NCBI GenBank assembly: GCA_022822005.1 | Contig: JAJECO010000044.1 | Coordinates: 124,001 to 188,000 of the forward strand | DNA from: Candidatus Poribacteria bacterium | Lineage (GTDB): Bacteria; Poribacteria; WGA-4E; PCPOR2b | DNA length: 64,000 bases | Direction of reading: 5' to 3' | Notes under the pieces: model-generated | Seen by the model: only the letters and a program-made list of their open reading frames with translations | Databases searched by the model: none | What the model was told of the DNA's origin: nothing | In this document: positions 1 to 64,000 of the stretch, one piece after another | Position numbering within the stretch: the first letter of the stretch is position 1 | Layout of the letters: every line of letters begins with the position of its first letter | Translations under genes and position numbers: made by a program

Positions 1-7
1 ATCTGTT

Positions 8-883
8 ATGTTAGCTATCGGTATTTTCGCGCCTTACGGAACGGATCATGACCGCAACATCGCTTTTTGTCACGATACCGATGTCCACCACATCGTCTTG
101 AGTGCCGCTGGAATTGGCGGTGAAGGTTCCGCCGGTATCCCCTCAGCCGAGGCGCTGCAGGAGCTCGTCGATAAATACGCCGCTGCGGGCATCACCCTCG
201 CTGCACTCACGCCCGAACGTATTCGTCAAGCCGCCTTCTCCAACCCTGACATCCAAAAGGAGGAGGTGGGGACCTTCAGCCGACTCATCGAAAATATGGG
301 TGCCGCTGGCATCCCCTACGTTCACCTCTATCTCAACGTGGATCCCTTAAGCTCTGACGACGAGAGAGAGGGGCTCTGGGGCGGTTTGATCGAAGTTTAT
401 AACCAGCTTACCGATGTCGCCGAAGCTGCGGGTGTCCGACTCTCGACCCACCATTTCCATGTGCCGGACCGCCTGCTCTGGAACTACGAAACGATGTCGC
501 GCCTCCTAAACGAGGTGGATAGCCCCGCGAGTGGCGTTACATACTGCCAAGGGAAATCCCAGATGGCAGGCGATGATCTGGTGAAAGACATCCTGAACTA
601 CCGCGATCAGATCTTTATGTTCCATATCCGCGACGTTGTGACCCAAGTTGAGGGGGACATCTCACCGGAGGTTGAAAAACGGCTGGCAGATATCGGCTAC
701 CTCGAAGTTGCCTTCGGTACGGGTGAAGTCGATATGGTCGGTTCGATCCGTGCACTCAAGCAGATCAACTATCAGGGTCAGATCTATCCCGAACACTATC
801 CCTCCATCGCCGGTGATTCCGCCGCCGGACTCGCTTGGACGATTGGCTACATCCGGGCTTTGGATGAGGCGGTCGAAGGTTGA
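8..883 (+). CDS. UxuA-like TIM-barrel dehydratase/isomerase, possibly 5'-truncated
   Basis: Probable sugar-acid dehydratase or isomerase of the mannonate dehydratase (UxuA)/xylose-isomerase-like TIM-barrel group; cytoplasmic, metal-dependent by family. Visible: strand LAIGIFAPYG at 2-11, a His pair in STHHFHVPD (H148, H149), YCQGK (C180), FHIRDV (H206), FGTGEVDM (E240) and EHYPS (H263), in the order in which UxuA proteins carry metal and substrate residues. At 291 aa it is shorter than typical UxuA (about 350-390 aa). The frame is open to the window edge and the seven bases before ATG 8 show no ribosome site, so the true start may lie upstream. A sulfatase-like gene follows after 56 nt on the same strand. 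Exact substrate unknown. Confidence 0.75.
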   Translation: MLAIGIFAPYGTDHDRNIAFCHDTDVHHIVLSAAGIGGEGSAGIPSAEALQELVDKYAAAGITLAALTPERIRQAAFSNPDIQKEEVGTFSRLIENMGAAGIPYVHLYLNVDPLSSDDEREGLWGGLIEVYNQLTDVAEAAGVRLSTHHFHVPDRLLWNYETMSRLLNEVDSPASGVTYCQGKSQMAGDDLVKDILNYRDQIFMFHIRDVVTQVEGDISPEVEKRLADIGYLEVAFGTGEVDMVGSIRALKQINYQGQIYPEHYPSIAGDSAAGLAWTIGYIRALDEAVEG

Positions 884-939
884 GAGATTGACCTTCAGTT
901 TGAACCGTAGAGAGCTGATTGACCGCACCGGGGACGCTT

Positions 940-2328
940 ATGGCAAAATATCCAAATATCGTATTGATGGGAATCGATTCCCTCCTCGCAACCCACATGA
1001 GTTGCTACGGCTACCACCGGTTCACAACGCCGCACATCGATCGGTTCGCTCAGGACGGGACGCTCTTTGAACGCACCTACAGCGCGCATGTCCCGACCAC
1101 CAGTGCCTATGCGTCAATGCTCACAGGTATGGATGTTTTCGGGACACAGGTGGTCGCACTCCGGCACAAGGGACCGCTCAGACCGGAGGTCAAAACCCTG
1201 CCCGAAATCCTTCGAGAGGTCGGCTATGAGACAACCTGTGTCGGTTTCAGCGGAAATCCCAGTTCGCGCGGATTCGATAACTATCTGAACTATTCAGGGT
1301 GGGGAAGTTGGGACGAAGGTCCCAGTCCGAAAGCACAGAATCTCAACGAGGTTACTATCCCTGAACTCGACCGCCTCGTGGAAGGGGCGAACCCTTTCCT
1401 CCTCTTCTTGCGGCACATGGACCCGCATTCCCCGTATCTCCCACCACCTCCCTACGAGCGGATGTTCTATCACGGCGACGAGTATGATCCGTCGAACAGG
1501 TCGATGGAGCCGGTAATGGATTTCAAGCCGTTCTGCGACTACTTTGCGAGGTGGATACCGCCCGGTGTTACGGACAAGGATTATATTATCGCCCAATATG
1601 ACGGTGCGATTGCCTATATGGACGCTTGCATCCAGACCATATTTAACGCCTTGAAGGCGCACGGGATCTTCGATGAAACCATCGTCATCGTCAATGGGGA
1701 TCACGGTGAGACGCTCTACGACCATGAATGCTGGTTTGACCACCATGGTATCTATGATGTCACCCTGCATGTGCCGTTGATTATCCGCTATCCCGGCAAA
1801 GTACCTGCTGGAAAACGGGTCAGCGGCTTTAATCAGCATAAAGCGCTGGTGCCAACTATCCTTGAATTAGCGGGGATCGAAACAGGTATCGCGTTCGATG
1901 GTAAGAGCTTGATGCGGTTGGTCAGGGGCGAGATCCCCTCCTACGAAAGCGAAATTTATATCACAGAATGCACCTGGATGCGGAAGCACGGTTGGCGCAC
2001 ACCGGAATGGAAGCTGATTATCGCCTTAGAGCCGGATTTCCATTTCAAGCCGCCGGTCGAACTGTACAATCTCATCGAAGATCCCGCCGAAAACAACAAT
2101 CTCGCTGAAACGCATCCCGATATCGTTGCGAGCCTCGAAACACGGATGCAGAAATGGATTGCGAAACGTGAGGCGGAAACGGGTCTCAGGAATCCGATCA
2201 TGACACAGGAGGACTGGCACGGTCATGAGGGGTTGGGGCATTTCAAGACCTCGCAACAGGCGTATGACACGCTGCATATCGGTGAACGGGGCGAGGCAGC
2301 CAGGCGAAAAGCGGCACTCAAAAAATAA
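940..2328 (+). CDS. Sulfatase-like hydrolase (alkaline phosphatase superfamily), Thr in place of the formylglycine Cys
   Basis: Alkaline-phosphatase-superfamily hydrolase resembling sulfatases. Start taken at ATG 940 (MAKYPNIVLMGIDS); a TTG 21 nt upstream is in frame but less likely. Metal-site residues visible: D13 in GIDS, D254-H255 in NGDHGE, followed by VPLIIRYPG as in sulfatases. In true sulfatases the segment before LTG is C/S-x-P-x-R; here it reads T-T-S-A-Y (53-57) before ASMLTG, so the modified Cys is replaced by Thr53 and the Pro and Arg are absent. Thr is the nucleophile in phosphodiesterase/phosphotransferase relatives of this superfamily, so the substrate may be a phosphoester rather than a sulfate ester. 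No signal peptide, so a cytoplasmic location is likely. Likely co-transcribed with the preceding UxuA-like gene. Confidence 0.85.
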   Translation: MAKYPNIVLMGIDSLLATHMSCYGYHRFTTPHIDRFAQDGTLFERTYSAHVPTTSAYASMLTGMDVFGTQVVALRHKGPLRPEVKTLPEILREVGYETTCVGFSGNPSSRGFDNYLNYSGWGSWDEGPSPKAQNLNEVTIPELDRLVEGANPFLLFLRHMDPHSPYLPPPPYERMFYHGDEYDPSNRSMEPVMDFKPFCDYFARWIPPGVTDKDYIIAQYDGAIAYMDACIQTIFNALKAHGIFDETIVIVNGDHGETLYDHECWFDHHGIYDVTLHVPLIIRYPGKVPAGKRVSGFNQHKALVPTILELAGIETGIAFDGKSLMRLVRGEIPSYESEIYITECTWMRKHGWRTPEWKLIIALEPDFHFKPPVELYNLIEDPAENNNLAETHPDIVASLETRMQKWIAKREAETGLRNPIMTQEDWHGHEGLGHFKTSQQAYDTLHIGERGEAARRKAALKK

Positions 2329-2481
2329 TGCTCATTAGGACTTACGCATCGGTTTCATAAGTATGGTAGGCGTTGTTTTCAACTGCGCCGATGCGGTGCG
2401 GTTTCTAACCGCACCTACCGGGCCTGGGGGCAATGTGGTTCAGTTTGGAGTGTTTCAGTAATTCTAAGATCTACTAATGTT
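2329..2481. repeat. Intergenic repeat segment (R9)
   Basis: Non-coding stretch after the sulfatase-like gene. Positions about 2363-2425 hold an R9 copy (TGCGCCGATGCGG followed by GCGGTTTCTAACCGCACC), a hairpin family also present near 11600, 31220 and 60010. The remainder has no recognisable feature before the MITE starting at 2482. Confidence 0.6.
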
Positions 2482-2684
2482 ACGCGAGTTGCTAGTGATA
2501 TGAAATGTCACGAAACGGGAAAATGGGAACTGAATTGAGCGACTCGTGGCTCGCAGTGGATTGACAAATCCACTGCACACGCGCAAAGATGGCTCCGTTC
2601 CGCCTGTCCCGATTTATCGGGGAGAGTCCGAGACTTGGATATGTCTATCCAAGCCGAGCAGGTTTAGCAACTAGCAACTTAGGT
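2482..2684 (+). mobile_element. R1 MITE with 7-bp target duplication TAATGTT
   Basis: Non-autonomous element of 203 bp. Left terminus ACGCGAGTTGCTAGT (2482-2496), right terminus ACTAGCAACTTAGGT (2670-2684), inverted relative to each other. Flanked by TAATGTT at 2475-2481 and 2685-2691. Interior contains the GTGGATT..AATCCAC and CTTGGATA..TATCCAAG hairpins. An extra segment with GTCCCGATTTATCGGGG lies between the two hairpins. No coding capacity. Confidence 0.75.
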
Positions 2685-2769
2685 TAATGTTAAAAGCCGT
2701 GCGATAAAAACTCGGTTTCTCTTAGCTTTGAGCCTTCACTAATTTGTACCTATAGAGAGGGGTATTCCC

Positions 2770-3597
2770 ATGCACCTTACAGAAAAACAACTCAACTTTT
2801 TCCACACCTTTGGATTCATCCATGTTCCGCAGCTTTTCAACCCGGACGAGGTCGCTTGGATTACCGAAGAGTTTGAGCACGTCCTTGATACTTACGGGAA
2901 AGGCGATGCACATGACGGTTCGCAACGGACCATGATTGTGCCGACAATCGATCACAGCGAAAAGCTCTGTACGCTGCTCGATGACCCGCGCGTCGTCGGT
3001 ATCGCCTCCGATATCTTGGGGGACGACTTTAACTACGCTTCCGGCGATGGCAACTACTACAGCGGGGATACCGGCTGGCACGCCGACGGCGGATACCCAG
3101 AACTGTTCGCCATCAAAATTGCATACTATCTCGACCCGCTAACCCGAGATACCGGTTGTCTGCGTGTTATGCCGGGCAGCCATCGGCCCGACTCCTTTTG
3201 GCGGACGGGGAATATGGCACCGCGGGATTCGGAAGAGCTGTGGGGCATCCCGCCCTTCGAAGTGCCGGGTAATGTCGCCTTAGAAACGAACCCCGGCGAT
3301 CTGGCAATCTTCTATCACGATACGCTCCACGCTGCCTTCGGTGGCAGCAAACGCCGGCGTATGTTCACGATGAATCTGATTAAGCAGGGGGTAACCGAGG
3401 AAGGGATTGCGCGTGTGGATCAGTACCTCCGCCATCATTGCCCTGTGGCGCACGGGTTCAAAATCGGCGGTATGTACACCGATCTGATGCTGGAGACCGC
3501 GAATCCGGAACGGCTCCGTCATTTGACGCAATTGCACGAGCGTCACGCAATCGTTCACCCACACGACACCCTTCCCCAACCGATGCCAAGTGCGTAA
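2770..3597 (+). CDS. Phytanoyl-CoA dioxygenase (PhyH) family protein
   Basis: Fe(II)/2-oxoglutarate-dependent dioxygenase of the PhyH family, 275 aa, usual length for bacterial members; presumably hydroxylates a small-molecule substrate in the cytoplasm. The facial triad is visible as GWHADG (H104, D106) and H187 in DTLHAAFGGSKRRR, with R195-R197 able to hold 2-oxoglutarate. ATG 2770 is preceded by AGAGAGGGG. The MITE at 2482-2684 separates it from the sulfatase-like gene, so it probably has its own transcription start, but no clear promoter was found. The permease follows after 20 nt. Substrate unknown. Confidence 0.9.
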   Translation: MHLTEKQLNFFHTFGFIHVPQLFNPDEVAWITEEFEHVLDTYGKGDAHDGSQRTMIVPTIDHSEKLCTLLDDPRVVGIASDILGDDFNYASGDGNYYSGDTGWHADGGYPELFAIKIAYYLDPLTRDTGCLRVMPGSHRPDSFWRTGNMAPRDSEELWGIPPFEVPGNVALETNPGDLAIFYHDTLHAAFGGSKRRRMFTMNLIKQGVTEEGIARVDQYLRHHCPVAHGFKIGGMYTDLMLETANPERLRHLTQLHERHAIVHPHDTLPQPMPSA

Positions 3598-3617
3598 TAT
3601 GAGAAAGGTTAGTTACG

Positions 3618-4796
3618 ATGTCCATCTTTCTCATCGGAATGGATCAGACTGTGGGCGCCATCCATTTTGGCGATCGTATTGCATGGATCTGGCGTTCCGG
3701 TGCCTACCGTAACCTGCTCCTCCTTGCGATGATTGCAGCGGCGATCCTCCTCATCCGATACGCAGCACGTCAGGAGTATTGGCGGAACGCTGCGCGTCAG
3801 GTCCGTGGACGTCGGCTGGCGATACTCTCCTTTGGTATCCTGTCGGTCTACCTGTTGGTTGGACTGCTTGATAGCATCCGTTGGGCTGATCCGGTGATTA
3901 ACCCGGACGGGAAACTGACCCGCAACGAATCGAGTCAACTCATCTACTCCCCGCGAAGGTGGAGCCTGCTCGATCGGATCTGTACGCCGTTACGTGAGAA
4001 CGCCGAAAAAACCTACTCCGCACCCCTCGCAACCCACCTTTACACCAAAAGCACGATCCGGCAACCGGATGGACGGGTCACCCGCGAATATCCGCCGCTA
4101 CAACACCCACGTTCACACCTCTTTGGGACAGACAAGGTTGGCACCGATGTCTTCTACCGCGCCTTGAAAGGGATTCGGACGGCACTGATCATCGGTGGGT
4201 TCACAACGCTGACTGCGATCCCGTTCGCGCTCTGCTTCGGCGTACTCGCCGGCTATTTCGGGGGACGGGTCGATGACGCCGTTCAATATATCTACTCCAC
4301 CCTCGCTTCCATTCCGAGCATCCTGCTGATCGCTGCGTTCATGCTCCTGTTCGGGCACGGTCTGTCTAACCTCTGTCTCATCTTGGGTATCAGCAGCTGG
4401 ACCGGGCTGTGTCGGCTGCTGCGCGGCGAGACCCTCAAGCTGCGCGAGTTAGAATATATCCAAGCCGCAGAAGCCTTCGGCACAAGCCGGTGGAAGATCA
4501 TCCTCAAACATATCGTCCCAAACGTTATGCACATCGTTCTTATCTCTGCGGTCCTACGTTTCAGCGGACTGGTTTTCTTTGAAGCGCTGCTGACCTATCT
4601 CCAGATCGGCGTGGATCCGACGACGGGCAGTTGGGGCAACATGATCAACACCGCCCGCTTGGAGTTAGCCCGCGATCCAGTGGTCTGGTGGAATCTTATC
4701 GCCGCGTTTACCTTTATGTTTGGGTTGGTGCTACCGGCAAATCTGTTCGGGGATGCGGTGCGCGATGCGTTAGATCCGCGCCTGCGGACAGAGTAG
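3618..4796 (+). CDS. ABC transporter permease, DppC/OppC type
   Basis: Inner-membrane permease of a peptide/nickel-type ABC importer. Two hydrophobic segments lie at the N-terminus (about 33-47 and 68-85), then a roughly 90-residue extracytoplasmic loop, then the conserved core FGTDKVGTDVFYRALKG leading into the BPD_transp_1 region. The ATPase-docking EAA loop reads EAFGTSRWKIILKHIVPN, and the C-terminus LFGDAVRDALDPRLR is typical of DppC. At 392 aa it is longer than classical DppC (about 300 aa) because of the N-terminal extension. Start at ATG 3618 with AGAAAGG upstream. Partner permease, ATPases and binding protein are not in the window, so it is either an orphan or pairs with distant genes. 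Confidence 0.9.
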   Translation: MSIFLIGMDQTVGAIHFGDRIAWIWRSGAYRNLLLLAMIAAAILLIRYAARQEYWRNAARQVRGRRLAILSFGILSVYLLVGLLDSIRWADPVINPDGKLTRNESSQLIYSPRRWSLLDRICTPLRENAEKTYSAPLATHLYTKSTIRQPDGRVTREYPPLQHPRSHLFGTDKVGTDVFYRALKGIRTALIIGGFTTLTAIPFALCFGVLAGYFGGRVDDAVQYIYSTLASIPSILLIAAFMLLFGHGLSNLCLILGISSWTGLCRLLRGETLKLRELEYIQAAEAFGTSRWKIILKHIVPNVMHIVLISAVLRFSGLVFFEALLTYLQIGVDPTTGSWGNMINTARLELARDPVVWWNLIAAFTFMFGLVLPANLFGDAVRDALDPRLRTE

Positions 4797-4812
4797 AAGG
4801 AGGAAGATAGAA

Positions 4813-5106
4813 ATGGATATGATGGAAACTTTTACAGTGAACGTGACGGGAGGGTTATGGAGCCTGCCTGTCGGTGCGATTGCTATCTGTGTGTCTGTTA
4901 TTGCGCTCATTGTGCATATTACCTTTGCGATAGCAGTGTTTCGGGACGCGACCAATTTGCCCGCTGATAGAAAACCGATTTTCGTGGGTCCCATGATTTG
5001 GTTTTTGGGGGCACTCGTCGGGGGCGTGTTTGTCGCAGCTATCTACTGGGTCATGCACCATTCACGCCTGAATCAAGCGATTCCCGCAACCCCACCGGAA
5101 GATTGA
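4813..5106 (+). CDS. Small two-TM membrane protein
   Basis: 97-aa protein of unknown function. Two hydrophobic segments are visible, about residues 16-42 and 59-82, joined by a polar loop containing FRDATNLPADRKP; the tail HHSRLNQAIPATPPED is polar. ATG 4813 follows a strong AGAAGGAGGAAG ribosome site, and the gene lies 16 nt after the permease, so the two are probably co-transcribed. It may be an accessory membrane subunit, but nothing in the sequence proves this. Confidence 0.75.
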   Translation: MDMMETFTVNVTGGLWSLPVGAIAICVSVIALIVHITFAIAVFRDATNLPADRKPIFVGPMIWFLGALVGGVFVAAIYWVMHHSRLNQAIPATPPED

Positions 5107-5482
5107 GATGACCCAAGTTGCTATGCCGTAGCTGTTATGCAAATTAAGACGCTCCAATAGTTGCAATCCTACCACTGCCCGCTGAATAGGCCATCTGCAA
5201 AGTTATTCGACTGCTCTTAGTTCTACCAACTCGTTTGTTGTCTTAGCACTCGGATCTGGGTCAGCAGCAAGTACATGGAAGGGGCTGCCCTTCGTGCTTT
5301 CCCTCCACAAGGTCGTCAGTCGTAGCAGATTCTGACGTGCTGTCTGCTTATCGCCTCAGACAGAGTAATCTCAACGCTATTGGTAAGCGTTTCTGATTGT
5401 GCGAATAGGCACCTTGGTCTTGACTGTCCCATCATGGTTCTTGCGATGCATCACGACGTATTTTCATTTTTGGAAAAATAGT
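5107..5482. other. Intergenic stretch without a recognisable gene
   Basis: No intact coding region or repeat family was found. On the minus strand, short open stretches (5360-5470 region, reading HRKNHDGTVKTKVPIRTI) look faintly protein-like but are broken by stops in every frame. This could be an old gene remnant, without firm support. Confidence 0.4.
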
Positions 5483-5512
5483 TTACCGATTTTTGCAGAA
5501 TACTGGTATAAT
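5483..5512 (+). promoter_or_regulatory. Predicted extended -10 promoter of the HEPN cassette
   Basis: TATAAT at 5507-5512 preceded by TGG (extended -10), with a weak -35 TTACCG at 5483-5488, spacing 18. It lies about 60 nt upstream of ATG 5573 and is the only good promoter before the three-gene cassette. Confidence 0.55.
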
Positions 5513-5572
5513 ACAGCCTCAATCGCCTTTTGAAGAGGGCAATTGTGCTTTTTCGCATCCAAGGAGAACACT

Positions 5573-6118
5573 ATGGAGCCGACACTAAACCAAGCTAGCA
5601 TCATCTTAGCTGCATCAGACCATGAACCTGATATTGTTACTCAAGAATGGCTGGAACAAAACAGTATCCTCAAAGAGGAACCTATCGAGTTTGTATATCG
5701 CCAAGGCCGGTTATTCGTTGAAACCGAAAATTACTCTATAAATCTAGTAGCACAACAATTAAAAATTGCAGCGAAAAACTCTAATACAGAAGTGCTTAAC
5801 AACCTACAAATTATAGCGAACCAATACATTGAAACACTTCCAAAACTATCATATAACGCAGTAGGACTTAATTATAATTGGCAAGTTCTATCGACAGATG
5901 CTGATCTTCTAAAGAAAACCCTCGTAGCAAACCCAAAAAAATTCGACAGAGCGATTCCTGACAAGACATATGGGATTGGTGGATTCATATACTACGAATA
6001 CCAGGCATTTAATGTTTTTCTAATGGTAATCTCAGAGCCAGATGACCATATTGCTGCTGATTTCAACTATCACTCAGACATTACCGATTCTCAGCAACTA
6101 AGTCAAAAAATCTCCTAG
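5573..6118 (+). CDS. Unknown protein, first gene of AT-rich cassette, interrupted by in-frame TAG
   Basis: Function not recognised. Start ATG 5573 is set by AAGGAGA 9 nt upstream. The 181-residue product is soluble, with no signal or membrane segment, begins MEPTLNQASIILAASDHEPD and contains GIGGFIYYEYQAFNVFLMV. Reading through the TAG at 6116-6118 gives 18 more sensible codons (FTDIKENARDTITKLLGN) to TAA at 6173-6175, two bases before the next gene. The original gene therefore almost certainly ran to 6175 (200 codons), and the TAG, one change from CAG or AAG, is a nonsense mutation, a sequencing error or readthrough. Base composition is clearly more AT-rich than the flanking catabolic genes, suggesting transfer. 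Confidence 0.7.
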   Translation: MEPTLNQASIILAASDHEPDIVTQEWLEQNSILKEEPIEFVYRQGRLFVETENYSINLVAQQLKIAAKNSNTEVLNNLQIIANQYIETLPKLSYNAVGLNYNWQVLSTDADLLKKTLVANPKKFDRAIPDKTYGIGGFIYYEYQAFNVFLMVISEPDDHIAADFNYHSDITDSQQLSQKIS

Positions 6119-6177
6119 TTTACTGATATTAAAGAAAATGCACGTGATACGATAACAAAATTGTTAGGAAATTAAAA

Positions 6178-6852
6178 ATGCCGACTCCAAGATCCATAAA
6201 TCCAGTTTTTGAGCATCATGATAAAGACTTAATCTTCGGTTGGACTACCACTGGTAATCAACTGTTGTTTGATAAGTCAGGCGACACGGCGTTTAAGCGG
6301 CCTTGGGGTGCCGCAGCACCCAGGCACATCATCATTAATTATTCAACCGTTGCCGAACCTGCCGGAGCGTTGATTGGTAGCCCTGCCGTCCGCGGATACA
6401 AACAATGGGATGAACTTGATGTGGAGAACATAGTTGCTGATCCCCAGGGTTCTGTTCTGTACGGCGCGGTACGATCAGCTTCTTTAGTAATGACCCGCAG
6501 CCACACACCAGAAATTCAAGCACGCCTTCGTACCCTTGTTCGTACTTTGTTTGAAGCTCGCCCACAGACAAGTGTTCAAGACGAGGTTGAAGAAATCAAA
6601 GATTGGTATGCCGACAAAGTTAGCCAAACATTAGAAGCAGAAGCACTTCTCTACAAGCAACACGGGAAGAACATTGAATTTGTCGTTGTAGTTGACCATA
6701 TTCGCCGCGACCACTCGTTCCAACTGTCTGATCTTGCCTGTGAACTAGATGATCTCTATCCGCATTGGGACTTTGGATTTCAATATGTTAGCATTCGCAC
6801 TGCTGGACAGTTGCCTCTAGACGAATATTCGGATCTTATCAATGGTGGTTAA
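6178..6852 (+). CDS. Unknown soluble protein, second gene of AT-rich cassette
   Basis: 224-aa protein, family not recognised. It has no signal peptide or membrane helix. Conspicuous stretches are DLIFGWTTTGNQLLFD (N-terminal), a helical middle region rich in E and K (about 125-165, TSVQDEVEEIKDWYADK), and a beta-rich C-terminal part with IEFVVVVDHIRRDHSFQLSD. No nucleotidyltransferase (GS..D) or P-loop motif is visible. It starts two bases after the original stop of the preceding gene and ends two bases before the HEPN-like gene, so the three are a tight operon and probably act together. Confidence 0.75.
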   Translation: MPTPRSINPVFEHHDKDLIFGWTTTGNQLLFDKSGDTAFKRPWGAAAPRHIIINYSTVAEPAGALIGSPAVRGYKQWDELDVENIVADPQGSVLYGAVRSASLVMTRSHTPEIQARLRTLVRTLFEARPQTSVQDEVEEIKDWYADKVSQTLEAEALLYKQHGKNIEFVVVVDHIRRDHSFQLSDLACELDDLYPHWDFGFQYVSIRTAGQLPLDEYSDLINGG

Positions 6853-6854
6853 GA

Positions 6855-7235
6855 ATGCTAACATTCCCGGCGCCAGATTTCGATGAACACTGCGAAAAGC
6901 GCGATAAAGCTAAAGCTGCTCAACTTGCCCTGCAAAAAGTGAGTCTGAAGGAACACGCAGATTGGATTGTTATCATTGCTTTCTACCAAGCATTGCACTG
7001 GGTTGACGCATATCTTATTTCTGTAGGGCATCAGCAGCCCACAGGTCACGAAAAACGTAAAAACCCTGTTCGTAGCAATCCATCTCTCAGACCAATCTAC
7101 AGACACTTTGAGTACATGCACACTGCAAGCGAGCACGCTCGTTATGATAGTTGGGAAGATTATTTTCCTGAAGTACAGGTAATACTTGAGAAAGATCTAA
7201 ATGCAATAATTGATCATATAAGCCAACTAATATAA
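6855..7235 (+). CDS. HEPN-like domain protein, third gene of AT-rich cassette
   Basis: 126-aa all-helical protein resembling small HEPN-domain proteins. The pattern DWIVIIAFYQALHWVDAYL, then GH..GHEKRKN and SEHARYDSW matches the HEPN subgroup with an FYxALHxVxAYL helix followed by H..R and S..ARY. An R-x4-H is present as R79-PIYR-H84, the spacing of the HEPN RNase motif, but whether it occupies the catalytic position cannot be judged here. HEPN proteins are typical of toxin-antitoxin and antiphage systems, where they cleave RNA. The stop codon TAA (7233-7235) is formed at the junction with an R1 MITE. Partners are the two preceding unknown genes. Confidence 0.75.
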   Translation: MLTFPAPDFDEHCEKRDKAKAAQLALQKVSLKEHADWIVIIAFYQALHWVDAYLISVGHQQPTGHEKRKNPVRSNPSLRPIYRHFEYMHTASEHARYDSWEDYFPEVQVILEKDLNAIIDHISQLI

Positions 7236-7396
7236 CCTAAGTTGCCAGTTATAAGGAAACGATTCAAATCGAGCGAATAAACGCTAAATTCACCCCATCA
7301 CTGCTCGCAGTGGATTGCCAAATCCACTGCATGTTTACAAAGATGGCTTGGATATGCCTATCCAAGCGGAGCAGACCGGACAACTAGCAACTTGCG
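7235..7396 (+). mobile_element. R1 MITE inserted at the stop codon of the HEPN-like gene
   Basis: Element of about 162 bp. Left end ACCTAAGTTGCCAGT (7235-7249), right end ACTAGCAACTTGCG (7383-7396), flanked by TAATATA at 7228-7234 and 7397-7403. It contains the GTGGATT..AATCCAC and CTTGGATA..TATCCAAG hairpins. Without the insertion the coding frame would have read CTA ATA TAG, so the gene kept a stop codon after insertion. Confidence 0.7.
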
Positions 7397-7443
7397 TAAT
7401 ATAGCGAGCCTAAAATTCTTGCTGATATTGCCACTGAAAACGG

Positions 7444-7581
7444 ATGGGCATTGCCACCAGAAAAACAATGCTTTCCAAGAATCGAATCCTCAGCCCTCTA
7501 CTCACCCTCCTTTTCCTATCCCCGCTCTCCTGCGCCGACAAGCCCACCGAACCCGAACTCACCGAAGAAGACGTGGCGTGA
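7444..7581 (+). pseudogene. N-terminal fragment of a lipoprotein gene
   Basis: A 45-codon open frame; from the second ATG at 7468 it is 37 codons. It encodes a convincing lipoprotein signal: MLSKNRILSPLLTLLFLS followed by the lipobox-like SPLSC, then ADKPTEPELTEEDVA and TGA. After only about 15 residues of mature protein it stops, nine bases before the end of the convergent PAP2 gene. Best read as a gene start left by a rearrangement; a genuine tiny lipoprotein is less likely. No strong ribosome site. Confidence 0.4.
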
Positions 7582-7590
7582 ATTGTCGCT

Positions 7591-8181
7591 TCAAAACCGC
7601 CACGCCAACAACGTCCCCCGATGCCGTGAGACGAGCGCGCCGGTGAGTGTGCCGACCGCTGCGCCGGCAATCACATCAGACGCGTAGTGCCTGCCCAGAT
7701 AGATCCGCGTGACCCCCACCAATCCCGCGCCGATGTATAACGGAATACGAAGCTTAGGATACCGATTTCCGAGCAGTGTCGCACCGGCGAAAGCGTAGGC
7801 GGTGTGCCCCGACGGAAACGCCGGATTACTGGCATCGTCCAAGGGGCGCTTACGTCCGATGATCTCTTTCATCCCCCAAACGATTACACCTGTGCTGATG
7901 AAAGTGGAGGTCAGCAGCCTGCCCGTGTCACGGTGCGTATCGCCGCCGTAAGCCATCAGGAGCAGGGAAACCCCCAGCATCGTCCTGCCATCGCCGAGGT
8001 AGGTGCCCAACTCCATAGCGGTGCCGAGCGGCTCACTTCGGGGCGGTTCATCATAGATCGCATCGAATATGTCTTGGTCCAACCGAATAAAAAAATTATC
8101 TTCTTCGGCGTACCCCGCGACAGAGGTTAGGCAGAAAAACAGCGTCCACAGAGCGGTTTGAAGGGTTCGTATTTTCATCAT
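7591..8181 (-). CDS. Exported PAP2-family phosphatase
   Basis: Type 2 phosphatidic acid phosphatase-like enzyme, 196 aa. All three PAP2 motifs are visible: KEIIGRKRP (K105-P113), FPSGH (H126) and TRIYLGRHYASD (R159, H165, D169). An N-terminal signal-like segment (MMKIRTLQTALWTLFFCLTSVAG) precedes EEDNFF, and later hydrophobic stretches place the active site on the membrane/periplasmic side. By family it dephosphorylates lipid or isoprenoid phosphates. M2 at 8178 is an equally possible start; neither has a good ribosome site. The AXE1 esterase lies upstream, 29 bp away, on the same strand. Confidence 0.9.
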   Translation of the reverse strand: MMKIRTLQTALWTLFFCLTSVAGYAEEDNFFIRLDQDIFDAIYDEPPRSEPLGTAMELGTYLGDGRTMLGVSLLLMAYGGDTHRDTGRLLTSTFISTGVIVWGMKEIIGRKRPLDDASNPAFPSGHTAYAFAGATLLGNRYPKLRIPLYIGAGLVGVTRIYLGRHYASDVIAGAAVGTLTGALVSRHRGTLLAWRF

Positions 8182-8210
8182 TTGATAATCTAAGTTAGGG
8201 GGAATAGGGG

Positions 8211-9173
8211 CTAAAGCCCGCTCATAAACTGAAAGATCTGGTCTCCATGTCCCGGCAGGTCTTCGTGCGCGAAGTCAGGAAAAACCGCTAACGACTTCTC
8301 CGACGTTATCTTGTTATAAGCCGCAAATTGCGTCGAAGGCGGACAGATCGTGTCCATCAGCCCTACCCCCATAAAGACCTCACCACGGATCCGTGGACAG
8401 AGGTACTGCACGTCGATATAGCCGAGTTTCTCAAATATCGCCCTTTCGCGCTCGTGGAGCGGATCAAACTTACGGAAGTATTCCGCCAATTCGGCGTAGG
8501 CATCTTTCGCCTGATCCATCTCCCACACCCGTTGGTAATCGCAGAGGAACGGGAACACAGGCGCTGCGCGTTTGATACGCGGTTCCAGTGAGGCGCAGGC
8601 GAGCGTCAATCCACCGCCTTGGCTCCTGCCGGTCGCGCCGACCCGATTTTCGTCCACATCCGGCATCTCCATCACAATTTTTGCGAGCTGCGCTGTATCC
8701 AAAAAGATTTGGCGGTAGAGCAATTTTTCCGGCGCATCGTCAAGTCCACGGATAATATGGCCGCGCAACGTCCACCCTGTTACACCGCCCCTATCTTCCG
8801 ACGAACCGCCCTGCCCACGACAATCGAGTGCGGCGACGGTGTGACCGAGCGCGGCGTAACCCAATTTGCTCGTCCAATCGCCGGCATCGCCGGAGTAGCC
8901 GTGGAACATCAGCACCGCCGGGTGCGGGTCGGGCGCGTTATTCGGGCGAATCAGCATAGCGTGAACCCGCGCACCGCCGACACCGGTGAAATAGAGATCC
9001 GAACAGTCGGCGAAGGGGGTCTGGAAACTCGCTGGCACTATCTCAATTTCGGGATCAACTTCCTGCATCTCCGCAAGCGCGTCCTCCCAAAAAGAATCAA
9101 AATCATCGGGACGCGGATTTATGCCCTGATAGGTTTCCAACTCCGCCAACGATATATCAAAGGTCAAAGGCAT
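8211..9173 (-). CDS. Acetyl xylan esterase / cephalosporin-C deacetylase (CE7, AXE1) family
   Basis: Alpha/beta-hydrolase of carbohydrate esterase family 7, 320 aa, the normal length. The catalytic triad is readable: S184 in GRSQGG, D274 in GLMDTICPP and H303 in FAHED. RGQGGS (119-124) is the conserved CE7 oxyanion-side motif, and the N-terminus PRPDDFDSFWEDAL is family-typical. It lacks a signal peptide, so it would remove acetyl groups from imported oligosaccharides in the cytoplasm. Start ATG 9173 is preceded (coding sense) by GAGAGGAGAAATT. Fits the glycan-degrading context of the GH32 genes further along. Confidence 0.93.
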   Translation of the reverse strand: MPLTFDISLAELETYQGINPRPDDFDSFWEDALAEMQEVDPEIEIVPASFQTPFADCSDLYFTGVGGARVHAMLIRPNNAPDPHPAVLMFHGYSGDAGDWTSKLGYAALGHTVAALDCRGQGGSSEDRGGVTGWTLRGHIIRGLDDAPEKLLYRQIFLDTAQLAKIVMEMPDVDENRVGATGRSQGGGLTLACASLEPRIKRAAPVFPFLCDYQRVWEMDQAKDAYAELAEYFRKFDPLHERERAIFEKLGYIDVQYLCPRIRGEVFMGVGLMDTICPPSTQFAAYNKITSEKSLAVFPDFAHEDLPGHGDQIFQFMSGL

Positions 9174-9204
9174 ACAATTTCTCCTCTCTCATTGTAACGT
9201 AACG

Positions 9205-9463
9205 TGCCACTTATTAGAAAACATCGCAAACCGGGAGAATGGAACTTGACCACCGCTCGCAGTGGATTGACAAATCCACTGCACATGCGCGAGTACGGCT
9301 TGGATATGTCTATCCAAGCCGAGCGGGTTTGACGACTAGTAGATTGTCAGATAATTGTTAATGCCCCTGCTCGTAGTGGATTGACAAATCCACTACGCCG
9401 CTGCAAATCGGGCTTGGATATGTCTATCCAAGCCGAGCGGGTTTGACGACTAGCAGCTTAGGT
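9205..9463 (+). mobile_element. Tandem R1 MITE pair, degenerate left end
   Basis: Two R1 hairpin units in tandem (9253-9345 and 9360-9450), each with GTGGATTGACAAATCCAC and CTTGGATATGTCTATCCAAG. The right terminus ACTAGCAGCTTAGGT is at 9449-9463. The left terminus is eroded (ACGTGCCACTTATTAG), and no clean target duplication is visible. The same double-unit arrangement occurs at 34420-34695. The element fills most of the 319-bp gap between the esterase and the GGT gene. Confidence 0.65.
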
Positions 9464-9492
9464 TATTAAAAATAGATTTTTGGTAGGTCCAT

Positions 9493-11229
9493 TTACCAAC
9501 CGATTGCATACGACGTAGAGCGTGGATCTGCGCCGCCGAGCCGTGTACCTGTCTCATGATCGACCGTGATCGCGCACACACGGCTGACCCCTGCGCTCCA
9601 ATCGTCGCCGTCGTGGAGGTGATGCCCACGCTCCCGCAAAGCCTCGCGGACCTGCGGGTCGATACGAGCTTCGACCACCACCTCGCTGGGCAGTGACCCA
9701 TGGGGCCAGAACGAGTTCGGGAAGCTGTGACTGATGACACGGGGCGCCTCGATCGCCTCTTGCGGCTCCATTCCGAACTCGGTGATATTGAGGAACACCT
9801 GCAGCATTCCCTGTACCTGTGCGTCCCCGCCGGGACAGCCGAACGGCATGAACGGCTTTCCATCCTTGAGCGCCAACGCTGGGTTCGGCGTGAGGCGCGG
9901 ACGCTTCCACGGCTGCAGACAAGAGGGATGCGCCGGATCGAGCCACGTCTGCGTCCCCCGTCCTGAGACAGGGAAGCCCAATCCCGGAACGACTGGCGAC
10001 CAACCAACCACATCCGAAGGGGTCGCGGAGAAGGCGTTTCCACTCTCATCGACCACGCAGAGGTAACTGGTATCGCTCTCCCACTGCGATATCCGCTCCG
10101 GTTGCGGACGATTCGGGTCCAGGGTCGGGAAGGGACCGTTCTCGCCACGCGGTTCCGGCTGGTATCGCCACGGATCGCCGGGCGACGGCATGTCGGGGGC
10201 GGCGCGCTGCGGGTCGATAACGTCCCGTCTTTCGGCAGCATATTGCGCATTCAGCAAGCCGTCCATCGGGACCTGCACAAAATCGGGGTCACCGAAATAC
10301 GCCTCCCGATCCGCAAACGCCAATTTCAGCGACTCAATCACTGTGTGGAGATAGTCCGCAGACTGATGTCCCATCCCCTGTAGGTCAACCCCTTCCAGAA
10401 TCTTTAACGCCATGTTGAGCGTCGGTCCCTGACACCACGGGCCGCAGGTATAGACATCGTAGCCTTTGTAGGTGATGTGCGTCGGCGGTTCCACCCGAAC
10501 GGAAAATGCAGCGAGATCCTCGTAGGTCAGCAGTCCCCCTTCTTGGGCGTGGAAATCAGCGATCTCGTGGGCAATTTCACCCTTATAGATCAGATCGCGG
10601 GCAGCTTTTATTCGTGCCTCCCGGTTGCCGCTCGCTCCTCGCTCGGCGTCGATCATCCGCTTGAACGTGTTCCCCAAATCCTTCTGGAAAAAGATCTCGC
10701 CGACCTGTGGAATATGTCCGCCGGGATTGAAGACCGCATGGGCCGACGGTTCACCGCCCAACTCACTACTCGCAAATGCGTGGAACTGATCATCGACGGG
10801 ATGGCCGTTTTCGACGAGGTCTAATGCGGGTTGGATCACCTCTTCAAAGGTCATGGTGCCGAATCGTGCCAACGCGGTCAGCCACGCATCGGGCGATGCG
10901 GGTGTAACGGTCCGCAAGATTCCGGGAGGCAGATCGCCGTCGTGATATTTGCGGAAGTAGTCGATGCTCGCCCCACGGGGCCAGCGTCCCAATCCGCTGA
11001 TGGTTTCAACCGGTGCCCCCGACCCCGGACAGTAGATAATCGGCGCAACGCCGCCGAAATGGGTGAATCCCGGTTGAAGTACATTGATACAGATACCGAC
11101 GGCGACGCCGGCATCGGCGGCGTTACCGCCACTTTCGAGGATACGCACGCCGCCCATTGTTGCGAGATAGTGCACCGATGAAACGACGTACCGTTTCCCG
11201 CGGATTGAGGGGCGATGACTTCTTGGCAT
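9493..11229 (-). CDS. Gamma-glutamyltransferase family protein
   Basis: N-terminal-nucleophile hydrolase of the GGT family, 578 aa; by family it transfers or hydrolyses gamma-glutamyl groups (glutathione and related) after self-cleavage into two subunits. The nucleophile Thr387 opens TSYLCVVDESGN, the equivalent of TTHxSVVD in classical enzymes; GGNAADAGVAVG (34-45) and FGG (58-60) are also conserved. The start is placed at ATG 11229 because GGAAGGAGAG stands just upstream; an in-frame ATG at 11292 has no such site. There is no signal peptide, unlike periplasmic GGT, so it may be cytoplasmic. It stands alone between repeat blocks. Confidence 0.9.
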   Translation of the reverse strand: MPRSHRPSIRGKRYVVSSVHYLATMGGVRILESGGNAADAGVAVGICINVLQPGFTHFGGVAPIIYCPGSGAPVETISGLGRWPRGASIDYFRKYHDGDLPPGILRTVTPASPDAWLTALARFGTMTFEEVIQPALDLVENGHPVDDQFHAFASSELGGEPSAHAVFNPGGHIPQVGEIFFQKDLGNTFKRMIDAERGASGNREARIKAARDLIYKGEIAHEIADFHAQEGGLLTYEDLAAFSVRVEPPTHITYKGYDVYTCGPWCQGPTLNMALKILEGVDLQGMGHQSADYLHTVIESLKLAFADREAYFGDPDFVQVPMDGLLNAQYAAERRDVIDPQRAAPDMPSPGDPWRYQPEPRGENGPFPTLDPNRPQPERISQWESDTSYLCVVDESGNAFSATPSDVVGWSPVVPGLGFPVSGRGTQTWLDPAHPSCLQPWKRPRLTPNPALALKDGKPFMPFGCPGGDAQVQGMLQVFLNITEFGMEPQEAIEAPRVISHSFPNSFWPHGSLPSEVVVEARIDPQVREALRERGHHLHDGDDWSAGVSRVCAITVDHETGTRLGGADPRSTSYAIGW

Positions 11230-11816
11230 ATTACGCTCTCCTTCCACCCGATTGGGTAGGGGTGCCTTGAGTTGTGAATAAGATCTAATCATAAGGGGGA
11301 TAAAGTAACCCCGTCAAACCTTGTGTAATCCTTGGTGAAGTTCCCTACAACTCCCCCCTGACAAGGGGAGCTAGGGGGGGTAGAGAATGTTCTCCCCGTT
11401 TTCTTTCCCTCATTCCCCCCTGACAAGAGGGGCTAGGGGGGTTAGAGAATGTTCTCCCCGTTTTCTTTCCCCTCATTCCCCCCTGACAAGGGGGGCTAGG
11501 GGGGTTAGGGATTTAGGGGGTTGGCTGTGGGTTGGAAGTGCCTAAGTATAGTAAATCCTAAAAACAGATAGACACTTTCGCTCCTCGTGTATGGTATGCG
11601 CTGTTTCCAACTGCGCCGTTTCAGTGCGGTTAGAAACCGCACCTACCGGGTCATAGCCCAGATTTTTCTAACCCCAGTAGTCGAGGTTTGCTCACCTCGC
11701 CGATTGGCAGTGTCCAAGTAATTCTAAAATCTACCATAATAGTTTTCTGTGGTATGTGTGCAAAAACGAAATGAGCCTCTCCCATATTCCCTAGCATACT
11801 GGTAACATACTCGCCC
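11230..11816. repeat. Intergenic repeat block (R2 array, R9)
   Basis: 587 bp without a gene. Three R2 copies follow each other at about 11345-11385, 11412-11445 and 11476-11522, the last two separated by almost identical spacers (GAATGTTCTCCCCGTTTTC), giving a tandem array of about 65-bp units. An R9 copy lies at about 11590-11660. No promoter could be assigned. Confidence 0.7.
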
Positions 11817-13439
11817 CTACGCCCCTTCCCGGTACTTCAACTCGTGCCAGATTGACCGCATCTGCCACACATCCAGCGACACAACCCGCGCTTCGCCCCC
11901 GATTGAGAACAGAGAGATGCCGTTGCTGTCTTCTCGCTCCGGGTAAGCGCGTGCAACGGCACACTGTCTGGAGAACAGCGGGAAGATTTTGTCGATCCCT
12001 TTCCGCGGGAACGCCCATTCTGCCTTGCACTCCCCGTTATCCGCGAACACTTCGATGAGGCTGCGGTCGATGAAGACGCGCAGCCGTATCCGTCGATCCG
12101 TCCCCACGTAGAACGGAGCAGTCTCCGGCGGTTTGCCGACGAGGTCAGTCCTCAAAGAAGCGCCGGAGGTGTCGATCTGTAAGCTATCGTTGGTCTTTGG
12201 GTGTCCGTGGTTGTAGATTGAAATTTTCGTTCGCTCACATCCATCTGGTGAGCGGAGCACGTACAGACCAACCTCCCGCGCAGTTCCCATCTCTACGGTG
12301 AGGTCGATTTCGATGGCTTTGCCGCCCACCCTATCTAAGACGCGTTCCTCGTTTGCTGATAACGCGATACCCGCGAAACCGTCGTGATGATAACGAAGGG
12401 ACTTCACCTCATCGACCGGTTCTATCCCCAACATGGTGTCTTCCTTTAAGGAGAGTTGCCAGGGCAGCGTCATACACCGTCCCCACTCGGATTGTGGGCC
12501 CTGCCTGCCGTCCGCGCAGTTGAGGATGGTGATGCAACGTCCGCCGCTATCTATCGTTGCGGACGGACAGGCGACATGGCCGCCGCCAAAGGGACCGTGA
12601 TTAATTCTGCCGTGATACTCTGGCGTGAATCGGTGTGTCCCCCGATCATATTCACCGATATAATAGCGTGCCGCCCGTTTGTGGCTAAAAAGCAGCAGGA
12701 TGTGCTTACCGTAACCGATAGGCAGGAAGTTTGGCACCGCACCATCTTCACCAAGATCACAGAAAACATCGTCGATCAGCAGCGGGTGCAGATATCTCCA
12801 GTCAGACAGATCCTTTGAATAGAAGAGATGGGAGGCAGAGCGGCGCCGTTCCCGGATGTAGCCGTCAATGGATGTTCCAGAAATCGAATAATACCCATCT
12901 TCCTCTTTCCATATACATGGGTCGAAGACATTGTAGGGACGCTCGTATGCGTCTGTCTTAGGGTTGGGGATAACCGGATTGTCTGGATGCTTGTCCCAGT
13001 TCAATAGCAGCGGATCCGTTGCGGTGGCGATACTATTCCCCGACTCCTTGCCGTGGTAGATGGCGATAACCCTCTCATCTTCCACAAGCGTCTGACCGCT
13101 GAAACAGTGGCGCTCGGTGTCCGGGTAGAGCGCAGGCGGTAGATCCCGCCAATGCACCAAGTCGTCGGCGTAGCAATGCCCCCAGTGGCACCGGTCGCTC
13201 CCTTCGGGACCGAATTGGTAGAACAGGTGATAGCGCCCCTGCCATTGGCACAGCCCGTTCGGATCTCCGAGGCTTGATAGAGAGGACATGTGATAGATCG
13301 GACGATACGGGTCTGTCGCCATCCGTGCTCTCTGCTCTCTGTATGAAGCCAACGTCTCATCTGTTTCAAGCGCGGTGAGTTGTTCAGCCAATCTGTTCGG
13401 GTAGGTTTTGCCCTTTAATCGCTCCCATTGATCCCCCAT
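11817..13439 (-). CDS. GH32-family protein (fructosidase-like), unusual acid/base motif
   Basis: Glycoside hydrolase family 32-like protein, 540 aa: N-terminal five-bladed propeller and C-terminal beta-sandwich (IDRSLIEVFADNGE near 450-480). Family members cleave beta-fructosides (sucrose, levan, inulin). The nucleophile motif is present as LGDPNGL (D59), and the stabiliser as FDPCIW (D173, with Phe instead of the usual Arg). The acid/base ECP motif reads A-V-P (A234-P236) within LGEDGAVPNF, so the usual Glu is missing; E231 and D232 are close by. No signal peptide. It starts 3 bp after the end of the TIM-barrel gene and is its operon partner; a paralogue follows upstream. Confidence 0.88.
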   Translation of the reverse strand: MGDQWERLKGKTYPNRLAEQLTALETDETLASYREQRARMATDPYRPIYHMSSLSSLGDPNGLCQWQGRYHLFYQFGPEGSDRCHWGHCYADDLVHWRDLPPALYPDTERHCFSGQTLVEDERVIAIYHGKESGNSIATATDPLLLNWDKHPDNPVIPNPKTDAYERPYNVFDPCIWKEEDGYYSISGTSIDGYIRERRRSASHLFYSKDLSDWRYLHPLLIDDVFCDLGEDGAVPNFLPIGYGKHILLLFSHKRAARYYIGEYDRGTHRFTPEYHGRINHGPFGGGHVACPSATIDSGGRCITILNCADGRQGPQSEWGRCMTLPWQLSLKEDTMLGIEPVDEVKSLRYHHDGFAGIALSANEERVLDRVGGKAIEIDLTVEMGTAREVGLYVLRSPDGCERTKISIYNHGHPKTNDSLQIDTSGASLRTDLVGKPPETAPFYVGTDRRIRLRVFIDRSLIEVFADNGECKAEWAFPRKGIDKIFPLFSRQCAVARAYPEREDSNGISLFSIGGEARVVSLDVWQMRSIWHELKYREGA

Positions 13440-13442
13440 CGC

Positions 13443-14216
13443 TTAATCTCCATAACCGAGTTGATGCAGGTGTTCAAACGACCTTTCTATCGCCTCTTTG
13501 GTTTGTGCTTCAGTCAACTCTTCGCCGCGGACACCCTCCGGTTGGAGGATATACGGCCCCATGTAATCAACCGATTTGAGGATTCGCAATATCTCCGCAA
13601 AATCCACGATCCCCTCGCCGAGCGTCTTAAAGTGCCACGCATCGAATATCCCATCATGGTCTTTCATGTGGGTGCAGGCGACGTAGGGGGCGATCTTTTC
13701 AAGCTCCACCACGGCATCGCCGCCGTCGGTGTAGAAAGAGATGTTGCCCGTATCGAAGTTGATCCGGACGGCTGGATGATCCACCGCACGTATCAGTTCT
13801 AAGCAGACCTCGCCGTTGTGGAGTAGGGTCGGATGGGTTTCAAGGACCAGTGTGAGACCGCGCGTAGCGGCTGCGTCCCCCATCTTTGCGAGCCAATGGT
13901 AGACATCCGATTCCGCCCCGGGGTGCGCTTTAACTGCGCTATGCACGATGGAGACACCCATGTGGACGGCTGCCTCGAAAGCGTCCGTCCAATCCGATGT
14001 CGCCGCATCTGTCGCGGCGGTGTCCTCGTCTTGGTACTTCGCTGTCAATGCCACCGCTGCAAAACCGTTCTCGTCTAACTCCGCTCTCACCCCTTCAACC
14101 TCTGAGGGCGATGGGGCTGGGATCTGTAGGTGGTTCACCCCGATACTTGATAAATGCTCGTACATGATATGCTCATAACGGCCGTAACCGCCGACACAAG
14201 CGAATACATTTTCCAT
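13443..14216 (-). CDS. Sugar phosphate isomerase/epimerase-like TIM-barrel protein
   Basis: AP-endonuclease-2/xylose-isomerase-like TIM barrel, 257 aa. Metal-binding residues of the fold are visible: E in LVLETHP (about 125), D in INFDTGN (about 154), H in CTHMKDHDG (about 182) and E in LQPEGVRG near the C-terminus. By family it isomerises or epimerises a sugar or keto-sugar in the cytoplasm. ATG 14216 is preceded by AAAAGGGAGG. The GH32 gene begins 3 bp downstream, which suggests that the sugar released by the hydrolase is the substrate (inference). Confidence 0.88.
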   Translation of the reverse strand: MENVFACVGGYGRYEHIMYEHLSSIGVNHLQIPAPSPSEVEGVRAELDENGFAAVALTAKYQDEDTAATDAATSDWTDAFEAAVHMGVSIVHSAVKAHPGAESDVYHWLAKMGDAAATRGLTLVLETHPTLLHNGEVCLELIRAVDHPAVRINFDTGNISFYTDGGDAVVELEKIAPYVACTHMKDHDGIFDAWHFKTLGEGIVDFAEILRILKSVDYMGPYILQPEGVRGEELTEAQTKEAIERSFEHLHQLGYGD

Positions 14217-14630
14217 GAAGGACCTCCCTTTTGAGATAAGCCGGTGGATTTGTCAATCCACCGTGAGCGAAAGAGGGATTTAGGGGGTTTGCTTTTGTAT
14301 TTATCCGCCCCTCCGGGGCTGAATTGGTTCATTGTTTGACTGATTTCCGTACACATAGCACTCCGCCGGAGTGCGAGGTTTGGACGTGTCGTCCAGCTAT
14401 AAACATATCACTCCGCTGGAGCGAAAAGCAAAGGTGAGTCAGTTGAGTCCGCAATCGTAGGGGCGAGGTTCCCTCGCCCGCTGGGGTTGGGTGACCCACC
14501 CCCTACGGATTCTGCATTCCCGTCCTCTCGTCTTCCCGCTTCCTCGCTTCCTCGCTTCCTCGCTTCCTCCTCCGCGCTCTCCGCGTCTCTGCGGTGGATT
14601 TATTACGCATTATTCTTCACGTATCACGCA
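14217..14630. repeat. Intergenic repeat block (R1 hairpin, R3 variants, R11, R8)
   Basis: Contains a single R1-type hairpin GTGGATTTGTCAATCCAC (about 14233-14250), R3 relatives with CACTCCGCCGGAGTGCG and CACTCCGCTGGAGCG, an R11 copy at about 14457-14512, a C/T-rich tract made of CTTCCTCG units (about 14520-14575), and an R10-type end at 14610-14640. The last repeat runs into the stop codon of the next minus-strand gene. Confidence 0.65.
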
Positions 14631-16193
14631 TCACGCTTCATAAATATTCTCCATCTGCCATGCGTCGAGTGATCTGAGTTCGCTATCTTGACCTTGGGAC
14701 CGCAGCGACACACCGATGCTGTCCTTGCGATCAGGATAGACACGCATCGCGACACACTGCTTCCCGTTGACGAACACCTCGACCACACTCTTATCGATAA
14801 ACACACGCAGGTTGAGCGTCTCGTCAGGTGCGATGAACACAGCGCCAGTTTCAGGGGCGCGTGACAGCACATCCGGCGCAGTAGACGAATACGATGAATC
14901 GATCGTTATCAGGCTGTCCCGTCCCTCCCGTTCGAGATCCGGGTCCCTGAAACCTCGTTCCCGGAAGAGCGCAATACGGGTGAACTCCTCCTTCTGCGGC
15001 GAACGGAGGACATTCATCTCGACCATCGGCGCACTTTTCGGGTCGATCTCTGCGACAATCTCCATCGCATTCCCTTCGACGTTCTGGAGGGTGATCTCTT
15101 GGTTCGCGGGCAGCGTCATCGCACCAACGCTCTGATGTGCACCGCGCAACGATTCGATGTCACCGGCAGGCGCTATCGCCAACTCGTCTTTTGAAGCGAG
15201 CGTTAAGCGGCGCGGCAGGGTCATAATCTGATTCCAGCCTTCGGTCGGTTTCGCGGGGTTCATGTTCCAGATACAGATGAGTCCGCCCTCACCGTCGGGG
15301 GTGGCGGAGGGTGCGTGTACACCCGCGGGGGCCGCCGCACCAAAGTTGTTCTTCGCGCCCGCCGTTACGACGAACTTATCGCGATCCTTGTCGTAGTCGC
15401 CTAACAGATACTGACCGCCGCTCATGTGGCTGAAGAACAGGAGGATATGCCGATCGCCGATGGGCCAGAAGTACGGACAGGCGCCGTCGTCTCCCACCAG
15501 GGTGTACTGATCATCCTCAAGGAACGGGTGCAGATACTCCCAATTCGCTAAATCCGGTGAGCGGAGCAGGAAATTGGCGCGGATCCGTTTGCCGCCGGGA
15601 CCGTGCGGAAGTGTCCCACCTGAAAGCGAATAGTACACCCCGTCCTTCTTCCAGATACACGGATCGAAAACGCGGTAGGGCGGGGTTGACCCGTCCGGGT
15701 TCCGCATCGGGATCACCGCTTCGCCCGTCACCTTCTCCCAATTCAGCAGCAGCGGATCGCTCGACACAGCGACCATGTTGCCCACCTCTGTGCCGTGATA
15801 CATCGCGATTACGCGGTCCTCTTCGACATAACTCGAACCGGAGAAACAGCACCTTTCGGGGTTGGGGTAGATCGCGTAGGGCAGGTCTCGCCAATGGATG
15901 AGATCGTCGCTGATCGCGTGTCCCCAATGCTGGCGGGTATCTTCCGGCGGATATGCCTGATAGAAAAGATGCCATCTGCCCTGCCAGAAACAGAGTCCGT
16001 TCGGATCGTTGAGCATCGCTTCGGGATTCACGTAATGGTAGATCGGACGGTGCGGATCGCCTGCGTACCCTTTCCGCGACTCAAGCATCCGCAACATCAG
16101 CGGGTTGGTTTTGAGCTGCTCCTCTTGCGCTTCGAGGGTGTCAGCAAAGGTGTAGTGCGGAACACGTGAGGTGTAATCAGGGGTGTTGTTCAT
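14631..16193 (-). CDS. Second GH32-family protein (fructosidase-like)
   Basis: Paralogue of the GH32 gene at 11817-13439, 520 aa, same architecture. Visible motifs: MLNDPNGL (D63 nucleophile, canonical N-D-P-N-G), HLFYQAYPP, FDPCIW (D177) and a beta-sandwich with FIDKSVVEVFVNGKQ. As in the paralogue, the acid/base Glu of ECP is replaced by Ala (A238-C239-P240 in VGDDGACPYF), so the substitution is a family trait, not an accident. No signal peptide. Its stop codon is the TGA at the start of an R10 repeat. AAAGGAGAAAAT precedes ATG 16193. Predicted to act on a fructoside or related intracellular substrate. Confidence 0.88.
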   Translation of the reverse strand: MNNTPDYTSRVPHYTFADTLEAQEEQLKTNPLMLRMLESRKGYAGDPHRPIYHYVNPEAMLNDPNGLCFWQGRWHLFYQAYPPEDTRQHWGHAISDDLIHWRDLPYAIYPNPERCCFSGSSYVEEDRVIAMYHGTEVGNMVAVSSDPLLLNWEKVTGEAVIPMRNPDGSTPPYRVFDPCIWKKDGVYYSLSGGTLPHGPGGKRIRANFLLRSPDLANWEYLHPFLEDDQYTLVGDDGACPYFWPIGDRHILLFFSHMSGGQYLLGDYDKDRDKFVVTAGAKNNFGAAAPAGVHAPSATPDGEGGLICIWNMNPAKPTEGWNQIMTLPRRLTLASKDELAIAPAGDIESLRGAHQSVGAMTLPANQEITLQNVEGNAMEIVAEIDPKSAPMVEMNVLRSPQKEEFTRIALFRERGFRDPDLEREGRDSLITIDSSYSSTAPDVLSRAPETGAVFIAPDETLNLRVFIDKSVVEVFVNGKQCVAMRVYPDRKDSIGVSLRSQGQDSELRSLDAWQMENIYEA

Positions 16194-16314
16194 AGATTTT
16201 CTCCTTTATTAGTAGCAAGGGCAACCACAAGGGTTGCCCCTACAAGGAACCAATCCAATGTAGGGGCAGGTCTTGTGCCTGCCCAACTCCCAGTTTTATG
16301 TTATATATGTTAAC
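16194..16314. repeat. R11 hairpins between GH32 and R1 MITE
   Basis: Two R11 hairpins: GGGCAACC..GGTTGCCC at about 16208-16242 and GGGGCAGG..CCTGCCC at about 16264-16287. The MITE begins at 16315. Confidence 0.6.
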
Positions 16315-16474
16315 GCAAGTTGCTATTTATGAAAAATGTCCTAGAACGGAAGAATGGACACTGAATAGAGACCATTACCGCTCGCAGTGGATTGACAAAT
16401 CCACTGCATACGTATAAGGATGGCTTGGATATGTCTATCCAAGCCGAGCGAGTCTGACAACTAGCAACTTAGGT
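16315..16474 (+). mobile_element. R1 MITE with 7-bp target duplication TATGTTA, abutting methyltransferase stop
   Basis: 160-bp element. Left end ACGCAAGTTGCTATT (16315-16329), right end ACTAGCAACTTAGGT (16460-16474), perfect duplications TATGTTA at 16308-16314 and 16475-16481. Interior has both R1 hairpins. The stop codon of the minus-strand methyltransferase (16474-16476) uses the terminal base of the element plus two bases of the duplication. Confidence 0.8.
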
Positions 16475-17658
16475 TATGTTAGCTTCTTTTCTACGAGAAA
16501 CATCTGCTCTGTTACATGAATCGTCCGATTCCTAAGATTCCTTGACCCGCGGAACGTATTGTAGCGAACGCTAAACTCGTCAACGGCCCCTATCTTTTGT
16601 AGCATAGTACGTATTTCGTCGGGACCGATGAACCCCTCATTGTTAAAGGAGATTAGGAGAAAACGTGCGTCGATGTTGTGCAGCAGTTCTTCGAGTAGCG
16701 GTAAAGCCTTTGCTCGGACATTATATCCTGAACGCCTCCAGTCCGATGGAATGCCGGACACGCGGCTTATGTCATCCGGTCGTTTGTAACCGACCAGTAG
16801 GTTGAGCATAAAGTAGTTGGACCCGTAGGGGTGTTGATTGTAGGGCGGATCAATATAAGCCAAATCCAGTCCCTTTATTCCGCTCGCAACTTTATTGGTA
16901 TCAGCTTGCAGCACCTGATAATCACACTCAAACCGACTCAACACCGGAATTTCAAGCGTGATTTCGCCCTTGATCCTTTTTAGGGCGTCCGATCCGGTGC
17001 CGCCGTACTGACCGACGCCGGTGGCGCGATCCTTATAGAATCCCTTGAACACCCCCGCGGTATTTGAGTGGACGGATGCCGCGCTTAGCAGGGGACCCAG
17101 CAGCAGGTCGCGAAAATCGGAAGGAACCGTATCGATCATCCGACGATAGTTGTCCAAACGGCGGGCATTGGTCGTCGTATAAAAGACCCTATCGTCCTTC
17201 CTGATTTTTGATTCATCCTTTGGGGCGTAGAGCGTTTCAATAAATCCCTTGGGAAGCGGTTCGTCAGCTACGCGAGCGTTTAGTCCATCTACAATTTCTG
17301 ATAGCGTATCGAGATCGACTGAGCTTTTGTTACGAAGGTAGCAGCGTGAGATTACAGCCGCGTAGTCCTCAAAATCGTTGCTGACTATAAACGAAGCGTG
17401 CGCTTTCAGATAACGGGAAACGATACCGGACCCGCTAAATGCGTCGAAGACACGGAGGTATCCCTTGCCGGTCCGTTGCTTGACGCGCATCACCGCTTTA
17501 CCAATCTGTTTCAGAAGTGCGCGTTTGTTGCCGATATATGTGATGAGTTGTTCTGAGAGATACTTTGGATCTTCGGTGACGGGTGAATCGTCGTATGATC
17601 CGGGTCGATAATCTCGACGCTCCTGCTTGCCCCTGGAAATGTTGTTCGGTGCCTGCAC
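16474..17658 (-). CDS. D12-class adenine-specific DNA methyltransferase, solitary
   Basis: N6-adenine DNA methyltransferase of the D12 (Dam-like, alpha) class, 394 aa. Seen: YIGNKRALL (41-49), AdoMet motif FDAFSGSGIVS (71-81), catalytic DPPY (270-273). The start is GTG 17658, preceded by AAGGAGATAGGG; no better ATG is available nearby. No restriction endonuclease lies next to it, so it is either an orphan regulatory methyltransferase or the survivor of a restriction-modification system. The C-terminus ends at an R1 MITE; without that insertion the frame would have continued about 20 codons into repeat DNA. Confidence 0.9.
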   Translation of the reverse strand: MQAPNNISRGKQERRDYRPGSYDDSPVTEDPKYLSEQLITYIGNKRALLKQIGKAVMRVKQRTGKGYLRVFDAFSGSGIVSRYLKAHASFIVSNDFEDYAAVISRCYLRNKSSVDLDTLSEIVDGLNARVADEPLPKGFIETLYAPKDESKIRKDDRVFYTTTNARRLDNYRRMIDTVPSDFRDLLLGPLLSAASVHSNTAGVFKGFYKDRATGVGQYGGTGSDALKRIKGEITLEIPVLSRFECDYQVLQADTNKVASGIKGLDLAYIDPPYNQHPYGSNYFMLNLLVGYKRPDDISRVSGIPSDWRRSGYNVRAKALPLLEELLHNIDARFLLISFNNEGFIGPDEIRTMLQKIGAVDEFSVRYNTFRGSRNLRNRTIHVTEQMFLVEKKLT

Positions 17659-18448
17659 TATGTCCCTATCTCCTTATTGGCTCATGTTAAGAAACCGAGT
17701 TTTTTCTTGCAGAGGACTTACGCAGCGCGTTCATAAGTCCCCCTGATTTTCCAAAGTCCCCCTGACAAGGGGGATTTAGGGGGTTAAAAATCAAAAATCT
17801 ACCCCTGTGTGCTAAATTTGCGTAAGTCTTGTTGATATAAACCTTTGGTGCTATTTAGTGAGAGTGTCTTTCCCACATTGTTGAAGCGTTCATTGATTCA
17901 TTAGGGTAGCTCATTGGGTCTACCCTTTGGCTGCACATGTCGCCCCTCTGGGGCTTTGGGTGTTTGGTTGTCCTGTATTCTATAAACATGCCGCCCCTCC
18001 GGGGCTAAAGGCACCCTGTCCCGTCCTAAAAGAGTCCCGGTTCACGTTCCGGTTTCTATCCTGAAAATCCTTAAATCCTGATTCAGACAATAATGATGCA
18101 CACCCCTCCATTAATTCTAAGATCCACTATAAATCTTAACATGAGCCGCTGTTTTTTTCCTCTGTAGGACTTACGCAGTTGGACAATGAGGCGTTGTATT
18201 CAATGCTTCATCGCCAATGCGGGGCAAGATGCCCCGCCTACGATAGGCATGGCGTCTGAACATACCCCTTGATGCCCGATCAATCCCCGATAAATCGGGA
18301 TTAAGAAACGGGAAATTACAGTAGGGACAAAGGTTTGTAGTAGGGCAATTTATCGCCCGTCCAGACGCGTAATGAATTGCGCTACTACAAACTGAAGTGC
18401 GTAACTTCTACCTCTGGATGAATATCTTGGCTGCCAGGGTTGTGTTTG
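17659..18448. repeat. Intergenic repeat block (R2, R3, R7 fragments, R4-like, R5)
   Basis: 790 bp with no gene. Recognisable: R2 at about 17735-17790; paired R3 hairpins at about 17940-18010; R7-type text around 18075; R9/R4-like segment with GGGGCAAGATGCCCCGCC at about 18220-18242; R5 relative with AATGAATTGCGCTACTACAA at about 18370-18390. ACTTACGCAG-type phrases recur at 17715 and 18170. Confidence 0.65.
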
Positions 18449-19582
18449 TCAAGGCTCTATCGTCGTACGGGGGAGTGCCAGCATCTTCGCGCTGAGTTCT
18501 CTGCCCAAGCCGGGTCGGTCGCAGAGATCCAACATCCCCTCTTTAACGGTTATCGGTTCGTCGATGTAGGTATTCCATGTCGGGTAGTGGTAGGCGGTGA
18601 ATTCGAGGTGTCGGGTATTCGGGAGGACCGCCATCAGATGCGTCAACGCCATGCAGCTGAGCGGTCCGTAGTTGTGGGGCGCGACCGGGATATAGTGCAC
18701 CTCTGCGTAGCTTGCGATCTTCTTGACCTCTGAGATACCGCCGGTCCAAGCGAGATCTGGATTGAGAACGTCGGCCGCTCCCAGTTCCAGTATCTGTTGG
18801 AAGCCCCATCGGGAGAAGATGCGCTCGCCGGCAGCGATGGGGACACCCCCGCTCTCCCGGACCTCTTTTAACGCTGTGAAATTGTGGGGGTGGATCGGCT
18901 CCTCGATAAAGTAAGGGTTCAGGTGTCGCACCGATTCCGCAATCCGGATCGCGCCGGGCACATCGAAAGCGGCGTGGAGATCTATCCCCACCTCCAACGC
19001 ATCCCCAACCGCATCTCGCACCCACTCAAATCGCTTGGTGCCCTCTGATACATCTGTCGCACTGATGTAGCCGGTTGTGTCAGCGAAATCTGTCTTACCA
19101 TAACTTGGGTAAAAGTCGCCGAAGAAACGGGCGGTTTTACACGCTTTCCAGCCTTCGTCCACACACCTCCTCGACCAATCCTGAAACGCCGTTCGGTTCG
19201 TCTCCGTCTCATCGTAGATGCCGCTGAAATAGACAGGCACTTTGGAACGGGTTTCTCCGCCCAAGATCCGGTAGAGTGGACGGTCTAACGTTTTTCCCAA
19301 GAGGTCCCATAGTGCCATATCGATACCGCTCATCGCACGGAGTTCGGCGCCCATCAGTCCGTGAAAGGACGCGCTGCGATACATCCTGTTCCAAATCTTC
19401 TCAATATCTTCCGGATTCTGACCGATCAGATGGCCGCGAGCAAATTCGTGGATCACTACCTCCGCAGGATCCGCGCGATCGTAGGTCTCACCAAGACCAA
19501 CATATCCGGCATCCGTATAGATCTGAATCCAGCAGTATTTTCTGTCTTCGGAACGGATGGTTTCCACTTTGGTAATTTTCAT
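18449..19582 (-). CDS. Enolase-superfamily dehydratase (mandelate racemase/muconate lactonizing family)
   Basis: Sugar-acid dehydratase-like member of the enolase superfamily, 377 aa, usual length. Start is ATG 19582 (MKITKVET) because TAGGAGAAAAG precedes it; a further upstream in-frame ATG lacks a ribosome site. Metal ligands: D201 in GIDLHAAFD, E227 in FIEEPI, E253 in AGERIFS; H203 and H303 (APHNYG) are placed like the acid/base histidines of galactonate/mannonate dehydratases. It probably converts a sugar acid to a 2-keto-3-deoxy acid and would complement the UxuA-like enzyme at the window start. Exact substrate cannot be read from the sequence. Confidence 0.92.
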   Translation of the reverse strand: MKITKVETIRSEDRKYCWIQIYTDAGYVGLGETYDRADPAEVVIHEFARGHLIGQNPEDIEKIWNRMYRSASFHGLMGAELRAMSGIDMALWDLLGKTLDRPLYRILGGETRSKVPVYFSGIYDETETNRTAFQDWSRRCVDEGWKACKTARFFGDFYPSYGKTDFADTTGYISATDVSEGTKRFEWVRDAVGDALEVGIDLHAAFDVPGAIRIAESVRHLNPYFIEEPIHPHNFTALKEVRESGGVPIAAGERIFSRWGFQQILELGAADVLNPDLAWTGGISEVKKIASYAEVHYIPVAPHNYGPLSCMALTHLMAVLPNTRHLEFTAYHYPTWNTYIDEPITVKEGMLDLCDRPGLGRELSAKMLALPRTTIEP

Positions 19583-20284
19583 CTTTTCTCCTATGTAAAT
19601 GTGCGAAACGTAAAACGTAAGGCACAAGAATGTTTAACGCAAGGGCGCAAAGACGCGAAGGATATAGGGAAGGGGAAGACGCGAGAACGGGAAAATGAGT
19701 CTTTAGCCCCAGCGGGGCGGCATGTTTATAGCAACGCCGCTTCCCCATACCCCAAGCCCCGGCGGGGCGACATGTGAATCATGTTCCGGTTGCGTCGTCG
19801 GCATCAAAAATATATTTCGGATTATATGGGACATCAAACCTTGTAATCGTTTAATCCGTGTTAATCGGCGATTCAGACAAATGGAGAATAATGCGTAAAA
19901 CGTAAGAAGAAGTGTCCGGTCCTTCCCATTCTTCCCTTCTCCCTTTCCCGTTATCTCGTTCCGAAGTCGGGGCAAGGATGCCCCTCCCACAGGTGGAGGC
20001 GTCGTTCCGCCGGCAGGTTTTTTAAGTCCCCCTGACAAGGGGGATTTAGGGGGTTTGGGTATTTGTTTGTCCTGTATTCTGTGGGATTTATGGACGCTGA
20101 TAAACGCAGATTTCTTTGATCTTCCTCTGCGTCTTTGCGTCCTTGCGTTAAATTGTTCTTTTATTGGTGTATATTGGCGTGGATTCGTGGCTGTCTTTCT
20201 GGTTTTCTGGTTTTCTCGTTTTCTGGTCTTCTCCCTTTCCCGTTTTCCCTTGCGTCTTTGCGTCCTTGCGTTAAATTGTTCTTT
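19583..20284. repeat. Intergenic repeat block (R6, R3, R7, R4, R2, R8)
   Basis: 702 bp. R6 in reverse at about 19632-19655, paired R3 hairpins around 19706-19775, R7 relatives at about 19845-19875, R4 with GGGGCAAGGATGCCCCTCCC at about 19970-19990, R2 at about 20022-20057, and two R6 copies (about 20118-20155 and 20250-20280) separated by a C/T tract. The last R6 directly abuts the stop codon of the next gene. Confidence 0.65.
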
Positions 20285-21883
20285 TCAAACCCGATACGCA
20301 AACAACTTCGCTTGGTACATCTGGATACGGATAGCGACAGTCTCACCGATGCGACTGATATCCCGCCGTCCCTTCCATGTTACAACACCGTCGAGCGCAT
20401 CGCCGGTCAAAGGATCGCAGTCCGCAAAGCTGAAGCCGGGAACGGGGTCCCCATCCGGCGTCATCAGGTGCGGCGTTTTATCAAGGAGTTCCACCTTTAT
20501 CCAACCGCCCGGCTTGCAACGGTAGTTGAGCCGCAGTTCGTCATGGCAACGGTAGACCGTCGGGATCGTGAACCGTCCTTCCACCGCTGCGACCAGACCG
20601 CAGAACCGATGGGGCTGCCAGCGCGCCCACCGAATTTGACGGGGTCGGTAGAGCGGGAACATCGCAGCCTCTTTGTCGCCGGTCACGTTATGGAGCGTCG
20701 AATTGCCCGTATAGGGCGATGCCCAATAGCCGTCCGGAAGTTCGATCAGTCCGCCACGCCAGAAATGGGCGGAACACTCATCGCCGCTGCCCGGTTCGCC
20801 CACCTCAAGGACAGGTTTCCGCTCTGGGCGCGACCAGAACAGACCATCACGGCTGAAAGCGATCTGACCGTCCATGTGATCGGCGATCTGATGATAAACT
20901 GGGATCAACATCCCGTGCAGATCAGTTCGACCGGGATACGGAAAGTAGTTGGCACCGTAGAACGAGATATCGAGGTCGTCCTGCGCGTCCGGCTCCAAGA
21001 TAAGTTTCGGGGCGGGCCACGTACGAAAATCGTCCGTCCGGGCGAAGCCGATGGTGCGGCGGTGGGTGCTTTCCTCCAAGCGTCCGGTGCCGATGCCGCC
21101 GAGCGTTTCGGTCGGGTAGCCCATGATCTGGAGATAAGCGTAGTAGTTATTATTGTGCGGATCGAAACGGGCAGCGATTGCACCGTTGACCGGTCGGTTA
21201 CCGAGCGGTTGTTCCAGCGGCGTCCAACGGAACCGGTCGGGCGAAGTCCAGCCGAGCATCCAGCCCCAGATAACCGCCTTCGGTCCCTTATAGGCGGCGC
21301 CTTCAGCGTTCTGGGCAGCAAGCCGTCTCCCCGGTTCCTCGCCGAACAGCGGTTCGTTGGTGTCTGGATCATACCACGCCATATTGCCGCCCATCGCTTT
21401 GTAACGTTCCTCCGGTGGTGCCCCCGGATCCTCGAAGAAACCCGATGACCCGTGCGGCGGATTGGCGATGAGGTTGTTCGCCTTCGATCCTTGGAACTCG
21501 ACCTGTCCCAGTTCGGGACGGGTCCACCGATAGGCATCGTCGCTGCGGGCATAAGCTGCGCCGTTGCCCCCGGACTCGTAGAGCATGTGATAGGCACCCT
21601 CATCCTGCCAGATGTAGAGCGGGGCGATGCCGGGGTGCTCCCACCCCCTCACCGCTTCAAGCATCGGTTCAGATTTCAGGGCGGTCTCCACCTCAAATCG
21701 GATGCCTACGGGCGCGTCAAACGGGATGAATAGGTCTTCACGGTTCATGCCCCGATTACCACCGTAGATATCGACGGTATCCACCAACGGATTCCAAGCA
21801 CCGGTGTTGCAGAGGATTCTGGGGGGCCTCACCTGTAAAGGGGTATGTTTTTCTGTGGACGATTCGTTGGAAGGAGTTGTCAT
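20285..21883 (-). CDS. Beta-propeller glycosidase-like protein
   Basis: 532-aa protein with the repeated blade signature of the GH32/43/68/130 five-bladed propeller fold: ARSDDAYRWTRP, TSPDRFRWTPL, ARTDDFRTWPAP and FSRDGLFWSRPE, spaced through the chain. A C-terminal beta-rich region (YRCHDELRLNYRCKPGGW onward) resembles the sandwich domain of GH32. No catalytic trio could be assigned with certainty, so the activity is unknown; Poribacteria and Planctomycetes carry many such proteins. The start at ATG 21883 is supported by GGACGGAGG upstream and lies 8 bp beyond the stop of the MDR gene, its likely operon partner. No signal peptide. Confidence 0.75.
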   Translation of the reverse strand: MTTPSNESSTEKHTPLQVRPPRILCNTGAWNPLVDTVDIYGGNRGMNREDLFIPFDAPVGIRFEVETALKSEPMLEAVRGWEHPGIAPLYIWQDEGAYHMLYESGGNGAAYARSDDAYRWTRPELGQVEFQGSKANNLIANPPHGSSGFFEDPGAPPEERYKAMGGNMAWYDPDTNEPLFGEEPGRRLAAQNAEGAAYKGPKAVIWGWMLGWTSPDRFRWTPLEQPLGNRPVNGAIAARFDPHNNNYYAYLQIMGYPTETLGGIGTGRLEESTHRRTIGFARTDDFRTWPAPKLILEPDAQDDLDISFYGANYFPYPGRTDLHGMLIPVYHQIADHMDGQIAFSRDGLFWSRPERKPVLEVGEPGSGDECSAHFWRGGLIELPDGYWASPYTGNSTLHNVTGDKEAAMFPLYRPRQIRWARWQPHRFCGLVAAVEGRFTIPTVYRCHDELRLNYRCKPGGWIKVELLDKTPHLMTPDGDPVPGFSFADCDPLTGDALDGVVTWKGRRDISRIGETVAIRIQMYQAKLFAYRV

Positions 21884-21891
21884 AGGCTTTC

Positions 21892-22878
21892 TTAAACCTC
21901 CGTCCAATCAAAGATATAGGTCAACCGTTCGCTCCGTCTATGCAACAGATTCTGATATACGGTCTGAGGATCATCGGGCGCGATCTTCATTGCCAACGGG
22001 CCAACCGACATTCGCCCTTCAGCCAGCCATCTCAACCCAGCGGCGAGGTTGCCGTAGATACTGTTCGTACGGAACTCGGTCGGCTGGTTCGGCAGTTCCC
22101 ATTCCCAGCCGCTTCGGACGACGACATATTTGTGGAAAATCGCGTGTAGCACGGTGTGGGCATACATCTCAGTATAGCGGCGCCACGGTGTGGCGAGCAG
22201 GACCACTTCGCCCTTCTTTCGGACGACGTTGCAGCCGTCCAGAACCGCCTGCTCATGCCCCGAACAATCGACGACCAACCCCACCGTGCCAGCAATTTCA
22301 GGATCCTCCACCGGAACCGTGGATAGGACATTTTTAAGGCCACATTCGATAGCGACATTGCGCCGCGTTTCAACCGGTTCACAGGCGGTTACCTCGTAGC
22401 CGGCGTTGGTGAAGTTTTGTGCGGCGAGGTTCCCAACAATGCCCAAGCCGGTGATGATAACCCGCTCCGGCGGACGGGCGGTCGTGGTGGTTAACGTGGT
22501 CAGACTCACATTCATCAACCGGGCGAAGACAGCGACCTCCGGCGCGAGCCCTTCGGGCACCAGCAAGCCAGCGTCCCGCTTAATGCGCTGATAGGACTGG
22601 TGATTGCCCATACAGAAGATACAATCCCCCGGCTTGACATCGTCGACATCCGATCCGACAGACTCGACCTCAAAGACCGCCGCATAGCCGGATCCGCGTG
22701 GGAAGTTTCCTTCCGCTGTATAGGATCCCGTCGATTCCGTCCCGGCGCTTATCAATGTGACAAGGCTTCTACCGGCGATCTCGTCGGGCGCAAGCGGTGT
22801 CGAGTCCCGTTCAACAGCCCGTAGCTCCGCCTGTTCCCGTGCGACAAATTGAACCGCGTAATCTTTTTCTGATGCCAT
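21892..22878 (-). CDS. MDR-type (zinc-alcohol-dehydrogenase-like) oxidoreductase
   Basis: Medium-chain dehydrogenase/reductase, about 328 aa. A GroES-like N-terminal half contains GTESTGSY and PRGSGYAAVFEVESVG; the NAD(P)-binding Rossmann motif is GLGIVGNLAAQ, followed by CEPVETRR. Catalytic-zinc cysteine and the structural four-Cys zinc loop are not apparent, so it may be a non-zinc MDR acting on a sugar or sugar-like alcohol. ATG 22878 is chosen over ATG 22884 because AGAGGA then has correct spacing. Followed by the propeller protein gene in the same operon. Confidence 0.85.
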   Translation of the reverse strand: MASEKDYAVQFVAREQAELRAVERDSTPLAPDEIAGRSLVTLISAGTESTGSYTAEGNFPRGSGYAAVFEVESVGSDVDDVKPGDCIFCMGNHQSYQRIKRDAGLLVPEGLAPEVAVFARLMNVSLTTLTTTTARPPERVIITGLGIVGNLAAQNFTNAGYEVTACEPVETRRNVAIECGLKNVLSTVPVEDPEIAGTVGLVVDCSGHEQAVLDGCNVVRKKGEVVLLATPWRRYTEMYAHTVLHAIFHKYVVVRSGWEWELPNQPTEFRTNSIYGNLAAGLRWLAEGRMSVGPLAMKIAPDDPQTVYQNLLHRRSERLTYIFDWTEV

Positions 22879-23091
22879 ATACATTCCTCTTTCTCAAGTC
22901 CCCCTGACAAGGGGGATTTAGGGGGTTGCCTTATCCGTGTAATCTGCGATTCAGACAGGTGAAGAATAGTACCTAAAACGTAAAGCGTAAGAAAAGGTAT
23001 CCGCCCTTCTTATCGTAGGGGCGAGGTCTCCTCGCCCAAGGGGGTGATTGACTTCTCGGCAGTGTGTGTTACCGGTCTCCTGCTATTTTAC
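22879..23091. repeat. R2, R7 and R11 repeats
   Basis: R2 at about 22894-22926, R7-type segment at about 22930-22960, R11 hairpin GGGGCGAGG..CTCGCCC at about 23023-23040. It separates the divergent MDR and coiled-coil genes. Confidence 0.6.
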
Positions 23092-23121
23092 TTGATTAAC
23101 CATCTTACTAATTGATATAAT
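23092..23121 (+). promoter_or_regulatory. Predicted promoter of coiled-coil gene
   Basis: -35 TTGATT (23092-23097), 18-bp spacer, -10 TATAAT (23116-23121) with extended -10 TGA. ATG of the coiled-coil gene is 25 bp downstream. Confidence 0.65.
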
Positions 23122-23146
23122 TGAGTAATCTTGAAAGGAGTCTGTC

Positions 23147-23425
23147 ATGGATAATGCCACGTTAGTCACCATAATCTCCACAGTGATAGGCACTGGTGCG
23201 GCAGTCATAACCTTGAATATGGTATTTATCCTCAAGTTTGTCAAAGAACCTCTTGATAATAAGATTGATAGGTTAGAGGATAATCTGCAATCACAAATCA
23301 ATAGCGTTGATAATAAGATTGATAGGTTAGAGGATAATTTACAATCACAAATCAATAGCGTTGATAAGAAAGTTGATAAGCTGTATGAGCTGCTACTTGC
23401 CCACCATATGAATGATAATAAATAA
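23147..23425 (+). CDS. Small TM plus coiled-coil protein
   Basis: 92-aa protein: N-terminal membrane helix (about residues 5-29, LVTIISTVIGTGAAVITLNM) then a charged coiled coil. The coil contains two copies of an 18-residue unit starting NKIDRLEDNLQSQINSVD, encoded by a near-perfect 54-bp DNA duplication (about 23257-23364). Start ATG 23147 with AAAGGAG. Same architecture as the proteins at 37540 and 62733 and related in plan to those at 36300-40163. Function unknown; likely a membrane-anchored oligomer. Confidence 0.75.
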   Translation: MDNATLVTIISTVIGTGAAVITLNMVFILKFVKEPLDNKIDRLEDNLQSQINSVDNKIDRLEDNLQSQINSVDKKVDKLYELLLAHHMNDNK

Positions 23426-23755
23426 CGTATTTATACCTGAGTTGCTAGTTATGGAAGATGTTGTAAAACGGGAGAATGGGAACTGAATAAAGCCCATTAC
23501 CGCCCCGACAAATCGGGATTCGAAACCGGGGCTAAAGGCTTCCCAAGTCCCCCTGACAAGGGGGATTTAGGGGGTTTGTTTTTAATCCGCGTAATCCCTC
23601 AATCCGCGTTAATCCGTGATTCAGACAGGAGTTTTCCCGTGCCGCAGAGGTTCCCCGCTCCCTTTCTCCCCTTCTTCCTTTCCTTGCGTCCTTGCCTCTT
23701 TGCGCCTTTGCGTTAAAATTTCTTCTTGTGTCTTCTCGTTTTCTCGTTTTCTCGT
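23426..23755. repeat. Intergenic repeat block (R1 left fragment, R2, R7, R6, R8)
   Basis: 330 bp. Starts with an R1 left-end fragment (ACCTGAGTTGCTAGT at about 23438-23452, without right terminus), then R2 at about 23546-23577, R7 at about 23590-23622, R6 at about 23685-23717 and CTTCTCGTTTTCTCG tracts running directly into the stop codon of the minus-strand crotonase gene. Confidence 0.6.
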
Positions 23756-24562
23756 TTATTTCCCCTGAAACTGGGGCTTCCGTTTCTCCATGAACGCGCG
23801 CCTACCCTCCTTATAATCCTCACTCGCGAAACAGGCGTCCACAAGCTGCTTGCAAAGCGCCAGATCCCGGTCGTCCGGGTCTTTGCACACCTCCGCGACA
23901 ATCTGTTTACACGCTTTGATAGTCAAGGGCGCGTTGCCCGCAATGGTCTCCGTGTATTCGTCCACAAAGCCATCTATCTCGTCCTTCGGCAGGACCCGGT
24001 TGATCAGCCCCATGTCGTAGGCCTCCGCCGCGTCAAACTGTCTGGCGGTGAACAGGATCTCTTTGGCACGGATGGGACCGACAAGGCCGACCAACGGCTT
24101 CAGCCCGCCGTAACCGTACCCAAGCCCAAGTTTGGCGGCGGGGATACCGAAGGTTGAATCATCAGTCGCGATGCGCAGATCACAGCAGAGCGCGATCCCC
24201 AATCCGCCGCCGATACAATATCCCCCAATCTTTGCGATGGTCGGCTTAGAGATGCCCGTCAAATGTTCGTGGGCGAGCCCCGATGCCACGTTATACTCCT
24301 TAATCGCGTCCTCCGATGCGCGCTGTTTCTCGAATTGCGATATGTCCGCGCCTGCGGAAAATGCCCTGCCACCTTCGCCCGAAACGACCACGACGCGGAC
24401 CGTATCATCTGCCTCAAAATCCGCCATAACCTTTGCGATGCCCTGCCACATCTCGTAAGAGATAGCGTTATGTTTTTCGGGTCGATTAAAACGGAGATAG
24501 CCGACCCCGTCCCGCTTGTCGGCGAGAATCAGATCTGTGGTGCTGGTTGCCGCAGCGTTCAT
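23756..24562 (-). CDS. Crotonase-family protein annotated as enoyl-CoA hydratase, catalytic Glu pair absent
   Basis: Crotonase/enoyl-CoA hydratase superfamily, 268 aa. Oxyanion-hole segments FSAGADISQF (68-77) and IGGYCIGGGLGIALCCD (112-128) are typical. The two glutamates of classical hydratases are missing: the GGGxE position is G122 and the QPE position is A142 (FGIPAAKLGLGYG). It is therefore more likely a crotonase with another reaction (isomerase, decarboxylase, thioesterase-like) than a simple hydratase. ATG overlaps the end of the CoA-transferase gene by 4 bp, so translation is coupled; together they suggest activation and processing of a carboxylic acid as its CoA ester. Confidence 0.88.
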   Translation of the reverse strand: MNAAATSTTDLILADKRDGVGYLRFNRPEKHNAISYEMWQGIAKVMADFEADDTVRVVVVSGEGGRAFSAGADISQFEKQRASEDAIKEYNVASGLAHEHLTGISKPTIAKIGGYCIGGGLGIALCCDLRIATDDSTFGIPAAKLGLGYGYGGLKPLVGLVGPIRAKEILFTARQFDAAEAYDMGLINRVLPKDEIDGFVDEYTETIAGNAPLTIKACKQIVAEVCKDPDDRDLALCKQLVDACFASEDYKEGRRAFMEKRKPQFQGK

Positions 24563-25746
24563 ACGACATGCTCCTTTCGCATTGTCTCGATTTCGTCGTC
24601 AGAGAACCCGAATTCCCGCAAGATTTCGTCCGTATGTTCACCGATGTCGGGTGCCGGGCGATACGGCATCTTCGGTGTACCGCTCATATTCGTTGCGTGG
24701 CGCAGCACCTCCATCCGACCGAGCGTCGGGTGATCCACAGTCCGCGACATTTCGAGGTGCTTCACGTGTGGGTCCGACCACATCTCGTCCATCTTATAGA
24801 TCGGTCCGCACGGCACACCCGCGTCATTGAGTGTCTCGATCCATTCCGCGCTGCTTCGGGTTGAGAAGTACGTTTGCAGTTCCGCATTCAACGCCTCCCG
24901 GTTCTGTGACCGCAGTCCATCGTCCGCATAGTCGGGGTTGTTCCGAAGTTCGTCCGCCTCAAGGAGATCGCACAGCCGACTCCACATCGTCCCACCGCTC
25001 GCTGCGATGTTTATGTAGCCGTCGGTCGTCTGGAACACGCCGGTCGGGATGCTGGTGGGGTGATCGTTGCCCGCTTGGCCCGGTACGTCCTTATCGATGC
25101 TCCAACGCGCCGCTTGGAAATCGAGCATTGCGATCTGCGCTTCAAGCAGCGATGAGTGCACCCACTGCCCTTCCCCCGTCTCCTCGCGCTGCAGCAACGC
25201 GATCAGCACGCCGATGGCGGTGTACATACCGGAAGCGAGATCTGCGATAGGAACCCCGACCCGCACGGGACCTTGATCCGGGAATCCGGTGATCCACATC
25301 AGACCGCCCATCCCCTGCGCGATCTGATCGAAGCCGGGACGACCGCCGTAGGGACCGTCCTGCCCGAACCCGGAGATACTCGCATAGACGATGCGTGGGT
25401 TCTCGGCTCGACACGCCTCGTAATTGATATTTAGCCGATCCTTGACGTTGGGACGGTAGTTCTCGACCACCACATCCGCCCGTTTTACCAACCGCATGAA
25501 TGTGGCGTGACCGATCTCCGACTTGAGGTTCAGTGTCATGCTCCGCTTGTTACGCTGAAGGTTCTGGAAGTCTGAGTTATGCCGTGAACCGAGTGCATCT
25601 CCCTCCTTACCGGGCGCCGGCGGCAGCTCTATCTTTATGACATCCGCACCCCAATCGGCGAGCTGACGGACGCAGGTCGGTCCGGCACGGACACGGGTTA
25701 AATCGAGAACGGTGAAACGGTGGAGGGGCGGTTTGTGATCGGTCAT
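24559..25746 (-). CDS. CaiB/BaiF family (type III) CoA-transferase
   Basis: Family III CoA-transferase, 395 aa, full length. N-terminal LDLTRVRAGPTCVRQLADWGADVIKIE and SMTLNLKS, NYRPNV are diagnostic; the catalytic Asp is D140 in RPGFDQIAQG. These enzymes move CoA from one acyl-CoA (often succinyl- or formyl-CoA) to another acid in the cytoplasm. ATG 25746 is the natural start (MTDHKPPLHRFTVLDL). Forms a two-gene operon with the overlapping crotonase. Confidence 0.93.
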   Translation of the reverse strand: MTDHKPPLHRFTVLDLTRVRAGPTCVRQLADWGADVIKIELPPAPGKEGDALGSRHNSDFQNLQRNKRSMTLNLKSEIGHATFMRLVKRADVVVENYRPNVKDRLNINYEACRAENPRIVYASISGFGQDGPYGGRPGFDQIAQGMGGLMWITGFPDQGPVRVGVPIADLASGMYTAIGVLIALLQREETGEGQWVHSSLLEAQIAMLDFQAARWSIDKDVPGQAGNDHPTSIPTGVFQTTDGYINIAASGGTMWSRLCDLLEADELRNNPDYADDGLRSQNREALNAELQTYFSTRSSAEWIETLNDAGVPCGPIYKMDEMWSDPHVKHLEMSRTVDHPTLGRMEVLRHATNMSGTPKMPYRPAPDIGEHTDEILREFGFSDDEIETMRKEHVV

Positions 25747-26855
25747 CGGTTATGGCAACTCCTTTTCTGGTGGCGATTTTCGGATTGATATGTCCAAAGG
25801 ATCGGAAGGATAGGCTGAACAGCAGTCGGTTAAGTGTAGCGCAGATCCAGATAAAACACAAAGGAAAATTAATCGCAGAGACGCAGAGAACGTGGAGGAA
25901 ACCATCCGCGAATCCAGGTCAATCTACGCGAGCGAGCATCCCGGTTTATGCCGTTCTCCCGATTCATCAGTATCGGGGCAAGATGCCCCTCCTACCATTT
26001 TGTCGGGGCAAGATGCCCCTCCTACAGATGATGTCGGGGTGGTGATACCCCTCCTACAGGTGGAGGTGGGGTGTTGCGTTAGATTCCCTTTACGTATTAC
26101 GCTTCCACCTGCCGCCGTTCTATAGACCTGTCGCCCCGTTGGGGCTAGAGGCAAGAACGCGCAATGAATTGCGCTACTACAAACCCAACTGCGTAACTCC
26201 TAACACAGTTAGATAATTGTTAATAGCCTAGCTCGTTGTGGATTGACAAATCCACAACGCCGCCGCAAGCCGGGCTTGGATATGTCTATCCAAGCCGAGC
26301 AGGGAGTGTCTCATTAATTGTAAGGTTCACCCTAATACATTAATCTTCATCTGGGGCTAAAAGTTTTGATCGTCTTGTCTTTAATCCGCGCCATCCGTTA
26401 ATCCGTGTTAATCCGCGATTCAGACAAATAGGGCATAATACGTAAAACGTAATGTGTAAGGACTGTTTAACGCCAAGTCGCAGAGACACCAAGGGGAAGC
26501 AAGAGACTGATGGCTGCTTTAAGCCCCGGCGGGGCGACATGTGATAGCGTAATGCGTAATGTGTGAGCAAATCACCGGAGAGCACGCGGAGGAGAGCGAG
26601 AAAACGGGAGGGGCATCCGCGCATTTGTTGCGGGCATCACAGTTCTATCGTGTTTGGTCGTAGGGGCTGGGTTGCCCAGCCCGCCCCGCAATGTGCGAAT
26701 CCTTGATGAAACGGGGATCGGGTCAACGCTGCCCCGCCCACAGATGGACCTGCCACCCCGCGAGGTTCATCAAGCCCCCCTGCCAATTTTCCCCCCTGAT
26801 AATTGTTTTCCTCCGTATTTCCCCCCTGACAAGGGGGGCTAGGGGGGTTGGGGAT
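25747..26855. repeat. Large intergenic repeat block (R6-like, R4 array, R3, R5, R1 unit, R7, R2)
   Basis: 1.1 kb without a gene. R4 appears three times in a row at about 25974-26058 (two identical copies GGGGCAAGATGCCCCTCCTA, then a variant). R3 at about 26128-26150, R5 at about 26158-26185, a single internal R1 unit with both hairpins but no termini at about 26213-26305, R7 at about 26380-26425, R3 half at about 26522-26542, R11 at about 26658-26685, R2 at about 26818-26866. Confidence 0.65.
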
Positions 26856-27299
26856 TTAGGGGGTTTCTTCTAAGCAGGATTTAAAGGCTTTCCGCACAGA
26901 GATGCGTTCATGCAAATCCTGATACACCCCTTCAAGATTATTCAGCACGTCAGCATTGATATATCGAATGACCTCAACCCCATGTCTGTTGAGGGCTTTA
27001 GTCCGGTCTTTATCATACTGTTTTTGCCTTGCATGAGTATCGCCATCAATCTCAATTGCAAGCTTCAGTTCTGCACAATAAAAATCTACAATATATTCAG
27101 CCAGCGGTTTCTGACGGGTAAATTTCAGATTGCCGAGTCGTTTGCTTTGCAGAACTTTATACCAAAGTTTTTGTTCTGCCGGAGTTGGATTTTTGCGATT
27201 TTGTCGTGCTTTCTGGGTCAGGGTTTTGTTGTAAGGTACATAACCCCCCTTGTGCTCATTATCAGGTCTGTCTGCTTTACTTTTGGATTCGGCGTTCAT
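26856..27299 (-). CDS. DUF559 endonuclease-like protein
   Basis: 147-aa protein of the DUF559 family (Vsr/PD-(D/E)xK-like nuclease fold). Seen: NPTPAEQKLWYKVLQ (37-51), FTRQKPLAEYIVDFYC with D, LAIEIDGDTH with the E-x-D pair, and KDRTKALNRHGVEVIRY. Family members are small nuclease-like proteins, often solitary and mobile, of unproven function. The gene is framed by R2 repeats: R2 precedes the ATG (27299), its G-run being the only ribosome-site-like sequence, and the last residues (ETP) and stop codon fall within an R2 copy. Confidence 0.88.
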   Translation of the reverse strand: MNAESKSKADRPDNEHKGGYVPYNKTLTQKARQNRKNPTPAEQKLWYKVLQSKRLGNLKFTRQKPLAEYIVDFYCAELKLAIEIDGDTHARQKQYDKDRTKALNRHGVEVIRYINADVLNNLEGVYQDLHERISVRKAFKSCLEETP

Positions 27300-27588
27300 G
27301 GTGTATAACCCCCCTAGCCCCCCTTGTCAGGGGGGAAGTGTGAGAGCGATGTCAGGGGGGAAGTGTGAGACCGACACCTCCCCTTTCTGCTCTGCTGCTT
27401 TATCCCCAGCAGGGCGGAATGTGTATAGACTGCGTGTTGGGTTTCACTATCTACCTGTTAAGAGGAGGTTATTGAAAGGCAGGATCTCTATTGTGTGTGG
27501 TAGGAATTCATGCTTAACCGTTCAACCCAACCTACGGGCTGTAAAATGTCAACAGAACCCAGTGAATTTTAAGAAATATCAGAAAGCC
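27300..27588. repeat. R2, R3-like repeats and spacer
   Basis: Inverted R2 copies at about 27302-27335 and a partial one at 27350-27365, an R3-like hairpin CCCAGCAGGGCGGAATGTG at about 27404-27425. The rest (27430-27588) has no recognised feature. Confidence 0.55.
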
Positions 27589-28770
27589 TTAATCTTTCGC
27601 ATATTCTGATTCTAGCCAGAAATATAGGGCGTGGAGAAGATTAGGGAATCTGTAGCCACCTTTGACATCTGCGACTGTCTCTATCGCTCCCAGTTGTTTC
27701 ATGCGTCTAAGGAAGCTATCTACCACTTTGACTTCCTTTTCTGTTAGGTTTTCCACCAATTCTGCTCTCCGAAAATACATCTGAGGTTCCCCCGCTATTT
27801 TTCGGAGAATCGAGCGATACCTTTCGCTCCGAATCGCACTGAAAATCTGAGGCTCCAGCAGCTTCCGGCCTATAATCTCAGCGGCTACAGATATACCCTG
27901 AGAAACTTCCTTTGCGTTGATGTTTAGACTTTGCGCTGTCCGCCAGACCGCATCGCCAATTTCATGTGCCAAGACTGGAAGTCCACCAGTAAACCGGACA
28001 AGCTGACTGAGTTCTGTCTCCTCGATCTTTGCATTTGCGGATTCAAAGGTGCGTTGATAGAACTCTGCAGCTTCATCGTCCGACCATGGAGAAATATCAA
28101 TTAGTTCAAAAACGCGAGCGAGAGAGGGTTGGCCGCTTATTAACTCCCGTCGTCGTTCCTCCAGACCCACAACGAGAATGCAAAGCGGCACCTCTTGTCC
28201 GGAGGTGGTGATTTCGTCCACTGTACTTTTTAACCAATTGGCAAAATCTTCAGAGGTTGCCAGACCATTTATATCATCCAGAATCAAAAGGAGCGCATCC
28301 TTCTGGTCGCTGAGTTTATCTAACAGATGCCGCATAGATGGAACGAAATTTCGAGATAAGCTAGGCAGGTCTTTATCCGTAATATTCAATTCAAGGGAAA
28401 ATCCAAACAAGCCGACTTTGCGAACATGATCGCCAAAAAACTCCATCGCTTGCTGATGCCACGATTTGTCTATGCTCTCCTTGAGAATCCGGTCAAATGT
28501 TGTCCGTACCATCTCGTTCAACTCTCGGACACCACCGAGATAGACATGACAGCCTGCGGCGTTGCAACTAGAGTCTGAAAGGTATCGCACGAAAGAAGCC
28601 AAAGAACTCTTGCCAATGCCTCGCTCTCCGCTAATAAATCCTATTTTGAATTGGCCCTGGGTGCTTGCTTTCACCATGCTCTGCAAGCGTTCAATTTCTG
28701 CGATACGCCCCACGAAAAACTCGAGTGGCACGGTCTGCCCCGGTCTGAATGGACTCAGTTCAGGCTTCAT
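27589..28770 (-). CDS. STAND/ORC-like P-loop ATPase with C-terminal winged helix
   Basis: 393-aa ATPase. Seen: FFVGRIAEIERLQSMV (18-33), Walker A SGERGIGKSS (47-56), Walker B LLLILDDI (160-167), a sensor-1-like region LCILVVGLEERR, then a helical lid with FTGGLPVLAHEIGDAVW and a C-terminal winged-helix-like part ending RFPNLLHALYFWLESEY. This is the layout of archaeal-ATPase/Orc1-Cdc6-like AAA proteins used as regulators, DNA-binding ATPases or defence sensors. No partner gene is adjacent; the DUF559 nuclease-like gene lies 289 bp downstream in the same direction. Function unknown. Confidence 0.85.
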   Translation of the reverse strand: MKPELSPFRPGQTVPLEFFVGRIAEIERLQSMVKASTQGQFKIGFISGERGIGKSSLASFVRYLSDSSCNAAGCHVYLGGVRELNEMVRTTFDRILKESIDKSWHQQAMEFFGDHVRKVGLFGFSLELNITDKDLPSLSRNFVPSMRHLLDKLSDQKDALLLILDDINGLATSEDFANWLKSTVDEITTSGQEVPLCILVVGLEERRRELISGQPSLARVFELIDISPWSDDEAAEFYQRTFESANAKIEETELSQLVRFTGGLPVLAHEIGDAVWRTAQSLNINAKEVSQGISVAAEIIGRKLLEPQIFSAIRSERYRSILRKIAGEPQMYFRRAELVENLTEKEVKVVDSFLRRMKQLGAIETVADVKGGYRFPNLLHALYFWLESEYAKD

Positions 28771-29250
28771 GATAGTCTTCCTCTTTTACGTTTTTCATTA
28801 AGAAAGTTTACTGCAAATTATATCATTTTTCGCTAGGTCTTTCAATGACTGAACCAATCATTCTCTGTTTCCTTTGTGCCTTTGCGTTGTTTTTATTACG
28901 GGTCACGTTTCAGGCATTTTGCACATGTCGCCCCTCCGGGGCTTGGAAGAGGAGGGGAGATCGCCCGGCTATAAACATGTCGCCCCTCTGGGGCTAAAGA
29001 CTGCCCAAGTCCCCCTGACAAGGGGGATTTAGGGGGTTTGCTTTTAATCCGTGCAATCCTAAAATCCGTGTAAATCCGTGATTCAGACACAATGCACATG
29101 CCGCCCCTCCGATGCTAAAGACTCGCCTGTCCCGCTGTCCCCGTTTTCCCTTTTTCTGCCCATCTTTCTTTGCGTCTTTGCGCCCTTGCGTTAAATTATT
29201 TCTTTTCTTCTCAGCGTCCTCTGCGATATTTTTATTACGCATTATTCCTT
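28771..29250. repeat. Intergenic repeat block (R6, R3, R2, R7)
   Basis: 480 bp. Paired R3 at about 28922-29000, R2 at about 29010-29040, R7 at about 29045-29090, another R3 half at about 29100-29120, R6 at about 29170-29205, R10-like ACGCATTATTCC at 29235-29248 reaching the stop of the methyltransferase gene. Confidence 0.65.
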
Positions 29251-30405
29251 TCAGAACAACTCATACTTCAGCAGGCGGCACTCGATCGGACCATTATAGA
29301 GGGTGAACCGTTTCGCTGTCCGTAAGCCGATCCACTTCGCCAACTTCAGATTGCCCGTGAACAGGTACGCCGTATAGCCCGCGCACCGCTGCTTCAACAC
29401 ATTCCCGAACCCGGTATATAACGATTTCAGTTCCTCCACCTCACCGGTCCGCTCACCGTAGGGCAGGTTACAGACGATAACGCCCCGATTCCCGCGCGGA
29501 CTCAACTTCAGCGCGTCGCCCCGCATAAAACGGACGTGCCTTTCCAAGCCCGCCAACTTCGCATTCTCCGACGCGATGTGGATCGCTGGCCTCGAAATAT
29601 CGTAACCGAGGAGCCGTCCCGGAATCCGCTCACGGACACCGTGGCGTGCCTCATCGGTCAGACGCCCCCACAATTTCTTATCAAAGTTCCGCCACCGCTG
29701 GAAGCCGAATCCTACCTGTCCCGAACCGTCGTACCCGCAGCGCAGGAGTCCGGGCGCGTGGTTCATCGCTTTGAGGGTCGCTTCGATGACGATCGTGCCG
29801 GAACCGCACATCGGATCGATGAACATCCCCTCGTTATCCCATTCGACCAATCCGACAATCGCTGCAGCCAACGTCTCCCGCAACGGCGCATCCGTCGCTT
29901 GACGGCGGTAACCGCGCCGGTGTAACCGGTCACCGGACGCATCGAGGCTGAGGACGCAGCGGTCCTTTGCGATATGGGCGTTGACCGGGAGCATCGGCTG
30001 CCGCCTATCCACGTTTGGACGACGGCCCATCTCATCCCGAAACCTATCGACTATCGCATCTTTAATCTTCAGTGCGGCGTAGTGGGAATGGGAGATCTGG
30101 GAATCGCGGCAGTTACAATCGACGGCGAAGGTGGTGTCAACGGTCATCCAATCGCGCCACCGGACGTTGCGGACGTTTTCGTAGAGGGCTTGCGGGTTCG
30201 GGCAGGCGAACTCAGCTATCGGCATCAACACCCGATTCGCAGTTTGGAGCCAGAGGTTCGCACGGTAGAGCGTTTCCAATTCGCCCTCGAAATGGACACC
30301 GCCGACGGTGGTGCGGATATTCCGGGCGCCGATAGCTATCAATTCCCGCGCGACGAGCGATTCTGTGCCCTTCGCTGCCGTCGCAAAAAAGTGTGTGTTC
30401 GTCAT
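29251..30405 (-). CDS. rlmL: 23S rRNA (guanine-N2)-methyltransferase, RlmL-type (THUMP + MTase)
   Basis: THUMP domain plus RlmK/L-type class I methyltransferase, 384 aa, the size of single-domain RlmL (YpsC-like) proteins; E. coli has a longer RlmKL fusion. N-terminal FFATAAKGTESLVARELIAIGA and the THUMP region to about 155, then LHRRGYRRQATDAPLRETLAAAI, AdoMet motif FIDPMCGSGTIVIEA (DPMCGSG 197-203) and the catalytic N-P-P-Y-type motif as NLPYGER (313-319, Leu instead of the first Pro). Predicted to methylate guanine 2445 of 23S rRNA. The only clear housekeeping gene in this part of the window. Confidence 0.9.
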   Translation of the reverse strand: MTNTHFFATAAKGTESLVARELIAIGARNIRTTVGGVHFEGELETLYRANLWLQTANRVLMPIAEFACPNPQALYENVRNVRWRDWMTVDTTFAVDCNCRDSQISHSHYAALKIKDAIVDRFRDEMGRRPNVDRRQPMLPVNAHIAKDRCVLSLDASGDRLHRRGYRRQATDAPLRETLAAAIVGLVEWDNEGMFIDPMCGSGTIVIEATLKAMNHAPGLLRCGYDGSGQVGFGFQRWRNFDKKLWGRLTDEARHGVRERIPGRLLGYDISRPAIHIASENAKLAGLERHVRFMRGDALKLSPRGNRGVIVCNLPYGERTGEVEELKSLYTGFGNVLKQRCAGYTAYLFTGNLKLAKWIGLRTAKRFTLYNGPIECRLLKYELF

Positions 30406-30554
30406 TTATCAATTATTCCTAATCTAAGTTGCTAGTCGTCCAACTTGCGTTAAATTAGGATATACGCAATCGTGTGAAAAGTCAAAGATTTTCCTTTGGT
30501 TAGTGGGGACATTTAGAACCTATTTCATAAGCGGGGAAGCACATCAAAAACGAT
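30406..30554. mobile_element. Minimal R1 remnant and spacer
   Basis: At about 30422-30456 the left R1 terminus (CTAAGTTGCTAGT) is joined almost directly to the right terminus (AACTTGCGTT), i.e. an R1 element that lost its interior, bounded by CCTAAT and ATTAGG. The rest of the spacer has no other recognised feature. Confidence 0.5.
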
Positions 30555-30584
30555 TTGTGATTCCAATTTGATGTATGCTATAAT
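30555..30584 (+). promoter_or_regulatory. Predicted promoter of toxin-antitoxin-like pair
   Basis: -35 TTGTGA (30555-30560), 18-bp spacer, extended -10 TGC-TATAAT (TATAAT 30579-30584); the first gene starts at 30639. Confidence 0.6.
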
Positions 30585-30638
30585 TTCTCTGATTCACCTA
30601 CCTGTAAATATTGTCGCTGTGGCGTTAGGCAGGAGCAA

Positions 30639-30922
30639 ATGAACATTCGTTTTTACCGAAATCCAGAAACCGGATTGCCCCATATTTATGAACATGGTGT
30701 TGACGAAGATGAGGTTGAAGATGTTTTACTGAATCCTGGTGAAGACTGGGCGGGAAGTAGAAAATCGCGAAATGCCCTCGGGTAAACACAAAGCGGACGC
30801 TACTTGCAGGTCATCTACGTTCGGGACCCGCAACCCAATAGCGTTTTTGTGATTACAGCTTACGAATTGACAGGAAAACCTTAAGGGCGTACCGTCGACG
30901 ACAAAGGAGAGGTATACGATGA
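30639..30922 (+). pseudogene. Broken DUF4258/toxin-like gene (nonsense plus frameshift)
   Basis: Starts well (ATG 30639 with AGGAG), reading MNIRFYRNPETGLPHIYEHG and DEDEVEDVLLNPGEDWAGS. TAA at 30783-30785 interrupts codon 49 (ALG-stop-TQSGRYLQVIYVRD), after which the frame resumes a typical sequence ending VFVITAYELTGKP. A second lesion, a one-base frame change near 30875-30881, moves the family-typical basic tail (LRAYRRRQRR) into another frame that ends with TGA 30920-30922, overlapping the next ATG. The intact ancestor would be about 94 aa, a small DUF4258-like protein, the likely toxin of a pair with the next gene. It now appears dead unless both lesions are sequencing errors. Confidence 0.7.
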
Positions 30923-31128
30923 AACAGAACGAATTTCCTCCCGGTTGGGATGAAGAGCGTGTACGGGGCGTCATTGCGTACTACGATCAACAGACGGAAG
31001 ATGAGGCTGTCGCTGAAGCTGAAGCCGCGTTGCAGGATGAATCTAGCACACTGATGAAAATCCCCACAGAACTGGTGCCCGCTGTACTTGAATTGATTGA
31101 TAAGCATTTAGCCAATAATCAACCGTAA
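30919..31128 (+). CDS. Small acidic protein, putative antitoxin partner
   Basis: 69-aa acidic protein, MKQNEFPPGWDEERVRGVIAY then a run of acidic helix (QTEDEAVAEAEAAL) and PTELVPAVLELIDKHLA. Strong ribosome site AAAGGAGAGG before ATG 30919. Proteins with the FPPGWDEERVR start commonly lie next to DUF4258-like genes and are thought to be antitoxins (inference from context). The intact reading frame contrasts with the broken upstream gene. Confidence 0.75.
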   Translation: MKQNEFPPGWDEERVRGVIAYYDQQTEDEAVAEAEAALQDESSTLMKIPTELVPAVLELIDKHLANNQP

Positions 31129-32113
31129 AGGAAATATGACTGACGCCTTATCAGGTGGACTTGGAAGGGGCAGCTCCCGACGAATCGGGACTTTCGCCTA
31201 CCGGGCTCATAATTGGTAGGCGCTGTTTCTAACTGCGCCGATGCGGTTGGAAAACGCATCTACCGGGTTCATAAAATGTGCACATTGCGCTCCGCTGGAG
31301 CGCGAGGGTTTAGGACATATCGCCCTCTATAGACATATCGCTCCTCTGGAGCGCAAAGCAAATGCTCGGCTTAGGAGTGTGGATAGGTTTGATTCACATG
31401 GTGCTCCGCTGGAGCACGGGGTTTAGGACATATCGCCCTCTATAAACATGCCGCCCCTCCGGGGCTAAAGGCTCGTAGGAGGTCGGGGCAAGATGCCCCT
31501 CCCACAGGTGGTGGTGTCGTTCCCGACTCTTAAGTCCCCCTGCCAATTTTCCCCCCTGCCAATTCCCACTCCCAATGTTCCCCCCTGACAAGGGGGGCTA
31601 GGGGGGTTGGGGATTTAGGGGTTTGTTTTTCGCCTTATCCGTGCAATCCGCTAAATCCGTTTTTAATCGGTGATTCAGACAATCTTCTCCTGTCAATCCG
31701 TTAATCCTGTAAATCCTGATTCAGTGGGGATTCACCTGTCGCCCCGCCGGGGCTTGTGAGAGAGGGGATGTCGCGTATCTATAAACATGTCGCCCCTCCG
31801 GGGCTAAAGGCTCGTAGGAGGTCGGGGCAAGATGCCCCTCCCACAGGTGGTAGTGTCGTTCCCGACTCTTAAGTCCCCCTGCCAATTCCCACTCCCAATG
31901 TTCCCCCCTGACAAGGGGGGCTAGGGGGGTTGGGGATTTAGGGGTTTGTTTTTCGCCTTATCCGTGCAATCCGCTAAATCCGTTTTTAATCGGTGATTGA
32001 GTGGTGGTAAGAACGCTCAATGAATTGCGCTACTACAAACGGTGTGCAGCCCTTTCTCCCTTTCCCACCTTCTCCCCTTCCCGGTGTTTTTGTCACGTTT
32101 CACGCATCACGTT
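31129..32113. repeat. Large intergenic repeat block with a 220-bp direct duplication
   Basis: Nearly 1 kb without a gene. R9 at about 31205-31270, R3 variants (GCTCCGCTGGAGCGC) at 31285-31360 and 31405-31425. Then a mosaic of R3+R4+R2+R7 at 31441-31675 that is repeated almost exactly at 31780-31998; copy 1 carries an extra 16-bp CCAATTTTCCCCCCTG segment. R5 at about 32008-32040, then R8 and R10 running into the stop codon of the next gene. Confidence 0.75.
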
Positions 32114-33565
32114 TCACTCCAGGTGCAGAAGCAGGTCCCGCCGCGTCAACGGCCGATCGAGGTGCATCAGGTAGATCTGGAAGACATCGCTGCGATCCGA
32201 AACAAACGCCAACAACCTCGAATCCGGCGAAAATGCGGGCTGCATCGACGCGCCGATCCCGTTAGTCAACCGCCGCTCATTCAACCCGTCCGCGTCCATC
32301 AGGTAGATCTCGATATCCCCATCCCGCGCAGAGACGAAGGCGATGGTCTTTCCGTCCGACGAGATCGATGGGCTATAGCAGTCGTGTGGGTTCGGGTTCA
32401 GATGCGTTTCGTCCGTGCCGTCGACCTTGATACTATAGATCTGATGCCGTTCCGCTTGACCCGCCGCCAGGTCGTCCGTCCGTGCGGAGACAAACGCAAG
32501 CCGTTCCCCGTCCGGGAAGAAGACCGGGCTGCCGTCGTCCACGTCGTTATGCGTGATCTGCGTGGACAGGATCGTCTCCGGGTCAACCGCTGCCAGATCC
32601 ACGCCGGTCAAATCGAGTGTGTAGATCTCCAGATTGCCCGCGCTGTTCGATTCGTAAGCGGCACGCTGCCTGTCCGGTGAGATGCCCAACGATCGGACAC
32701 CGAACCCAGTGGGCATCAGTTCCTGCGTAACCTTGCTGTGGATGTGGGTGGCATAGAAACCCGCATAAATCGGCGTCGATCCGCTGCTCTGCAATAGAAT
32801 CTTGGCCTGACGCGTGGTCTGCGGCTCACGGCTATAGATGAGGTAGTGCGGATCATGGAGGAACGCGGGTTCCCCCTCATCGAAGTCGGTGGTATAGGTC
32901 ACCCGTTGGCGCACCCGTCCGTCCAGATCCATGATAAAGATCTCGCCATTATCCAACCGATACGACGCAAACGCGATCTGCGAGCCGTCCTCCGAGAAAC
33001 GCGGCGAATAGTTATCGTCCTTGCCACTGGTCAGTTGGGAGACCTGATACGCGTCGGTGATAAGCCCCGCTACCCCCTGTAGGACGGCGTTATCCGAGGT
33101 GGATTGGACAATCGCCCGCAGCTCGTTGTAGCCCCGGTCCCGGAGCCCCTGTTTCAGGTACACCTTTGCGAGCGCGAGCCGTACCGTTACCTTATCTTCA
33201 GGGTGAGCGGCGTACAGGTTGATTGCCGTCCGGTAATGACGGATCGCTTCGTCGTAGCCGCCGAGCCCCTCATACGCTTGACCCATCAGGAACCGCGCTT
33301 TCGGGTTCCGATCGTCCACGGCGAGGATCTTTTCGAGCAGGTTAATCGCCTCCGGATGCATCCCTGACCGGATCAACGCCTCGCTCTGCCGGAGCGGGTC
33401 GTCCTTCCCGCTGCACCCGGTTATGCACCCAAGGACTATAACCATCAGGGTAACGCATGAAACGTGAAACGTGATGCGTGAAGCGTGATGCGTGAAACGT
33501 GATATATTAGATGAAACGTGAAACGTAAAACGTGATATATTAGATGTACTATATCTATATTCCAT
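32114..33565 (-). CDS. TPR plus TolB-like propeller lipoprotein, 5' end invaded by R10 repeat
   Basis: Envelope protein: TPR-like helices (about 57-165: HPEAINLLEKILAVDDRNPK, YDEAIRHYRTAINLY) followed by a PD40/TolB-type beta-propeller (about 180-475; repeated YSPRFSEDGSQIAFAS, PVFFPDGERLAFVSAR, PAFSPDSRLLAFVSDR). A lipobox-like LGCITGCS lies at about 46-53. Residues 9-39 (SRFTFHV, SRFTHHASRITFHVS) are a translation of the R10 repeat. ATG 33565 has AAAGGGAAACAGG upstream; the inner ATG 33445 lacks a ribosome site and would give too short a signal. So the repeat seems to sit between start and lipobox. Probably anchored in the envelope and involved in protein-protein contacts. Confidence 0.8.
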   Translation of the reverse strand: MEYRYSTSNISRFTFHVSSNISRFTHHASRITFHVSCVTLMVIVLGCITGCSGKDDPLRQSEALIRSGMHPEAINLLEKILAVDDRNPKARFLMGQAYEGLGGYDEAIRHYRTAINLYAAHPEDKVTVRLALAKVYLKQGLRDRGYNELRAIVQSTSDNAVLQGVAGLITDAYQVSQLTSGKDDNYSPRFSEDGSQIAFASYRLDNGEIFIMDLDGRVRQRVTYTTDFDEGEPAFLHDPHYLIYSREPQTTRQAKILLQSSGSTPIYAGFYATHIHSKVTQELMPTGFGVRSLGISPDRQRAAYESNSAGNLEIYTLDLTGVDLAAVDPETILSTQITHNDVDDGSPVFFPDGERLAFVSARTDDLAAGQAERHQIYSIKVDGTDETHLNPNPHDCYSPSISSDGKTIAFVSARDGDIEIYLMDADGLNERRLTNGIGASMQPAFSPDSRLLAFVSDRSDVFQIYLMHLDRPLTRRDLLLHLE

Positions 33566-33719
33566 CCTGTTTCCCTTTCAGTAGAACGCAATATTCCGAA
33601 ATCCTATCGTGAAGCGTGTGTATATCAACCATGCCACCCCTTCTCCCTTTCTCCCTTTCCCGCATTCCGGTCATTATATCAAAACACCGTTGATAAATCA
33701 ACCGCACCGTGCGAACGTA
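33566..33719. other. Spacer with R8 tract
   Basis: Upstream region of the propeller lipoprotein gene. R8 text at about 33640-33663; otherwise no recognised feature or clear promoter. Confidence 0.4.
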
Positions 33720-33933
33720 ACGCAAGTTGCTATTTGTCCAGTCTGCTCGGCTTGGATAGTCATATCCCAACGATCTTGGTAGGTGTGCAGTGGATTTGTC
33801 AATCCACAGCGAGCTGAAGAGGGAGTCCACCTTGCGCTGGATTTGTCAATCCACAGCGAGCGGTGAAGCGCCCAATTCAGTTCAGTTCCCATTTTCCCGT
33901 TTCGTGACATTTCACATCAATAGCAACTTGCGT
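33720..33933 (-). mobile_element. R1 MITE, reverse orientation, two copies of first hairpin
   Basis: 214-bp element. Ends ACGCAAGTTGCTATT (33720-33734) and AATAGCAACTTGCGT (33919-33933). The interior runs opposite to the other copies and contains two GTGGATT-type hairpins (33788-33807, and 33838-33854 in shortened form). Flanking 7-mers GAACGTA and TATTATG do not match, so this copy may be a recombinant. Confidence 0.65.
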
Positions 33934-34322
33934 TATTATGGCAAAAATTATAATTACTGATACATTTGAATAATAGCCACTGGTGTTAGTTTGCCGCTGT
34001 TGATAACGTCAAAGGTGATGCCCCGATGAATCCCCCGATAGGATCGGGGCAGGCCCGATGAATCCCCGATAAATCGGGACAGGCGGGACTCCGACAAGCC
34101 GAGAGCAGGCGGGCGGGACAGGCGGGATGTACCCCTTGGCAGGGGGATTTGGGAAGCCTTTATGCCCAATTGGCAAAATCTAACAAAATCTAACACTTTT
34201 GAAAAAATTTCGACGTTTTTCAGTCGTTTTATCGGGGTGATTCGCAAAATTTGCCGCCGCCGCCGAACCCGCGCCCCGCCTTGGTTTGGACGGATCAGGC
34301 GAAAGAAAAATTAACAGAAATT
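33934..34322. other. Spacer with CGGG hairpins
   Basis: Around 34020-34130 there are repeated CCCCGATAAATCGGGA-type hairpins and GGCGGGACAGGCGGG phrases; a segment TATTGATACATTTGAATAATAGCC-like (33950-33990) recurs near 38025 and 39530 in inverted form. No gene. Confidence 0.45.
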
Positions 34323-34351
34323 TTGACAATATACTTAACATGTGTTACCCT
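34323..34351 (+). promoter_or_regulatory. Predicted promoter upstream of HTH gene
   Basis: -35 TTGACA (34323-34328), 17-bp spacer, -10 TACCCT (34346-34351). It stands about 365 bp upstream of ATG 34717; the double R1 MITE at 34420-34695 lies in between, so the native leader was lengthened by the insertion. Confidence 0.5.
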
Positions 34352-34419
34352 ATAGGGTGTTAGAAATCAGTAAATGGCATAGAATTGATGCCGAAAACAG
34401 CCCACATTTACCATTAATA

Positions 34420-34695
34420 ACCTAAGTTGCTAGTGATGTGAAATGTCGCAAAGTGGAAGCATGAAAACGAGATCGAGTTTCTCACTGCTCGCAGTGGATT
34501 GACAAATCCACTGCACACGTACAAAGATGGCTTGGATATGTCTATCCAAGCCGAGCGAGTTTGACGACTAGTACATTGTCAGATAATTGTTAATGCCCCT
34601 GCTCGTTGTGGATTGACAAATCCAGAACCCCGCCGCAAATCGGGCTTGGATATGTCTATCCAAGCCGAGCGGGTTGGACGACTAGCAACTTGCGT
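34420..34695 (+). mobile_element. Double-unit R1 MITE with perfect 7-bp duplication ATTAATA
   Basis: 276-bp element, best example of the family. Ends ACCTAAGTTGCTAGT (34420-34434) and ACTAGCAACTTGCGT (34681-34695); target duplication ATTAATA at 34413-34419 and 34696-34702. Two hairpin units in tandem. The right duplication is directly followed by ATAGGAGG, the ribosome site of the HTH gene. Confidence 0.85.
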
Positions 34696-34716
34696 ATTAA
34701 TAATAGGAGGCATATC

Positions 34717-35745
34717 ATGGCTTTTAGAGAATACACGATGTCCAAAAACCCCATCTCCAACCGACTCACACCCCACCAAGAGACCGCGATCGACCTGATC
34801 CTCGCGGGTAAGAGCGACAACGAGGTTGCAGAAAAGATCGGCAAATCCCGATCGACCGTCAACGTCTGGCGTCATCACAACCCACTTTTTATGGCCACCC
34901 TGAACGACCGGCGGCAGCAGATGTGGGGCGATCAGCTGAGCCGGCTCAACACGCTCGCGTCGGAAGCGGTCGATGTCTTGCAGGAGGGGCTGCACGACGA
35001 AGATATAAAGGTGCGCTTGCTCGCTGCGATCCATATTCTCAAAGCGACCGGCACCTATGGCGCAGCCTTCCCCGGCACGCAGGAGACGGATCCGGCGGAA
35101 CTCGCGGCGTCCCTTCACCAGCGCGAAAAGGACCGGGACAACCCGCGCACCATCGGCTCGATCTCGTGGAGTAACAATGAGAAGGAATACGACACCCGTG
35201 CGGAACAGCAACACGCATTCTACGGTGCGGAGCGGGATCGGTTGGTATCGGAGGAGATAGCGGCGACCAGTCGCCACCTGAAAGCGGAACAGGATAAAGA
35301 GAAGTTAGCGGATTGGGACCGAATTCTGCCAGCGTTCGCGGATCTCCCGGCGTCGTTGTTCGATGATATGGAGGAGGACGCGCTGAAGACCTTGATCCTT
35401 GATTTCATTGACGCGCGCGATGCGTATCTTCAGACGTTAAAGGATGATTTCGCGTACACGATGAATCCGGATCGACCGGTCTGGGCGGATCACGCGGAGA
35501 ATTTGGATCCGCAGGTCAAGATGCAGATGGATGGAGCGGAATATGCCGCGAATGCGGGACTTCAGGTGCTCTTGGACGCGTGGGAACGGCGGGGCAACGT
35601 GTCGGACGCGCTGCTGCAACCGAAACGGAAGCGGCGCAGGAACCCGGAGAAGAACCCGCTGATGCAGCCGGACAGTTTCAGGCTGCCGGGGCAGCGGGAT
35701 TCGGATTCGCGTGCTTTGCCAGCGCCGGAGGAAGGGGGAACGTGA
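34717..35745 (+). CDS. HTH-domain protein resembling phage small terminase/insertion-element HTH
   Basis: 342-aa protein; start ATG 34717 fixed by AGGAGG (34705-34710). Residues about 17-65 (LTPHQETAIDLILAGKSDNEVAEKIGKSRSTVNVWRHHNPLF, split here for reading) form the phBC6A51-type helix-turn-helix found in phage small terminase subunits and insertion-element proteins. The remaining chain is helical and charged, with KADAWERRG-like and a very basic KRKRRRNPEKN segment near 320; it ends in a Pro/Arg-rich tail. Likely DNA-binding; a phage or mobile-element origin is possible, but no other phage gene is nearby. A MITE separates it from its predicted promoter. Confidence 0.7.
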   Translation: MAFREYTMSKNPISNRLTPHQETAIDLILAGKSDNEVAEKIGKSRSTVNVWRHHNPLFMATLNDRRQQMWGDQLSRLNTLASEAVDVLQEGLHDEDIKVRLLAAIHILKATGTYGAAFPGTQETDPAELAASLHQREKDRDNPRTIGSISWSNNEKEYDTRAEQQHAFYGAERDRLVSEEIAATSRHLKAEQDKEKLADWDRILPAFADLPASLFDDMEEDALKTLILDFIDARDAYLQTLKDDFAYTMNPDRPVWADHAENLDPQVKMQMDGAEYAANAGLQVLLDAWERRGNVSDALLQPKRKRRRNPEKNPLMQPDSFRLPGQRDSDSRALPAPEEGGT

Positions 35746-36223
35746 GAAGGTGTGGGAAGATTTCACCGCAGCGGCACAGTGGACGATGAGAGAAAATGAG
35801 GAAGCGGGGAGGCGAGGGAGCGGGGAGGCGAGGGAGCGGGGAGGCGAGGGAGCGAGGGAGCGGGGAGGCGGGGAAGCGAGGGAGCGGGGAGGCGGGGAAG
35901 CGAGGGAGCGGGGAGGCGGGGAAGCGAGGGAGCGGGGAGGCGAGGGAGCGGGGGAGCGAGGCGGAGGTGAGTCGTCCGAGTCCACAATCGTAGGGGCGAG
36001 GTTTCCTCGCCCAAGAGGGTTGGGTTCCCCAACCCCTACGCAGGGCAACCACAAGGGTTGCCCCTACAGGGCTGTCTCTCTTGGCGTGCCAGAATCGGGG
36101 TGGGGATGCCCCTCCTACAGGGGATTCACATGTCGCCCCGCTGGGGCTAAAGGCTGGTTGGAGGTCGGGGCAAGATGCCCCTCCTACAGGTTGTGGAAAG
36201 GCAACGCCCTAAATCCGTGATTC
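35746..36223. repeat. GC-rich minisatellite and R11, R4, R3, R7 repeats
   Basis: About 35800-35965 is a purine-rich minisatellite of GGGAGGCGAGGGAGC and GGGAGGCGGGGAAGC units (period about 17-26 bp). R11 hairpins follow at about 35990-36070, then R4-like and R3 (about 36095-36190), and R7 at 36208-36229. Confidence 0.7.
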
Positions 36224-36266
36224 AGACAAAATTGTCTTGCCGAACCGACCCACCTCGTGATACCAT
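36224..36266 (+). promoter_or_regulatory. Predicted promoter with palindrome, coiled-coil family copy 1
   Basis: Palindrome AGACAAAATTGTCT (36224-36237) touches -35 TTGCCG (36237-36242); 18-bp spacer; extended -10 TGA-TACCAT (36261-36266). The same block, from the palindrome to the ribosome site AAAAGGAGG, precedes the genes at 38378 and 39747. Confidence 0.55.
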
Positions 36267-36299
36267 ATCCGACCAGTCATCAAAAGGAGGGGGTCAACC

Positions 36300-36683
36300 A
36301 TGCGAATCCTAACCATTCTATCGCTACTGCTGCTAACCTCTGCTGCGTCCGGCGAACTGACCAAAGAGGACCTACGCACCATCATTAAAGAAGAGATCAC
36401 CGCGTCCGAAAAGCGCATGAAGGAATATATCGATCTCAAAGTTGAGACGGTAACCGCCAAAATTGATGCCGTGGAGAAAAGCGTGGATGGCAGAATTGAT
36501 AATACCAATGGATATTTTGATCCTTTCGGAAACCTTGATCCTTTCTGGATTGCGATGGTAATGATTGTATCCCTCATTATACTTCCTCAACTCATTATCC
36601 TTTACAGAGAAATAAGAGACAGAAAGAAGAATTGGATCCAGATTCAAGAACTGCGCGAACGGATCGAAGCGTTGCGCCAATGA
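36300..36683 (+). CDS. Signal-peptide/coiled-coil/TM protein, family copy 1
   Basis: 127 aa. Signal peptide MRILTILSLLLLTSAASG, then ELTKEDLRTIIKEEITASEKR and a coiled coil (about 19-70), a membrane helix (about 82-102, FWIAMVMIVSLIILPQLIIL) and a short charged C-terminal coil ending ELRERIEALRQ. This places the long coil outside the membrane and the tail in the cytoplasm. ATG 36300 with AAAAGGAGGGGG. Paralogues at 36761, 38378 and 39747. Function unknown; the layout suggests an oligomeric envelope protein. Confidence 0.8.
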   Translation: MRILTILSLLLLTSAASGELTKEDLRTIIKEEITASEKRMKEYIDLKVETVTAKIDAVEKSVDGRIDNTNGYFDPFGNLDPFWIAMVMIVSLIILPQLIILYREIRDRKKNWIQIQELRERIEALRQ

Positions 36684-36760
36684 ACTCCCCGATAAATCAG
36701 GATTTTCAACGTGAACGGTATAGAAATACCTTCCTTACTACCTCCAATAGGAGTCCTTCC

Positions 36761-37120
36761 ATGAAAACGATTCTCGTCCTTTCGATCCTCTTTTGGGTGA
36801 TCGCCTTTCCCGCGCTGGGTGAATTAACAGATGCAGATCTTGACAAGATTCGCTTGATCGTTAAGGAGGAAGTCAAGGCGGAGATTGCTAGCTCTGAGCA
36901 AAGGATAACAAAGTATATTGATGCCAAAATAGAAGGTGTCAATAAACGTTTAGAAACATACAACTGGGTACTTATTGTCTTCATGCCTATTATTGTGGCT
37001 GCGATAGGTATCCCCTCAGCCATCATCGCGTGGCGGAGCGGCAGGGATCGCTCACTCGAAAGACAAGTTGAAACGCTCACACAGGAAATCGAAGCGCTGA
37101 AGCAGCAGCGATCCGCGTAA
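36761..37120 (+). CDS. Signal-peptide/coiled-coil/TM protein, family copy 2
   Basis: 119 aa; start ATG 36761 with AATAGGAG. Signal peptide MKTILVLSILFWVIAFPALG, then ELTDADLDKIRLIVKEEVKAE and SEQRITKYIDAKIEGVNKRLE, a membrane helix (about 68-90, WVLIVFMPIIVAAIGIPSAII) and a coil tail ERQVETLTQEIEALKQQ. More diverged from copies 1, 3 and 4 than these are from one another, and it lacks their upstream promoter block; it starts 77 bp after copy 1 and may be co-transcribed with it. Confidence 0.78.
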   Translation: MKTILVLSILFWVIAFPALGELTDADLDKIRLIVKEEVKAEIASSEQRITKYIDAKIEGVNKRLETYNWVLIVFMPIIVAAIGIPSAIIAWRSGRDRSLERQVETLTQEIEALKQQRSA

Positions 37121-37481
37121 TCCCTCAATCCGTGTTAATCCGTGATTCAGCCGGGATTCACATGTCGCCCCTCCGGGGCTTTGGTGTTTGGTGGCTCCGT
37201 TGTTCTATAAACATGCCGCCCCTCCGGGGCTAAAGACCCCCCTTTCTCCCTTTCCCGTTTTCCCGTTTTCCCGTTTTCTCGTTTTCTCCCCTGCCTCTTT
37301 GCGTCTTAGCGTCTTAGCGCCTTTGCGTTAAATCTTCTCCCGCGTTACGGGATTCGCATGTCGCCCCTCCGGGGCTTTGGTGTTTGGTGGCTCCGTTGTT
37401 CTATAAACATGCCGCCCCGCTGGGGCTAAAGACCCGTCTTCGCGTTTTTAATCCGTTGAAGGGTGAGAATATCTTATGTAG
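37121..37481. repeat. Intergenic repeat block (R7, two R3 pairs, R8, R6)
   Basis: R7 at about 37112-37150; two nearly identical R3 pairs at about 37160-37232 and 37357-37430, each CATGTCGCCCCTCCGGGGC, a TTGGTGTTTGGTGGCTCCG spacer and TATAAACATGCCGCCCC; R8 and R6 between them. Confidence 0.65.
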
Positions 37482-37510
37482 TTGCATAAGGTTTGCACGT
37501 TTGGTATAAT
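37482..37510 (+). promoter_or_regulatory. Predicted promoter of heptad-repeat protein
   Basis: -35 TTGCAT (37482-37487), 17-bp spacer, extended -10 TGG-TATAAT (37505-37510). ATG is 30 bp downstream. Confidence 0.7.
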
Positions 37511-37539
37511 GAGTATGAATGTGCAGAGGAGGTGATTGC

Positions 37540-37800
37540 ATGGGTCAAGTTGTTCAAATCGCCCAAATAGCATTTTTCACGACGGCGATTCTTGGTGCAA
37601 TAGTGGCAACCATCACATATGTTATCGGATTAAAGGCATCAGTTAAAAATCTTGAATACCGTTTTGATTCACTTGAGAAAAGGTTTGACTCACTTGAGAA
37701 AAGGTTTGATTCGCTTGAGAAAAGGTTTGATTCGCTTGAGAGGAAGGTTGATACTATCATAATGCACTTGATTGGGAATAAACCTGATGATAAAGCATAA
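37540..37800 (+). CDS. TM plus heptad-repeat coiled-coil protein
   Basis: 86 aa; start ATG 37540 with GAGGAGGTGA, ahead of which another in-frame ATG is unlikely. N-terminal membrane helix (about 9-35, AFFTTAILGAIVATITYVIG) without a cleavage site, then four consecutive RFDSLEK heptads encoded by 21-bp tandem DNA repeats (about 37660-37743), then KVDTIIMHLIGNKPDDKA. Same plan as the proteins at 23147 and 62733. A hairpin terminator follows. Function unknown; probably a membrane-tethered parallel coiled coil. Confidence 0.78.
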   Translation: MGQVVQIAQIAFFTTAILGAIVATITYVIGLKASVKNLEYRFDSLEKRFDSLEKRFDSLEKRFDSLERKVDTIIMHLIGNKPDDKA

Positions 37801-37803
37801 CAA

Positions 37804-37829
37804 AAGGGCGGTTAATAGTAACTGCCCTT
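37804..37829 (+). terminator. Hairpin terminator after heptad-repeat gene
   Basis: AAGGGCGGTTA (37804-37814), loop ATAG, TAACTGCCCTT (37819-37829): 11-bp stem with one G-U pair. Starts 4 bp after the stop codon; the following T content is modest. Confidence 0.6.
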
Positions 37830-38315
37830 ATTATGGTGTTGCATCCTTGCGCTACATCTTCTTTACGCCTTACGTTTTCACATGTCGCCCCGCTGGGGCT
37901 TGGGGAGGAGAGGGTGTCGCTTGGCTATAAACATGTCGCCCCTCCGGGGCTAAAGGCACCGACGATCCAATAGTTTTGATGTTTCACGCATCAGGTTTGA
38001 CGTTATCAACAGCTGCAACCTAACACCAGTGGTTATTATTCCAATGTATCAGTAATTATCATTTTTAGCATAATCCGTGATTGGGCCGGTGTTAAGAACG
38101 CGCAATGAATTGCGCTACTACAAACGGTGTGCAGCTCCTCTGGGGCTTTGGAGAGGGTGGCTCCGTTGTTCTATAAACATGCCGCCCCGCTGGGGCTAAA
38201 AGACTGTCCAAGTCCCCCTGCCAATGTTCCCCCCTGACAAGGGGGGCTAGGGGGGTTGGGGGATTTAGGGGGTTAGTTTTTAATCCGCGTCGTCTGCGCT
38301 TCAGAGAAAATTGTC
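37830..38315. repeat. Intergenic repeat block (R6 end, R3 pairs, R5, R2)
   Basis: R3 pair at about 37880-37952, R10 fragment near 37985, R5 at about 38095-38128, R3 pair at about 38135-38200, R2 at about 38225-38270, R7-like text to 38310. Confidence 0.65.
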
Positions 38316-38344
38316 TTGCCAAAGTCCCCACCCCATGATACCAT
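38316..38344 (+). promoter_or_regulatory. Predicted promoter, coiled-coil family copy 3
   Basis: -35 TTGCCA (38316-38321), 17-bp spacer, extended -10 TGA-TACCAT (38339-38344). The palindrome upstream is imperfect here (AGAGAAAATTGTCT). Confidence 0.5.
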
Positions 38345-38377
38345 ATCCGACGAGTCATCAAAAGGAGGGGGTCAACC

Positions 38378-38809
38378 ATGCGAATCCTAACCATCCTATC
38401 CCTACTTCTGCTAACCTCTGCTGCGTCCGGCGAATTAACCAAAGAGGACCTACGCACCATCATTAAAGAAGAGGTGCGCCCTATTATTAAAGAAGAAATC
38501 ACCGCGTCCGAAAAGCGTACGCGGGAATATATCGATCTCAAAATTGAGACGGTAAACGCCCGCATTGATGCGTTGGATCAGAAAGTTGATAATTTAGGCA
38601 AAAGCCTGAATGGCAGAATTGACGATATACGGACCATAATGATTGCACTCATTGCACTAATCACAGCCGCCATTGCCGTTCCTCAAATCATCATGGCTTA
38701 CAAAGAAAAAAGAGGTCAGAAGGAGATGGAGAGCAGTCAACAGGCGATGCAAACCCAAATTGACCAGCTGCGTGCACAAATCGAAGCGATGCAAAACACC
38801 CCATCCTAA
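38378..38809 (+). CDS. Signal-peptide/coiled-coil/TM protein, family copy 3
   Basis: 143 aa. Signal peptide identical to copy 1 (MRILTILSLLLLTSAASG), then ELTKEDLRTIIKEE with a local duplication (EEVRPIIKEEITASEKR), coiled coil to about 85, membrane helix about 88-110 (IMIALIALITAAIAVPQIIM) and C-terminal coil MQTQIDQLRAQIEAM. Start ATG 38378 with AAAAGGAGGGGG. The last 102 bp including the stop are identical to copy 4. Confidence 0.8.
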   Translation: MRILTILSLLLLTSAASGELTKEDLRTIIKEEVRPIIKEEITASEKRTREYIDLKIETVNARIDALDQKVDNLGKSLNGRIDDIRTIMIALIALITAAIAVPQIIMAYKEKRGQKEMESSQQAMQTQIDQLRAQIEAMQNTPS

Positions 38810-39683
38810 CCCACCCCTTCCCCCTTTCTCCCTTTCTCGCTTTCCCTTTGCGCCCTTTGCGCCGTTGCGCCTTTGCGTTAACTTTCCTTCTTCCGTTCTC
38901 TCGTTTTCCCGTTTTCTCGTTCTCTCGTTTTCTCCCTTTCTCTTTGCGTCCTTAGCGTCTTTGCGTCCTTGCGTTAAATTCTTCTTGTCCGGGATCTGCG
39001 GTGAATGCGCCGGGTGTCGGGGCAAGATGCCCCTCCTACAGGGGGATTCACATGTCGCCCCGCTGGGGCTAAAGGCTGTCCAAGTCCCCCTGACAAGGTA
39101 GGGGGTTAGTTTTTGGTATTATCCGTGTAATCGGCAATTCAGACAACTTGCCACATGGTGCTCCGCTGGAGCACAAGGGTTGGGTCTATCGCCCTCTATA
39201 GACATACCGCTCCTCTGGAGCGACAAACAATTCGGTCTTCCCGTTTTCTGGTTTTCCCTTTCCCCCTTTCCCCCTTTCTCGCTTTCCCGTTTTCCTTTGC
39301 GTCCTCAGCGTCCTTGCGCCTTTGCGTTAAAGTTTCTTCTTGTATTTTCTGTTTCTCGCTTTCTCCCTTTCCCTTTTCGTCCTCAGCGCCTTTGCGTCGT
39401 TGCGCTACATCTTCTTTACGCGTTACGGTATCACATGTCGCCCCGCTGGGGCTTGGGAAGGAGAGGATGCCGCCCAGCTATAAACATGCCGCCCCTCCGG
39501 GGCTAAAGGCACCGAAGATCCAATTGGTTATTATTCAAATGTATCAGTCATTATAATTTTTACCATAGTTCGCGCTTCAGTTGTGTAAGCACGCGCAATG
39601 AATTGCGCTACTACAAACGGTGTGCAGCCCCTTCTCCCTTTCTCGCCTTCCCGTTTTTAATCCGTGATTCAGACAAAATTGTC
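38810..39683. repeat. Large intergenic repeat block (R8, R6, R4, R3, R2 fragment, R5)
   Basis: Nearly 900 bp. R8/R6 tracts 38820-38985, R4 at about 39016-39045, R3 at about 39050-39075, truncated R2 at about 39082-39105, R3 variants with GCTCCGCTGGAGC at about 39155-39225, R6 copies at 39295-39335 and 39385-39420, R3 pair at about 39432-39505, R5 at about 39590-39625, R7 at 39657-39678. Confidence 0.65.
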
Positions 39684-39713
39684 TTGCCGAACCGCCCCAC
39701 CCCGTGATACCAT
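39671..39713 (+). promoter_or_regulatory. Predicted promoter with palindrome, coiled-coil family copy 4
   Basis: Palindrome AGACAAAATTGTCT (39671-39684), -35 TTGCCG (39684-39689), 18-bp spacer, extended -10 TGA-TACCAT (39708-39713); identical in layout to the block before copy 1. Confidence 0.55.
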
Positions 39714-39746
39714 ATCGGACCAGTCATCAAAAGGAGGCGTTCACCC

Positions 39747-40163
39747 ATGAAAATCGTAACCATCCTATCCCTACTGCTGTTTGCCTCATCCGCGTATGCC
39801 GAACTGACCAAAGAGGACCTACGCACCATCGTCAAGGAAGAGAACGCCGCGTCCGAAAAGCGCGTGAAAGAATATATTGATCTCAAAATTGATGCGTTGG
39901 ATCAGAAACTAAGTGCCAAAATTGATGGCGTGGAGAAAGACCTGAATACCCGCATTGATGCTGTCGAGAAAAGCTTGGGTCGTGTGTGGCTCATGATAGC
40001 TGCGCTGATTGGGTTGATAACAGCCACCATTGCCATCCCTCAAATCATTATCGCTTACAGAGACAGAGGTCAGAAGGAGATGGAGAGCAGTCAACAGGCG
40101 ATGCAAACCCAAATTGACCAGCTGCGTGCACAAATCGAAGCGATGCAAAACACCCCATCCTAA
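39747..40163 (+). CDS. Signal-peptide/coiled-coil/TM protein, family copy 4
   Basis: 138 aa. Signal peptide MKIVTILSLLLFASSAYA, ELTKEDLRTIVKEENAASEKR, coiled coil with KIDALDQKLSAKIDGVEKDL and AVEKSLG, membrane helix about 80-104 (WLMIAALIGLITATIAIPQI), C-terminal coil identical to copy 3. ATG 39747 with AAAAGGAGG. Probably duplicated recently from, or gene-converted with, copy 3. Confidence 0.8.
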   Translation: MKIVTILSLLLFASSAYAELTKEDLRTIVKEENAASEKRVKEYIDLKIDALDQKLSAKIDGVEKDLNTRIDAVEKSLGRVWLMIAALIGLITATIAIPQIIIAYRDRGQKEMESSQQAMQTQIDQLRAQIEAMQNTPS

Positions 40164-41055
40164 CCCTACCCCTTCCCGTTCTCCCGTCTTCAATCCTGTC
40201 AATCCTTCAATCTTGTGACTCCTGATTCAGCGGGGATTCACCTGTCGCCCCGCTGGGGCTTTGGAGAGGGGGGCGCTGTTGTTCTATAAACATGCCGCCC
40301 CGCTGGGGCTAAAGACTCGCCTCCCCGCTCCCCCGCTTCCCCGTTTTCTCGTTTTCTCGTTCTCTCGTTTTCTCCCTTTCCCTTTGCGTCCTTAGCGTCT
40401 TAGCGTCGTTGCGTTAAATTTTCTCCCGCGTTACGGGATTCACATGTCGCCCCGCTGGGGCTAAAGGCTGGTTGGCGGTCGGGGCAAGATGCCCCTCCTA
40501 CAGGTAGAGGTGTTAATCCGTGATTGGGTCGGTGTAAGAACGCGCAATGAATTGCGCTACTACAAACGGGGGGCAGCCTCGCTTCCTCGCTTCCTCGCTT
40601 CCCCGCTCCCTCGCTTTCCCTTTTTCCTCAGCGTCTTTGCGTCGTTGCGTTAAAATCTTCTTCCGTTCTCTCGTTTTCCCGTTTTCTCGTTCTCTCGTTT
40701 TCTCTCTTTCTCTTTGCGTCCTTGCGCCTTTGCGTTAAAATCTTCTTGTCCGGGATCTGCGGTGAATACGCCGGGGGTCGGGTCAGTTGAAAGGCAACCC
40801 CCCTAGCCCCCCTTGTCAGGGGGGAATTGGGATGCCCCTCCCACAGGTTCCGGTATTTTGTTTTTTTCTTCCTTGCGTCTTTGCTTCTTAGCGTCCTTGC
40901 GTTAAAATCATCTTCCCAAAAAAAACCTGAAACCCACCCCGCTCCCCATGCGTTTCATCCCAAATAGAATCACCAGAATTGTGCCTACACGTCTCGTTTT
41001 TTACGCCCAAACCGAAAAACTGACGGCACCTGTGAATTTTTTCACAAAAAAAGGC
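40164..41055. repeat. Large intergenic repeat block (R7, R3, R8, R6, R4, R5, R2)
   Basis: R7 fragments near 40200, R3 pair at about 40237-40310, R8/R6 tracts 40320-40420, R3 half at 40440-40466, R4 at about 40478-40505, R5 at about 40538-40566, R8/R6 tracts 40570-40745, inverted R2 at about 40797-40828, R6 at about 40870-40905. The last 150 bp are the unique promoter-proximal region of the giant gene. Confidence 0.65.
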
Positions 41056-41084
41056 TTGACAGATATTTGAATCTGTTGTATTAT
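41056..41084 (+). promoter_or_regulatory. Strong predicted promoter of first giant surface protein
   Basis: TTGACA (41056-41061), 17-bp spacer, TATTAT (41079-41084). Near-consensus. Transcription would start near 41092, giving a leader of about 235 nt to ATG 41326. Confidence 0.75.
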
Positions 41085-41115
41085 AGGGCGTCTCTACTTT
41101 TATAGAGGGGAAAGC

Positions 41116-41325
41116 ATGTCAACTTTTCGCCGGTCTCGCCCGCCTACGCGACACCCCGGAAATCGACCCACGCCCCTCCGTTACACCCCTTCACACGAAA
41201 GGATTCCTATTTTTATGATACGAGAGAACGACGCATCGCCACCGTGTGACGAGCGTCAGAATAGAAGTAAAAACAGATCTAACGTAAACCTTTCAACCCA
41301 AAAAAAGACAGGAGGAAATTTTATA
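41116..41325 (+). other. In-frame leader upstream of giant gene, possibly translated
   Basis: ATG 41116 with GAGGGGAAAGC upstream opens 70 codons without a stop in frame with the giant protein (basic, Pro-rich: MSTFRRSRPPTRHPGNR). It is either a 5' untranslated leader open by chance or an N-terminal extension before the signal peptide. The better ribosome site belongs to ATG 41326. Confidence 0.4.
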
Positions 41326-44300
41326 ATGGGTATTCAAGGTATGACAAATTGGAAATTTACGGCGTTCCTTACTATCGCGTTGATGCTGGTCGCTGGCATG
41401 TTCAGTAGCACCGCTATGGCAGCAGCCAACGATGGGCATGGAACGATGACCGTTGCGGTAACTGGAGGTCCTAATTTTCAGGATGCAGCGGATTCCCTAC
41501 CCCAAATTCTGTTCGCCAACCAGACGGGGTATACAGTGACCTTTACCTACACAGCGACCGCCGACATGAACGGCGGGATGGTGCAGGTCCAGATCCCGGG
41601 CGACGATTGGAAACTGCCTAAGTCTGGCGTAACCGTTACCATTACCGGTGATAGCCAGATTTTGACAGCAGCTGCTAATACTGATGATCGATTGGTGTTC
41701 ACCGGTGCTGATGATAAGCTGACGTCGGTTGGTGTCAAGTTGGATGGTGATTGGAGTGATGGCGACGCGCTAACCATCGCATTCGAGAATGGAACCTCCG
41801 CTATTCCCCGTTCGCTGTATGTCCCCCCTACAGGTTATCCTTATCGGGAATATACATTCACAACCACAACGAAGGCAGATAAGGGCAATTTTAGACGTTT
41901 GCTCATCCCTGATGACGATCCAGATACACCCGCTGACGAGTCGGATGTAGATCCGCAACCGAAGATTCGCGTTGGTAATGTCGCGAGCGGTAGAGGCAAG
42001 ATTACATTTTCTACGACAGTCGCCCCTAAGACAGCAGTCTACCAAGGTGAGACGGATCGCACTATTCAGTTGACCTTCACCGCCGAGGGTCCGATGTATG
42101 ATGTGGGCGGCGCCACCCCCATTGGCAGCAATGTAGTGATTACGATTCCACAGGGACTCGGCTCAGTAGCGGACACATTCCCTGCGCCCATGGCACAAAC
42201 AACCAACGCGAGCGGGGACGAGTTCGTCTCTGTATCGCGCGTAACAGGCACCGTGCAGTTTGCGAATCCGAACCAGCGGATTATAGTTGATCCCACCAAC
42301 CGTAACCAGGTAACAATCGACATCACGCGGATGGAGTACAACGCGACAGTCACTGTTTCCTATAGGAAGGTTGATGTTGATCCTGGGCTAACTACCAACG
42401 CAGTCTTCAGTGCGACATCGATTTCAGGGACAGCGACTGGGGCGGCTGTTACTTTTGATCCAGCCGCAGACCATGTTCGGACAATAGCCGGTTCTGGGGC
42501 GATAAAACTTACGGACGGTTCGGACGATATTGTGCCGATGGATTCGAGGCAGAATCTCATCTTTACCTATACAGCGCATACCGCACTTACGAATGCTGAC
42601 TTGGTCATTACCCAGCCTGATGATGGTACATGGTCAGCTTTAACGCTTGTAATGGGTAGCGCGAATGCGCAAGCGGATAATTACGTTACCGTCAGCGGCG
42701 GGGGCGATGGCGTATTAACCCTGGCTGCTACTACCATTACTTTGACTGGGCTTGACCTTGCTAAAAATGGTTCGCTTACGGTGAGGATAAATCGAGCGGT
42801 GCTCGCAAGCACTGCCGATCCGCCCGTTGCTATTGTCGCTGGCGCGTATGGGTGGGCCACAACCCTCAATACTGTAGCTGTGACAGAACCTACGCTCTAC
42901 ATTGTGAACCCGAATGATGATGTTGAGTTTGACGTATTAAATGCGGCAGGTACCGCCGTTGATAACCTTCCACACTATCCCGCCGCGAGTGAGCGGAACC
43001 TATATTTTCAATTTGCACTTAGCACCCCCATTAAGGGTGGAGGCCTTCGATTTAACATCCCGAACGGTTGGAGGGGCCCCTCCCATACAGATGTAGCGAA
43101 TAAGGCGAGGGTGAAGTTGCTTGAACGCGACGCCGCTGGTGCCTTGGTCGACAGCGATACTGCTGATACCATCCCTGCTAACTTGGTTGATAAGTATGGT
43201 GCCGATGATAATGTTGTGGTCACAGCGTCAAGTACTCAGATCAGTGTTGCGATCAAGACGTTGAATGGCACGGCAGCTGCTCCTGTGAATGTCACGATCG
43301 TATACGGTAATGGCACCGGCGACATGCGAGGTATGGTGCAGCGCAACGCACAAGCCGATTTGGAGATTATCGGACGCTTTAGCACCGGCGTTACTGGTAC
43401 ATATTACCCCGCAGATTCACCCGTATTGATGCGGATTGGTAATGTCGAAGCTGGGTCCGGTGCTGCGATGATAACGCAACCGCCTAACCATAAAGTTGAG
43501 GCTGGTAGTGACAAGAATACGATTCGGATTGTCTACAGTGCAGCCGGAACGATGAACGGTGGTCGCGTGCGCTTGAGTACCCCCGCCGAGTGGGGTAACT
43601 TGGATGAGAGAGCTGGGGAAAAGAACCATATTCAGGTGGTTGCTTCAACGAATATGGTCAACCAAGACGCAATCCGTTACGGAGCTCACAACGTTTTGGT
43701 CCCTCTCATGACAGCTGGCTATACCAATACGGTCACATTTGTGCTTAGTAATGTGAAAGCACAGCCAAAGATTGGTCTCGCTCAATTCACGGTTGAGTCC
43801 GCTGGCGGTCCCAGTGACGGTCTAGTACGGCTCATGGGTGAACCGCTGCCGAAGGATGGTGACGATAATATAACCGATCCTTACATGTTGCTGGGGAAGG
43901 TCTACGTGCCTCATATTGCTCTTGAGGATGGTGGTGGTAACCAAGCTGCAGTTACGGCTGCTACAGGTCAGCTTAGACTTGAAGTGGTCGCCGGAGCGGG
44001 CGGCACAGGCGAGGCAGAGCTTCTCGAAATCGTTCGGACCGATTCGGGACTTCGGAATTACCCGAATGAAGAGGCTGAAGAGGGTGATCCCGCATTCGTA
44101 TCGGATCGGCGGATCCATGCCGGTGACAAGGAGATCTACCTCGTGTTTAGGTACACGCCGGTTGAAACCATTGAGGATGGCGCGCTGAGGTTCACCGTCC
44201 CATCCGATTGGAGTAAACCGCAAGAGGATAGTTCAAATGTGCTCGGTTATACTGAAATCTCGAGTTCGGCATCTCTTGGGGCATACGATTTTGCAGGTCA

Positions 44301-47300
44301 TATGATCACTATACCGATTGGCAGTATTGTCGGTGGTGAAAACATTGAGATTCATTACGGTGTAGGCAGCCTCGGTGCCACAGCGCCCACAGAGATGAAG
44401 GAAGTGAGTGGATTCAACTTTGAGGTGAAGGGGACATCGGGGGGATTTGAGAGCATCGGTATCAAGGAACCGGTAGAGGTCCTGTCTCAGGCAAGCGGCA
44501 GGGGTTCGGCTTCTGTTGAATCAATGAACGCCACCGCCGGTGCACCTGACGGTTCTATCACAATCACCTACACGTCGGAAGGTCAAATCGCAAACGGACG
44601 GATAAAACTGACCGTTGACGCAAAGTTGACCGGTGATCCCGATGGCGACGGTACGGCTGACGGTGTGATGAGCACCAGTGGCATTGCCCATTCTTCAGGC
44701 AGCGCAATGTATGGTGGCGATATGAGTGCCGCTGACTTGGAGACGTATGGAATCACCAAGGACGATATCCTTGTCAGTGGTGTCGATATGGCTGCCGAGG
44801 GCGAGTTCACCTTTAAATACGAAGGGATGATGCCGGAAGCAGCGGGCGATCTCTCATTCACCGTCGCACTTGACGGCGGCGAAGGTCCCCTTGATGCAGA
44901 AGGTATGGCAGAACTCGTAGAGGTTGACGGTTCTCCATTGACTGTTACCATTGGACAGGCGGCAGCCGGTTCCGGTATGGTTTCGATAGCCCCGATGACC
45001 AGTATTGCAGCCAGTTCAGAGGACAACGAAATCACTGTCACCTACACGGCGATCGGTGAGATCGGCGAAGGTAAGACAATCACCGTTACCGTTCCCGATG
45101 GTTGGTCACCTCCTCTCAACGAGGCAGCAGCCGACGAGAAGATGGGAACCTTCACCGCTGTACACGCGGACAAGGTGGCTGAAGACGATGCAGATGGTCT
45201 GCCTGACGGAGGCATTATTGTGACTGCAAGCACTATGAAAGCGGACGGCGCAGCTACAGACGCGGCTCCGATGATTATGGTCGCTACAGTTCCATCGGGT
45301 CAGATGATAAAAGCGGGTGATACGGTTACATTCACCTACTCCAATGCCACCGCAACGAGTATGCTGGGCGAATCCCAATTCGTAACGACCTATGATGATA
45401 TGGAGGTCGCAGGTGACGATACAATCCTCGTTGTATCTCCTAACCCCGCGACCACGCTCATGGTCACAAGCAATGCAATGACTGATGGTGGTAAGTTCTA
45501 CGACAAGCTTACCGTTACCGTTATGTTGCAAGATGATGACGGCGAAGAGGCAACGAGAGACGCCGCTGTAACCGTAATGTTAGACGATGGTGAAGGCGAT
45601 GATGATGCGGGTGGTACGTTTGAGCCAGCGTCAATCAGTATCGCCGTTGGTGCTACCGAAGGAGAAAGCACCTATACCCCCGCAGATGCAGGTGATATAA
45701 CCATCACAGCAAAAGCGGACCTTGATGGTGATGGAACAGACGAAACTGGCAGTATAATGGTTACGGCTGACACCATGACCCCAACGATTGATAGCGAATC
45801 TATCTCCGTTGCACCGTCGATCGCAAAAACGGATACGGCGGTAACCGTCTCGGCGATGGCAACGCCGAATCGAGCAGATGGCACAGTCCTCTTCTCAGTC
45901 AGTAACGGTGTTGTCACCGATGGGGTGATGAAAGAAGATGAGGCTGGCTCCTATACCGGCTCATTTACGGTTACATCACTACACGCTAATGATGTACACG
46001 ACGTCACTGTGCGTATTGATGGCACGACGCCTCCAGTAACAGTAACTGTTGAAGATGCGTTGACCATCGACACTATGGTACCGTCCGTAACCGCTTCAGA
46101 TGTTGAAGAGGTGGTTGGCAACGGGGCTACAGTTACCATCTCCGCTGTGGTGACAGATAACAACGCGGGCTTCACCGTTACGGCGAATCTTGCTATGCTG
46201 GATACCGAAGCAGATCCGGCTGTGGTGACGTTGATGCACGATGGCGTTGCTGATAGCAATACATACACCTATGAGCATACTATCAGCGCGGATAACGAAG
46301 CCGCAAACGATACGCATGCAGTCACCGTTACCGCGACCGACATCGCTGGTAATGAGACAACCGATGACGCAATGGTCACGTTGCAGAACTCGTTGTTCTT
46401 CACCTCAATGCTGGAGGGCGGTACAGTCTCCCTGATCCACGTGCCGTTGGCTGAGGAAGGGCTTGACACCGTTGCTGATCTTAAGGCAAAGCTTGGTGGA
46501 GACGCGAATATCAGTCTCCTCGCCGGCGTCTTCGGTGGGGGTTGGGATTTCGCGGGTGATGATGTAGCAATCACCGCAGACCTCGGTCTCCTCGTGAACC
46601 TGCGTGAAGATACAACGGTAACCTTTGAAGGTCGTCCGTGGGGCGAAGGTTCCTCGATGATTGACCTGACGAGTGGTCTGAATCTCGTCGGTGTGCCTCT
46701 CGACGCCGCTGACATCGACACAGTCAGCGACATCTCGGGTCTCTCCGATGCTATTACAGGGATCATCGCCTTATCTGAAGGTGAATACCGGTTGGTCGCA
46801 GCCGCTGGCGATCCCGGCGATGATGCGGTCGCAGGTGATGTGGCATATCTCGTAACTGCATCCGACGATGCGTCCATACCTGTCATGGGTGACGGGTGGA
46901 GCAACGAGGTTGAAGCCGGCGCAGCACCGATCGCGATGGCTGGATACAAGGTGGATAACCAGACGCCAGCACTTGCTGTCTACGGTTCTGTTGTTGATGA
47001 AGTCACCGGACTCGCAAAAGAAGGGTTCCGTGTCAAGGTGAAGAACCTGTCAACCAAAGCCGCGCTCAGTGAGATCACTTCCACTGAAACCGCCGACGGA
47101 TACGACATGATCTTTGTTGACTTGACTGACGCTCACGCAGCCCGCGTTGGTGATGTCTTAGAGATTTCCGCCGATTCGCCGGATCCGCTCATCGGTATCA
47201 AACCGGTGCGTCATATCGTTACTGTGGATGATGTGAAGGACAGCCGTATCACGCTGGAAGACCTCATCGCGTATGAGATTCCGGCAGAGACGGAACTGCT

Positions 47301-47577
47301 TCGCAACTATCCGAACCCGTTCAACCCGGAAACTTGGATTCCGTATCATCTGTCAGAGGATGCGAATGTATCCTTGACCATCTATGATGTGAATGGTGCG
47401 CTGGTCCGTGACATCGATGTGGGCTATCAGACCGCAGCGAAGTACGACACCAGAAGCAAAGCCATCTACTGGGATGGTCGGAACCTATTCGGTGAGCAGG
47501 TTGCAAGCGGTATCTACTTCTACAGCCTGAGTGCAGGTGACTTCTCAGCGACCCGTAAGATGGTCATCCTGAAGTAA
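41326..47577 (+). CDS. Giant secreted beta-sandwich protein with C-terminal T9SS-like sorting domain
   Basis: 2083-aa surface protein. Start ATG 41326, GGAGG 11 nt before it; signal peptide MGIQGMTNWKFTAFLTIALM with cleavage near AMA-AAN. The body is a series of about 130-residue beta-sandwich repeats, each opening GSG or SGRG and containing an xITVTYTAxG strand and a VPDGW/IPNGW strand (for example 41970, 43440, 44490, 44950), later Ig-like modules, then a region with LNLVGVPLDAAD. The last 97 residues (RNYPNPFNPETWIPYHL ... GIYFYSLSAGDFSATRKMVI) are a FlgD-Ig-like sorting domain of the type linked to Por/type IX-like secretion. Acidic, Thr/Val/Asp-rich, Cys-poor. Probably a cell-surface or S-layer-like adhesin. 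Confidence 0.88.
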   Translation: MGIQGMTNWKFTAFLTIALMLVAGMFSSTAMAAANDGHGTMTVAVTGGPNFQDAADSLPQILFANQTGYTVTFTYTATADMNGGMVQVQIPGDDWKLPKSGVTVTITGDSQILTAAANTDDRLVFTGADDKLTSVGVKLDGDWSDGDALTIAFENGTSAIPRSLYVPPTGYPYREYTFTTTTKADKGNFRRLLIPDDDPDTPADESDVDPQPKIRVGNVASGRGKITFSTTVAPKTAVYQGETDRTIQLTFTAEGPMYDVGGATPIGSNVVITIPQGLGSVADTFPAPMAQTTNASGDEFVSVSRVTGTVQFANPNQRIIVDPTNRNQVTIDITRMEYNATVTVSYRKVDVDPGLTTNAVFSATSISGTATGAAVTFDPAADHVRTIAGSGAIKLTDGSDDIVPMDSRQNLIFTYTAHTALTNADLVITQPDDGTWSALTLVMGSANAQADNYVTVSGGGDGVLTLAATTITLTGLDLAKNGSLTVRINRAVLASTADPPVAIVAGAYGWATTLNTVAVTEPTLYIVNPNDDVEFDVLNAAGTAVDNLPHYPAASERNLYFQFALSTPIKGGGLRFNIPNGWRGPSHTDVANKARVKLLERDAAGALVDSDTADTIPANLVDKYGADDNVVVTASSTQISVAIKTLNGTAAAPVNVTIVYGNGTGDMRGMVQRNAQADLEIIGRFSTGVTGTYYPADSPVLMRIGNVEAGSGAAMITQPPNHKVEAGSDKNTIRIVYSAAGTMNGGRVRLSTPAEWGNLDERAGEKNHIQVVASTNMVNQDAIRYGAHNVLVPLMTAGYTNTVTFVLSNVKAQPKIGLAQFTVESAGGPSDGLVRLMGEPLPKDGDDNITDPYMLLGKVYVPHIALEDGGGNQAAVTAATGQLRLEVVAGAGGTGEAELLEIVRTDSGLRNYPNEEAEEGDPAFVSDRRIHAGDKEIYLVFRYTPVETIEDGALRFTVPSDWSKPQEDSSNVLGYTEISSSASLGAYDFAGHMITIPIGSIVGGENIEIHYGVGSLGATAPTEMKEVSGFNFEVKGTSGGFESIGIKEPVEVLSQASGRGSASVESMNATAGAPDGSITITYTSEGQIANGRIKLTVDAKLTGDPDGDGTADGVMSTSGIAHSSGSAMYGGDMSAADLETYGITKDDILVSGVDMAAEGEFTFKYEGMMPEAAGDLSFTVALDGGEGPLDAEGMAELVEVDGSPLTVTIGQAAAGSGMVSIAPMTSIAASSEDNEITVTYTAIGEIGEGKTITVTVPDGWSPPLNEAAADEKMGTFTAVHADKVAEDDADGLPDGGIIVTASTMKADGAATDAAPMIMVATVPSGQMIKAGDTVTFTYSNATATSMLGESQFVTTYDDMEVAGDDTILVVSPNPATTLMVTSNAMTDGGKFYDKLTVTVMLQDDDGEEATRDAAVTVMLDDGEGDDDAGGTFEPASISIAVGATEGESTYTPADAGDITITAKADLDGDGTDETGSIMVTADTMTPTIDSESISVAPSIAKTDTAVTVSAMATPNRADGTVLFSVSNGVVTDGVMKEDEAGSYTGSFTVTSLHANDVHDVTVRIDGTTPPVTVTVEDALTIDTMVPSVTASDVEEVVGNGATVTISAVVTDNNAGFTVTANLAMLDTEADPAVVTLMHDGVADSNTYTYEHTISADNEAANDTHAVTVTATDIAGNETTDDAMVTLQNSLFFTSMLEGGTVSLIHVPLAEEGLDTVADLKAKLGGDANISLLAGVFGGGWDFAGDDVAITADLGLLVNLREDTTVTFEGRPWGEGSSMIDLTSGLNLVGVPLDAADIDTVSDISGLSDAITGIIALSEGEYRLVAAAGDPGDDAVAGDVAYLVTASDDASIPVMGDGWSNEVEAGAAPIAMAGYKVDNQTPALAVYGSVVDEVTGLAKEGFRVKVKNLSTKAALSEITSTETADGYDMIFVDLTDAHAARVGDVLEISADSPDPLIGIKPVRHIVTVDDVKDSRITLEDLIAYEIPAETELLRNYPNPFNPETWIPYHLSEDANVSLTIYDVNGALVRDIDVGYQTAAKYDTRSKAIYWDGRNLFGEQVASGIYFYSLSAGDFSATRKMVILK

Positions 47578-47591
47578 CCTAACAGTATAGC

Positions 47592-47648
47592 GTCGAGGGG
47601 TGATGCCTCTCCTACGAAATTATCTGTAGGAAAGGCATCACCTCCGAC
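47592..47648 (+). repeat. Long R4-type hairpin after giant gene
   Basis: Left arm 47592-47615 (GTCGAGGGGTGATGCCTC then TCCTAC), right arm 47626-47648, almost fully complementary over about 23 bp. It sits 15 bp after the stop codon and just ahead of a canonical terminator, and may protect the 3' end of the mRNA. Confidence 0.6.
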
Positions 47649-47654
47649 ATAGAT

Positions 47655-47702
47655 ATAGCTGTTGGATGCTTCACACGCTGGGGCATTCGACAGCTATTTT
47701 TT
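47655..47702 (+). terminator. Rho-independent terminator of first giant gene
   Basis: Stem ATAGCTGTTGGATGC (47655-47669) with GCATTCGACAGCTAT (47683-47697), 15 pairs including two G-U, loop 13 nt, followed by TTTTTT (47697-47702). Confidence 0.85.
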
Positions 47703-48257
47703 GTGTAAAGTAGTAGGCATTCTCCCAATGCCGCAACACCGTAACATTCGTAGGGAACGCAGATCTGCGTTCCCTACACCCTTAACCGCAAGACCTGTGG
47801 ATTTGTCAATCCACAGGGAGCGTTTGGGCGTTGCATCAGGTTCGTAGTAGCGCAATTCATTGCGCGTCTGGGCGAGTCAATCTCGCCGCTACGACACCCT
47901 TAACCGCTCGGTTTGGATTGACAAATCCAAACGCTTTTTCGACAAGACCTGTGGATTTGTCAATCCACAGAGAGCATTTGGGGATGTGGATTTGTCAATC
48001 CACAGTGAGCATCTGGAGATGTGGATTTTCCAATCCACATGGAGCATCTCGGTTCTAATTACGCATTACGCACTATTCCTTAATAAATGGTTTCATATAT
48101 TAGCTTATCCATTAACACATGTTGGCACCTTGAGAAAAAAACGGGGGACCTCCCAAAAAAATTGGAGTATGCCCCAAAACGGACAGAAACCGAGTTTTCT
48201 CACAAACTCGGTTTCTCTAATTAAATCATACTGATGGGAACCCTCAGGAGGATAGAT
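47703..48257. repeat. R1-hairpin array, R5 and spacer before second giant gene
   Basis: Four GTGGATTTGTCAATCCAC-type hairpins (47795-47816, 47949-47970, 47986-48003, 48021-48038 with TTTTCC centre) plus GTTTGGATT..AATCCAAAC at 47911-47932, spaced by GAGCATTTGG/GAGCATCTGG phrases; an inverted R5 at about 47846-47870. R10-like ACGCATTACGCAC near 48060. No gene. AACCGAGTTTTCTCACAAACTC-type inverted repeat near 48190-48220 may be a further stem-loop. Confidence 0.65.
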
Positions 48258-51200
48258 ATGAGTAGCAAGAAGTTCGTATATTTACTTATAGCGGTAGCGC
48301 TTGTCTGCGGTTTCATTATGGGTGACACCGCCCACGGACAGTCTACCGGTAGTTTAGCTTTTGGTGGAAGCGTCTTAGATGCCGATGACAACGCTGTTCC
48401 CGGATATACAATATCAGCGGAGTTTGTCCCCGCCAGGACCGGCTTTCAGATCCTTCCCGTGTCGCGTCCTGATGGTAGCTATAACCTCGCTATCTTGGGC
48501 TTTACTATCGGCGGTCCCCCGCCTAAGATAAATGTCGGGGATGTCATAAAAATAACGGCGACCCATGCCGATGGCAGCACGGCGAGTGTCACACATACGG
48601 TAACGGCTGCAGATGTAGCCAGTAGCCAGGTCAAAGACCTTAATATTGTTCTTTCAGGGCTTACCGTTGAAGCCAGTCCGCCCTCAATCCCCGCCCACGA
48701 CACCAATACATCGACGATAACGGTAACGGTTCTGGAAAGCGGCGAGGGGGTCACCGGCGATACAATCAGGCTTTCAGCGCCAGCGGATAAAGGAACCGTG
48801 GACGCTACCGCTACAGAGGTCGGAGATGGCGTCTACACCGCGACCTATACCGCACCGTCCCTCGTCCTTATCGCTGCCGAATCCGTCGACATCGCCGTGA
48901 GTTCAGCGACAACCGGGCTCAAGAAAAGTGTATCAATCCTGTTGACACCGGTGCCGACCACCGTTTCGCTTGCACTTGGCAAGAATAGTTTCATGGCGGA
49001 TACACCCGAAACGACAACTGTCACCGTCACCGTTAATCGAATTGATCCTGTTACAGATGAGGTCGTCACACTCAGCCTCAACCCTGCATCCCCTGAAGGC
49101 GGGTCCGTGAGCGCCGTGACCAGCAACGAGGACGGCACCTACAGCGCGACCTACACCTCCGGCAGCACCGCTGGGAATGTTACCCTCACCGCGACGGCAA
49201 CCAAAGCACTCACTACGGACTCGGCAGCCATCACGGTGAACGCCGGGCCGCCCGCTAACGTTGATGTTACCGCAGCCCCAACCATCGTCACGAGTCTTGG
49301 GAGCGCGACCATCACCGCGATGGTCACCGATAGCAACGGCAACGCCGCCGGTGGGGAATTGACCGCTGAAACAACGAGCGGTGGAACCGTTGGCGAGTTT
49401 ACCTCAACTGTCTTCGGCACCTACACCGCAACCTATACCGCCCCCGAACTCGATGTCGAATCGACCGAAACAATAATGGAAACGATAACGGTCTCAACGG
49501 GAGATGTCTCCGGGTCCACCACGATCGAGCTGCTACCTGAAGATCCGATAGATGTCACTATCTTGACTGTTGAAGGGATAGTCTACAAAGAGGATGGCGA
49601 AATCACCGCAGATGAAGGAACCGAAGTGACCGTCACCGTCGCTGGAACTCCGAGGACAACTACCACCGATGCGAACGGTTATATGGTGTTGTTCATCGGT
49701 GATTTGATCTCGCCTGTTGCGACCACCGGCAACGAGGTCTCCATTGCTGTTGGGGACGCCACCGTGGTTGGCCTAACTGTCAACGGCACCGCACGAACTG
49801 GATCCAGCTTCCGTCTGGTCAATGACATCCTCGAAAAAGTGGCAGCGGGCGATCCGATCGTGGTCGATGTGACGACGGACATCGTTATTCCGCCCCGCTC
49901 TGTCAGCTCCCTGGTTGTAGAGGGGATGGCCTATAAAGAGGACCGTATCACCCCCGCGGGCAGCGGTCTTCAGGTTGTCGTCACCGTCGGTGAAAATACA
50001 CAGACTGTCCAGACCGAGGTAAACGGGTCTTATCAGGCACTGTTCATCGCCGATTTAATCACGACTGTTGCGACCACCGGCGACCCGATTTCAGTCGAGG
50101 TAAGCGATGCTCGTGTGCGTGGCACAAATCCGCCACCGCCAGAGGAGGCGACCCTCAGCAATAAAGAGCTCGGCACAACCGGTTCCACGACAGTTATCCG
50201 GAATGTGTACACAGATATAAAACTCACCACAAGTATCCTCGCCGTAGGCGGCACGGTCTACCTCAAAAATGGCGATACTGATAGTATCGCAGCGGCAAAA
50301 CATCTGAGAGAAACCGAACTGACCGTCGTTGCGACCAATACCACCCGTAACATTGAGATGACCGGATCCGTCGATGACGAAGGTCAATATGAGCTCCTCT
50401 TCGTCGGTCCAAACCTCTCCACCGTTGCAGAGACGGACGATGAAATCGTCGTCGAGGTGCAGAACGATGCGGGCGTCGGTGTTGGAAGTAGCTCCCATAT
50501 TGTTACTATAGCTAACATTAATGAGACGCGGGCGGACATTGATGTTGACACAACTGTACCCGCCAGAGTGTTGGCGCTCCATGTTGAAGGGGATGTCGTT
50601 GAGTTAGATGGCAGCTCCGCTGGTCCCGGCGTTGAGGTCACACTCATGATCGTGATGAACGGGAGCTCCATAGAAGCAGATGTCGTCACAGATGCCGCAG
50701 GCCGCTATAGACATCTCTTCGCCGCTGTCAGTCCAGAAGCGCCAGCCGCGCGCACCGACGATATACTGAGAGTGCAGGTGTTACGGGTGGCTAACGGATA
50801 CTTCGGCTATAGGGAAATGGAGTTGCGAACCGACGAGATCGTGTACGAGAATCAGCCGCTGATCGTTATGCCGCCGATTCAACTGATTCCTCCCACCTTG
50901 CGGTTGGGCGGTCTTTCGATCAATACCAGCCACGCAGACCAGTATTACGGCTATCTCAGTCTGGAGGCGATTAAAAAGAATCCTGAGCTGCTTCAGCTGA
51001 TCCCCTCCGGTATCCTACATATCGATCTGGCACAGAATCTACTGGGATCGCTGCCGGCAGGGTTCAACCCAGCCCCCGAACCGACCGCTGATATCACGAA
51101 GATGTACGAAATTGATTCGGAGAACTTCGGCAACGGGCTTACCCCAAGACCCGCATGGCACGTCTTGGCAGGGAGCAGCCCGGCAGATTCGGGTCGATGG

Positions 51201-54200
51201 CTCAATGGGAATCAACTCAATCTCTATGTTGTCACCGGTCCCATTCCGAGTGTCCAGAGTGTGACCTTCACCCTCACCGGACCGGGGGGCGGGACGATGG
51301 AAGCCGAGCCTGTCGCCGCTGATGGCTATACCCACAACTTCCAACTGGAAGAAGAGCGAGCAATCCTCTTCCTTCCGTCATGGCCCAGCTTGAACGCGAA
51401 TGCGCCGATCTTCTCAGGCGTTACCTTGATGATTGATGGTCAGGCGCCGATGCCGATGACCTCCACGGTAGTTGGGGACGAGGTGGTATGGGAAGCACCA
51501 ACCACGCTGACTGCTGGTGCTACGGTCGCTTACCACTATCAAGTGACGCTGGCACAGCCGTATGAACTGGACGACGGAACCGTGGTGTCCAGTTGGCCCA
51601 TGCCCGATCCACGGAACCTACAGGTCGAAAACCGAGGCATCGTTGAAACGCTGCTCGCACCAGATGTGCCAGAACTCAAGGAGATTGTTACAACAACGGA
51701 TCTTAAGTTGCGGTCCGTGTTCGACGTGCCAGCTCCGGGCGCGAATGAATCCCTCTGGGTCGCCACATTTGATTTCGACGCCGGCGCGGATGGCGCGTAT
51801 AGTGTGGATACGGTTGTCCAATATGAAGGTGGACTCGTACGAAATATTCCCAATCAGATGTTTACCCTTGATCGGGCAGCACCGGCCGCCGGCATCACCG
51901 CAGCGATCGGTGAGAGTGCCGGACTGTATCAGCGTGCCGATGGTTCCTATGTCACCGCAGCGCATACAGATGCCGGAACCTTAAACCTCATGACGATGCC
52001 GATGGATGTACCGTCGGAGTCAGCCGCTTATCTATACCAGATTATCGAACTGGACGCTGAAGGCAATCCGGGGAATCAGGTGTGGAATCCAATAACGGTG
52101 ACAGGCGAAATGCTACCGCTCACCTATATGGACCCCCATCAGGTACAGATCCCGATTGGCGATGTGGGGAACTACGGTATTCGTGCTGTCGGTGTTGACA
52201 GTATCTTAAATATCGCTTCCAACACAATGCCGAGGATGGTGGATATCGTGCCTCCCGATCCCGATGTCGCTGAGCTGACCCTCGTTCACGCCGATTTTAT
52301 TAAGGACGGTGTCTTTGGCAGGGAACAGAGTGTTTCCGATGGCGTGACTATCTTCTCAGATCTGAGTCCCGTCACCCTAACCTTCGGGATGGCCGCGACC
52401 GATCATCCGCTCACGTCAGTTGTCGTTGACTTCCAGATCGACGGCGAAGGCGATTGGAAACAGATCGCAATGCTAACCGGGGATGCCCTCGCTGCCGCAA
52501 AGGCTGGGTTTGAGGTCACTTGGGATCGGACGGACGATTTCGCGGCTCTGCTCGATATGAGAGGGACGGCGACGGTTCGTGTCACTGTGGCAAACGCTTT
52601 GGATATTGAGGACGAGTCAACCGCAACGCTTGAAGTTGTTCCTCCCGCTTTACTGTTGGGTGGGCTTTCCTTAGATACCAGCTATGCAGAGACTCATGCA
52701 GACGCGTGGAACAGTATGCTGGAGTTGGATCTAACCGGACTTCTCGCCAATATGCTGCAAACAGATCCATATAGCTTAATCTCCCCGAGTCTGCTACCTA
52801 TCGGTTTAGCGTTCATTGGCATATTGGGAGAGATTGACATTGAATTGCCAGCGGGGTTTGAACCCGATAACGAACAGATTCATCAGGAAAACTTTGGTAA
52901 TGCTATCACACCGAGACCGATATGGTATCCCTTAGCATCGCAAATGCGGGATCCCGGTCGATGGATTAATGGCAATCAACTGCACCTCTACACGTTGGCG
53001 GGTCCAACCGCAGAAAGCGTGACGTTCAGCATCACAGGAGCGGGGTCCGCTATGGCAGAGGCCACAAAGGTGGAGGCAGATGGTTCCTTTATGTATACTT
53101 TCCAACTTGAGGAGGAATTGTTAGCAATCTTCGCGGGGAGTATGCCAGCATTTGAATCCGTTACCCTGATGATTGACCACCATGCACCGACCGCTATGGA
53201 ACTCGGCGATGGAGGCGTATGGTCAGCCGAAGTACCGTTGACCCCCGATTCCACAGTCTCTTACTACTACATCGTTAAGCTCGCCCAACCGTATCAAGAT
53301 CCACTCATGGGCAGGCCGATACAGGTGTTCCCACTGCCTGACCCACGCAACCTACAGGTCAGAGAGGGGAGTATCCATGCCCTGATGAAATTCCTCATTG
53401 AAGGATTTGACTCGCTTCCGACGCTGGATTCAGGGGTCAGGTCCAGGTTTGCAGTGCCGGCAGTGGACACAGGTTCACAGTCCCTATGGGTCGGTAAGCT
53501 GGATTTGACTGCTGACGGTATGCATCAGGTGAACGTCGCTGTCCAATATAGCGGCGGTTCTACAGATGAACTTACCGGCAAGATGCTCAACGTGGATCGG
53601 ACGGCACCGACAGCCGATACTATGGTCGATGCCGACGCACCCGGTGAGAACATCGGTATGTATCTGCGCGCAGCAGATGGGCAGTATGTCGCAACCGCGC
53701 TCCCGAACCCAGGGGCGGCGAGCTTAGACGTCACAGCAGTTCCAATAGATGATTCAGACCTTGAGGTCTATCTGTACCAGATGGCTCGGTTAGATGACGC
53801 AGGTTATCCGGGGACGTGGAATCCAATCCTAACCCTCGATCTGCTGGGGGGAGACCTCACGCAACTGTTGATGAATCCAGCGGGTATCTTGCCGCTGACC
53901 TCCATGCCGCCGCATCATGTTCAGATGCTCGTTCGCAGTGAGGCTGGAAGTATGTTGGATTACGGTGCATACGGTCTCCGTGTCGTCGGTGTCGATAATA
54001 TCTTAAATGCTGATTCGAGCAGAGGTCCCGGTGTCGTATTGAATCTCGTTCCACCAGACCCGGATATCGCAGAGGTCACCTATGTGACATCAGACTTCGA
54101 TGGGAACAATGTAATCGAGGGACTCGAAATGCAGTCCGCAGCCGGAGATATTGTCGTCTACTCTGAGTCGCTTGTAACGCTCACCGTTGAGGTGAAGGAG

Positions 54201-57200
54201 CGAACCGATCACCCGTTGGTTTCAGTTGTTCTGGAGTATCAGATACCCGGCTCCGGTTGGCTACCGATCGGTGGGTTCGGTCCTGAGCAGCTTGCTGGCG
54301 TTGGGCTTGGCGACAGTCTGCAAGTTCCCCTGCCTGTCCCTGATATCCCGCTTCTTCCGGACAGGGGCGCACAGGTCATGTTGCGAACTGTTACGACCAA
54401 TGCGCTGGACATTGTCAATGAGCACGTTGTAACCGCCCAATACGAGCGTCGTCTGGAACCGTCGGTGTCAGCAATTTACGCTGATGTGACCGATCGTCAC
54501 CCCGACAGCGGTGCTGCACAAGGGTCAATCACCGTCAGTGCTTTCACACAAGCGATGACCAATCTACCGACAGCCGTGGTGCAGTTGGAGATTCGTCGGA
54601 CCGCCGATACGGATTGGATGCCGCTCGGTGTCGTACAGATAGCCGAGTCAACGGTTACCTCTCACGTTAATCTCGCTATTATTGACGGTCTGGTCAATTC
54701 GATTGTCAACGGCGCGCCTACCGCACCAATCTCTGTGCTTTATCGACAGTGGCCACTTCCTATTGATAGCGCGCTGCTTGCGGACACCATCTTGGACGAT
54801 ACTCCGGCTGCGAGCGATGCGAGCCTCGATGACAATCCTTATGTCCTCCGAGCCATCGCCGTCGATACGGCTGGTACAGGATATGAATCGGCTGATGGAA
54901 AAGGCTTCTCTTTGGACAACTACTCACCCACAGCGATTACTACAGTCGCCAACGAGGTTGAAGCGGTTGCACCACGTGCAGACGGAAGCTACTATGTCAG
55001 TGGGCTACTCCACGAAAGTGTGCCAGATCCGATGCTGACCTTGACCACACGGACAGGGGCACATCCGAACGGATTCACAGGCGGCATGGCACTCGCTGTC
55101 AACGATGCGTCCGGCACAGCCGTGGAGATCCCTGCGACAGCGTTCACCGCTGCCGGTTATCATAACTACACAGGTGTCTTTAATCTGGCGTCAATCCCGA
55201 ATGGGATGTACACCTTCAGGGCAGTCGCACACGCCGCTGACGGTTCGCCAGAGGAGAGAATTGTCGCTATGGAGATCACCGTTGAGGTCGGTAATTTCAC
55301 ACCACCTGAGAATTTTGCAGACCCGACAGTTGATATCCTCAGTGTTATCAATACCCAAGGTGATGCACGGAGTCCAAGCGAAATTGATGCTGAGTACACG
55401 ACTGGATTCCCCGCCACCGAGGAGAAGGTGACTGCAACCCTGATGGTGCCGAATGTCTCCGCAGGCGATCTTGATGTTCTCATTGGAGACGATCTGATGT
55501 CTGCAGCAGCGATGGATAGCCTCATGGTGATGCAGATGGAAGGTAGCATCGACAATGTGATCATGGTCGATACCTCCGGTCTCGAAGAGGGGATGCACGG
55601 TCTCGTAGGCGTGGTGATCAAGCCGAACGGCAGCATTCAGTTCGCTTTACCATCAATCCGAGTTGATCGGACAGGTCCTGAGATCGCTATTGTATCGCCG
55701 ACGGAACGGGATCAAATTACCGGGTTGCCGACCGTTCACGTAACCTTTAGTGACGCGACCGGTTTCGATGTTACCGATACCGATCCGAGGCATGCAGTGC
55801 TGACCTTGACCCGGTTGGGCGATGAGGTGGAGATTGATATCACCGAAACCCTGATCCGTTTGACGGCAGCCGCTGACGGCGAAATATTGACCCGGGACGG
55901 TGATATTGTCTACACGCACGATGATTCGTTGATCGGCGGTGCATACCGCATCGGTGCTACCGTGATGGATGTGCTTGGCAATGCAACCACCGCGGAACCG
56001 GTTGAGTTCACCGTTGAAGGTGTGCAGCCGACCGTGTCAATCGTGTCGCCGAGTGCTGGACATATTATCGATCCGAGGCAGCCATTGATTGTCAGTGTCG
56101 CGCTTACCGGTAACGGTGATATAACGGTCACTGAGTTCCAAATCAACGGTAACGATCTTGAGGGAACCGTAGAGGATGGATGGCTGACCTACACGATGCA
56201 GCCGCCTCTGGTTGACGAATCGGATTCCGTGCTCCAACGCGGTAGCGATAACACCATCTCTGTCAAGATTGTCGACAGCGAGGGTCGAACCGCTGAGGGT
56301 GCCACCGGTTTCGCGGTCTCCTTAGATAGTACACCGCCAGTGATTTCGGGACCGTCGCCGAAGGGTGACATTACTCGGAAGATCGGTCGAATCACCGCAC
56401 TTGTGACCGACAATGAATCGGACATCACGCGGATCCAGTACGCGCTTGACGATAGTCCGCTTACGGATATTTCGTTCTCGCCGGCAAGGGTCTACGAAGT
56501 GGGCGGCGGCAAAGAGGTAAAGGGTCAAACCTCCTTTAACCTGTTCGACGCACCGCTCGGAACGCACACGGTAACCATTGTTGCCGAAAGTACTGGGGGT
56601 ACGACCACCTTGACGTGGGAGTTCACCATCGTGCATCCGGATCAAAAACCGCCGGAGGTTGTCACCTACTCGCCGCTCGGAATTATTCGGACGGATCGAC
56701 CGGTACTCGCTGCGACAGTGAGCGATGAATCGGGCTTCGCAAGGGACGGCATCACGCTAATCCTCGCGGGTGTACCCGGCAACCAAGGTTCAGGTCGACG
56801 CTCAAGCCCGACCTCTACCACTGTTACATTCACGCCAAGCATTTCGGTAACGCCAGGTCCTTACACGGCACGGCTTACGGTGGTTGATAAGTACAACAAC
56901 CGAACCGAGGCAGAATGGCAGTTCACGGTTGAACTGGATGAGACGCCGCCGTCAATTACGGCGACCGCGCCGCACGGTGTGATTCACATGGATAAACCGA
57001 TTATCACGGTTTCCGCCAGTGATGATAGGTCCGGTGTGGATAGCATCGCAATTACAGCGAAGGACAGTGGAGGATTGCCAGTCAATGGTGTCACCGATGT
57101 CCGGTCTGATAAGACAGCCGCTACCTTTACACCGACGCAGGCGTTGAAGGATGGCGTGTACACCGTCGATGTTAAAGTCGCGGATCAGGCTGGGAACGAG

Positions 57201-57824
57201 GCATCAGCGAGATGGCAATTTACCGTTGACCTTGATCTGATACCGCCAAGTATTCTGATCACACGTCCATCGCAGGAACACACCGAAAATCGACGACCGG
57301 TTATCTCAGCGGCATATACGGATAACATGTCGGGGGTTGATGTTGATTCGATCAAGCTGACGCTTGATGGGACCACGGTTGAACCAGATGATGTGTCAGA
57401 GACGCAGGTAGTGTTCACACCCGGATATGACCTGCCGTTTGGTGAACATACGGTGTCGATCGAGCTTGCCGACTCAGCACCGAAGGCGAACTCAACAGTC
57501 CATGAGTGGACTTTCTATGTAGAACGGATCGGGATAGCGGATGCGCGCAACTATCCGAACCCATTTGACCATGACACCACGATTACCTTCAGGATTTCGA
57601 GGCAAGCCAAGATAACCGTCCGCGTGTACGATTTCACCGGAAGGCTTGTCGCAACGCCTGTCGCAAATTCAATCAGAGAAGCAGGTGTGGTTGAGATTGA
57701 CTGGCATGGCCAGACCAGTGCGGGTGACCATCTCGCACGCGGTGTCTACTTCTGCCATATCCTGATGGAAAGTGAGTTAGAACCTCAATCTGCTATTCTG
57801 AAGATGGCAATCGTAGCTGACTAA
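48258..57824 (+). CDS. Giant secreted multidomain Ig-like protein with C-terminal sorting domain
   Basis: 3188 aa; ATG 48258 chosen for the AGGAGG site, 24 nt inside the longest frame. Signal peptide MSSKKFVYLLIAVALVCGFI with cleavage near AHG-QST. Order: invasin/Big_1-like Ig repeats (48650-49540; strands ATYTAPS, DGTYSATYTSG), four CNA-B-like transport/plug modules (LTVEGIVYKEDG, LVVEGMAYKED, LAVGGTVYLKNG, LHVEGDVVELDG), two 584-residue tandem modules starting at 50889 (LRLGGLSINTSH) and 52641 (LLLGGLSLDTSY), then cadherin/Ig-like repeats with TPPSITATAPHG and DRSGVDSI. C-terminal 85 residues (ARNYPNPFDHDTTITFRI ... GVYFCHILM) form the sorting domain. Likely an exported adhesin or surface fibre; first gene of a block with PorV-like and LysM genes. 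Confidence 0.88.
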   Translation: MSSKKFVYLLIAVALVCGFIMGDTAHGQSTGSLAFGGSVLDADDNAVPGYTISAEFVPARTGFQILPVSRPDGSYNLAILGFTIGGPPPKINVGDVIKITATHADGSTASVTHTVTAADVASSQVKDLNIVLSGLTVEASPPSIPAHDTNTSTITVTVLESGEGVTGDTIRLSAPADKGTVDATATEVGDGVYTATYTAPSLVLIAAESVDIAVSSATTGLKKSVSILLTPVPTTVSLALGKNSFMADTPETTTVTVTVNRIDPVTDEVVTLSLNPASPEGGSVSAVTSNEDGTYSATYTSGSTAGNVTLTATATKALTTDSAAITVNAGPPANVDVTAAPTIVTSLGSATITAMVTDSNGNAAGGELTAETTSGGTVGEFTSTVFGTYTATYTAPELDVESTETIMETITVSTGDVSGSTTIELLPEDPIDVTILTVEGIVYKEDGEITADEGTEVTVTVAGTPRTTTTDANGYMVLFIGDLISPVATTGNEVSIAVGDATVVGLTVNGTARTGSSFRLVNDILEKVAAGDPIVVDVTTDIVIPPRSVSSLVVEGMAYKEDRITPAGSGLQVVVTVGENTQTVQTEVNGSYQALFIADLITTVATTGDPISVEVSDARVRGTNPPPPEEATLSNKELGTTGSTTVIRNVYTDIKLTTSILAVGGTVYLKNGDTDSIAAAKHLRETELTVVATNTTRNIEMTGSVDDEGQYELLFVGPNLSTVAETDDEIVVEVQNDAGVGVGSSSHIVTIANINETRADIDVDTTVPARVLALHVEGDVVELDGSSAGPGVEVTLMIVMNGSSIEADVVTDAAGRYRHLFAAVSPEAPAARTDDILRVQVLRVANGYFGYREMELRTDEIVYENQPLIVMPPIQLIPPTLRLGGLSINTSHADQYYGYLSLEAIKKNPELLQLIPSGILHIDLAQNLLGSLPAGFNPAPEPTADITKMYEIDSENFGNGLTPRPAWHVLAGSSPADSGRWLNGNQLNLYVVTGPIPSVQSVTFTLTGPGGGTMEAEPVAADGYTHNFQLEEERAILFLPSWPSLNANAPIFSGVTLMIDGQAPMPMTSTVVGDEVVWEAPTTLTAGATVAYHYQVTLAQPYELDDGTVVSSWPMPDPRNLQVENRGIVETLLAPDVPELKEIVTTTDLKLRSVFDVPAPGANESLWVATFDFDAGADGAYSVDTVVQYEGGLVRNIPNQMFTLDRAAPAAGITAAIGESAGLYQRADGSYVTAAHTDAGTLNLMTMPMDVPSESAAYLYQIIELDAEGNPGNQVWNPITVTGEMLPLTYMDPHQVQIPIGDVGNYGIRAVGVDSILNIASNTMPRMVDIVPPDPDVAELTLVHADFIKDGVFGREQSVSDGVTIFSDLSPVTLTFGMAATDHPLTSVVVDFQIDGEGDWKQIAMLTGDALAAAKAGFEVTWDRTDDFAALLDMRGTATVRVTVANALDIEDESTATLEVVPPALLLGGLSLDTSYAETHADAWNSMLELDLTGLLANMLQTDPYSLISPSLLPIGLAFIGILGEIDIELPAGFEPDNEQIHQENFGNAITPRPIWYPLASQMRDPGRWINGNQLHLYTLAGPTAESVTFSITGAGSAMAEATKVEADGSFMYTFQLEEELLAIFAGSMPAFESVTLMIDHHAPTAMELGDGGVWSAEVPLTPDSTVSYYYIVKLAQPYQDPLMGRPIQVFPLPDPRNLQVREGSIHALMKFLIEGFDSLPTLDSGVRSRFAVPAVDTGSQSLWVGKLDLTADGMHQVNVAVQYSGGSTDELTGKMLNVDRTAPTADTMVDADAPGENIGMYLRAADGQYVATALPNPGAASLDVTAVPIDDSDLEVYLYQMARLDDAGYPGTWNPILTLDLLGGDLTQLLMNPAGILPLTSMPPHHVQMLVRSEAGSMLDYGAYGLRVVGVDNILNADSSRGPGVVLNLVPPDPDIAEVTYVTSDFDGNNVIEGLEMQSAAGDIVVYSESLVTLTVEVKERTDHPLVSVVLEYQIPGSGWLPIGGFGPEQLAGVGLGDSLQVPLPVPDIPLLPDRGAQVMLRTVTTNALDIVNEHVVTAQYERRLEPSVSAIYADVTDRHPDSGAAQGSITVSAFTQAMTNLPTAVVQLEIRRTADTDWMPLGVVQIAESTVTSHVNLAIIDGLVNSIVNGAPTAPISVLYRQWPLPIDSALLADTILDDTPAASDASLDDNPYVLRAIAVDTAGTGYESADGKGFSLDNYSPTAITTVANEVEAVAPRADGSYYVSGLLHESVPDPMLTLTTRTGAHPNGFTGGMALAVNDASGTAVEIPATAFTAAGYHNYTGVFNLASIPNGMYTFRAVAHAADGSPEERIVAMEITVEVGNFTPPENFADPTVDILSVINTQGDARSPSEIDAEYTTGFPATEEKVTATLMVPNVSAGDLDVLIGDDLMSAAAMDSLMVMQMEGSIDNVIMVDTSGLEEGMHGLVGVVIKPNGSIQFALPSIRVDRTGPEIAIVSPTERDQITGLPTVHVTFSDATGFDVTDTDPRHAVLTLTRLGDEVEIDITETLIRLTAAADGEILTRDGDIVYTHDDSLIGGAYRIGATVMDVLGNATTAEPVEFTVEGVQPTVSIVSPSAGHIIDPRQPLIVSVALTGNGDITVTEFQINGNDLEGTVEDGWLTYTMQPPLVDESDSVLQRGSDNTISVKIVDSEGRTAEGATGFAVSLDSTPPVISGPSPKGDITRKIGRITALVTDNESDITRIQYALDDSPLTDISFSPARVYEVGGGKEVKGQTSFNLFDAPLGTHTVTIVAESTGGTTTLTWEFTIVHPDQKPPEVVTYSPLGIIRTDRPVLAATVSDESGFARDGITLILAGVPGNQGSGRRSSPTSTTVTFTPSISVTPGPYTARLTVVDKYNNRTEAEWQFTVELDETPPSITATAPHGVIHMDKPIITVSASDDRSGVDSIAITAKDSGGLPVNGVTDVRSDKTAATFTPTQALKDGVYTVDVKVADQAGNEASARWQFTVDLDLIPPSILITRPSQEHTENRRPVISAAYTDNMSGVDVDSIKLTLDGTTVEPDDVSETQVVFTPGYDLPFGEHTVSIELADSAPKANSTVHEWTFYVERIGIADARNYPNPFDHDTTITFRISRQAKITVRVYDFTGRLVATPVANSIREAGVVEIDWHGQTSAGDHLARGVYFCHILMESELEPQSAILKMAIVAD

Positions 57825-57974
57825 CATTCGCTATTTCTCCTGACTCGTGAATCCAACCGATTCCGAGTCAGGGGATATACCTCTGGCTTATGTACCGTAG
57901 GCGGGGCATCTTGCCCCGCTCTCTGTAATTGCACTTTTTTTACATGAGCCTTGCCTTCATAAAGGAGGGAGACA
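57825..57974 (+). terminator. Two hairpins between giant gene and PorV-like gene
   Basis: CCTGACTCG (57839-57847) pairs with CGAGTCAGG (57864-57872); R4-like GCGGGGCA (57901-57908) pairs with TGCCCCGC (57912-57919), followed 17 nt later by a T-run. Either may attenuate or terminate transcription before the PorV-like gene. Confidence 0.45.
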
Positions 57975-58898
57975 ATGTTTCAATTTAAGCATAAAATACT
58001 AATCAGTTCAATCGGGCTACTGGCTCTTGCAGTTTTGCTTGCACCTGTCTGCTTCGCCGGCGTGAATGCTGCACCTCATCTTGGAACGGGTAGCGGGGCG
58101 CGGTCCATCGGATTGGGCGGCGCGTTTACCGCCATCGCTGACGATGCGACCTCTACTATATGGAATCCCGCCGGGTTGCCGGCTGTGGATGATTTAACCA
58201 TAACATTGGCTTCTGCACCCATGACCCTTGATAGAAGGCACAGCTTTATCGGCTTGATCAAAAGTGTCGGTAATGGCGGTCTGGGGTTATCTGTGGTCAA
58301 TGCCGGTGTCGATGGTATCGATGCGTACAATAGCCAGGGGGTCAGGACCGGTTCATTTGGCTATAATTCCAACGCCATCGCCCTCTCTTACGGTCATAAC
58401 CTTGGCGTTGTGAGCCTCGGCGCAAGTGGCCGCATGTATATGGATACCATTGATGATTCGAGCGCAAGCGGTTTCGCCGGTGCGGATATCGGGTTGCTCG
58501 GCGGCAACAAAGCCAGGACCTTCAGCTACGGTATCGCCGCCCGGAATCTGGGCAATTCAATCCCCGGCGCCGAATTACCGATCATCGTCACAGGCGGTCT
58601 TGCCTATCGGGTTCTGCACAAACATGTCGCGACCTTCTCAGTCGATGTGCAACACCAGGTCCTTGACCTGCCAGAATCCACCACCAGTCTCCATCTTGGG
58701 ACAGAGTACCTGATCGCAAAAACCTTTGCGATTCGAGGTGGCAGCAAACTGACCGCCGATCGCGTTCAGTTTTTCGCTGGATTCGGCGTGGGCGTGGGTG
58801 GACTTCAACTCGACTATGCAGTGAAAGCGGTTGAGAGTTCCGTCTATGATGACATAGGCGGTGGCACACACTTTGTATCACTCTCTTATAGCTACTAA
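57975..58898 (+). CDS. PorV/PorQ-like outer-membrane beta-barrel protein
   Basis: 307 aa. Signal peptide (LLALAVLLAPVCFAG) then the hallmark GARSIGLGGAFTAIADDATS and WNPAGLP of the PorV/PorQ/UPF0164 family, followed by alternating beta-strands and an aromatic C-terminus (FVSLSYSY) typical of outer-membrane barrels. In type IX secretion PorV shuttles cargo with C-terminal signals; here it follows a giant protein with such a signal by 150 bp, so a role in its export or attachment is plausible. AAAGGAGGGAG precedes ATG 57975. Confidence 0.85.
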   Translation: MFQFKHKILISSIGLLALAVLLAPVCFAGVNAAPHLGTGSGARSIGLGGAFTAIADDATSTIWNPAGLPAVDDLTITLASAPMTLDRRHSFIGLIKSVGNGGLGLSVVNAGVDGIDAYNSQGVRTGSFGYNSNAIALSYGHNLGVVSLGASGRMYMDTIDDSSASGFAGADIGLLGGNKARTFSYGIAARNLGNSIPGAELPIIVTGGLAYRVLHKHVATFSVDVQHQVLDLPESTTSLHLGTEYLIAKTFAIRGGSKLTADRVQFFAGFGVGVGGLQLDYAVKAVESSVYDDIGGGTHFVSLSYSY

Positions 58899-59126
58899 TC
58901 CCAAGTCCCCCTGACAAGGGGGATTTAGGGGGTTTCCTTTTCCAATTCCCCCCTGACAAGGGGGGTTAGGGGGGTTGCCTTTCAGGCGCTTCCAATTCCC
59001 CCCTGACAAGCCTAACAACTTCCCCCCTGACAAGGGGGGTTAGGGGGTTAGCCAGCTTGACTGGCTACCTAACAACTTGCGCTAAATCTACTATATGCGT
59101 TAAATCTACTATAAAGGAGCATTCAT
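58899..59126. repeat. R2 array and R1 fragment
   Basis: Four R2 copies or fragments in a row (about 58902-58933, 58946-58977, 58992-59010, 59017-59050), then a TAACAACTTGCG R1 end fragment and two copies of TAAATCTACTATA (59081-59114) before the LysM gene. Confidence 0.65.
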
Positions 59127-59987
59127 ATGAAGACAATGAAACCGATCCTGCGCTTCTCGCTTATCCTTTATCTCTGTCTGTTTTTGACCGGAGCGGCTTA
59201 TATCCTGACCGCCTCCGCCAAGATTACACCAAATCCAGACATGGATGGCACGACACTCATTACCATCGTTAAAGGCGATACCTTGTGGGATCTCGCTGCA
59301 CAGCATTTACAAAACTCACACGCATGGCCCGAATTCAAGAAATACAACACATTCAGCGATCCCGACCGAATCTACCCCGACGAGATGATGCGGATCCCCG
59401 CCAAAGAGGTGGAGATGATGGTAGAGGTGATGGTTGAGGAAGATATGGTCACCGTGTCAGAGCTTGAAGCGGTTCGGGCAGAACTCGCCGCGATGGAAGC
59501 CAGAGCGATGGAAGCAGAAGCGGCTAACGCTGTTACCGCCGCCGATGTCACCGCAATCAAGATGAAGGTTGAAGCCCTGATCGAGCAGCAGAAAGCGGTC
59601 GAAAGTGGTCTCAAGAGCACGAAGGACAAGGTTGCAGCGACACGCGATATTGTTAAGAAGATCAACAAATCCCTGATGGAGCACGCCGAAGCCAGCAAAA
59701 ACAAAATCTCAAAGGCTAAAGAAGAGGTCAAAGGGGCGCGTGAAGATATTGCTAACCTCCGCAAGACCGTCAAAGAGAAACACAAAGCCGGTATGGAAGC
59801 GATGAAAGCCTCCGACGAGATGCTTGCCGCTGCGATTAAGGCGAACGGAGAGAACATTGACAAACTCCACACAATGCACGCAGGCGCGACTGAAGAGCCA
59901 AACAATGCCAAACGCAACCTTGCCTTCCTGACCACCTTGGCAGGCACAGTCGCTTGGTTCGCCATCAGCTCCCTCGATCTTGACTAA
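59127..59987 (+). CDS. LysM/coiled-coil envelope protein with C-terminal TM helix
   Basis: 286 aa. N-terminal signal or anchor (LILYLCLFLTGAAYILTASA), one LysM domain (about 43-91: TLITIVKGDTLWDLAAQHL, DPDRIYPDEMMRIP), a long Ala/Glu/Lys coiled coil (about 105-240) and a hydrophobic C-terminus (AFLTTLAGTVAWFAI, about 267-281). LysM binds peptidoglycan or related glycans, so the protein probably links the cell wall and membrane. ATG 59127 with AAAGGAG. It follows the PorV-like gene and precedes a good terminator. Confidence 0.88.
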   Translation: MKTMKPILRFSLILYLCLFLTGAAYILTASAKITPNPDMDGTTLITIVKGDTLWDLAAQHLQNSHAWPEFKKYNTFSDPDRIYPDEMMRIPAKEVEMMVEVMVEEDMVTVSELEAVRAELAAMEARAMEAEAANAVTAADVTAIKMKVEALIEQQKAVESGLKSTKDKVAATRDIVKKINKSLMEHAEASKNKISKAKEEVKGAREDIANLRKTVKEKHKAGMEAMKASDEMLAAAIKANGENIDKLHTMHAGATEEPNNAKRNLAFLTTLAGTVAWFAISSLDLD

Positions 59988-60396
59988 CCGGTATGGTATG
60001 CGCTGTTTTCAACTGCGCCGATGCCGGTGCGGTTAAAAACCGCACCTACCGGGGATGGGGGAAATGCGGTTCGGTTTGGAGTGCCTCGTTAATTCCAAGA
60101 TCCACTATAAATGAAAGCAGGGACGGTGCACCGCACTATCCCTGCTTTTTTTATTTGTAGTTGCCTGATTCCTCAGAATTCCCCCCTTGTCAGGGGGGCT
60201 ACCCTTCCAATGTTCCCCCCTGACAAGGGGGGCTAGGGGGGTTAGGGGGTTGCTTTTCAATTCTGTAGGAGGGGCATCCTCAATTTTCCCCCTGACAAGG
60301 GGACTTGGTAAGGCCGCAGGTTTTTGGCTTCCCTTGCGCCTTAGCGTCTTTGCGTTAAAAATCTTTATCTTATCTTCTCGCTTTGAACTAACAGCT
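59988..60396. repeat. Intergenic: R9, terminator, R2 copies, R6
   Basis: R9 at about 59992-60055, terminator at 60114-60152, R2 copies at about 60180-60200, 60212-60250 and 60282-60305, R6 at about 60328-60360. Confidence 0.65.
60114..60152 (+). terminator. Rho-independent terminator after LysM gene
   Basis: AAAGCAGGGA (60114-60123) pairs with TCCCTGCTTT (60139-60148), 15-nt loop, T-run 60146-60152. Ends the 48-60 kb block; an R9 repeat separates it from the LysM stop. Confidence 0.85.
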
Positions 60397-61002
60397 ATGA
60401 TCGACTCCAAACAATTCCAAGACACAATCCATCGCTTCATCGAACTCTACGGCGACCGAACCGAAGGGATTGGCGACGAAATCCACGCCGGATTGGCATG
60501 GGTAGACGACACCAAATTCGTCCTGATCGGCGGCGGCGAGCCGGTCATATTCCAGCCGCCCAGTTGGCGCCGCATCTCTCGGCTATTCGGTCTCGCCGAA
60601 CAACTCCGGCGCCCCATACTGCTCTGGGACCTCCTCTTCCAAGCCGACATCGCCGGTCCAAGCACGACGCTGCTACACAGAAGCTCAGCACAAAATAGCC
60701 GGTTACAGCTGATGAAGCTGCCCGTGCCGATCATCAGCGTTTTTGACACACTGCCCCTCCCATCAGACTTCGCATCGACCGATGCAGCGATCCTTCTGCA
60801 ACAAGAGGCGGAAGATTCGCCGCCGCCCCCCTCAGACGATAAGACCCCTCCGATGTTGGTCAGGGTAACGACCGATCCGTCCGACCTCAAGTCCGGTATC
60901 CTGGAACTACTCAGCAAGCTGTCAGCCCTACCGCCCGAAAAGCTGGTGGATCAGCGAATGGATGCCGTCCGCCAAGCCGTTGGTGGAACCCCACTGCCAT
61001 AA
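60397..61002 (+). CDS. AccA-like carboxyltransferase-fold protein, probably non-catalytic
   Basis: 201 aa from ATG 60397; longer in-frame starts lie in repeat DNA. FIELYGDRTEGIGDEIHAGLAWVDDTKFVLIGGG resembles the acetyl-CoA carboxylase alpha subunit segment with LYGDR..D..I..GLA....VVVIG, and RLFGLAEQLRRPILLWD matches the following AccA helix-strand. The glycine-rich oxyanion segment (GEGGSGGA in AccA) is absent; there is instead an acidic/proline linker (QQEAEDSPPPPSDDKTPP). So it is either a regulatory or degenerate relative. No strong ribosome site is visible. Confidence 0.6.
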   Translation: MIDSKQFQDTIHRFIELYGDRTEGIGDEIHAGLAWVDDTKFVLIGGGEPVIFQPPSWRRISRLFGLAEQLRRPILLWDLLFQADIAGPSTTLLHRSSAQNSRLQLMKLPVPIISVFDTLPLPSDFASTDAAILLQQEAEDSPPPPSDDKTPPMLVRVTTDPSDLKSGILELLSKLSALPPEKLVDQRMDAVRQAVGGTPLP

Positions 61003-61770
61003 TCCATAATCCGAGAGAAGGGGAGAACGAGGCCTTTAGCCCCGGTTTGGGTGATGGTTTGTGCCGTTGTTCTATAAACATGCCGCCCCTCTGGGGCTAA
61101 AGGCACCAAAGAGCCAAAATGTATCAGTCATTATCATTTTAAGCATAATCCGTGTTTGAGTTGGTGTAAGGACGGGCAATGAATTGCGCTACTACAAACG
61201 GTGTGCAGCCCCTCCTTCTCGCCTCCTCCCCTCCTCGCCTCCCCGCTCCCTCGCCTCCCCGTCTTCCCCCCTTTCTCCCTTTCCCGATTCCGTGATTCAG
61301 ATACTCTTCTCCTCACTTGAGACACTGTTCACATGTCGCCCCTCCGGGGCTTTGGAGAGGGTGGCGCCGTTTTTCTATAAACGTGCCGCCCCGCTGGGGC
61401 TAAAGGCTGGTTGGCGGTCGGGGCAAGATGCCCCTCCTACAGGTAGAGGTGTTAATCCGCGCTTGAGTTGTGTAAGAACGCGCAATGAATTGCGCTACTA
61501 CAAACGGTGGTCAGCCCCTCCTTCTCGCCTCCTCCCCTCCTCCCCTCCCCGCTCCCCCGCTCCCCCGCTTCCCCGTTTTCCCGTTTTCCCGTTTTCTCCC
61601 TTTCTTCCTTTGCGCCCTCAGCGTCTTAGTGCCTTTGCGTTAAAATTTCTTCTTGTGTATTCTGTTTCTCTCCTTCTCCCTTTCTCCCTTTCCCGATTCC
61701 GTGATTCAGACAAATTATCACCTCTCGCCCCGCTGAGGCAATATGTACGCCGGACTCACACAAAAAATGC
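61003..61770. repeat. Large intergenic repeat block (R3, R5, R8, R4, R6)
   Basis: R3 half at about 61078-61105, R5 at about 61168-61200, R8 61210-61290, R3 pair at about 61332-61405, R4 at about 61415-61443, R5 at about 61475-61507, R8/R6 61510-61650, R7 near 61695-61712. The R5-R8 arrangement occurs twice (61168-61290 and 61475-61600). Confidence 0.65.
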
Positions 61771-61799
61771 TTGACATCTCTGATCGGATGGCGTAGAAT
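61771..61799 (+). promoter_or_regulatory. Strong predicted promoter of secreted concanavalin-like protein
   Basis: TTGACA (61771-61776), 17-bp spacer, TAGAAT (61794-61799); leader of about 60 nt to ATG 61867. Confidence 0.75.
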
Positions 61800-61866
61800 T
61801 TAAGGGACTTTCACGATTTTCTCAACGTCATATAGCACCAACTTTCAAAAAAAGGAGAGACACACC

Positions 61867-62619
61867 ATGAAAATCCGTTCACTACTTACCCTGCTACTGG
61901 TGTGCGCATTCGCGTTTCTGAACGTGTATTCCGCAGATGCTATCATCTACGGTAAGCGCGGAGACGATGAAGCCACAATCCCTTGGAACGAAGGAATTGA
62001 CCACTGGGACGTGGGTCCCGGCGCACAAGCTGAAGTTAAAGGCGATGTGCTTGAACTCAAGTCTGAAGGTAATACCGGACTCTTTTTCAACCACCCCGAC
62101 GTCAACCCTGCCGAGCTGAGAGACTATGAATTAGAAGTATCTGCCCGAAAAATCGGTGACGATAGCAAATACTTCCACCTCTTCACCCGTACCGTTATAC
62201 CGACCAAAGACTTCTATTTTGTTGAAGTCAGCTACAACTCCAACACCATCTCGATGTACGAATTTAGAGACGGTGGCGCCCATGAGATTACCCCGGGCGG
62301 TAATGCCGGACGCCCCAAACGTCCCGATTCAAAGGATACAAAGGGCGGCGAGCATTACGTTCTTACATTCTCTGCAGAAGGGAATATCCTCAAATACTCG
62401 GTCGATGGTAGATTGTCGATTGTTGTGCAAAACAACAAATGGGCAAAGGGCCCTCCGGGTATCGGTGGACGTGGCGGCCAGGTGAACTACTACTGGGTCC
62501 GTGTCGACTCCTTGCCAGAGCAAGGGCTCGAAAATATTCCTTCAACGGACAAACAGTTGTCAGTCGATAGTAAAGGCAAGCTGACCACAACGTGGGGCAA
62601 GCTGAAACGCGGACACTAA
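61867..62619 (+). CDS. Secreted concanavalin-like beta-sandwich protein
   Basis: 250 aa. Signal peptide (MKIRSLLTLLLVCAFAFLNV, cleavage near ADA). The mature part reads as a single jelly-roll: GDVLELKSEGNTGLFFNH, YELEVSARKIGDDSKYFHLF, FYFVEVSYNSNTISMYEF, VLTFSAEGNILKYSVDGRLS, the pattern of LamG/DUF1080-like (3-keto-disaccharide hydrolase or glycan-binding) domains. Catalysis cannot be confirmed. ATG 61867 with AAAAGGAGAG; strong promoter and terminator of its own, so it is a monocistronic, probably well expressed gene. Confidence 0.75.
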   Translation: MKIRSLLTLLLVCAFAFLNVYSADAIIYGKRGDDEATIPWNEGIDHWDVGPGAQAEVKGDVLELKSEGNTGLFFNHPDVNPAELRDYELEVSARKIGDDSKYFHLFTRTVIPTKDFYFVEVSYNSNTISMYEFRDGGAHEITPGGNAGRPKRPDSKDTKGGEHYVLTFSAEGNILKYSVDGRLSIVVQNNKWAKGPPGIGGRGGQVNYYWVRVDSLPEQGLENIPSTDKQLSVDSKGKLTTTWGKLKRGH

Positions 62620-62649
62620 AATTATCGACAACACCTATAAGCATAACAG

Positions 62650-62684
62650 GGGCGGGGCATTCGATGGATGGCCCGCCCTTTTTT
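62650..62684 (+). terminator. Rho-independent terminator
   Basis: GGGCGGG (62650-62656) pairs with CCCGCCC (62672-62678), followed by TTTTTT (62679-62684), 31 bp after the stop of the concanavalin-like gene. Confidence 0.85.
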
Positions 62685-62732
62685 ATCTCATTCGTAATCA
62701 CACCTCTGTCTTGGCAGGAGGAGGGGATAACT

Positions 62733-63188
62733 ATGGGTGGGTGGTCTCTATCGCATTTGCTTGTGGCTGCAATCGCAGTGGCAACCATCATCGGTCAACT
62801 TATCATAGTGTTGACACGTCTGAAAACGATCACTGAACGGCTTGAAAAGCAAATTGACAAACAATCGGAGAATATGCGCCAGATGGGTGAGACGTTCTTT
62901 CGCGCCTTAGAACGCCTCGAGGAACGGATGGATAAGCGGTTCGTGGAAGTCAATCAGCGCATCGATGAAACCAATCAGCGGATTGGTGATACTAATCAGC
63001 GCATTGATGAAACCAATCAGCGCATCGATGAAACCAATCAGCGCATCGATCAGCGAATTGACGGTTTGCGGTCAGAAATGAATCAACGGTTGTCTGAGAT
63101 GAATGCTCAAATCACTGATGTCAGATCGGAAATGGGTAAACTCAATCAGAATTATATTGATCACTTGAATCGGCATCATGTCCCGTGA
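62733..63188 (+). CDS. TM plus heptad-repeat coiled-coil protein
   Basis: 151 aa; ATG 62733 fixed by GGAGGAGGGG, not the longer frame that overlaps the preceding gene and terminator. Membrane helix about 7-28 (LLVAAIAVATIIGQLIIVL), then coiled coil: KTITERLEKQIDKQ, FFRALERLEERMDKRF, five NQRI(D/G)(E/D)T heptads encoded by 21-bp tandem repeats (about 62952-63047), then MNQRLSEMNAQITDV. Same plan as 37540 and 23147. Function unknown. Confidence 0.78.
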   Translation: MGGWSLSHLLVAAIAVATIIGQLIIVLTRLKTITERLEKQIDKQSENMRQMGETFFRALERLEERMDKRFVEVNQRIDETNQRIGDTNQRIDETNQRIDETNQRIDQRIDGLRSEMNQRLSEMNAQITDVRSEMGKLNQNYIDHLNRHHVP

Positions 63189-63725
63189 AGCGAGGATCTC
63201 GATCGGATCGGGAGTTGACATTTTGCGGGGGCTGCTGTTTCCCCCTTTGCGTTACATTCTCTTTACGCATTACGCTTTCACATGCCGCCCCTCCGGGGCT
63301 TTGGGTTGGGAGGCATGTCGCTTGGCTATAAACATGCCGCCCCTCCGGGGCTAAAGGCTCGATCGTTTTTGCTGCTTTGAAGTCCCCCTGACAAGGGGGA
63401 TTTAGGGGGTTGTTTGTTCTCGGAAGTCGGTGCAAGATGCCCCTCGCACAGGTGATGTTTGCCTCCCCCTTTCTGGTTTTTCCCCTTGCGCCTTTGCGTC
63501 ATTGCGTTAAATATTCTTCCCATCTTCCATCGGGGCAAGATGCCCCTCCTACAGGTGATGTTTGTCTCCCCCTTTCCCGTTTTCCTGATTCCGTGATTCA
63601 GACAATTATCACATGCCGCGCCTCCGTTGCTGAAGGCTCGTCTTCCCCGCTCCATCGCCTCCCCGCTCCCTCGCCTCCTCGGTGTTCTCATCACGTTTCA
63701 CGTTTCACGTTTCACGCTTCAAAAA
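63189..63725. repeat. Intergenic repeat block (R3 pair, R2, R4, R6, R8, R10)
   Basis: R6-like at 63235-63258, R3 pair at about 63277-63355, R2 at about 63381-63411, R4 variants at about 63425-63452 and 63532-63556, R6 at about 63485-63512, R7 at 63588-63604, R8 63640-63680, and R10 (CACGTTTCACGTTTCACGC) at 63692-63718, just outside the stop codon of the last gene. Confidence 0.65.
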
Positions 63726-64000
63726 TCACCGGTAGAACGAATAGACCTCAATCCCCCAGAAGACACGGATAAGCACCCAACCCCCACCGACGATATACTC
63801 TCCGAACAGCAATCCCAAGAAAAAGGGCAGCGTCTTCCGATAGAGCCGAATGCCGCCCACCTTCAGCACAGTCGCCTTGATCGCCCAACTGATAAATACC
63901 GAGAACCATACCCATCCGAAGGTCCACGGGCTGCTGGCGATCGCGTAACCGGCGGGGTGGAAGGGCCAGAGCGGGAACCGTGTGCGAATTGTCCAAAGGA
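63726..64000 (-). CDS. C-terminal part of DUF6785-type membrane protein (partial)
   Basis: 91 codons read in from the right edge in frame (first full codon at 63998) and end at TGA 63726-63728. The sequence WPFHPAGYAIASSPWTFGWVWFSVF, SWAIKATVLKVGGIRLYRK, PFFLGLLFGEYIVGGGW matches the end of large multi-pass DUF6785/DUF6784-type (oligopeptide-transporter-like) membrane proteins. Function unknown; the N-terminal part lies beyond the window. Confidence 0.75.
   Translation of the reverse strand, partial: LWTIRTRFPLWPFHPAGYAIASSPWTFGWVWFSVFISWAIKATVLKVGGIRLYRKTLPFFLGLLFGEYIVGGGWVLIRVFWGIEVYSFYR

What the first reader, a model, noticed from the sequence alone, without database searches (positions are those of the whole stretch)
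5483..7235. AT-rich three-gene cassette with a HEPN-like protein: candidate new defence or toxin-antitoxin system
Three genes with 2-bp spacings, own extended -10 promoter, lower GC than flanks and a MITE at the end. The last encodes a HEPN-like protein with R-x4-H; the first two match no family I can name and lack the usual MNT nucleotidyltransferase partner motif. A fixed trio with a HEPN protein would be unusual.
Basis: partly seen in the sequence, partly recalled or inferred. Interest (0 to 1): 0.75.

Follow-up and report, generated by a model that had tools for sequence, protein, structure and literature searches.

The report
HEPN toxin with motif-less antitoxin-like partner
A small mobile gene cassette in an uncultured bacterium carries a probable RNA-cutting suicide protein and a partner that looks like a known antitoxin enzyme stripped of its active site, a pairing that recurs in two other bacterial phyla but that standard gene catalogues do not recognise.

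Summary
The cassette is real, but it is a conserved pair plus an optional third gene, not a fixed trio. Gene 3 (6855-7235) folds as HEPN: pLDDT 94.5, VIA Z 14.8 to HEPN protein 2hsb. Gene 2 ends in an alpha-beta-beta-alpha-beta domain whose first Foldseek matches are MNT antitoxins, but it lacks GSX10DXD (0 of 40 relatives; 28 of 28 ordinary MNTs). A frame of that family directly precedes HEPN as the best profile hit in 49 of 51 loci. Gene 1 has a premature TAG and strong homologues in 2 other of 84 genomes, once without HEPN. Two same-genus genomes lack the insert, about 4799-7594. Best reading: a mobile toxin-antitoxin or abortive-infection module in which a non-enzymatic, MNT-fold partner restrains a HEPN toxin by binding. 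No function has been tested.

The parts
4799..7594 (.). Insertion relative to two same-genus genomes (G019, G022) that have the left and right flanks adjacent
   Evidence: blastn: window 3615-4798 then 7595-9198 with 13 bases between them in G019 (L171); window 3617-4791 then 7591-8360 with 167 bases between them in G022 (L170)
5504..5512 (+). Extended -10 promoter-like sequence TGGTATAAT
   Evidence: Exact string; no paired -35 found by the scan
5573..6175 (+). Gene 1: frame of 200 codons interrupted by TAG at 6116-6118 (codon 182); optional third component
   Evidence: 45% identical to the 200-aa gene of L020; homologue L090 36% to the L020 gene; TAG
6178..6852 (+). Gene 2: partner, 224 aa; about 110 residues of low-confidence N-terminus, then an alpha-beta-beta-alpha-beta domain (about 130-222) of MNT-like topology without GSX10DXD
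   Evidence: AlphaFold2, Foldseek top hit 5yep_A, an MNT antitoxin, leave-one-out profile E 5.3e-9, motif test
6855..7235 (+). Gene 3: HEPN-fold protein, 126 aa; invariant W37, Y44, H65, R96, Y97
   Evidence: AlphaFold2 pLDDT 94.5, VIA Z 14.8 to 2hsb, 44-row alignment, hhalign with PF05168 proteins P 9.1e-6
7236..7400 (.). Dispersed repeat bordering the cassette (MITE-like)
   Evidence: 44 matches in the own genome with query 7230-7400

Best explanation
The cassette is a horizontally moving toxin-antitoxin or abortive-infection module. Gene 3 is the toxin: a diverged HEPN domain of the HEPN-T (PF05168) type that probably cuts RNA with a site built around H65, R96 and Y97. Gene 2, made first from the same operon, is the antitoxin: its C-terminal domain is a minimal-nucleotidyltransferase (MNT) fold that has lost the GSX10DXD loop. 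It therefore cannot AMPylate the toxin as type VII antitoxins do and should restrain it by binding. Its variable N-terminus and the exchangeable upstream gene (gene 1 here; DUF6941, DUF3467-like or other proteins elsewhere) would set what releases the toxin. Shown by computation: the HEPN fold, the conserved pair and gene order, the missing motif, the insertion. Supported but not proven: MNT ancestry of gene 2. Inferred: RNase activity, neutralisation by binding, the sensing role of gene 1, anti-phage use. In this genome gene 1 is truncated by a stop codon, so the local trio may work as a pair.
For: HEPN fold: AF2 pLDDT 94.5; VIA Z 14.8, rmsd 2.8, 117 residues to 2hsb, with HEPN or nucleotidyltransferase-linked helical domains filling nearly all of the top 27 rows. 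Profile link to 22 PF05168 HEPN proteins of related genomes: P 9.1e-6, five controls 0.22-0.68. H65, R96, Y97 in 44 of 44 rows. Pair: the frame directly upstream of HEPN is the best partner-profile hit in 49 of 51 loci, 38 of 51 at E below 1e-3. Partner: Foldseek hits 1, 2, 4 and 6 (5yep_A, 7aer_A, 7ae2_B, 6m6v_A) are MNT antitoxins; hhalign with 28 ordinary MNTs P 0.014, five controls 0.24-0.77. Motif: 0 of 40 against 28 of 28. Same gene order as ordinary MNT-HEPN pairs in the same genome, for example G000:C23. Insertion: empty site in 2 genomes. Literature: motif mutants of MntA reduce neutralisation (PMC7641770, passages), so a motif-less MNT may keep some by binding.
Against: No activity is known for any member. 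Gene 2 scores about equally with KH domains of ribosomal S3 (VIA Z near 9) and a CzrB domain (Z 9.3), and its best VIA hit, an MNT-type protein (2rff, Z 9.8), has rmsd 6.2; Foldseek gave no E below 0.001 for either protein. Profile searches of the PDB by sequence found neither HEPN nor MNT. The canonical RX4-6H is not conserved in gene 3, so RNase activity is less certain. In L027, L049, L073, L075 and L087 the upstream frame ranks first but only with E 0.14-1.6, and in L048 it ranks fourth. The window lies beside metabolic and transport genes. Gene 1 is broken here.
Confidence: 0.57

Rival explanations
1. It is an ordinary type VII HEPN/MNT toxin-antitoxin pair in which gene 2 adenylylates gene 3.
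For: Gene order, sizes, HEPN fold and the MNT-like best fold matches agree; ordinary pairs are common in the same genomes.
Against: GSX10DXD is absent in 40 of 40 partner relatives and present in 28 of 28 ordinary MNTs; RX4HXY is absent from gene 3, and helix 2 carries FYxALHxVD where ordinary HEPN proteins carry QQxxEKxxK.
Confidence: 0.07
2. Gene 2 is a KH-like or ferredoxin-like RNA- or protein-binding domain with no MNT ancestry; the pair is then a binding adaptor plus HEPN RNase.
For: VIA gives S3 KH domains Z up to 9.2 and CzrB Z 9.3, tied with the MNT hits.
Against: The first Foldseek hits are MNT antitoxins from HEPN complexes, the weak profile match to MNT is colinear with a gap at the GS loop, and the gene sits where MNT sits.
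Confidence: 0.25
3. Gene 3 is a non-catalytic RNA-binding HEPN regulator rather than a toxin, as proposed for MtlR-type proteins (PMC3710099, section 14, read).
For: The canonical RX4-6H is not conserved.
Against: Five positions including H65, R96 and Y97 are invariant across phyla, which points to an active site; PMC3710099 section 6 notes HEPN-T proteins with an alternative, more N-terminal H; mobility fits a toxin module.
Confidence: 0.15
4. The three genes are a chance neighbourhood of unrelated AT-rich genes carried in by one insertion.
For: Gene 1 has a homologue without HEPN (L100) and gene 1 is broken.
Against: Partner and HEPN are adjacent in 49 of 51 loci, and the complete trio recurs in L020 with 1-2 base spacings.
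Confidence: 0.03

Closest known systems
Type VII HEPN/MNT (HepT/MntA) toxin-antitoxin
   Same: Two small adjacent genes, MNT-position gene first, HEPN gene second; HEPN fold; partner domain nearest to MNT in Foldseek
   Different: No GSX10DXD in the partner (0 of 40), no RX4HXY in the toxin, variable N-terminal parts and an optional third gene
HEPN-T family, PF05168 (for example AF_0298, PDB 2hsb)
   Same: Fold (VIA Z 14.8); H and RY positions align
   Different: Below Pfam's cut-off (7 of 44 rows at E up to 1, best 0.0063); QQxxEKxxK of helix 2 replaced
AbiV (HEPN abortive-infection protein, PDB 9bj6)
   Same: HEPN fold; part of a two-component antiphage system by the PDB title; lacks RX4-6H (PMC3710099 Table 1)
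   Different: Weaker fold match, VIA Z 6.4; no MNT-like partner is stated in what I read

Membership tests
HEPN superfamily | All-helical HEPN fold | tested here: met
   Z 14.8 to 2hsb, top rows dominated by HEPN chains, first unrelated bundle (metavinculin) at Z 8.2
HEPN superfamily | RX4-6H motif at a conserved place | tested here: not met
   columns of R79 and H84 hold R in 11 and H in 10 of 44 rows. The superfamily includes members without it (PMC3710099, sections 5 and 6, read)
HEPN-T (PF05168) | Score above Pfam gathering cut-off | tested here: not met
   window protein no hit; 7 of 44 relatives at E up to 1, best 0.0063
HEPN-T (PF05168) | Conserved H and RY positions | tested here: met
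   H65, R96, Y97 in 44 of 44; ordinary rows H 20, R 21, Y 22 of 22; aligned by hhalign
Type VII HEPN/MNT toxin-antitoxin | GSX10DXD motif in the antitoxin | tested here: not met
   0 of 40 partners, 28 of 28 ordinary MNTs
Type VII HEPN/MNT toxin-antitoxin | RX4HXY motif in the toxin | tested here: not met
   the invariant R96 is followed by YDSWED in the window protein; RPIYRH (R79-H84) is followed by FE, not by xY
Type VII HEPN/MNT toxin-antitoxin | MNT fold of the partner | tested here: inconclusive
   MNT hits first in Foldseek, but KH and CzrB chains tie by Z; hhalign P 0.014
Type VII HEPN/MNT toxin-antitoxin | Nucleotide transfer to the toxin | not testable with these tools
   Needs biochemistry
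Known defence systems (PADLOC 2.0.0) | Match of any of the three proteins to a model | tested here: not met
   no family at E up to 10 (gene 1 was given up to its TAG)
TIGR04255 (for gene 1; recalled lead) | Match to the NCBIfam model | tested here: not met
   no hit for the window gene, its L020 homologue, or the L027, L072, L078, L084, L087 upstream genes

The most novel reading that the evidence does not exclude
A widespread, so far uncatalogued class of HEPN immunity: a core of HEPN RNase plus a catalytically dead MNT pseudoenzyme that holds it by binding, into which different upstream proteins (gene 1 type, DUF6941, DUF3467-like) are plugged as interchangeable sensors, so that one suicide switch is wired to many triggers.
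Probability: 0.3. Interest if true: 0.72.

Novelty: new variant of a known kind. Interest (0 to 1): 0.52.

Why it matters
[quoted passage not shown] A conserved branch, across phyla, whose antitoxin lacks the transferase motif would show that MNT-type partners can work without catalysis, would allow a direct test of binding against AMPylation, and would explain genes that Pfam, NCBIfam and PADLOC leave unnamed. The exchangeable upstream gene offers a way to find what such modules sense.

Tried and rejected
Profile searches of the three window proteins in Pfam, PADLOC and NCBIfam gave nothing above a cut-off; gene 2 had a below-cut-off hit to BCDHK_Adom3 (E 4e-4) that no other of 40 relatives shares, taken as chance. 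tblastn in plasmids was empty for genes 2 and 3 and for two HEPN relatives. The genome-contig scan with gene 2 alone found no relative. Sequence searches of the PDB with the profiles gave only chance-level hits, no HEPN or MNT. I thought the N-terminal part of the L026-type partners looked HicB-like; Pfam did not support it, so it is dropped. A TIGR04255 identity for gene 1 was recalled and not supported. Gene 1 against the L072/L084 upstream genes: hhalign P 0.0088 with two rows each, too weak to claim. A string GSPAVRGYKQWDELDVE in the low-confidence N-terminus of gene 2 resembles the MNT motif but has DxxD; no relative has it in the strict search, and it was rejected.

Neighbour test for defence genes: up to 5 frames from each of 27 of 29 module regions (132 of 143 frames; regions L190 and L197 and two frames of L192 were left out because the script had not located their HEPN) against 119 frames from 25 of 29 control regions (four very short control contigs gave no frame). 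PADLOC at 1e-10: 176 model families in the test against 57 in the control; most of the 25 control families shown are Cas models of one type. The tool lists only 25 families and no loci, so I call it inconclusive. In four of the regions kept (L181, L191, L192, L193) the region's middle stood in for the HEPN gene.

Rows dropped before counts: L085 (a short match inside a larger frame) was left out. The 51 loci include near-copies (such as L070/L071, L045/L047, L073/L076, L025/L026). In 11 loci whose partner was not a row of A5 no relatives were removed from the training set, and the alignment was not rebuilt for each hold-out. A5 leaves out 5 of the 44 partner references (L047, L048, L049, L061, L068).

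Full report
Observation. The window belongs to a genome of the Candidatus Poribacteria (related records are so titled; the window is G000:C58:124001-188000). Three same-strand frames lie at 5573-6118, 6178-6852 and 6855-7235. GC is 0.377, 0.468 and 0.423 against about 0.565 in the flanks. TGGTATAAT begins at 5504, without a -35 found by the scan. Gene 1 carries an in-frame TAG at 6116-6118 (codon 182); the frame then runs on for 18 sense codons to a TAA two bases before gene 2, and an unbroken homologue shows that those codons belong to the gene. The stretch after gene 3 is a repeat with 44 matches in the genome.

Mobility. In two same-genus genomes the transporter permease on the left (window 3615-4798) is followed directly by the PAP2 and hydrolase genes on the right (window 7595-9198): 13 bases apart in G019 and 167 in G022. 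The left-flank search found a match in 4 of 6 genomes of the genus, own included; in the third relative, G021, the contig ends before the right flank could be judged. The stretch 4799-7594 is thus an insertion here or a loss in both; the low GC favours insertion.

Gene 3. No Pfam family matches the window protein at E up to 10. Among 44 relatives the most recurrent Pfam family is HEPN PF05168, 7 of 44, best E 0.0063, below its cut-off. AlphaFold2 with the 44-row alignment gives pLDDT 94.5 and five helices. Foldseek ranks HEPN 2hsb first (E 0.013, probability 1.00); VIA gives it Z 14.8, rmsd 2.8 over 117 residues, and HEPN or nucleotidyltransferase-linked helical domains fill nearly all of the first 27 rows. 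Profile comparison with 22 ordinary PF05168 HEPN proteins from related genomes gives probability 83 and P 9.1e-6; five reversed, shuffled or crossed controls give 0.22-0.68. W37, Y44, H65, R96 and Y97 are invariant in 44 rows. H65 and R96-Y97 align with the conserved H and RY of the ordinary proteins (20, 21 and 22 of 22), while the ordinary QQxxEKxxK of helix 2 is replaced by FYxALHxVD. PMC3710099 (sections 5, 6 and 14 read) describes HEPN-T members that lack the usual H but have another conserved H further N-terminal; the present family resembles those.

Gene 2. Residues 1 to about 110 have low model confidence; residues 130-222 form helix, two strands, helix, strand with pLDDT mostly above 90. 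Foldseek's first two hits in the PDB are the MNT antitoxin of Shewanella HEPN/MNT (5yep_A, E 4e-3; 7aer_A), with 7ae2_B fourth and 6m6v_A sixth. VIA lists MNT-type chains (2rff 9.8 with rmsd 6.2; 1ylq 9.1; 8xeo 8.5) tied with a CzrB domain (9.3) and ribosomal S3 KH domains (about 9). hhalign with 28 ordinary MNTs gives P 0.014, colinear, with a gap at the GS loop; five controls 0.24-0.77. The catalytic GSX10DXD is in 28 of 28 of those and in 0 of 40 partner relatives. PMC7641770 (passages) shows that this motif transfers AMP to HepT and that motif mutants reduce neutralisation.

The pair is conserved. Gene 3 relatives occur in 9 of 84 genomes of the phylum, 9 of 246 sampled from the phylum of a Phycisphaerales record and 18 of 398 sampled from the phylum of a Bacillota record, and in viral contigs. 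With partner profiles that exclude the locus's own row and rows above 40% identity to it, the frame directly upstream of HEPN is the best hit among all frames of the locus in 49 of 51 loci, with E below 1e-3 in 38 and rank 1 with E below 0.05 in 44 (limits under Tried and rejected). Of the two misses, L040 starts at a contig end and L048 (viral) ranks fourth; the other viral locus, L049, ranks first at E 0.23. Overlaps of up to 53 bases or gaps of up to 102 bases separate the two genes.

The third gene is not fixed. Gene 1 has two strong homologues in 84 genomes besides the window: L020, with the whole trio, and L090/L100, where it is followed by two other genes and no HEPN; nine further genomes match only at E 0.002-0.09. 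Elsewhere the place before the partner is held by DUF6941 (L066, E 6e-19), small DUF3467-like proteins (L075, E 0.0033, below cut-off; others similar by eye), other 210-250 aa genes (L027, L072, L078, L084, L087), or no frame that I could call.

Context. The L020 trio lies between hsdM and hsdS of a type I restriction system; the pairs L019 and L026 lie next to type ISP restriction genes at what appears to be the same chromosomal site; L100 holds a DNA methylase gene. The window itself has no defence gene next to it. The PADLOC comparison of neighbours with controls leans towards defence but is not decisive.

Mechanism. Gene order (inhibitor first), the HEPN fold with an invariant polar site, and mobility suggest a toxin that acts on RNA. 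Because the partner lacks the transferase motif it should act by binding. The variable parts upstream would set the trigger. RNase activity, binding, and the role of gene 1 are inferred.

Literature. Searches for DUF6941, DUF3467 or TIGR04255, for degenerate or inactive nucleotidyltransferase partners of HEPN and for three-gene HEPN systems listed no paper that by title or start of abstract describes this pair. Only open-licence papers are held, and apart from the sections and passages of PMC3710099, PMC7641770, PMC2701414 and PMC11586414 the listed papers were not read.

Verdict. A new variant of the HEPN/MNT kind, not a member of type VII by its defining motifs, with a fixed two-gene core and an exchangeable third gene.

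Noticed in passing
G000:C54:84359-84655 (L019, HEPN 6297-6683 -, partner 6756-7337 -): A second, more distant copy of the partner-HEPN pair in the same genome, next to a type ISP restriction enzyme; a similar arrangement occurs in G020 (L026).
   Followed up: partly
window 6116-6118: Premature TAG in gene 1, 18 sense codons before the natural end; nonsense mutation, recoding or assembly error cannot be told apart here.
   Followed up: partly
window 4813-5106: 97-aa frame, by eye with membrane helices, between the permease and the cassette; missing at the empty site in G019 and G022.
   Followed up: no
L100 1797-3692: Gene 1 homologue followed by a 279-aa and a 145-aa gene without Pfam family, near a DNA methylase: gene 1 seems to be shared between different modules.
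   Followed up: partly
L066 1435-2658 (-): DUF6941, partner and HEPN genes overlapping by a few bases in a genome of the planctomycete phylum: a possible role for DUF6941.
   Followed up: partly
window 7230-7400: Dispersed repeat with 44 matches in the genome, with two copies nearly in tandem at G000:C58:206858-207192.
   Followed up: partly
L048 and L049 (viral contigs): HEPN genes of this family on viral contigs; in L049 the module follows a gene that by eye looks like a terminase, so phages may carry it too.
   Followed up: no

Follow-up and report, generated by a model that had tools for sequence, protein, structure and literature searches.

A family of small membrane rod proteins known so far only from Candidatus Poribacteria, with a possible link to defence against foreign DNA

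Four paralogous genes and the architecture of their products

The window, the 64,000-nucleotide stretch of Candidatus Poribacteria DNA analysed here, holds four short paralogous genes on the forward strand. Gene A (positions 36300 to 36683) encodes 127 aa, with a signal peptide at about residues 1 to 18, an external helix, a transmembrane (TM) segment at residues 83 to 101 (36546 to 36602), and a cytoplasmic coil. It is followed by gene B (36761 to 37120; 119 aa counted from its ATG; TM at residues 71 to 89, 36971 to 37027), gene C (38378 to 38809; 143 aa; TM at residues 87 to 105, 38636 to 38692), and gene D (39747 to 40163; 138 aa; TM at residues 84 to 102, 39996 to 40052). That paralogues start at 36300, 36761, 38378, and 39747 had been proposed in a sequence-only reading of this DNA and is confirmed: the open reading frames lie at these coordinates and align end to end, with 42 to 70% identity to the 38378 copy as reference, and the ELT..DLR.I.KEE and SE.R...YID.K motifs and the TM region are invariant or nearly so. 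All four belong to one paralogous family, whose profile detects their common N-terminal motif, TM region, and architecture and against which they score 118 to 162 bits. The start motif said to be shared by the four needs correcting for the 36761 copy, which has the motif commoner in the family, of the ELTDADLDKIRLIVKEE type. This gene B is closest to the sponge-symbiont branch of the family, and its nearest counterpart in the window's genus (g1) is in genome G005, at 59% identity.

The same reading had described a plan of signal peptide, external coil, one membrane helix, and cytoplasmic coil, and sequence analysis finds it in each of the four proteins, with one strong TM segment apiece (Kyte-Doolittle 2.3 to 2.6). 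Across the whole family the external helix varies from 38 to 86 aa, the TM segment has a mean hydropathy of 2.5, and the cytoplasmic coil beyond the TM window has a median length of 33 aa (118 members); lysine and arginine are more numerous after the TM segment than before it. A cleavable signal, a single TM segment, and positive charge behind it together support an envelope topology. AlphaFold2, supplied with 33 homologues, predicts one continuous helix over residues 22 to 139 (mean pLDDT 86.8), and a Foldseek search of the PDB returned no fold match, as expected for a single rod.

The sequence-only reading had counted seven such genes, each surrounded by repeats, and in both respects it went too far. 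The open reading frames at 23147, 37540, and 62733 exist, but they score only 17 to 24 bits, from coil segments, and have no signal-peptide/ELT motif; judged by these low-scoring cross-matches to the family profile, they are separate proteins. The repeats (30 palindromes of the GCCCCGCTGGGGC type and 18 copies of CCCCCTGACAAGGGGG) occur throughout the window rather than specifically at genes A to D.

Genes A, C, and D are each preceded by a promoter-like cassette on the forward strand, at 36237 to 36276, 38315 to 38354, and 39684 to 39723, respectively, with the pattern TTGCC-N18-TGATACCAT (3 mismatches in the cassette of gene C). The pattern has three sites in the window versus 0.07 expected by chance and, within the genus, occurs only at the gene cluster in four genomes (G000, G002, G003, and G005), where it would serve as a promoter. 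The three genes are mostly 80 to 95% identical over a stretch that runs from some 85 nt upstream and includes the promoter and start region; they diverge in the stalk and TM segment, and genes C and D are 92 to 100% identical again at the 3' end. Gene C has a 5' end shared with A and a 3' end almost identical to that of D, and the three copies are mosaics of 5' and 3' ends.

Distribution, selection, and dispersal

The window's genome (G000; 6.0 Mb in 97 contigs) carries five copies, namely, the four of the cluster and one on contig C83. When the family was counted over the genome and its relatives, as had been suggested, the profile of genes A to D found members in 69 of 98 related genomes, at 1 to 17 copies per genome and with E values down to 1e-49. 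Several families of the order have members, as do, with weak matches, other families of the class; the profile found none in 13 genomes outside the phylum. In a scan of 84,980 species, 94 loci were confirmed, and all 80 of those kept are titled Poribacteria, which bears out the earlier suggestion of lineage specificity. Pfam, NCBIfam, and PHROGs yielded no known family, only scattered weak coiled-coil cross-hits, and the commonest Pfam match was found in just 7 of 33 members rather than consistently above cut-off in most of them. From the profile, the species scan, and the family databases, we therefore regard the family as real, restricted to the phylum in the collections searched so far, and undescribed there; the open-licence papers searched contain nothing on it or on the leader RNA described below. 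A viral origin was considered and rejected, given that the IMG/VR viral contigs contain neither a relative of the family at the sensitivity used nor a copy of the leader core.

Between species, copies occupying one and the same site have a median omega of 0.19 (Nei-Gojobori, 79 pairs, which are not independent). Purifying selection at orthologous sites is what is expected of conserved proteins, as the open reading frames had been taken to be, and together with the E values in 69 of 98 relatives it places the family match beyond chance. Omega between the window paralogues (0.42 to 0.78) looks more relaxed, although mosaicism biases these values. The idea that this is a variable family is likewise supported, by copy number, length variation, the exchange of 5' and 3' ends, and presence or absence at orthologous sites.

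The last of these is best seen in family f3, a taxon of sponge symbionts represented by MAGs largely from sponges, in which 154 members are distributed over 77 distinct sites; 400 kb of random control DNA contains no member. At 16 of the sites, co-directional genes lie within 150 nt on either side of the copy. The junction of livF and lgt is occupied in two genomes (G041 and G043) and empty in six whose Lgt N termini are 94 to 96% identical; in another group it is occupied in G035 and G057, while in G047 and G058 all that remains of the family gene is its 3' end. The sufC-sufB junction gives the same picture of occupied sites, empty sites, and decayed remnants, so that both junctions display the presence/absence polymorphism at orthologous sites by which transposable elements are recognized. 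The remnants retain the left flank together with the 3' end and are therefore internal deletions, and an origin by 5' truncation, as in retrotransposition, was rejected. There is no general signal of target-site duplication, and left and right flanks resemble each other no more than pairs taken across loci do (P = 0.61); suggestive repeats are present at the lgt and suf sites. Family sites share no conserved end sequences, and no mobilizing enzyme was found. A promoter of sigma-70-like type, with 9 or more of 12 matches, lies within 75 nt of about 44% of f3 copies, versus 12% of shuffled sequences and 19% of other genes. Dispersal is by single genes, and the operons that receive them are unrelated.

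Neighbouring genes and a pseudoknotted leader RNA

Restriction-modification (R-M) genes recur beside the rod genes. Four of eight sites in the window's genus adjoin Type IIG R-M genes, and some copies begin about 20 nt behind them. Three loci outside the main cluster (L197, L198, and L200, in G001 and G003) have Type IIG genes directly beside the copies (Eco57I, 1e-24 to 1e-25; up to 1123 bits for Type IIG when PADLOC was applied to the neighbour genes), and the fifth copy of the window's genome (L203) has an MmeI homologue of 882 aa at a distance of about 150 nt (MmeI_Mtase, 7.6e-83). At a G005 locus, HTH_37 (HigA-like) and AAA_21 genes are close by, and one f3 copy is flanked by Type III Mod (PADLOC, 482 bits) on one side and Res (630 bits) on the other. 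Counted with a relaxed regular expression, the first having been too strict, a DNA-methylase motif is present in 9 of 129 immediate neighbours in f3 versus 1 of 111 controls (P = 0.017). The majority of f3 sites adjoin metabolic or housekeeping genes, not defence genes, and a conserved partner gene was rejected, as neighbours differ from site to site. The main cluster in the window, which has no leader, adjoins giant secreted proteins, and it abuts such proteins, with FlgD-like C termini, in all g1 genomes examined in which the flanks are assembled; one further copy in G001 adjoins a paralogue of that giant protein.

In f3, many copies follow a promoter and a pseudoknotted leader RNA of about 100 nt that starts some 6 nt downstream of an extended -10 box, with the predicted transcription start at the outer helix P1 (CCAGTTT/AAACTGG). 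Helix P2 (GGGTGGCA/TGCCACCC) encloses an inner hairpin, which is more stable than its shuffled versions (-5.1 versus -1.3 kcal/mol), and the P2 loop forms a pseudoknot with the 3' side (CTGCGAAG/CTTCGCAG). On 79 distinct sequences, a fuller set than the 15 of an earlier version, 95.1% of cells in the helices pair. P1, P2, and the pseudoknot together show 88 double-changed cells versus 32.9 in shuffled alignments (0 of 500 as high) and at most 39 in slid versions, and 6 of the 8 pseudoknot pairs contain compensatory changes, in an alignment fitted to P1 and P2 and not to the pseudoknot. No Rfam family reaches its gathering score. Upstream of the leaders, sequence conservation extends no farther than the -35 box, as is more in keeping with a transcribed element than with the end of a transposon. 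With its covarying helices, this conserved 5' leader qualifies as a candidate cis-regulatory RNA that would control the gene behind it. Run over 83 genomes of the class, a leader model gave 263 matches, which fall in 52 genomes and without exception in f3; it detected no leader in the window's genus.

Among 71 leader copies sampled in score order, 32 precede rod-family genes. The other clients include N6_N4 methyltransferases (1.7e-37 to 9.9e-50), the restriction enzymes BglII (2.6e-22), Mrr (8.7e-34), and DpnII (1.6e-5), an SNF2/ResIII helicase, AbiTii (6e-40), a HicB-like antitoxin (1.8e-15), and TIR (3.6e-18) and FRG (7e-16) proteins. The leader also precedes 86-aa MDILEEL proteins. By a manual grouping of clients set against a small control, about 15 of 25 non-family client groups are R-M, toxin-antitoxin (TA), Abi, TIR, or FRG genes, compared with about 4 of 111 genes from random regions (Fisher P = 3e-10). 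The leader seeds were all rod-family genes, so the enrichment is not circular with respect to defence.

Interpretation and comparison with known systems

The explanation that we prefer is that these proteins are Poribacteria-specific small inner-membrane rods, probably oligomeric, with a cleaved signal peptide, an external helical stalk of variable length, one TM segment, and a short inside coil. Their genes spread as single-gene units with their own promoter, are held by purifying selection while present, and decay or vanish at individual sites. We propose that the family belongs, as an accessory, to the anti-foreign-DNA repertoire: its copies settle repeatedly beside R-M genes, and many f3 rods would be expressed from the same promoter and pseudoknotted leader as methyltransferases, restriction nucleases, and HicB-like, AbiTii, TIR, and FRG genes. 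Judged purely by analogy, the rods most probably act at the envelope, where the external stalk and rod may hinder or sense the entry of DNA in the manner of superinfection-exclusion proteins, alongside the R-M systems inside the cell, or as a membrane-side partner of restriction. We assign a probability of about 45% to the reading that the family is an accessory membrane protein associated with defence that plausibly works at the point of entry of foreign DNA. That unrelated anti-virus genes have the same leader as many of the rods is a hint of a new defence at the level of the envelope. A bolder version is somewhat doubtful, namely, that sponge-symbiont Poribacteria possess a one-leader defence regulon (R-M types, TA, AbiTii, TIR, and FRG) of which the rods would be the most numerous clients and a new anti-phage layer at the envelope, working with R-M. 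R-M and TA systems are already known to be abundant in sponge symbionts generally (PMC5649159), which makes a common regulatory leader plausible there.

Against a defence role stand the lack of a catalytic or known defence domain in the rod proteins, the position of most f3 copies beside metabolic or housekeeping genes, the leaderless setting of the window's main cluster next to giant secreted proteins, and the failure to find a relative in the viral contigs searched. The shared leader could be a mobile promoter without common function, and R-M genes and the rod family may simply share insertion-prone islands. Both points fit a general envelope scaffold, in which oligomeric inner-membrane tethers or stalks would organize the envelope or the giant secreted proteins while the R-M and leader links would reflect such islands and a convenient strong promoter. 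The window cluster itself, flanked by giant-protein genes and devoid of leaders, fits a scaffold at least as well as defence; the further G001 copy beside the giant's paralogue, the continuous helix predicted, and the purifying selection also agree with it. The giant-protein neighbourhood is seen only in g1, however, f3 sites have no constant partner, and copies are freely lost at individual sites, and we consider a scaffold rather unlikely, if the most credible of the alternatives.

The same empty and occupied sites and internal-deletion remnants, together with single-gene dispersal into operons with a private promoter, would also be expected of a selfish or hitch-hiking unit of promoter or leader plus open reading frame that spreads into operon gaps and persists as harmless or addictive. 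An omega of about 0.19 at orthologous sites indicates a selected function instead, and the lack of a target-site duplication signal, of shared ends, and of a mobilizing enzyme in our searches, with conservation upstream of the leaders stopping at the -35 box, renders this improbable. Slightly less credible again is a regulatory or signalling subunit that would pass an external stress signal inward, or damage the membrane, on behalf of adjacent defence systems: coils on both sides of the membrane, the copy between Mod and Res, and the copies close behind Type IIG genes would suit such a role, but there is no constant partner and many copies stand alone in metabolic operons.

If the defence reading is right, a membrane component is added to the defence arsenal of a major uncultivated phylum of sponge symbionts, and the leader would be among the few known examples of one structured RNA leader common to many unrelated defence systems; such sharing suggests that defence is controlled in a coordinated way at the level of RNA. 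The leader would then also be a search handle, and genes downstream of it, such as those of the 86-aa MDILEEL proteins, are candidate new defence genes.

Among known systems, superinfection-exclusion proteins (Imm, Sie2009, Ltp, and gp15 of HK97) offer one parallel: they are small, lie in the envelope by way of a lipid anchor or of one or two TM helices, and have no enzymatic domain. The rods resemble them in being small envelope proteins without an enzymatic domain and in their link to anti-phage genes. Superinfection-exclusion proteins are, however, borne on prophages or plasmids, whereas the rod family is chromosomal and multicopy, has no relative in the viral contigs searched, and shows no consistent similarity to PHROGs beyond scattered coil cross-hits. 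CCDC90/MCUR1 proteins (DUF1640), coiled-coil membrane proteins of head-neck-stalk-anchor design with a C-terminal anchor, have a similarly long helical stalk and single TM segment; the rods differ in having a signal peptide and a mid-protein TM segment with a cytoplasmic coil behind it, and the families that the Pfam scan listed for rod members do not include DUF1640. Type IIG R-M loci (Eco57I and MmeI) are comparable through their frequent position next to a rod gene in the window's genus, and we know of no R-M loci that carry a signal-peptide/TM coil gene. The leader resembles cis-regulatory RNAs built on an H-type pseudoknot (SAM-II, SAM-V, preQ1, and guanidine-III) in being a short 5' leader with a pseudoknot near the start codon, but it differs from these classes in its extra outer helix P1, in its subthreshold Rfam scores, and in serving defence genes and membrane rods rather than one pathway.

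Secreted proteins and coil families

At 41116-47577 and 48234-57824 of the window lie genes for giant secreted proteins whose C-terminal domains are FlgD-like; after them come a PorV-like protein (57975-58898) and a LysM coil protein. This gene order (giant secreted proteins, PorV-like protein, LysM coil protein) is conserved within the genus.

The TM-plus-coil protein at 62733-63188, which is built on NQRIDET heptads, represents a second dispersed coil family, whose N- and C-terminal ends are constant and whose repeat number differs among relatives within the genus. Near-exact, in-frame tandem repeats also occur in two small TM-coil proteins, as four copies of FDSLEKR (37540-37800) and two copies of an 18-aa unit (23147-23425).

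Intergenic palindromes and leader RNA clients

Over the whole window, the palindromes GCCCCGCTGGGGC and CCCCCTGACAAGGGGG occupy 30 and 18 intergenic sites, respectively, and a close relative of the latter interrupts by insertion the leader RNA at L105, a locus in a related Poribacteria genome. Behind the leader RNA at five other such loci (L338, L339, L348, L351, and L353) lies the gene for a conserved 86-aa protein, MDILEELKARDERIEKLERALLL, which has no match in Pfam and is a candidate new defence gene. The leader RNA client at L330 is an ORF built from near-perfect repeats (FAREVDKAGQSRHLMRGLARD).

Additional ORFs

At L104, an ORF judged by eye to be putatively Cas6-like precedes a family gene situated 172 nt downstream. 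Within the window, two mutually paralogous ORFs (11817-13439 and 14631-16193) are GH32-like, of the levanase/invertase type, and the ORF at 16474-17658 resembles a D12-type DNA adenine methylase, based on its IGNKRALL and DPPY motifs.
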